A DNA stretch of 22,745 nucleotides from a virus, in the IMG/VR virus record IMGVR_UViG_3300020470_000612, positions 1 through 22,745 of that record; one strand, 5' to 3'. How positions within the stretch are numbered: position 1 is the stretch's first letter; every line of letters starts with the position of its first letter. The notes under the pieces are model-generated. The model saw nothing but the letters and a program-made list of their open reading frames with translations, had not been told where the DNA came from and made no database searches. The position numbers and the translations under genes were made by a program. Positions 1 through 22,745 of the stretch are shown piece after piece.

Positions 1-468
1 GATTTTGATTTAGAAAAGTGGTGGTATAAAATGTGTTTCTTTTCAACAGAATTATTTCCAGAGCCAGGTATATTTCTAGATTTAGATTTAGAATTTCTAA
101 GGCATATTAATGGTAAACTTGAAAAAGATAATCCATATATGAGATTGTTTAAATGTGACTGGGAAAATTTAGAAGAACTAAATGTAAATACAATAGGCAA
201 TCGTTATAAGTATTGTTCTATCAATTCGTCTGTAATGGCTTGGGATAAATCTACTGATAGAGATTTTATATGGAATGACTTTATAAACAATAAAGATAAG
301 ATTGTCAAGTTATTTCATGGTATTGATCCATATCTAGAACATAGGCATCTAGATAAACTAAGCTTTTATGAATCGGGCATTATGTCTTCTAATAGATGTA
401 GGCCTAATGCAGAAGTATATATAATGTCATATGATGGAGAAGATAAAGATGTCCTCACCTACTTATAG
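1..468 (+). CDS. Glycosyltransferase-like protein, 5' end outside window
   Basis: The reading frame is open from base 1, so this is the C-terminal 155 residues of a longer protein; the ATG at 31 is internal because the upstream codons (DFDLEKWWYK) belong to the conserved region. A DxD-type motif, IFLDLDLEF, lies at visible residues 24-32, preceded by an aromatic WWYKMCFF stretch, and INSSVMAWD lies at 74-82. The same order (W.K..FF, then LDxD, then N-S/G-S/G plus aromatic) recurs in the two transferase-like genes at 1081 and 1845, so I read it as a third, divergent paralog. DxD motifs bind the metal-nucleotide-sugar in GT-A folds; that part is family knowledge, and sugar donor and acceptor are unknown. 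It lacks the SWW and NGGFY forms seen in the other two, so it may be specialised or degenerate. Its stop codon lies inside the following methyltransferase-like gene. Confidence 0.6.
   Translation, partial: DFDLEKWWYKMCFFSTELFPEPGIFLDLDLEFLRHINGKLEKDNPYMRLFKCDWENLEELNVNTIGNRYKYCSINSSVMAWDKSTDRDFIWNDFINNKDKIVKLFHGIDPYLEHRHLDKLSFYESGIMSSNRCRPNAEVYIMSYDGEDKDVLTYL
436..440 (+). promoter_or_regulatory. Ribosome binding site choosing the methyltransferase start
   Basis: GGAGA lies 8 nt before the ATG at 449. The two earlier in-frame ATGs at 431 and 434 sit on or just before this motif and have no comparable purine run upstream, so 449 is the better start. Confidence 0.5.
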
Positions 469-1084
469 TATGAAAAGGAATATTATTCCATATTGGACTT
501 ATTCTAAGTTACTACTCTCAACAAATAGATTATATCCACATAGAATGACTGATGTTGCAAAATCTTTTGCACTTAATCAGATACAATCTAAATCTTGGTT
601 AGCTGAACATTTATCAATGTTTTCTTATGATAAGAATAATGATATTTGGATATTAGGCTCTTGGTATGGTAATGTGATAGTGCCACTACTCAACCACTAT
701 TTAAAAGATTGTAATATACATCTTGTCGATTATGATAAAGAAGCTATAGAATTAAGTAATGTATATTGCCATAAACATTTAGGGCTACGTAATATAACAT
801 ATAATCATAAAGATGTCAACTTTGATTTGCAAGATTTAGAAGCTGATATTATAATTAATACCTCTTGTGAGCATATGCTACCAATGAAAGATTTTAATCA
901 TAAAGGCTTATGTGCATATCAATCTAATAATTATAGAAAAGATTCAAGTCATATAAATTGTGTTGATAGTATTGAAGAGTTTATTGAACAATGTGATTTT
1001 AAAAAAGTATTATATTCTGGTGAAAAACAATTTCACGAATATGATGATGAGTATAAAAGATTTATGATTATCGGTGAAAGATGA
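449..1084 (+). CDS. Class I SAM-dependent methyltransferase-like protein
   Basis: Predicted 211-residue protein (217 if started at 431). A glycine-containing motif I (WILGSWYGN) follows a beta strand at about residues 67-75, then an acidic strand end LVDYDKEAIELS at about 92-103, as expected for the loop contacting the SAM ribose, and a motif-IV-like INTSCEHM at about 136-143. These fit a Rossmann methyltransferase; the methyl acceptor is not identifiable. The gene overlaps the truncated transferase-like gene upstream, and its TGA overlaps the ATG of the next transferase-like gene (ATGA), so it is probably translated as part of the same cassette. Methylation of a sugar or glycosylated product would fit the neighbours, but that is inference. 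Low similarity to classical DNA methylases is apparent: no DPPY- or NPPF-type motif is visible. Confidence 0.6.
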   Translation: MSSPTYSMKRNIIPYWTYSKLLLSTNRLYPHRMTDVAKSFALNQIQSKSWLAEHLSMFSYDKNNDIWILGSWYGNVIVPLLNHYLKDCNIHLVDYDKEAIELSNVYCHKHLGLRNITYNHKDVNFDLQDLEADIIINTSCEHMLPMKDFNHKGLCAYQSNNYRKDSSHINCVDSIEEFIEQCDFKKVLYSGEKQFHEYDDEYKRFMIIGER

Positions 1085-1854
1085 TACATATCATATGTAG
1101 CTTATGGGGAAAGAAATATAGTATAGAGTATGTCAATAGATTATACTCTATGGTTAATCGTCATCTACCAACAGAATTTCGTTTTTATTGTCAGACAGAT
1201 ATCACGAATGGATTACATCATAAAGTAGAAGTGCTTCCATTTCTTAACGAACTTCCAGAATCCACACCAGAAGATATGTTAAACTCAGAAGAGTTTGCGA
1301 ATAATCTCCCTCGTCTTTGGGATCGTCCCAAATTAAATTACTTTAAGCCTGATCCATGGGGTATTAAAGGAACTAAGATAGCACTTGATGTTGACTTAAT
1401 CATTCATAATGATATGTCAGATATATTAGATATGTTCTCAGATAAGCCGATTACGGCCCGTTCTTGGTGGCACAATAGAGATAGAGAAAAAGAACCAGCT
1501 TGGAAGAAAAGATTTGGGGCTCATACAAATGGTGGTTTCTATATGTGGGAAGGTAATATGTTTGAGAATGTATGGAAAGATTTGAAAGAGAATGCTAAAA
1601 AAATATACTTTATTTACACGGGTGGTTCTGATAATTTTTTAAGTCAAAGACACTATAATTTGTTTGACTTTCTACAACCGGGTATGTTATATTCTTTTAA
1701 TTATGGTTGCAATTGGCCAGATGATTTAAAAGCTTATAAGATAAGAGAAGATGGTATCATTTGTATATTCAATACAACTGGTAATGTAAAAACAAATTTA
1801 GAAATACATAATGCAATTAAAATGTTTGATGAAGTGAAAGAACTATGGGTATAA
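1081..1854 (+). CDS. Glycosyltransferase-like protein (GT-A type)
   Basis: Protein of 257 residues. It opens with a short beta strand (MIHIICSLWG), has KLNYFKPDPWG at 84-94, a DxD-type KIALDVDLIIHND at 99-111, ARSWW at 126-130, a TNGGFYMWEG segment at 149-158 and GGSDNF at 181-186. This order of a strand ending in DxD, an acceptor-side Gly-Gly aromatic loop and a later acidic motif is what GT-A nucleotide-sugar transferases show; donor and acceptor are unknown. It starts on the ATGA overlap with the methyltransferase-like gene, with GGTGAAAG just upstream as ribosome binding site, and its stop overlaps the start of the next gene by 10 nt. The strong resemblance to the gene at 1845 (SWW, NGGFY, DxD) indicates an old tandem duplication. 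Possible roles are modification of host surface glycans or of virion proteins; neither can be chosen here. Confidence 0.6.
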   Translation: MIHIICSLWGKKYSIEYVNRLYSMVNRHLPTEFRFYCQTDITNGLHHKVEVLPFLNELPESTPEDMLNSEEFANNLPRLWDRPKLNYFKPDPWGIKGTKIALDVDLIIHNDMSDILDMFSDKPITARSWWHNRDREKEPAWKKRFGAHTNGGFYMWEGNMFENVWKDLKENAKKIYFIYTGGSDNFLSQRHYNLFDFLQPGMLYSFNYGCNWPDDLKAYKIREDGIICIFNTTGNVKTNLEIHNAIKMFDEVKELWV

Positions 1855-2468
1855 AAGTTTACGCTGTACGTGTTGGAGATAAGTTTGGACCAGAAGTTGA
1901 AGACTATCTCAAATCTAAATTAGATATTACATTTATTAATGAACCAAAAGAAGATTTCAAACTTCAATGGAATAAGATACACTTTTTTAATTTAAATGTC
2001 AAGGGTCCAATTTGTGTAATAGATATTGACATTGAACTATTAAATGACTATCATAAAATATTTGAATATCCTATTAAGAGAGGTGAATTTCTTTCTATGC
2101 GTTCTTGGTGGGAAACAGATCCCAGAGCCTGTGAACTTAATGGTGGTTTTTATAAATTCTATCCAGAAGATACAAAAGTTTTATATAATCTATTTAAAAA
2201 CGATAAAAGATTTTGGGAAAGATACTTTATAGATGTTGAGAAAGTTAAAATAGGTCCCGTTGCAGGAGAAGAAAACTTCGTTGATTTTGCTGTACGTAAA
2301 TTTGGATTAGATTTAAAATTTATTCCAGACGAATGGACTAGTAGATGGGTAAAGAATCCCAATAAAGAATGGTTAACGAAAATTAATAAAAAATATCCTG
2401 GAAAATATCTTAAACTAGATAAGTTTAACGATAATGTTAAACTACTCCATTATACTATGAACGATTGA
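1845..2468 (+). CDS. Glycosyltransferase-like protein (GT-A type), second full copy
   Basis: Protein of 207 residues, shorter than its upstream paralog mainly in the N-terminal part. Visible motifs: QWNKIHFF at 41-48, CVIDIDIELLND (DxD type) at 57-68, MRSWWETD at 85-92, LNGGFYKF at 98-105, GEENFVDFA at 141-149, and a near-terminal LLHYTMND, whose histidine sits where many GT-A enzymes have a metal-binding His. Start at 1845 overlaps the previous gene by 10 nt; the ribosome binding site is weak (GAAGTGAAAG), suggesting coupling to upstream translation. Its 3' end overlaps the opposite-strand 179-residue gene by 27 bp. Base composition of the whole 1-2468 block appears AT-richer than the fibre genes beside it, consistent with a separately acquired cassette, although long marine phage genomes vary in this way. 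Confidence 0.6.
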   Translation: MGIKVYAVRVGDKFGPEVEDYLKSKLDITFINEPKEDFKLQWNKIHFFNLNVKGPICVIDIDIELLNDYHKIFEYPIKRGEFLSMRSWWETDPRACELNGGFYKFYPEDTKVLYNLFKNDKRFWERYFIDVEKVKIGPVAGEENFVDFAVRKFGLDLKFIPDEWTSRWVKNPNKEWLTKINKKYPGKYLKLDKFNDNVKLLHYTMND

Positions 2469-2981
2469 TAATAATTCTAAAGGTGTTTCCGCTTCTCTTA
2501 ACATTTCTAAATCTTCTTTATCTGCTTCTAACATTTCTTCTATCACTCGTAATTTTAAATTAAATAAATGTTCTGAGTGTTCTTTATCATCTGCATCAAA
2601 ATGTATTACCCAATCAAATCCCTCAATAGGATCCGCTTCTACTTTTTCAACTGTCACATTTTCTTTTGCTAATCTTCGAATCTCTTCAATATCTTGTTTT
2701 TGGGCTTGAAGAACAAAATTTTGTTCAGATTCGATTTGTGCTTTTGTCATTCTATCAATATCTTCTAGAGACTCAAGTTTTTGAACTTCATGCCACAAAT
2801 CGTTTTCTGGATCTACAGATATATAATGCTCTTTAACATGAGCAACTTGTTTAGTTGGATCTTCAGCTTCTTCTGGATTTAAAATTTCTGTTACTATCAC
2901 AGATTCTTTGTCTTGATTTGCCCATCTAACTTGCATTCTGTTTTCTGGATTAAATGGTAGTATATTTTCTGTTTCTGCCAT
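2442..2981 (-). CDS. Acidic protein of unknown function, last gene of the late block
   Basis: Protein of 179 residues that I do not recognise by family. It is strongly acidic and glutamate-rich, with a predicted helical, coiled-coil-prone middle and C-terminal part (for example LKLRVIEEMLEADKEDLEML) and no membrane segment or signal peptide. The start is supported by AAGAGGT upstream (revcomp of bases just after 2981) and it lies only 9 nt after the stop of the 440-residue virion gene, so it is co-transcribed with the fibre genes. A small acidic helical protein placed straight after fibre genes could be a fibre assembly chaperone or a minor structural component; this is inference from position and composition only. 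Its final codons overlap the converging transferase-like gene by 27 bp. Confidence 0.7.
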   Translation of the reverse strand: MAETENILPFNPENRMQVRWANQDKESVIVTEILNPEEAEDPTKQVAHVKEHYISVDPENDLWHEVQKLESLEDIDRMTKAQIESEQNFVLQAQKQDIEEIRRLAKENVTVEKVEADPIEGFDWVIHFDADDKEHSEHLFNLKLRVIEEMLEADKEDLEMLREAETPLELLSIVHSIME

Positions 2982-2990
2982 AATTACCTC

Positions 2991-4313
2991 TTAATAAGTT
3001 CTTGCATTTAAATAATATGTATTCTGTGTTGTAGGAGTTCCTTTAGGTACATAACCTGCAAGATAATTATCTACATCTCTTTCATATGTTAAATATTCGG
3101 CCGCTCTTGCTTTATTTAATATAGCACTACCTTGTTGAGTACCAGATATAGCAACACTATAATTAAAATCTAATCTATTACCGGCTACGTTTGATGTAAC
3201 ATAACACATCATATTTTCTAAAACTGTTTTCCAAGAAGTTGAATCTATAGTTCTTAGATTACCCTGTGCGGCTCCCGTTGTTATAGTGACTAAAGGTAAT
3301 ACACTAGACGTTGTAGTAAATGGATTTGAATTTCTTCTATACATATAATAACTCTGTCCATCTCTTATTCCACTATCTGTACCTCTTGGACTTTCTGTTT
3401 GCCATTCACTAAATTGTTTATTATAACTACCCGTACCTATAATAGAATATAAATGATCGGCACTTGCTCCACTAGTATCCCAAGGATTTAATACACCAGC
3501 TACTGCCATATATCTATCAACAAAAATAGTGGAGTTCCATCCAGAACCACTATAATGGCCATATGATTTACCATCAATTGAGTGATTAGAACCATAAGCA
3601 CCTGAACTACCAGCAAACTGTGTTCCACCTGTTCCACCTGAAACGTGTCCCTGATAATCACCACCACTAACATTTCCTAAATTAGTCTGTACTTGATTAG
3701 ATCCTTCTATAACATCAAAAATTGGAGCGGTAACATATCCTGATGGTGCATTACTACTATCTGATACTGTATAAAAATTACCATTACCCGCTAAACTGTT
3801 TACAGTTGAACCTGAACCAGTAATAGCTGGATAAATAAATGTATCGTACATATCACTACGTTCCATAGCTTTAAGATTACCACTATCATAATATAATGGA
3901 TATGTCCAATTATTTGAAGTGTTTGAAAGAGTTGCGTGGGGTTGTGATGTTACGTCATCTGTTATTTTATATAAAAAATCATTAGTTGCCCAAGTTTGAA
4001 TAGAAGAATTATCACCGGGATTAGAAAAACCAGTTGTTGAATGATTAGTTGTTCCAGCTAATCTATAAGAATCTGTTAAAGCATTTCTTACATTGTATCT
4101 AGAATGAAGTGTGCTTAATGCACTCTGTCCAACTCTACCTGCTTTATTGAAATCTCCTCTTTTATCAACTACTAATTGTACACCACCATTAAATCTCAAC
4201 CATTTTTCGAAATAAAGATACTGACAATATGCCTGTACCGCGGCTATTTCTGCTGTAGACATTTGTTGGGGATTGTTGTTAGTACCGACTTTTAAAGGTG
4301 TTCTAACTGCCAT
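2991..4313 (-). CDS. Putative virion structural protein, fibre-associated
   Basis: Protein of 440 residues. It begins MAVRTPLKVGTNNNPQQMST followed by a helix-like AEIAAVQAYCQYLYFEKW; a start of the type 'RTPL...G.LQEMT..EI' is one I associate with a structural protein of marine T4-like phages downstream of the fibre gene, but the link is from memory and moderate. The middle (about 90-330) is rich in Ser, Gly, Thr, Asn and aromatic residues, as in beta-rich fibre or decoration proteins; the C-terminus (TPTTQNTYYLNARTY) is a polar beta-type tail. Ribosome binding site AAGGA stands about 10 nt before the ATG, and the gene lies 15 nt after the stop of the 1452-residue fibre gene. It could be a fibre tip, a fibre-connecting protein or a head/tail decoration protein. 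Confidence 0.6.
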   Translation of the reverse strand: MAVRTPLKVGTNNNPQQMSTAEIAAVQAYCQYLYFEKWLRFNGGVQLVVDKRGDFNKAGRVGQSALSTLHSRYNVRNALTDSYRLAGTTNHSTTGFSNPGDNSSIQTWATNDFLYKITDDVTSQPHATLSNTSNNWTYPLYYDSGNLKAMERSDMYDTFIYPAITGSGSTVNSLAGNGNFYTVSDSSNAPSGYVTAPIFDVIEGSNQVQTNLGNVSGGDYQGHVSGGTGGTQFAGSSGAYGSNHSIDGKSYGHYSGSGWNSTIFVDRYMAVAGVLNPWDTSGASADHLYSIIGTGSYNKQFSEWQTESPRGTDSGIRDGQSYYMYRRNSNPFTTTSSVLPLVTITTGAAQGNLRTIDSTSWKTVLENMMCYVTSNVAGNRLDFNYSVAISGTQQGSAILNKARAAEYLTYERDVDNYLAGYVPKGTPTTQNTYYLNARTY

Positions 4314-4328
4314 AATATATATTCCTTT

Positions 4329-7300
4329 TTAAGCACCTGGTCCATATAAAGTTTTCAATGCATTTCCAGAAGCATCTAATATTTGTAAAGATACTGCTGA
4401 TTTTAATTTAGCTTGAGATACTGCACCAGCACCTATTTTAGCTTCTGTTACTGCTGTAGCGGCAAGTTTTGCTGTCGTAACATTCAAGTCAACTATTCTA
4501 GTAGTCTCAACTGAATCTGCTTTTAAATGTGCCGCACTAACACTATTATTATTTATATCAGCTTCAGATATCTTTGTTCCACCACCATTTTTATAAACTG
4601 TATTAATTGTTCTAGTAGCTTGAGTACCATCATAACCAATACTTCCTGTTATAACTCCATCTATTGCGAATGTAGTACTTGTTGCGAGTTGTGTGGCACT
4701 ATTCGCATTACCTTTAAATTCATATCCCTTAGCACCTGAAACTGGATAGATTAAGTCTGCACCAGTATCTGCTCTTACTACTTTTGTCGTATTAACTTCT
4801 GTAGTAGCTTTTAACTTAGGTGTAAGTAGAACTCCAGTAGAAGGAGTAAATGTTAAATTTGAAGACTCTTTAATATCTTGTACACCAGTTGTTGTCGAAC
4901 TTGAAACAAATGTTAGATATTGTGCTGAAGTTGAACTCTGCTCTGAAACTGTTTTTACTTTTACATCTATAGGTGCCGAACCATCAAATAATGTTCCACC
5001 AATTGTTCTACCAGTTGCAAGTTTTGTAGCTGTCGCGGCATTACCTGTTAAAGCACCAGTTACATTACCTGTAATCGTACCAGATGCATTAATTGTAGTA
5101 AATGATCCAGCGGCGGCTGAAGATGCCCCAATAGTTGTACCATCAATCGCACCACCATTTATATCTACTGTAGCAAGAGTTGATGAACCACTAGATGTGA
5201 TATTACCAGTTACGTTACCAGTTACACCGCCACTTGCAGTTATGGCACCAGATGCGGCTATTGTAGTAAATGCTCCAGTTGTTGGTGTGCCAGCACCAAT
5301 AGTACCATTTATATTACCTGTCACGTTTCCTGTAACATTACCAGTAATATTACCTTCTATGTTTGCAACGAGAGTAGATGGTGAACCAGAAATTTTGCTT
5401 GAATTATCAGTAGCATCTGCAATCATTACAAATTTAGAAGTACTATCGTCATAGCCCATAAAGGCTTTCTTTGCCGCAGAACCATTGTGATACTTCATTA
5501 TGATACCACGATCTAGATTATCATCTGAACCATCAGCACCCATTTCAAAGATTGGATCTGCGATTGATACTGTTGTTGAATTAACTGTAGTTGTTGTACC
5601 TGCTACTATTAGATTACCAGATACTACAATGTTTTCACCAACATTTAATTGTCCTGCGACTGTTACATCTGTGGGCATGCCGACTGTGACTGTTCCGTTT
5701 GAACGAGAAACATCAATTTCATTGGCAGTACCAGCTACTGCGAGTACGGCACCAGTTGTAGCATCTTTAAGTGTTACAGCACCTGAACTTACAGCAAAAT
5801 CTCCACTGTCAAAAGATGCAACACCTTTTACAGTAGCAGAAGCCGGGGCAATAGTAGAGTCGTATGTTTTACCATCTGCTGTAGAAACTCTAAAATTATT
5901 ATTAGAAGAAGTATATGTTGTACCAGAAACACCAGCAACTGCGATTGTACCAGCGGCTGTAACACGTCCCTTAGCATCTACTGTTATTTGTGGAATAGCT
6001 GTCGCACTACCATATTGTTGTGCTGATAGTCCTGACATTGTATCTAACTGTGCAGAAGTTATAGAGCCAGAGGCTATAGTTGCATCAAAGTTTGCACCAG
6101 ATTGTGTTGTAATCCTAAATCTTTTGTTTGTGGCATCATAAGCAAAGTTAGAAACACCCGCAACTGCTGTTGTAGATGCTTTTGTGATTTGTCCTTTTTT
6201 ATTGAATGTTATAATAGGAACTGCTGTTGCACTACCAATTGTTTGACTTGCACTATGATTACTATTAGCATCTGCTAACATTGTAGACGTAATTGCTCCA
6301 GAGGAAATCGAACCAGCGGCATTTAGAACTCCGTTTGTATCAAACAGAACTGTTCCACCATCTCTTGTTAAGGCGCCATCAAAGTCAACATCACCATTTA
6401 GAGTTGATGCACCTGATACTGCGAGAACACCTACTGTTGCAGTACCTGTAACCCCTGCATCTCCACTAACAGTTAGATCATCATCAACTACTAAATCATC
6501 TGCTATGTCTAAGTCATTTACCCATAACTTTTCCCATGGCGCACTTGAACTTCCCAATGATCTTGTGCCAGTTGGGATAATATCTGTGTCTACAACACCA
6601 ATCATAGATATTGTATCTGATGATCCATTACCTAGATCAGTACTACCATTACTATTAAATGTTCCAGTTGCTGTCAGATTTGTATATGTTCCTGCTGGAG
6701 CAGAAATTGTACCACCACTAGGTACTATTGATGAGCCAGTTACTGTTAAATTACCATAAACAGTTAAAGAATTTCCTGCTCCTTGTCCAGATACACCTAA
6801 TGTAATATTGTTAGCAACTATGTCTGTTGCATAAACACTAGCCCATCTAGAACCATTAGCTCCCAGATTTACTGTACCTGTTGGTAAAATAGAAGAGTCT
6901 ACTGATGCTGTAATTGTAAGAGTATCAGAAGAACCATCTCCGATATCCATATTACCAGATGTTGTTAAGTTTGTAAAGTTTGCAGTACCACCAAAAGTTC
7001 CTGTTGCTGTGATAACATCACTACTATTATCACCTAGTCCGACATTACCTTTCATTGTGGTATTACCATCAACATTTAATGTAGATTTTAAATCGACAGC
7101 ACCGTTGGCAGTAACTGTTGTTGCTGTTACTCCATTTAATGTTGTATTTCCATCTACATTAAGAGTTGCATTTAAATCTACGGCACTATTTGCTGTAACT
7201 GTAGTAGCTGTCAAACCATTTACTGCTGTCGTTCCCGAAGCTGTGATGGCCGTAGCATTTAATGTTCCAGCAGTGGTTACACCCGTTATTCCGAGTGTAC

Positions 7301-8687
7301 CAGCCACAGTAGCGTTATTATCTACAGTCAAGTCATCTATTTTTGCTACACCATCAATATATAAATTAGTCCATTCTCTAGTAGCTGAACCTAAACTTCC
7401 TGCTCCATTTGTTTTTGGTATGAGTGAAGTAGAAACACCTTGTCCACTTCCTGTTGCAACTGAGAGTTCATCTATATTTGCGACACCATCTATGTACAAA
7501 TCTTTCCATTCTTTTGAAGAAGAACCTAAATCTCTTGCATTATCTGTAGAAGGTATCAAATCTGAGTCAAATTGTCCAGTTGCTGTAATCGTATCTGATG
7601 TTGCATTACCTAAATCTACATTACCTTCAGCACTAAAATTCTGTACAGTTAAATCACCTGTTATCCCTAATGTACCTGCGATTGTGGCATTATCATCAAC
7701 TGTCAACGTATCGACTTTAGCAATACCATCTATGTAAAGATTTCTCCATTCATAAGTTGAAGAACCAATATCTCTTGCATTATCTGAAGTTGGTAAAATA
7801 TGACTTGAAAATCCTAATCCAGCTGAAGTTCCCAAAGCTATAGTATCAATATTTGCAACACCATCAATATGTAAATCATTCCATTTTGCACTAGAACTTC
7901 CTATGTCTAATGAGCCTGATGGAAGAAGAGAACCATTTGTTGTTAGTCCTTGAACAGTAAGTCTTCCGACATGGGCACCCGAACCATCTGCACTAAATGT
8001 ATGCATAACAGTATTAGAGTTATTCATAATCTTGAAGTTACTATCACCATCAGTACTTACAAGTTGCATTAATAAATCTGAGTCACCAGCAGTAGAACTA
8101 CCATCTCCATATATTCTAAACTTATCTGCTCCAGCTGTTCCTGCGGAAAATCTAAGATCAGGTGTATTTAATTCTTCAGAGAAAGATGTATTTGATGAAG
8201 ATAAGATTAAGTGTGCGGCATTAGAAGACAAGTCTTGCATATTTCTCAAGCTGAGAGAAACAGCAGTAATTTGATCAGAGCCAGTTTTTCTTAATAATTG
8301 TCCTGAAGAACCACCAGTTGCTCTTATTCTTGATATATCTCCAAGTATAATTCTATCTGATGATGCTGTTGTGAAGTTTACATTACCAGTAAATTCTGTA
8401 TTCGCTGATACTGTTAATGTTCTTGCATTAATAGTTGTGTTTGAAGTAATCGTTATATTACTGATACTTGAAGTATTACCACCTCTAATAATACTTGCTC
8501 TTAAATCGTTAGCACTCCATTTACCCTTAATATGCCCATCACCACGTGCTGTTCCACCTCTTGCCGCAGAACCTGCTCTAGTAACTGTGACTACGTTGTT
8601 ACTTAAAACTGTTGCGGCTAGATTTGTATTAAGTCTCCAAGTATTAAAACTATCTACAAGATTTGTATTTGCTACTGCTACAGTCAT
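4329..8687 (-). CDS. Large mosaic tail-fibre protein
   Basis: Protein of 1452 residues made of repeated low-complexity beta modules. About six copies of a motif of the type LYIDGVAKID, each preceded by a NARDLGSS..EW-like segment, occur between about residues 270 and 730. A 28-residue tandem repeat lies near 490-545, a duplicated module of about 78 residues (both containing GSATAxPxIT..KG) near 790-950, a VKGVASFDSGDFAVSSG segment near 955, and a module with VNSTTVSIADPIFEMG and RGIIMKYHNG near 1050-1085 that recurs in marine phage fibres. Then come short ITGNVTGN repeats (about 1110-1200) and a C-terminal helical-looking AKL/AKI region. This pattern fits a trimeric fibre shaft with a variable distal end; receptor recognition is inferred. 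No peptidase S74 chaperone domain is visible at the C-terminus. The start has AAGG upstream and lies 2 nt after the coiled-coil gene. Confidence 0.75.
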   Translation of the reverse strand: MTVAVANTNLVDSFNTWRLNTNLAATVLSNNVVTVTRAGSAARGGTARGDGHIKGKWSANDLRASIIRGGNTSSISNITITSNTTINARTLTVSANTEFTGNVNFTTASSDRIILGDISRIRATGGSSGQLLRKTGSDQITAVSLSLRNMQDLSSNAAHLILSSSNTSFSEELNTPDLRFSAGTAGADKFRIYGDGSSTAGDSDLLMQLVSTDGDSNFKIMNNSNTVMHTFSADGSGAHVGRLTVQGLTTNGSLLPSGSLDIGSSSAKWNDLHIDGVANIDTIALGTSAGLGFSSHILPTSDNARDIGSSTYEWRNLYIDGIAKVDTLTVDDNATIAGTLGITGDLTVQNFSAEGNVDLGNATSDTITATGQFDSDLIPSTDNARDLGSSSKEWKDLYIDGVANIDELSVATGSGQGVSTSLIPKTNGAGSLGSATREWTNLYIDGVAKIDDLTVDNNATVAGTLGITGVTTAGTLNATAITASGTTAVNGLTATTVTANSAVDLNATLNVDGNTTLNGVTATTVTANGAVDLKSTLNVDGNTTMKGNVGLGDNSSDVITATGTFGGTANFTNLTTSGNMDIGDGSSDTLTITASVDSSILPTGTVNLGANGSRWASVYATDIVANNITLGVSGQGAGNSLTVYGNLTVTGSSIVPSGGTISAPAGTYTNLTATGTFNSNGSTDLGNGSSDTISMIGVVDTDIIPTGTRSLGSSSAPWEKLWVNDLDIADDLVVDDDLTVSGDAGVTGTATVGVLAVSGASTLNGDVDFDGALTRDGGTVLFDTNGVLNAAGSISSGAITSTMLADANSNHSASQTIGSATAVPIITFNKKGQITKASTTAVAGVSNFAYDATNKRFRITTQSGANFDATIASGSITSAQLDTMSGLSAQQYGSATAIPQITVDAKGRVTAAGTIAVAGVSGTTYTSSNNNFRVSTADGKTYDSTIAPASATVKGVASFDSGDFAVSSGAVTLKDATTGAVLAVAGTANEIDVSRSNGTVTVGMPTDVTVAGQLNVGENIVVSGNLIVAGTTTTVNSTTVSIADPIFEMGADGSDDNLDRGIIMKYHNGSAAKKAFMGYDDSTSKFVMIADATDNSSKISGSPSTLVANIEGNITGNVTGNVTGNINGTIGAGTPTTGAFTTIAASGAITASGGVTGNVTGNITSSGSSTLATVDINGGAIDGTTIGASSAAAGSFTTINASGTITGNVTGALTGNAATATKLATGRTIGGTLFDGSAPIDVKVKTVSEQSSTSAQYLTFVSSSTTTGVQDIKESSNLTFTPSTGVLLTPKLKATTEVNTTKVVRADTGADLIYPVSGAKGYEFKGNANSATQLATSTTFAIDGVITGSIGYDGTQATRTINTVYKNGGGTKISEADINNNSVSAAHLKADSVETTRIVDLNVTTAKLAATAVTEAKIGAGAVSQAKLKSAVSLQILDASGNALKTLYGPGA
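5843..6311 (-). repeat. Two-copy module of about 78 residues inside the fibre gene
   Basis: Two adjacent segments align throughout: both run SG.ITS..L, then GSATA.P.IT...KG..T, then AVAGVS, then FR..T..G...D.TIA. The first copy covers roughly 6070-6311 and the second roughly 5843-6075; limits are approximate. The copies are diverged at the DNA level, so this is an old internal duplication. The GSAT.IP.IT segment is common in phage fibre proteins. Confidence 0.65.
7053..7220 (-). repeat. 84-bp tandem repeat (28 residues, two copies) in the fibre gene
   Basis: Unit 1 is 7137-7220 and unit 2 is 7053-7136, head to tail without a gap. Protein units begin NGLTATTVTAN and NGVTATTVTAN and end LNVDGNTTL and LNVDGNTTM. 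By hand count they differ at 5 of 28 residues and about 22 of 84 bases. Confidence 0.85.
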
Positions 8688-8689
8688 CT

Positions 8690-8893
8690 CTAACCTTCTT
8701 TGTTAATCAATTGTTGGACAAGAGACTTTAGTTCTGTTATTTCGGATTTCATTTGTTCTATCTCTTTATCTTTTTGTTGAGCCTGTTCTCTTCTTTTTCT
8801 ATACAATTGTAAACTATTCAAATCAGTTTCTAAAACAGCACTATTTTTATTATCCCTAATTAATGTTTCACTATTCTCTATTTTTTGATACAT
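8690..8893 (-). CDS. Small coiled-coil protein between DUF4815-type and fibre genes
   Basis: Protein of 67 residues. The C-terminal half shows a clear heptad pattern (KEIEQMKSEITELKSLVQQL) after a charged RKRREQAQQKDK segment, so a trimeric or dimeric coiled coil is likely. It fits exactly between its neighbours: 5 nt after the stop of the 1982-residue gene and 2 nt before the ATG of the fibre gene. Upstream AGGTATAAG is only a fair ribosome binding site, so coupling to the preceding gene is probable. An out-of-frame ATG lies 4 nt upstream. Family not recognised; position suggests a fibre-attachment or fibre-trimerisation adaptor, which is inference. Confidence 0.7.
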   Translation of the reverse strand: MYQKIENSETLIRDNKNSAVLETDLNSLQLYRKRREQAQQKDKEIEQMKSEITELKSLVQQLINKEG

Positions 8894-8898
8894 TCATC

Positions 8899-11800
8899 TT
8901 ATACCTGTAATGCGATACTTCTCAAATCTTTAACCATCGGAACACTAGATGTTGATGTAGATGTAAATACAATCTTAAAAGCAAAAGTTTTATAAGTCTT
9001 GTAAATACTACCACTAGATGTTCTATATGAAACAATATTACTATCAGCACTATTTAGTCTTGCCTGATTATCATTATTGGTACCTAAAAAGTTTTGTCCA
9101 TCAGTATTTGCTGACAATCCATATTCAAATTCTTTAAAGTCAGAAGTGTTTACACTATCAGATATAGTAGTTGAAGGTGTAACTTGTGTCAATAAAGTAT
9201 AATCTTTATCATTTAAACTTTCACCATCATCTGCTGATTTTAATTGAGCATAAACTTTAATATCAGTACCAGATGGTTTATAAGCTGTTAAGTATACTGT
9301 CATATCTTCAGCATCTTGTCCGTCAGCTAATTCAATTGGTTTTGAGAAATATCTTGTAACTGCTCCACCCACTTCTTTTGTATCTTCATTACTTGAACTA
9401 TTATTAATTACGTTTTCTAATGAATATACATTTGCTCTGGATAAGTCAGCAACTGGTGACATTTTGGAATCACTTGTGTTAAATAATCCTTTAACAACTA
9501 ATGTCTTCTTCGAACCATTAACAGCCGATAAGGCACTCTCATTCATCTTACTGAATATTTTCTTTTCATTATCTGTAAAATGATTTTCAATTTCTTGTTC
9601 TAAATTACTCCAATTACCACTTATAACACCACCACTAGTAGTTGTTCTTACACTCCAAGTTGTAGAAGTGTTTGCATAGTTTATAACAGGAACTTTTGGA
9701 ACAAGAACATTATTAATTATATTTTCAGCACTAGTAACTCTTGCTGTAGCACCACTTACTTGTCCTCTAATCCAACCATTAGCTGTAGTTGCCCAAGTAG
9801 AAGTATTAATAGTCATCTTACCATTTAAAGTATCATTAAATTCTAGAAAACCATTATTTGTATTTGCAGTAAATGCCGTAGTATTACCCACCCAAGTACC
9901 ATTTAACTTTACGTTATTTGTATTTGATGAAGCAGTAGTTGGAAAATCTCCGTATGCATCTACTTTAAGTGTACATCTTCCAGCTACGTTATTTCTAACT
10001 ATTTGTCTTACAGTACCATTTGCAAAATTTGTACCAGATGATGCATGAGTTGTTAATACTCCACCCACTGGTATCGTAGCATTGTTAGAAATTGTAATAA
10101 CTGATTCTGCTCTAATCTTTTCCCCTGGATTAAAAGTACCTGTAGGATTATCATAGTTAAAGAAATCGTGATCTGGATTTTCTAGATAAAGTGTACCTTG
10201 TGCTGTATTAAACTCTGCTCTCCAAAGTTTGAATTTTAAATCTTCAGATTGAATAGGACTCCAAGTTCTATCATTAGCTGAAGTCATTAATATACCAGTT
10301 GCTGGTTGCTTATCAATTAACTCATTAGTGTTAATATCTTTAGCACCCATCTTAGCACACCATACAGCATACTCTTCTGTATTACCAGCTGGAATTAATA
10401 CTACACAATAATCTTTATAATTCTTTAAGAATATTGGTGAGTCAAAAGTAAATGTTGTAGCTGTGGCCGCAGAAGTTGTACTTACGTTAATCGCCGCAGG
10501 AAACAATGTTTTTGTACCATATGGTAAAACTGTTTTTGTTGGAAGCCCATTTTCTACTTCACGTATTTGAACTGTGATAGGTAATGAAGCGGCTTTCTTA
10601 TAAAAGAATAAATCTATTTTAGTGATAAACACACCAGCAGATTGTTCTTCATTAACAGAGAAAGTTTGTGCAAGTGGATCGTAGTTATTCCATTGACTAT
10701 CTACTACAACATTTGTAGTATCAATTCTTGTTTCAGTAACATTTTCTGTAACAACTTGAGGGATAACTAATTGTGCTGATGCCCCTCTTTGTGTTATATT
10801 TAATGGAATACTTGTATAGTCAGAAAATGAAGAAGTTGTTACTAAGTCTGTTGCTATCTGTGTGTTCGCAACATCTTGTAATTTAAATCTTCTTGTACCA
10901 ACTCTAAACTTCATCTCTTCTGTATCAGGGATACGGAACTTACCATATATAGAACCAGCCGCATCTGTAGTTAAATTACTACCTTCAGCGGCAGTATTCG
11001 CTCCAGCAGAATTAGTTGGAGTAGTAAAATCATTAACTAGTTCATCATCAAAGTATGGATAAACTCTTGTGCTTGGTTTCATACCATGTGCAGTAAAAGA
11101 TATTAATCTGGATCTCATATATTCACGTACACTAACTTCTTGTACGTAATTACCAATATCAAAAGTCTGAGTTGAAGCAGAAATAGTAGTTTGTATACCT
11201 GATCTGATTTGATCTTGCTGTTGCTGTTGCATTGTCAAGTTCCACCAGCCACCTTGTCCTTGCTGTGTATCACCCCAAGTACCACCAACTAATCGAGGTG
11301 GATCTTGAGTATTAATCCAAGTTCCCCAATCTGTACCAGTAAAACCAGTATGTTCTGCTAATTGTTGAAATGATTCATAGATACCAGAAAAGTCCATTTG
11401 AATATCTGGTAGAGATGTTATATCTGGAGTATTGTCCATTGATGGGCTAAGTGTCATAACACCTTGCCAATTAAATGTTAATTCTTGAACAGGATTTCTA
11501 GCTTTACTTGCCTTATTCTGATTGATGAATGAAGCGTGTGTATAACCTAGAGTAACTAAATCACCAGTTTTAGTGATATTAGATGATGTAAAAGTTTTAT
11601 CTTTTTCTAAAGTTAAGTCTCTTCTCTTATAGAAAGGACGTAGCACGTTATTATTTCTATCGATAGCGGCTCTATATCCAACTTTTGTTGAATCAGATAG
11701 ATTATGTCCGTCAAAGTTTTCTACAAAGAAACCATTTTTAAATCTATCAAAACCAGAAGAGTTAAATAACTGCTTATTCTTTACAGAGGCTTCAAGAGCA

Positions 11801-14800
11801 TTTAATGAAGAATAGTATTCAGTATTTCTAATTCTATCATCAAGTCCTCTTAAATCTTTCATAGTATAACGTCTGTTATTATCAAGAGTTAGTTTAACAC
11901 CATACTTGTGCTTGTCATTATCTCTTGCTACTTTAGTAGACAATGATGGGAAAACAGGAATGTCTAACGCACCGATTGTCATAGAGTTTGCTTTTTCTTC
12001 TGGTAATCTTGGAGTAACTCCAGGGGTTCCCTTAATAACTTCAACTTTACCTTCTTCTGTGATAATAATTCTATCTTTTCTTGGTAGATAGTGCTGAACA
12101 TCAGCTTGAAAGTTTTCACCTGGTGCCATCATAAAAGCGCCATCTCCGTCCATAGCAAAAGCTGTAGAAGCCGCTGGATTTGTAGGTGTACCAGCAAGTG
12201 TTGCCGTTGTTGTTGGATTACAAGTGTTCGCTTTAAAAGGCCTGAAATCTACTGCATCTCTTAATTCTATAACTTTACCTGTTGATGGTGAAGTAAAGCT
12301 TGGTATTTCCCAAGTTTTAATTGAAGTAGATGAAGTAGTGCTATCATTTACAGGATAAGAGTCTACTGATAAGAAACCAATTCCTTGCGAATAATTTCTT
12401 TCGAAAAAAGAAAACTTGACAAGTAGTGCTTTATTTGTTATATTAAGGGTACTTGTAGGTTTCTTAACAAGTTTAGAAGTGTCATACATATCATCTTTTT
12501 GTCCAGAGTCAATAGTAAAATGAGATGTAACATTTGTATCATTAACTGTAACTGCTGTTTGATCGGTACCCATATAAACAGCTTCTAGTTTATATGCATC
12601 TGAAACACCTAAACTCCAAGGACCTGCATTTGTGGCACTATGATTATTTGTAGTAATTGTAATATACTGACTCTTACGAACAGTTTTTGCAGATTGTACA
12701 GCACTTGAACGTAGAACATTAAAGTAAACAGATGCCGCAAAACTACTTGACACATTTGCTTGTTGTAAGTTAATGTTATGTTGTGAAGACGTAGATGTTA
12801 TAGCTCCATTGGCATCCATGTCAAATATGTAACCTTTTGGAAATACATTATTGTGTGATACGCCTGCGGCCGCATTTAGTCCTGATCTTGTTACTGGTTC
12901 AGTATTTGCTAGTGTGAGTGATGTATCACTATTAACTGTTGCAATTCTGTGAATATAGTTATTAGAACCATCTTTAATTCTTATTACATCACCAGCTTGA
13001 TATGTTTGTAGAAACTGAGTTCCGCCACCAACAACTGCTTTAGCATTAACAGAAACAATATGTCCTTTTCTTGGGGCAGAATGGGCTGTTGCTTTTGAAA
13101 CTACAATAATTTGTCTTTCTTGATCAGCAGTTAAAGAACCAGTTTCATTCATAGTCTCAGTACCACCAGCATGGGCAGAGTTTGCTGAAACTGTAGCGGC
13201 TAAAGATGTACCAGAACCGGGTGAAAATGTAACTGATTTTTCTGTTCTGTAAACAAATTGTGTATCTACGTTATTAGATGAATCTTTAAGTGTCTTTGTT
13301 CCCAAGAAACTAAATGGTAACACTAAATTATTTTTACTTGATTCTTCTAATCTTGCAGAAGTTGTACCATAAGCTGAAGAAGTAACAATATCAGCCATTG
13401 AATTGTGTGTTGAGTTAACTTCAAATAGTGAACGTACACTACTAAAAGATTTACCAGTATTCATTTTAATATCAAAGATATATATTTTGAATTGTCCATC
13501 TGGAGTACCAGAAGTTCCAGAATGATAATTAAAACCTCTTACTTTACACGTTCCGATTTCATTACCAGTAACAGCTTGATCACCAAAATTTACTTGTGAT
13601 ATTCCGAGTTGTGGTGCATCTCTAAGTGATACTTCTCTAAGTCCTTGAAAGTCCCAACCACCAACAACTTCTTTACAGATAACATAGTTACCAAAACTTT
13701 GTGATAAAACTCTAGCATCTTTAGTTGTGTAGTCTGTAGCTTTGTCAAACTCAATTGGTGTTGGATTAATTAAATGAACTTTCTGTCCATTTACGTATCC
13801 CATACCTTTATCTACTTCAGCTATTAGTTTATTTGCATTACCACCTTGTGCAGTATTATATCTACCTAAGTTTGTGCTTTCTTTTAAATGTTCACGTATA
13901 CGAACTGTAAAAGGTTCTACTGCATAGTTACCGTGGGCTTCGTGCATCTTCATTGATATATGTTTACCAATATCTGAATATACAGTATCTTTTACATTTC
14001 TTATTATTTCACCATCTTTCAATTCTACAACTGTGAAAAATGTATCTGTATTCGCTGTAGCTGAAGCACGACTTGCCAATGTTGGAAGAAGTTTTAATCT
14101 GGTAGCACCAGGGGCCGCAAAGTTTGTTGATCCACTTGCGTTGTCTAAAAGAGAACTATCTGCGTTTGAATCTACTGTGCTTTCAACTGTTTGAAATCCA
14201 ACTTTTTTACTTGGGTTTGTTGTGTACTTATCAACGATATGACTTTGTGAAGTAACTCTAACAAAATGTCCTTTGTGATATATTACTCCATCACCAACTG
14301 TTGCTCTTGTCCCTAACCCGGAAGAACTGCTCGATATCGTATTACCAGCAACGATAAAAGCGTTACCAGTACGATTTCTTAAGGTTAGAACTTCATTGTC
14401 TGCAAAAGTTTTAGTTGTGTTATTTGTACCAGAATTTGTATACTTAACAAAAAGAGTTAGATAATTTGGAGCATTTGATTCTGAACCTTCAGCAACATCA
14501 ATCAACTGTGCTGTCATACCAGAAGTTGTACCTGTAACAATTGAGTTTGCAACTACGCCACCAGAATAAAAGTCTGTTAATAATAGCACTCGGTTATTAG
14601 CATCTTTATCTCTTAGTTTTACGTAATCTATTCTTTCTATTTTTAAAGCCGCACCAGTAACGATTGTTCCGTCTATCAATATTTCATTACCAAATCTCTC
14701 TATTTGATTTTGAAGAATTGTCTGAAGCTGAGTCAGTTCCCTTGCCTGTACAGCATAACCAGGACGAAATAAAACTCTATTGAAGTTTTTTGTTTCGTCA

Positions 14801-14847
14801 AAGTCATCAAAATATGGGCTTTGATTTAAATTTGTTTCTAGTGCCAT
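8899..14847 (-). CDS. Giant virion structural protein, DUF4815-type N-terminus
   Basis: Protein of 1982 residues, the largest in the window. The N-terminus (SPYFDDFDETKNF, then RVLFRPGYAVQARELTQLQ at about 24-42, then LQNQIERFGNEI) is the hallmark of the DUF4815 family of marine T4-like virion proteins. A glutamine/tryptophan-rich patch (GQGGWWNLTMQQQQQDQ) lies near residue 1200. Straight after it, at about 1240-1260, is MRSRLISFTAHGMKPSTRVY, and near 1390 DPLAQTFSVNEEQSAGVFIT, both widespread motifs in myovirus peripheral baseplate or fibre-attachment proteins. The rest is beta-rich, Ser/Thr/Asn-rich sequence. It occupies the T4 gp9-gp10 position but shows no visible similarity to them. TAAAGG stands just upstream of the ATG, 11 nt after gp8. 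Likely role: connects the wedge baseplate to the fibres. Confidence 0.75.
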   Translation of the reverse strand: MALETNLNQSPYFDDFDETKNFNRVLFRPGYAVQARELTQLQTILQNQIERFGNEILIDGTIVTGAALKIERIDYVKLRDKDANNRVLLLTDFYSGGVVANSIVTGTTSGMTAQLIDVAEGSESNAPNYLTLFVKYTNSGTNNTTKTFADNEVLTLRNRTGNAFIVAGNTISSSSSGLGTRATVGDGVIYHKGHFVRVTSQSHIVDKYTTNPSKKVGFQTVESTVDSNADSSLLDNASGSTNFAAPGATRLKLLPTLASRASATANTDTFFTVVELKDGEIIRNVKDTVYSDIGKHISMKMHEAHGNYAVEPFTVRIREHLKESTNLGRYNTAQGGNANKLIAEVDKGMGYVNGQKVHLINPTPIEFDKATDYTTKDARVLSQSFGNYVICKEVVGGWDFQGLREVSLRDAPQLGISQVNFGDQAVTGNEIGTCKVRGFNYHSGTSGTPDGQFKIYIFDIKMNTGKSFSSVRSLFEVNSTHNSMADIVTSSAYGTTSARLEESSKNNLVLPFSFLGTKTLKDSSNNVDTQFVYRTEKSVTFSPGSGTSLAATVSANSAHAGGTETMNETGSLTADQERQIIVVSKATAHSAPRKGHIVSVNAKAVVGGGTQFLQTYQAGDVIRIKDGSNNYIHRIATVNSDTSLTLANTEPVTRSGLNAAAGVSHNNVFPKGYIFDMDANGAITSTSSQHNINLQQANVSSSFAASVYFNVLRSSAVQSAKTVRKSQYITITTNNHSATNAGPWSLGVSDAYKLEAVYMGTDQTAVTVNDTNVTSHFTIDSGQKDDMYDTSKLVKKPTSTLNITNKALLVKFSFFERNYSQGIGFLSVDSYPVNDSTTSSTSIKTWEIPSFTSPSTGKVIELRDAVDFRPFKANTCNPTTTATLAGTPTNPAASTAFAMDGDGAFMMAPGENFQADVQHYLPRKDRIIITEEGKVEVIKGTPGVTPRLPEEKANSMTIGALDIPVFPSLSTKVARDNDKHKYGVKLTLDNNRRYTMKDLRGLDDRIRNTEYYSSLNALEASVKNKQLFNSSGFDRFKNGFFVENFDGHNLSDSTKVGYRAAIDRNNNVLRPFYKRRDLTLEKDKTFTSSNITKTGDLVTLGYTHASFINQNKASKARNPVQELTFNWQGVMTLSPSMDNTPDITSLPDIQMDFSGIYESFQQLAEHTGFTGTDWGTWINTQDPPRLVGGTWGDTQQGQGGWWNLTMQQQQQDQIRSGIQTTISASTQTFDIGNYVQEVSVREYMRSRLISFTAHGMKPSTRVYPYFDDELVNDFTTPTNSAGANTAAEGSNLTTDAAGSIYGKFRIPDTEEMKFRVGTRRFKLQDVANTQIATDLVTTSSFSDYTSIPLNITQRGASAQLVIPQVVTENVTETRIDTTNVVVDSQWNNYDPLAQTFSVNEEQSAGVFITKIDLFFYKKAASLPITVQIREVENGLPTKTVLPYGTKTLFPAAINVSTTSAATATTFTFDSPIFLKNYKDYCVVLIPAGNTEEYAVWCAKMGAKDINTNELIDKQPATGILMTSANDRTWSPIQSEDLKFKLWRAEFNTAQGTLYLENPDHDFFNYDNPTGTFNPGEKIRAESVITISNNATIPVGGVLTTHASSGTNFANGTVRQIVRNNVAGRCTLKVDAYGDFPTTASSNTNNVKLNGTWVGNTTAFTANTNNGFLEFNDTLNGKMTINTSTWATTANGWIRGQVSGATARVTSAENIINNVLVPKVPVINYANTSTTWSVRTTTSGGVISGNWSNLEQEIENHFTDNEKKIFSKMNESALSAVNGSKKTLVVKGLFNTSDSKMSPVADLSRANVYSLENVINNSSSNEDTKEVGGAVTRYFSKPIELADGQDAEDMTVYLTAYKPSGTDIKVYAQLKSADDGESLNDKDYTLLTQVTPSTTISDSVNTSDFKEFEYGLSANTDGQNFLGTNNDNQARLNSADSNIVSYRTSSGSIYKTYKTFAFKIVFTSTSTSSVPMVKDLRSIALQV

Positions 14848-14858
14848 CTACTTTACCT

Positions 14859-16619
14859 TTAAAAATCTAGTATAACTTTTATGTCTTCAGTCTGATCAAC
14901 TGCTCTTGTAACTTTTTGAAAATTCTCAACATGAATAAATTCTCCAGAGTATGTGTTTGCCTCTGGTCCAGCAATAGCTGATACTGTTGCTCTAATTGTG
15001 GAATCTCCTCTTTTTAATAATTGATCATTCTTTGTAAAGGGTACAAAAGTACCATAACTATCTACATTATTTAGATAGATATTAAAGAACGATACATCAG
15101 AGTTTGTTTCATCATCTTTAATAAAAACGATTGTACCATTTGCTCCAGTTGATGCTTGTGCAACTGAGGCACTTCTTCTAGCAGAGGCGTTCAATTCAGT
15201 AATATATCCAATGTTACCTGCTTCTGCTCTAAGTCTTAATCTTTCATTTGTAATTTCATCATTTACTGCAAATTGATTCTGTGGTACATTGTTTATTATT
15301 TGCTGATAAGATATATTCAATCTAGTTGTCAATCTTAATGTATCAGCACTATTAGACGTATTAGCAATTGCCTCTGTCATAATAGCATTATTCGAATTAA
15401 CTTTTAATATTGGATCTTTTAGAATACCAACTGTTCTGAACTCAGTATTAGCTGGAATATATCCAGCACCAGTTGAAGAAGTACCACGACTTCCTTTAAA
15501 CTGAGCATTTAAACATATTTTATTTCCACCCAATTCTCTTATAGCATCTTTACCGTGGCCACCAATTGGAGATATAATTGCATTTGCTGTTGCACCAGTA
15601 CCGTGAGTAGTATTAGATGAAATATAAACTTTTGCTCTTGTATACTTAGAACCCACTGCTATAACATTAACATTAGATATATTTCCATTTGTATTAACTA
15701 ATGAATAAGCTAATGCCCCAACGCCATCTCCAACTATATTGACTGTTGGAGAAATCATGACAACTGAATCTGTGAATGGTGTAGTGGTGAAATTCGTGTT
15801 AGTTGTTAGTGTTCTTGTTGTTCCTGCGTAATTAACTATTCTTCTTAATTGTCCTACTCCAGTACCAGATTGTATATAAACTGAATCGCCATTATAATAA
15901 TTATCAACTGTTGATGGATTACCTGATGCTAACTGAATTGTATTTACAGTTGCACCTATAACAGCAGTACTTGGTACCATTTCATAACTAGCACCAACAT
16001 TCTCTGTTTCTACTACGTGTATCGCACCATTAACAGAAGCATTTTGAACTGCTAATTGATTTACTTGTTCAGAAGAACCATCACTTGCTGATAATGTCTG
16101 AACGGGCATATGTGATGCTGTTAAAAATTTATTTGCTTGTCCTAAACTAATAGTATACATATACTTCCAAGTATAACCATCAGAAGTTGAAAAAGGTTGT
16201 GTCGCAAAACTAGTCGGCTTAACTGTTGACTTTCCACCTTTATTGTTGTATAAACATTTGTATACATTCATTTGATCTGTAAGAACATAGAATGATTGTC
16301 CATATAAGCCTTTATTAGTGTGCTTATACATTGGATAAACTGTATTAATTTCCCAATCAACTCTTGGTATTACGTGACTAACATCAGTAACAGAAATCTT
16401 TTTGGCCGCGACTGCTTCTTTCCACATTTTATAATGTTTATCATAGATAGTTTCTTCAGCATTATCGGCAGTTGGCTCATTAGGCCAATCATTTGATTTA
16501 CCTAAAACAGCATATAAAATTGTAGAGTTTTTTGTTGTTCTACTATCTGTTCTTTTTAAAGATTCTACGAAAGCTTTCGCTCCCATAATATTCATTTCTT
16601 TACTTGCATAAGATGACAT
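14859..16619 (-). CDS. 8: Baseplate wedge protein gp8-like
   Basis: Protein of 586 residues. The N-terminal third matches the gp8 signature: VIPRVDWEINTVYPMYKH at about 85-102, GQSFYVLTDQMNVYKCLYNN at about 108-127, then STVKPTS and SDGYTWKYMYTISLGQANKF leading to HMPVQT. T4 gp8 is a baseplate wedge subunit that dimerises and joins gp7 and gp10 region proteins; that is established for T4. T4 gp8 is 334 residues, so this copy is much enlarged: the middle holds an inserted beta module (YYNGDSVYIQSGTGVGQLRR near 245) and a ISPIGGHGKDAIRELGG segment near 350, the latter seen in gp8 of marine phages. Its ATG overlaps the previous stop (TAATG), with AGGAA upstream. A TATAAATA string 98 nt upstream is coding and weakly supported as a promoter. 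Confidence 0.85.
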   Translation of the reverse strand: MSSYASKEMNIMGAKAFVESLKRTDSRTTKNSTILYAVLGKSNDWPNEPTADNAEETIYDKHYKMWKEAVAAKKISVTDVSHVIPRVDWEINTVYPMYKHTNKGLYGQSFYVLTDQMNVYKCLYNNKGGKSTVKPTSFATQPFSTSDGYTWKYMYTISLGQANKFLTASHMPVQTLSASDGSSEQVNQLAVQNASVNGAIHVVETENVGASYEMVPSTAVIGATVNTIQLASGNPSTVDNYYNGDSVYIQSGTGVGQLRRIVNYAGTTRTLTTNTNFTTTPFTDSVVMISPTVNIVGDGVGALAYSLVNTNGNISNVNVIAVGSKYTRAKVYISSNTTHGTGATANAIISPIGGHGKDAIRELGGNKICLNAQFKGSRGTSSTGAGYIPANTEFRTVGILKDPILKVNSNNAIMTEAIANTSNSADTLRLTTRLNISYQQIINNVPQNQFAVNDEITNERLRLRAEAGNIGYITELNASARRSASVAQASTGANGTIVFIKDDETNSDVSFFNIYLNNVDSYGTFVPFTKNDQLLKRGDSTIRATVSAIAGPEANTYSGEFIHVENFQKVTRAVDQTEDIKVILDF

Positions 16620-19423
16620 TAGGTTACCGTTCCTGTGAAATAATGTACGTTTGCACTACTTATATTACCATGTGTCCATTTAACATTTAAATTGGCACTT
16701 GTTGCACTATTTACTTTATTTATAACTGCTTTATAAAAGACACTCTCGCCTGTTTCGATTATTATTGAATCACCATTTGCAAATTGAGAAGTAAAAGCTG
16801 TAGATGTTCCTGTAACTGTGTTTGAATTATTTGTTATTGCTACAGTACCAGTACCCTTCTTTCTTGTACGTACTAGTGAAGAAGTAACAGATTGACTCAT
16901 TGCGTTAGTTGAAGTTTTGAACTTACCAAAAAACTTTTGTCCCGCTGGGTGAATAAGTCTAAGTGCAATATCTTTATATCTTGTTAGGGCTATTGGTGCT
17001 GATATCTCATAAGAAAATTCTTGATAAAAATTACTATCTTGTATATAACCTCTTGAAGAAGAAACTTGCCCTCTAGTTGATGCATAATATCCTTCAGAGT
17101 TAGCAACGTGTCCAAGTGTAAGTGTACCAGTTGCTTGTATGGCATTTAATCTTCCTGAACTTGCTAACGTAACTAATTCGCCTTGCTTATAAGAAAATCC
17201 AGAATCTAAAACTCTTGCAGACTTAACTGTTCCGTTTGCACCAACAACTCCATTAACTGTCGCATTATCTCCTAAAATACCTTCATCTTGAACTTTTACT
17301 ATTTTACCAGAACCAGTACCTTTTAAAGAACTTTGAGATGCATCATTATAAATTTTAAGTGCAGTTGTGGCATTATTACTCCAGTTTCTATTACCAGGAC
17401 TTCTTTGTAACTGATCTTGCCAAACTCTTACTTCAGTTTCATATACACCATTAGAATGTTGAAAGTTATTTACTACTTTCATTATATTCGCTGTAGCACC
17501 TGATGATGCTTGTTCTATTCTATCATTCGTATCTAAAATTGTTACTTGAGAATTACCAGTTCCCCAGTTTGCTACAGTAGATTGTATCGTTAAATATGCT
17601 TCACCTATTCCTAAAGATGATACGTTTCTATTTTTCAATACAACAGTTGGATTTGCAGAAAACCCAGAACCACCAATTCTACTTGACAATCTTGCTATTG
17701 TTCCAACTGCACCATTGACAAACACTAAAGAATCTGATAATTTTGTATGCACATTTTCTATCATTGTATTAGATGTATCAAAAACAACATTAGCAATATT
17801 TGTTCCACTACCAACTTTTCTTATACCCTCATTCTGAATAAAAGATTTCATTGGTCCAGCATCAAATTGATTTGAAACATTTGCTGTCGTATTTGCTGTG
17901 ACTGTTAATGTTAAAATCTTTCTATCATTTCCACCAACACCATCACTATCGTATTCATCTCCACTCGAAACAAGATTTACTTTTTTGATAACACCATATG
18001 CACCCGAAACTGCACCCACTAATTCATCATTAACAGAAACAGTACTACCATCAGTATTAGCTATTTTTAATACGTGATAACCAATTGTATTGGCATAGAA
18101 GCCATTTGTCTTGACTGTACCGACTGTAACTCCAGTTTTAGTTGTTTTATTAATTTTTTCATTAACTTGAAAATTTTTATAAGTATCAACTGCAAGAACT
18201 ACATCATCTGATGTGGCATTGTATACTCTTCTTATAGCTTTAACTACTGCATTTGCTTGAGAAGTTACACCATATAATTTATCTCCAACAACAACCCCTG
18301 GATTTGCCGTGTTTGCTAAAACGATTACTGCGTTTGCATTTGTTCTATAATCATTATTACCCAAATCTTCTCCAGCTTCTCTGAAACCAAAATCTGGAGC
18401 ACCTAATAAAGTATTAGCATGATTGTTCATTATACCATGTGAAGTGTCTCTGTATTGTATTCTAGGTGCCGTTGCACCGAACATTGTATTTGAACCAAAC
18501 TTATTAGTACATTGACTTAAAGCAAAAGTATCTGTGATATCACCCGATTTAACTTGAAAAGATGCAGGTGAATCTCCATCTCCTCCAATATATTCAATCG
18601 TAGTGCCATCTGATTGTGCTTGATAACCTGATCCACCATCTACTAGTTCGAAAGCTAATTGTCCACCCAAATCTGTAACATCATTAATAACAACTTTACC
18701 GAAATCTCCTGAATCAGATGAAATCATTTGAATAACGTCACCCGCTCTATACTCACCACCTTGAGAAACAATACTAATACTTTTTACTCCTGCTTCTACG
18801 ATTGGAGTATAACCTGTATCTTCTCCCTTTATCTTAATAGTTTCTACGTTATTAAAAATACCTTTTATATTTGAAACTAGTATCTGATCTATATCACGTC
18901 CCTTAGCAACAACTCTTCTTACATCTTCAACCAAGGCTTCAGCTTGTGAGTCTGTACCTTTAATAGTTTTCCCAATGAGAGTGTATGCTTTAGGATCGTG
19001 ATGAGTAGTAAGATAACGATCAATCTTAAAATCTCCATCAGAAACTTTAAGCATTTGATCGGCTGGAAAAGAAATCTCAACATCTTCATTGTATAATATC
19101 CTGAATAATAACTTATAAGACTCTATGGTCCCTTTAGTTGTATATAAATCTTTAATTCTTTTTGCCAGTAATTTTTTATCTGCAAGAGCATCATTCGGAA
19201 TTTCTGGCATTAATTCTGAACGAAAATATTGAATAAAAGAATCTAATGTTTTATCAATATCTTTATAGTCTGATAAACTACGTGTAACATCTTCTGCTTT
19301 ACCAGATTGTTCCATATACTCATAGTAAGCTTTAATGAAAGCAAGAAAATTCGGACCCTCTTCTTTATAGAAGGCTGGAAATTGACGTTCTACGAGTGTT
19401 GATAGTTTTTCAGTAAGAGCCAT
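16619..19423 (-). CDS. Large baseplate protein in the gp7 position
   Basis: Protein of 934 residues. The first 130 are the most recognisable part: LVERQFPAFYKEEGPNFLAF at about 11-30, YYEYMEQSGK, then SLSDYKDIDKTLDSFIQYF at about 49-67 and LYTTKGTIESYKLLFRILY at about 92-110. I know this start from a conserved virion protein of marine T4-like phages. The remainder is beta-rich with repeated short units of type G..SQA.A.V. Gene order gp25-gp6-this-gp8 and size near T4 gp7 (1032 residues) make it the positional counterpart of the wedge protein gp7, but I cannot show homology to T4 gp7 by eye. It starts on a TAATG overlap with gp6 (GAGG upstream) and ends on a TAATG overlap with gp8, so wedge subunits appear translationally coupled. 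Confidence 0.75.
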   Translation of the reverse strand: MALTEKLSTLVERQFPAFYKEEGPNFLAFIKAYYEYMEQSGKAEDVTRSLSDYKDIDKTLDSFIQYFRSELMPEIPNDALADKKLLAKRIKDLYTTKGTIESYKLLFRILYNEDVEISFPADQMLKVSDGDFKIDRYLTTHHDPKAYTLIGKTIKGTDSQAEALVEDVRRVVAKGRDIDQILVSNIKGIFNNVETIKIKGEDTGYTPIVEAGVKSISIVSQGGEYRAGDVIQMISSDSGDFGKVVINDVTDLGGQLAFELVDGGSGYQAQSDGTTIEYIGGDGDSPASFQVKSGDITDTFALSQCTNKFGSNTMFGATAPRIQYRDTSHGIMNNHANTLLGAPDFGFREAGEDLGNNDYRTNANAVIVLANTANPGVVVGDKLYGVTSQANAVVKAIRRVYNATSDDVVLAVDTYKNFQVNEKINKTTKTGVTVGTVKTNGFYANTIGYHVLKIANTDGSTVSVNDELVGAVSGAYGVIKKVNLVSSGDEYDSDGVGGNDRKILTLTVTANTTANVSNQFDAGPMKSFIQNEGIRKVGSGTNIANVVFDTSNTMIENVHTKLSDSLVFVNGAVGTIARLSSRIGGSGFSANPTVVLKNRNVSSLGIGEAYLTIQSTVANWGTGNSQVTILDTNDRIEQASSGATANIMKVVNNFQHSNGVYETEVRVWQDQLQRSPGNRNWSNNATTALKIYNDASQSSLKGTGSGKIVKVQDEGILGDNATVNGVVGANGTVKSARVLDSGFSYKQGELVTLASSGRLNAIQATGTLTLGHVANSEGYYASTRGQVSSSRGYIQDSNFYQEFSYEISAPIALTRYKDIALRLIHPAGQKFFGKFKTSTNAMSQSVTSSLVRTRKKGTGTVAITNNSNTVTGTSTAFTSQFANGDSIIIETGESVFYKAVINKVNSATSANLNVKWTHGNISSANVHYFTGTVT

Positions 19424-21186
19424 TAATCACCAACCTCACCAGTGGTTGTGATTGACGAGTCTTCTGTTGATATTATAATAATCTGTTCTCTAACAGGAAC
19501 AATATCTTTAGAAACTGGATCTGCATTTACTTTAATTTCTATACCATCATAAGCTGTAACTACGAAACTATTAATTTTTATTTCACCTGTTGTGTAATCA
19601 ATCGTTCCTGCATTAGCCTCAATAGCAACTTTTTGTTTTGATGAATTGTATCTAAACACTCTAACATTACCCAAACCATCATCATCTAAGTATGCTATAA
19701 AGTTATTATATGTAAATGCTGTTGATGATAAAGTGCTTTTCTGTATAGCATTGTGAAATAATAGATTAACTAGTGATGCTGTTGTTGTACTTGGTACAAA
19801 TCTTTTTTGCATTTGTAGTGTAGCTTCATTATTCAAAATTGCATCATCTACATTATCCAAGTTTCTAACAAATCTTGAATATCTTAATTTCTTACCAAAC
19901 TGTTCTAGATTAGTAGATGAAAAAGATGACATAGCACCTCTAATTAAAGTTTGAATAGCAGAAGTTGAAGTTGCTGATTTTAACTTATCATAATAACAAT
20001 TAATAGTTGGTACAATATAAAGATAAGATGGATCGATTATTACTGGATCGATTCCCAACATTGTTCTATCTTTAATAGAATTTTTAATTTCATCTTTAAG
20101 AGTAACAGTTGGTATTAATTCACCTTGTGGTTTAACTGCTATATAAACTTTTCCGTGAACTGCAGGAGAGGCATCTTCTCCACCAAATGCAACTGCCGAT
20201 GCTATGTTTGTATTTTCGTTAAGAATAATTCTTTCAAAATCTTTAGCAACAACGGCTCTGTTCTGTATCTTATAATTTCTTGGTGCATTGAATTTTATAC
20301 TATCGACACTTTCTAATTCAACACCACCTCTAGCAACTGTGTTTACAGATAAACTAGCAGAAGTGTAAGTTGGACTAATACTAATGCTGTCAATAGAAAA
20401 CACATTTGCGCCATTTGTCTTTGTTCCATTACATACCCTATAATCTATTACGACAATGTTACCATCTTTAACTGGTTTACCCAATGAACCAGTTCCAAAT
20501 AAAACTTCGTATTGTTTGTCGTGTGTTTCTTGTAAATAATAAACTGCTGATTTTTCGTTTACTTCTCTTATGTTTGTAGCTTGAGTGTATATAGTGTTTG
20601 CACTAGATGTTGCTGATTCTTTTACTGTAACTCTTATACTACGTGTGTCTATATTTTCATTGGGTAAAACATATTTAACTGGACTTGCATCACTAACAGT
20701 AAATTGATGTTGAAGTGGTGCACCCTCAGTTATGCTTATAGCTTGTGTAAAAGTATTTGCTACGTTCTTAATTATATTGGCTTCAGGTGTGACATACGTA
20801 TATGTTCTATCATTAATTGAAGTTGTAAATGTAGTATTTTTAGGAAGAGTAAATTCAGATACATTGTTTGCAACACCAGTAAATGTTATTCCTACATTAG
20901 CTGTTGCACCTCTGGCTGAACGTGTAAGATAACCCAATTCTTTTGCTCTAGATACCACGCTGTCTCTTTGCTGTGCTGTATCTAAAAACATTTCATTACC
21001 AAGCATATTAATATAAAATGCATTGTAATGTGTATTGTATGCTAATACATCTAATAGTACAGACATATTACTGCCATCAAAATCATAATCATTAAATTGA
21101 GTTTGTGATTTTAAATAAGTTTTTAAATTAGATTTTATATCAGCAAAATCTACTTCTGTAACTTTTAGATACGTATTAGCGGCCAT
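19423..21186 (-). CDS. 6: Baseplate wedge protein gp6 (baseplate J-like)
   Basis: Protein of 587 residues (T4 gp6 is 660). The N-terminus has the gp6 family signature: FADIKSNLKTYLKSQTQFND at about 15-34, FDGSNMSVLLDVLAYNTHYN at about 36-55, then MLGNEMFLDTAQQRDSVVSR and AKELGYLTRSARGATA. The central part (QYEVLFGTGSLGKPVKDGN, near 230) is the baseplate J-like region in which the protein assembles the inner ring; gp6 dimers form the ring joining wedges in T4. The tail LEQFGKKLRYSRFVRNLDNV near 425 is also typical. It starts 1 nt after the gp25 stop and overlaps the next gene by 1 nt. Gene order gp25-gp6 is common in contractile-tail systems. Function is well supported. Confidence 0.92.
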   Translation of the reverse strand: MAANTYLKVTEVDFADIKSNLKTYLKSQTQFNDYDFDGSNMSVLLDVLAYNTHYNAFYINMLGNEMFLDTAQQRDSVVSRAKELGYLTRSARGATANVGITFTGVANNVSEFTLPKNTTFTTSINDRTYTYVTPEANIIKNVANTFTQAISITEGAPLQHQFTVSDASPVKYVLPNENIDTRSIRVTVKESATSSANTIYTQATNIREVNEKSAVYYLQETHDKQYEVLFGTGSLGKPVKDGNIVVIDYRVCNGTKTNGANVFSIDSISISPTYTSASLSVNTVARGGVELESVDSIKFNAPRNYKIQNRAVVAKDFERIILNENTNIASAVAFGGEDASPAVHGKVYIAVKPQGELIPTVTLKDEIKNSIKDRTMLGIDPVIIDPSYLYIVPTINCYYDKLKSATSTSAIQTLIRGAMSSFSSTNLEQFGKKLRYSRFVRNLDNVDDAILNNEATLQMQKRFVPSTTTASLVNLLFHNAIQKSTLSSTAFTYNNFIAYLDDDGLGNVRVFRYNSSKQKVAIEANAGTIDYTTGEIKINSFVVTAYDGIEIKVNADPVSKDIVPVREQIIIISTEDSSITTTGEVGD

Positions 21187-21187
21187 G

Positions 21188-21583
21188 TTATCTTACTCTT
21201 TCTAGTAATATATCCAGAACCACAGCTTCTGGATCATTAACAACTTCGAAAGCTATTGTTAATGATAACCCATTTAAATCTAATCTATCTTCTACTAATA
21301 CATCTATTAGATTTGCTCGTGGTTCATAATTTTCTATTGTGTTAGTTATTGCTTGTTTTATTTGCTCTTGAAGATGAGAAGTAAATGGTTCGAATAAATA
21401 ACCTCTTACATTGCAACCAATATCTGATTGGAAAGGCCTTTCGTAGAAATCAGTTAATACTAAATTTTTAACAGATTGCCTTACCGCATCTCTATTAATC
21501 TTTTTGTTTAACTGTTTAGTTATAGGATTTGATACAAATAAATTATCAAAATCGCTGTATATAACTTGGTTAGTTTCCGACAT
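21188..21583 (-). CDS. 25: Baseplate wedge protein gp25
   Basis: Protein of 131 residues, almost the length of T4 gp25 (132). It shows the GPW/gp25 pattern: VRQSVKNLVLTDFYERPFQS at about 34-53, followed by DIGCNVRGYLFEPFTSH and a helix leading to NTIENYEPRANLIDVLVE, ending in a beta hairpin and VVLDILLERVR. gp25 is the small wedge subunit that contacts gp6 and the sheath initiator region and is conserved in type VI secretion and other contractile systems. Ribosome binding site AAGAGAAGAAG precedes the ATG, which lies inside the end of the upstream H1-like gene (14-nt overlap), so the two are probably coupled. Assignment is secure from the motif plus the adjoining gp6. Confidence 0.93.
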   Translation of the reverse strand: MSETNQVIYSDFDNLFVSNPITKQLNKKINRDAVRQSVKNLVLTDFYERPFQSDIGCNVRGYLFEPFTSHLQEQIKQAITNTIENYEPRANLIDVLVEDRLDLNGLSLTIAFEVVNDPEAVVLDILLERVR

Positions 21584-21746
21584 TCTTCTTCTCTTGTATT
21601 TCTTTTCTTCTCATAGTACAAATCTTGGCAATTTCGGCGAGGGCTTTTCTTGCTCTTGTTCCAGCAGACTTATTACCCTTTTCAAATTTTTCACTCTCTG
21701 TAATATAAGTATCAAAAAGATTTAATAAACTATCATGATGATCCAT
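21570..21746 (-). CDS. Small histone-H1-like (Hc1-type) protein
   Basis: Protein of 58 residues, first gene after the late promoter. The sequence starts MDHHDSLLNLFDTYITESEK and continues with a basic segment: KGNKSAGTRARKALAEIAK at about 23-41 and RRKEIQEKK at 47-55, with a C-terminal excess of Lys and Arg. The RARKAL segment followed by KxxxxxRRKEIQ resembles the small Hc1/H1-like proteins found next to baseplate genes in marine T4-like phages; the resemblance is by eye. AAGAGA lies 6 nt before the ATG. It overlaps gp25 by 14 nt. It could bind DNA or act as a small helical virion component; the histone label says little about function. A length-preserving reading frame with good ribosome binding site and exact fit into the gap makes it real. 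Confidence 0.75.
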   Translation of the reverse strand: MDHHDSLLNLFDTYITESEKFEKGNKSAGTRARKALAEIAKICTMRRKEIQEKKNVGN

Positions 21747-21777
21747 AATTTTTCTCTTGACAAAGTTTCAATTTATT

Positions 21778-21804
21778 GTTAAAATACTATTGTAGTATAA
21801 TAAC
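21778..21804 (-). promoter_or_regulatory. 27-nt inverted repeat at the 5' end of the late transcript
   Basis: Perfectly symmetric dyad: 4 bp outer arm (GTTA/TAAC), a 2x2 internal loop (UU opposite UU in the minus-strand RNA), 6 bp inner arm (ATACTA/TAGTAT) and a 3-nt loop. It would start about 2 nt into the transcript from the promoter at 21812-21819. A 5'-terminal hairpin may protect the mRNA; alternatives are a weak terminator for transcripts from the PAAR side (the 3' arm is followed by a run of T, but pairs are mostly A-T) or a DNA-binding operator. Confidence 0.45.
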
Positions 21805-21811
21805 TTAATGC

Positions 21812-21819
21812 TATTTATA
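21812..21819 (-). promoter_or_regulatory. T4-type late promoter (TATAAATA)
   Basis: A perfect TATAAATA box on the minus strand in the only true intergenic gap of the window (21747-21820), reading towards the H1-like and gp25 genes. With the T4 spacing (box at -13 to -6) transcription would begin at the A at about 21806, giving a leader of about 60 nt. T4 late promoters of this form are recognised by sigma gp55 with the sliding-clamp co-activation system; whether this phage carries those genes is not visible here. Confidence 0.7.
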
Positions 21820-21820
21820 A

Positions 21821-22174
21821 TTAATTTCCATTAGCATATACATTACTTGAGCCAGAAATTATCTTGGCTGTACACCCGTAAGTATCATTTTTTCTCCCTA
21901 AAGCTTTTCCTTCTACAAAAACATTTGGACTACCAGAAACTAGCCCAGGTGCGTGTGTTGGACAACCTACTCCAGCAAAAGTATGTACAGCTACATTATC
22001 ACCTAATCTTACTGCACCAGTACCATTTACAAAAACAGTAGAACTTCCCATTTGAGTTGCAGTCTTTTTTGGAGCTAAATCGCAAGTTATATTATCTGCT
22101 GGATTTTTATCTCCTGTTGCAACGTGTACTGTGTCAACAGTATCAACTCCATCTTTTCTTGCTACTGCAGGCAT
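21821..22174 (-). CDS. 5.4: PAAR-motif spike-tip protein (gp5.4-like)
   Basis: Protein of 117 residues (T4 gp5.4 is 97). It starts MPAVARKDGVDTVDTVHVAT, the typical PAAR opening, and carries repeated SG.S.NVFVNG-type turns: SSTVFVNG at 45-51, GSPNVFVEG at 81-89 and GSSNVYANG at 108-116, which form the three-sided cone. His17, His64, His74 and Cys101 are candidate ligands of the tip metal ion. PAAR proteins cap the spike of contractile phage tails and type VI secretion systems; this is established. It overlaps the upstream peptidase gene (TAATG), so the two spike parts are made together. The next gene downstream is separated by the late promoter, which makes PAAR the last gene of the preceding transcript. 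Confidence 0.9.
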   Translation of the reverse strand: MPAVARKDGVDTVDTVHVATGDKNPADNITCDLAPKKTATQMGSSTVFVNGTGAVRLGDNVAVHTFAGVGCPTHAPGLVSGSPNVFVEGKALGRKNDTYGCTAKIISGSSNVYANGN

Positions 22175-22745
22175 TATAACATTTCAGACATTTCTGGTGG
22201 TTCTGTAGTACCATCATCACAAGCAACTGCTCGTCTAACAGCCCTTAATCTCCAAAAATATCCGCCTCTTAGTTTATAACTTTTCTGTGTAATACTATTA
22301 CTCTGATTACCACCAACAACTTCTATATGTGTATCTGTATAATTACCTGTGGCAAACGCAACGTGTCCAGTTCCTTTTGCTGAACCACCTCTTTGAAATA
22401 CCAATATATCACCTCTCTTGAGATTTGATAAGTCTATTTTATCTCCTTCTGCCATAGCTACTTGAGTACCATATCCTGAATATGCTTGTGATGATGCAGT
22501 TTGAATATACTTATTACCAGATCTTTTAAGTACTGCACCTGCAAATACGGCACACCATGCTGTTGTATCTGCATATCTAGAACCATCATAACCGATTTCG
22601 TCCCATAGAAATCTAATTTTCGGATTACTTCCAGTTTCTTTCCAACCACCTTCGTTCATTAATTCTGTTGCAACATCTAATGGATTTCGTTGTGGATTAT
22701 CTGCCGCACCACAAGTAGCTGGTGCTTTTTCTGGATAATTTACAT
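22174..22745 (-). CDS. Hub-associated peptidoglycan peptidase domain (TIGR02594/CHAP-like), start outside window
   Basis: The frame is open to the right edge, so only the C-terminal 189 residues are seen; the ATG at 22659 is internal, because upstream codons (DNPQRNPLDVATEL) continue the fold. The sequence shows the order of the TIGR02594/NlpC-P60-like family: KETGSNPKIRFLWDEIGYDG at visible 35-54, then TTAWCAVFAGAVLKRSG with candidate catalytic Cys64, then RGDILVFQRG at 110-119, GTGHVAFATG with candidate His127, and VVGGNQSNSI at 142-151. Such domains cleave cell-wall peptides. Next to a PAAR gene it is most likely the C-terminal part of a gp5-like hub protein or a separate tail peptidase that replaces the T4 gp5 lysozyme. 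A short tail after the domain (CDDGTTEPPEMSEML) is disordered-looking. Confidence 0.75.
   Translation of the reverse strand, partial: VNYPEKAPATCGAADNPQRNPLDVATELMNEGGWKETGSNPKIRFLWDEIGYDGSRYADTTAWCAVFAGAVLKRSGNKYIQTASSQAYSGYGTQVAMAEGDKIDLSNLKRGDILVFQRGGSAKGTGHVAFATGNYTDTHIEVVGGNQSNSITQKSYKLRGGYFWRLRAVRRAVACDDGTTEPPEMSEML

Follow-up and report, generated by a model that had tools for sequence, protein, structure and literature searches.

In the T4-like phages of SAR11, the GT-rich variable islands that adjoin the gene for VrlC are dominated by glycosyltransferases (GTs) of family GT8, and the pelagimyophage study that describes them proposes modification of the host O-chain against coinfection as the role of these enzymes (Zaragoza-Solas et al. 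2020, PMC7029224). The VrlC-adjacent island, called the "host recognition cluster" (HRC) in that article and bordered on its other side by the neck gene gp14, also carries radical SAM cassettes; the word "methyltransferase" occurs 0 times in the main text, and the passages on the island name no block of the kind described below. The window analysed here, an entire viral record of 22,745 bases (IMG/VR record IMGVR_UViG_3300020470_000612) that terminates inside its first gene, comes from a marine T4-like relative of the pelagimyophages, which infect the ocean's commonest bacteria. With VrlC as landmark, the window lies at the edge of the pelagimyophage HRC, and it holds the following features, four of them overlapping plus-strand open reading frames (ORFs) within positions 1-2468.

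1..468, plus strand: GT1, putative GT-A-like glycosyltransferase paralog (ORF, 155 aa, open at 5′)
431..1084, plus strand: MT, class-I AdoMet-dependent, probably methyl, transferase (ORF, 217 aa)
1081..1854, plus strand: GT2, predicted GT-A glycosyltransferase paralog (ORF, 257 aa; structure model)
1845..2468, plus strand: GT3, predicted GT-A glycosyltransferase paralog (ORF, 207 aa; structure model)
2442..2981, minus strand: c5 family gene, 179 aa, convergent and first in the opposing tail operon (c5 profile E 8.5e-19)
2991..4313, minus strand: c4 family gene, 440 aa, putative tail-associated or adhesin protein (c4 profile E 4.8e-89)
8899..14847, minus strand: VrlC-type two-layer baseplate protein, 1982 aa (clusters with Mosig_00100; phrog_358 E 0)
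14859-21583: baseplate genes

The ORF coordinates agree with the initial annotation that every junction among the first four genes overlaps (38 nt for GT1/MT, 4 nt for MT/GT2 and 10 nt for GT2/GT3), and the two complete GT copies, described there as about 50 residues apart in length, differ by exactly 50 aa (257 versus 207). ATG 449, with GGAGAAG some 7-9 nt 5′ of it, is a likelier true start for MT than position 431, and the overlap with GT1 would then be 20 nt. The end of the record has removed the 5′ end of GT1 (155 aa here versus 192-227 aa in its orthologs), while the 3′ end of GT3 overlaps the convergent c5 gene by 27 nt. A promoter and terminator scan had no informative outcome, Rfam and tRNA searches returned 0 hits, and whole-window megablast against phages gave no match.

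The three GTs are homologous beyond chance, as judged from their sequence profiles, and the initial description of them as divergent paralogous transferases is upheld. Profile-profile comparison with hhalign gave E values of 3e-25 for GT1-GT2, 1.2e-7 for GT2-GT3 and 7.7e-7 for GT1-GT3. In the controls, comparison of each GT with the MT profile scored 0.05-0.12, and shuffling the columns 20 times per pair reached 0.02-0.03 at best. Run against 4622 ORFs, drawn from the window and from 164 other loci, a single profile also recovers all three, the weakest at E 3.5e-21. Because plain pairwise BLASTP among the copies is weak (E 3e-5, 3e-4 and 0.17), the case for paralogy is built on profiles and folds.

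Structure prediction, which had been suggested as a check of the GT-A-like fold, supports GT2 and GT3 as GT-A-type sugar transferases at the level of their models (pLDDT 93.5 and 94.8, respectively), and GT1 is assigned as GT-A-like through profile homology. The GT2 model matches LARGE1, UGGT and LgtC, best of all LgtC (1g9r; Z 16.9, 217 aligned residues, 3.4 A); the GT3 model matches GlyE (5gvv; Z 13.4, 180 aligned, 3.4 A), LARGE1, WbbM, LgtC (1g9r; Z 12.8), glycogenin and a glycosyltransferase of PBCV-1 (2p72, Z 12.4). Searches by sequence were far less telling. Pfam GT8 (PF01501) matched none of the three at E up to 10, the GT2 profile found two irrelevant PDB matches only (E 0.34 and 0.39), and GT3 found weak GT8 matches in PDB (best E 0.028). 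Single window proteins were uninformative in Pfam, PHROG and NCBIfam, and scans of viral contigs with the single GT2 or GT3 sequence yielded nothing useful.

Motifs follow the same order in the three proteins. GT1 has W8, K10, D27-x-D29, N75-S-S and G107-I-D109; GT2 has W80, K84, D103-x-D105, SWW, N150-G-G and G-S-D184, with a C-terminal FNT replacing His; and GT3 has W42, K44, D60-x-D62, SWW, N99-G-G-F-Y, G141-E142 and the C-terminal H202. Thus the DxD reported earlier is present in all three, with SWW and NGGFY in both complete copies and NSS in GT1. The W.K..FF motif said to be common to them is excluded in its literal form by the sequence of GT2, which reads W80-D-R-P-K84-L-N-Y-F (W..PKLNYF), and the matching relative positions are only rough (W to DxD 19, 23 and 18 residues, DxD to Asn 48, 47 and 39 residues in GT1, GT2 and GT3). 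The DxD is kept in 17/17 GT1 orthologs (all distinct, with DLD invariant), 18/18 GT2 orthologs and 18/18 GT3 orthologs, with strong conservation also at the positions of the Asn and of the acidic motif; the invariant residues of GT2 were established over 42 sequences. At the C-terminal position, matched to the metal ligand of GT8 enzymes through motif order rather than superposed coordinates, all 18 GT3 orthologs have His, all 18 GT2 orthologs have Asn (FNT) and none of the 17 GT1 orthologs has His. In LgtC the C-terminal metal ligand is His244 (PMC4202792). That GT1 and GT2 lack this His would suit one or more copies serving only as binding partners of an active GT, a reading we consider very improbable, since the invariant DxD of every ortholog set and the conserved Asn and acidic positions point to selection on activity. 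A His in GT3, an Asn in GT2 and neither in GT1 would instead fit three non-redundant reactions.

Glucosylation of DNA is known in T4-like phages, and the GTs might by analogy glucosylate modified bases. In T4 itself the alpha- and beta-glucosyltransferases adopt the GT-B fold, whereas the GT2 and GT3 models match GT-A enzymes, and we reject DNA hypermodification on fold as extremely improbable. Among more than 100 SAR11 genomes, moreover, the pelagimyophage study counts a single one with a restriction-modification system (PMC7029224).

The gene between the first and second GT copies had been called methyltransferase-like. Its position and a class-I AdoMet fold are supported at the sequence level; that it transfers a methyl group is probable from the fold, and spermidine synthases match the same profile. 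The family profile (A5) reached the PDB methyltransferase 3dtn at E 1.2e-5 and spermidine synthases from 1.2e-4, and MT is 34.6% identical to Mosig_00090, a "putative methyltransferase" (E 1e-17). No curated methyltransferase family reached its cut-off: all five Pfam matches of MT fell short of theirs, and NCBIfam speE scored 18.7 bits against a cut-off of 249.55. The signature GSWYG ... INTSCEHM ... HIN includes residues invariant over 42 sequences (W78, Y79, T144-S-C-E-H148 and H174). MT is single-copy in 8/8 records. On the suggestion that upstream sequence might hold further GT copies, 8 records searched gave 3-4 matches to the GT family each, normally just the cassette's own three. Among loci fetched with MT alone, a GT lies within 3 kb in 53/80; the 29 "immediately adjacent" GTs comprise 25 on the same strand and 4 on the opposite strand. 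Relatives of MT in Kiloniellaceae and Rhodospirillaceae adjoin oligopeptide ABC transporters, not LPS genes, and we rejected a view of these neighbours as flagellin-glycosylation genes; one further relative (L177) sits beside five radical SAM genes.

Whether other marine phages keep the four-gene order was a check proposed at the outset, and they do, beside tail genes: GT1-MT-GT2-GT3 is found in 19 of the 20 other viral contigs examined, and the 20th (L089) stops before GT1. These loci were retrieved via MT or GT3 similarity with near-duplicates included, and the 20 contigs represent 16 lineages at 95% DNA identity, 15 of them with all four genes. The block is contiguous in 12 contigs, and in seven about 1.56 kb separates GT1 from MT; this insert is an aminotransferase plus a radical SAM/SPASM gene by Pfam in L087, has the same gene clusters in L088 and is alike in length only in the other five. 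The MT/GT2 overlap is exactly 4 nt in 18/20. Radical SAM/SPASM, aminotransferase, QueC-like and Asp/Arg-hydroxylase genes also occur in the operons.

A tree of the GTs was computed from 64 rows out of 123 left after dereplication, with quick SH-aLRT support and no bootstrap. From the first 100 of these rows, those belonging to the window, to Mosig and to cassettes were taken together with alternate rows of the remainder, up to a limit of 64; phage C48C1 was omitted. GT1, GT2 and GT3 each fall in their own clade (SH-aLRT 98-100), and GT3 clusters with GT3-type genes of other phages, away from GT1 and GT2. The copies are therefore old paralogs inherited as a block, to which MT belongs. The "duplicated cassette" of the initial annotation does not hold as a recent event, and recent tandem duplication in place is ruled out.

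On a survey of 147 sampled genomes from the order of a Pelagibacter MAG we likewise reject a host origin of the cassette. The GT families were not found in 146 of the 147 and GT2-type genes in none (0/147); the single match is a truncated GT3-type gene on a phage-like contig with Mosig-like genes. MT matched in two genomes, with only one strong match (2.9e-69), on that same contig. With the GT families missing from 146/147 genomes, an argument for modification of a host glycan has no host locus to draw on.

The neighbouring genes raise the possibility that the GTs build a methylated glycan on phage tail or fibre proteins, with the convergent c5 and c4 genes as part of the system. Of 79 loci fetched with GT3, 39 have a c5 homolog facing the GT3-type gene within 300 bp, all 39 being among the 41 closest, and the PBCV-1 enzyme among the GT3 fold matches has an entry title that names the major capsid protein as its substrate. 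The c5 product is possibly a fibre chaperone; its gene had no NCBIfam match and a weak PHROG match to a family of unknown function, and the c4 gene had no PHROG or NCBIfam match. However, the genes facing the cassette vary by clade, c5-c4-c1 in one and c25-c26-c34 in another (our own labels, from greedy BLAST clustering), and neighbours can stay together through synteny alone. The GT operon also lies on the strand opposite to the tail operon. Of 45 heads of divergent operons, 14 carried a late-type TATAAATA box solely on the tail strand, 3 solely on the GT strand and 6 on both strands, and 22 had none; the discordant pairs (14 versus 3) are not phylogenetically independent, and the distribution weakly favours non-late expression of the GT operon. 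With few such boxes on the GT strand, virion glycosylation is unlikely, though a serious alternative.

The accessory genes bear on a further alternative, in which the product of the operon would be a methylated glycoside or glycopeptide for infection or competition. Radical SAM/SPASM, aminotransferase, carbamoyltransferase, nitroreductase and hydroxylase genes in the operons of Mosig and uncultured contigs would suit such tailoring, as would the L087 insert and the MT relatives beside oligopeptide transporters or radical SAM genes. The same accessory genes would equally fit modified-sugar synthesis for glycans, and a non-systematic look for a precursor peptide, carrier domain or exporter turned up none; we regard tailoring as doubtful.

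We lean narrowly toward a phage GT/MT operon that builds and methylates a host surface glycan stepwise during infection, blocking competing phages. The four genes would form the 3′ end of a glycan-assembly operon in the HRC of a pelagimyophage relative. Each GT would transfer a sugar from a nucleotide-sugar donor, with the DxD holding the metal; the GTs would act in sequence on a glycan of the host envelope, either LPS core or O-chain; the AdoMet enzyme would methylate one added sugar, possibly capping the chain; and competing phages would adsorb less readily to the surface so changed, as in the published proposal for pelagimyophage GTs rather than as a result obtained here. The GT-A folds and shared homology of the GTs, the constancy of the DxD and C-terminal residues within ortholog sets, the kept block order, and the single-copy MT with a GT so often nearby support host glycan modification, and the strand distribution of the late-type boxes does so weakly. 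LgtC makes lipooligosaccharide, and its place among the closest folds to the GT2 and GT3 models may be counted on the same side. Against it, the window holds no sugar-nucleotide pathway; a simple O-chain would not ordinarily call for the accessory genes of the operons (radical SAM/SPASM, aminotransferase, QueC-like, Asp/Arg-hydroxylase); MT relatives lie beside oligopeptide transporters; and the Mosig operon head has TATAAATA on both strands. A bolder and improbable version is that the block is the conserved core of an undescribed viral pathway to a methylated, radical-SAM-modified glycoconjugate unlike host O-chains, in which three ancient GT-A paralogs, each with its own C-terminal metal-ligand residue, would work in fixed order with a dedicated AdoMet enzyme; if true, this would be a chemistry of viruses that the sampled host order lacks.

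The gene set is of a kind already known, and the conserved GT1-MT-GT2-GT3 block, which overturns no known concept, appears not to have been described previously. HRC islands are treated as hypervariable in the published description (PMC7029224), yet this block recurs in 19 other contigs, and since its order and overlaps are kept across at least 15 lineages, part of the island is a fixed enzymatic unit. It offers a defined, expressible target for asking how these phages act on the surface of bacteria that abound in the sea, and we suggest that the GT3-type clade and the INTSCEHM enzyme family be given names as partners that recur.

Compared with GT8/GT24-type GT-A enzymes (LgtC, glycogenin, UGGT) and LARGE1, the window GTs have the overall fold and DxD in common, with 7-17% identity in structural alignments; GT3 retains a C-terminal His, and GT1 and GT2 lack it. 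PHROG 1962 ("glycosyltransferase") strongly matches relatives (Mosig_00092 E 4.7e-17, Mosig_00183 4.9e-23 and C48C1_0146 3.9e-21), but GT2 only weakly (E 0.068) and GT1 and GT3 not at all. With the GT model (A1) and the MT model, Mosig has three GTs and one MT, C48C1 has one GT and no MT, and the cultured phages HTVC008M, Melnitz, Syn1 and P-SSM2 gave no match; by tblastn, GT1 reaches a "glycosyltransferase" of C48C1 at E 3e-6. The closest cultured counterpart is Mosig EXVC030M (MT647606), in which Mosig_00090 to 00094 include the same MT family, followed downstream by a GT3-type gene (Mosig_00092, 25.9% identity) and a further family GT (00094). Unlike GT2, the gene directly after MT is the GT8-like Mosig_00091 (Pfam GT8 23.9 bits, cut-off 24.3); a carbamoyltransferase precedes MT where the window has GT1, and a nitroreductase parts the two Mosig GTs. 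The Mosig cluster nevertheless occupies the same place as that of the window, convergent with a tail operon that ends in VrlC.

The genes for three GT-A-like glycosyltransferase paralogs (GT1, GT2 and GT3) and a class-I AdoMet-dependent, probably methyl, transferase (MT) form an overlapping plus-strand array at the left end of the window, convergent with a minus-strand tail operon (c4 and c5 are families from our own BLAST clustering):

1-468, plus strand: GT1, 5′ end missing
431-1084 (likely start 449), plus strand: MT, AdoMet-dependent enzyme
1081-1854, plus strand: GT2
1845-2468, plus strand: GT3
2442-2981, minus strand: c5
2991-4313, minus strand: c4
4329-8687, minus strand: structural protein, 1452 aa (best match phrog_697 structural protein, E 9e-14)
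tail operon, minus strand: phrog_473 virion protein
8899-14847, minus strand: VrlC, a baseplate protein
tail operon, minus strand: baseplate wedge proteins, PAAR protein and baseplate hub/lysozyme-like protein

Because the window is the complete 22,745-base IMG/VR record, GT1 is unreadable upstream of position 1. No close DNA relative was found among 50,697 phage records, and the nearest relative of its gp6 is in Pelagibacter phage HTVC008M (38% identity). The 1452-aa structural protein contains repeated LYIDGVA-type units.

Pairwise BLASTP similarity among the three glycosyltransferases is weak. Profiles built from 17-18 distinct orthologs apiece aligned to one another by hhalign with E-values of 3e-25, 1.2e-7 and 7.7e-7, as against 0.05-0.12 for the same profiles with MT and never below 0.02 for 20 column shuffles per pair. 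A single GT profile matched 291 of the 4622 ORFs in the window plus 164 other loci (weakest E 3.5e-21), including all three of the window's copies, while MT gave no match in this search. The GT-A fold suspected in the initial annotation was borne out by AlphaFold2 models of GT2 (pLDDT 93.5), which matched LARGE1 (Foldseek E 5.5e-8), UGGT and LgtC (Z 16.9), and of GT3 (pLDDT 94.8), which matched UGGT, GlyE, LARGE1, WbbM, LgtC, glycogenin and the PBCV-1 capsid glycosyltransferase (Z 11-13). The top GT2 match in a viral structure library was an uncultured Caudovirales glycosyltransferase (E 8.9e-20, TM 0.80, 26% identity); others included longer phage proteins annotated as MptE-like or as containing a methyltransferase domain, two of which (A0A6J7X5Q0 and A0A6J5PVH5) resemble the GT2 fold along part of the chain, a hint of GT fusions to partners of these kinds. 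Every ortholog of GT1, GT2 and GT3 keeps the DxD motif; a C-terminal His is present in 18/18 GT3 and absent from 17/17 GT1 orthologs, and GT2 orthologs have FNT in that region instead (18/18). PMC4202792 gives Asp103, Asp105 and His244 as donor-proximal residues of LgtC, and from motif order we infer that the DxD and C-terminal positions may be their equivalents.

Among 20 other contigs chosen as carrying MT, GT2 and GT3, the GT1-MT-GT2-GT3 block was complete, with order and strand unchanged, in 19, and the twentieth ends before GT1. Clustered at 95% DNA identity, these contigs represent 16 lineages, of which 15 contain the complete block. The MT-GT2 overlap is exactly 4 nt long in 18/20; GT1 and MT are contiguous in 12 of the complete blocks and separated by 1555-1564 bases in the other seven. 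The insert, alike in length in all seven, comprises in L087 an aminotransferase gene and one for a radical SAM/SPASM protein (5043-6648); in L096 this pair lies upstream of GT1 (2379-3921), as if it moved as a unit. In a 64-row tree, GT1, GT2 and GT3 each formed one clade (SH-aLRT 98, 100 and 100), which argues against recent duplication, and GT3 grouped with other phages' GT3-type genes, including Mosig_00092 from the cultured Pelagibacter phage Mosig (SH-aLRT 99), apart from GT1 and GT2; they are therefore old paralogs transmitted together. Thus the proposed duplicated cassette holds as to homology but not as a recent event.

MT is a class-I AdoMet-fold enzyme whose profile matched methyltransferase 3dtn (E 1.2e-5) and spermidine synthases (E 1.2e-4) in the PDB; its activity would be methylation. 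The family signature is GSWYG...INTSCEHM...HIN, with W78, Y79, T144-H148 and H174 among the residues invariant across 42 sequences. Relatives are plentiful in viral contigs (at least 590 confirmed), and in the eight records searched MT was always single-copy, the GT family giving 3-4 matches per record. Relatives also occur in six high-GC alphaproteobacterial contigs (L168, L171-L175; mostly Kiloniellaceae), with oligopeptide ABC transporter genes nearby where scanned and a formyltransferase gene in L175. In a gammaproteobacterial MAG (L177, NZGL01000008.1), a relative precedes a run of five radical SAM genes, three of which encode SPASM domains.

We searched 147 genomes from the order to which a Pelagibacter MAG belongs, where empty results are informative only so far as the same models match phage records. 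The GT2-type model (A4) had no match in these genomes, the positive controls covering the MT model (A5; 8/8 phage records) and the GT3-type model (A6; phage-like contigs of two other MAGs). A6 gave one match and A5 one strong match, on the same contig, plus two marginal ones. That contig (L165, PAFP01000047.1), filed as a Candidatus Pelagibacter MAG, encodes DegT aminotransferase, carbamoyltransferase, nitroreductase, MT and a GT fragment; since this order resembles Mosig, it is probably a misbinned pelagimyophage fragment.

A family GT lies within 3 kb of MT in 53/80 loci fetched by MT alone (within 150 bases in 29/80). The genes upstream of GT1 in relatives are variable: radical SAM, GT8, Asp/Arg hydroxylase, QueC-like, kinase-like, ketoacyl synthase and SDR/epimerase. 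Downstream of the GT3-type gene, 39/79 GT3-fetched loci (39 of the 41 closest) have a c5 homolog, always in convergent orientation. In marine phages the c5/c4 pair is repeatedly found beside GT3-type genes; neither member has a named family. The c5 protein is short, acidic and helical-looking, possibly a fibre chaperone.

The late-type box TATAAATA, after the T4 late-promoter consensus, is enriched upstream of tail-strand genes (16/130 vs 3.65 in shuffles); on the GT strand it shows no such excess (6/117 vs 4.3). At 45 divergent operon heads it occurred on the tail strand only in 14, the GT strand only in 3, both in 6 and neither in 22. This distribution hints that the GT operon is not expressed late, although the Mosig head has the box on both strands. 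Non-late expression would fit modification of the host better than decoration of the virion. As the likeliest role, the block's enzymes would attach sugars in a set order to a putative host surface glycan and methylate it.

A literature search at listing and abstract level, with most subscription journals outside its scope, found no description of the four-gene block. Comparable gene content, and the role suggested for it, have already been published: the region corresponds to the pelagimyophage host recognition cluster of PMC7029224, of which VrlC is a landmark. The examined text of the Mosig announcement (PMC7892664) yielded no discussion of that cluster. Mosig itself has a matching neighbourhood, but with a GT8-like gene where the window has GT2.
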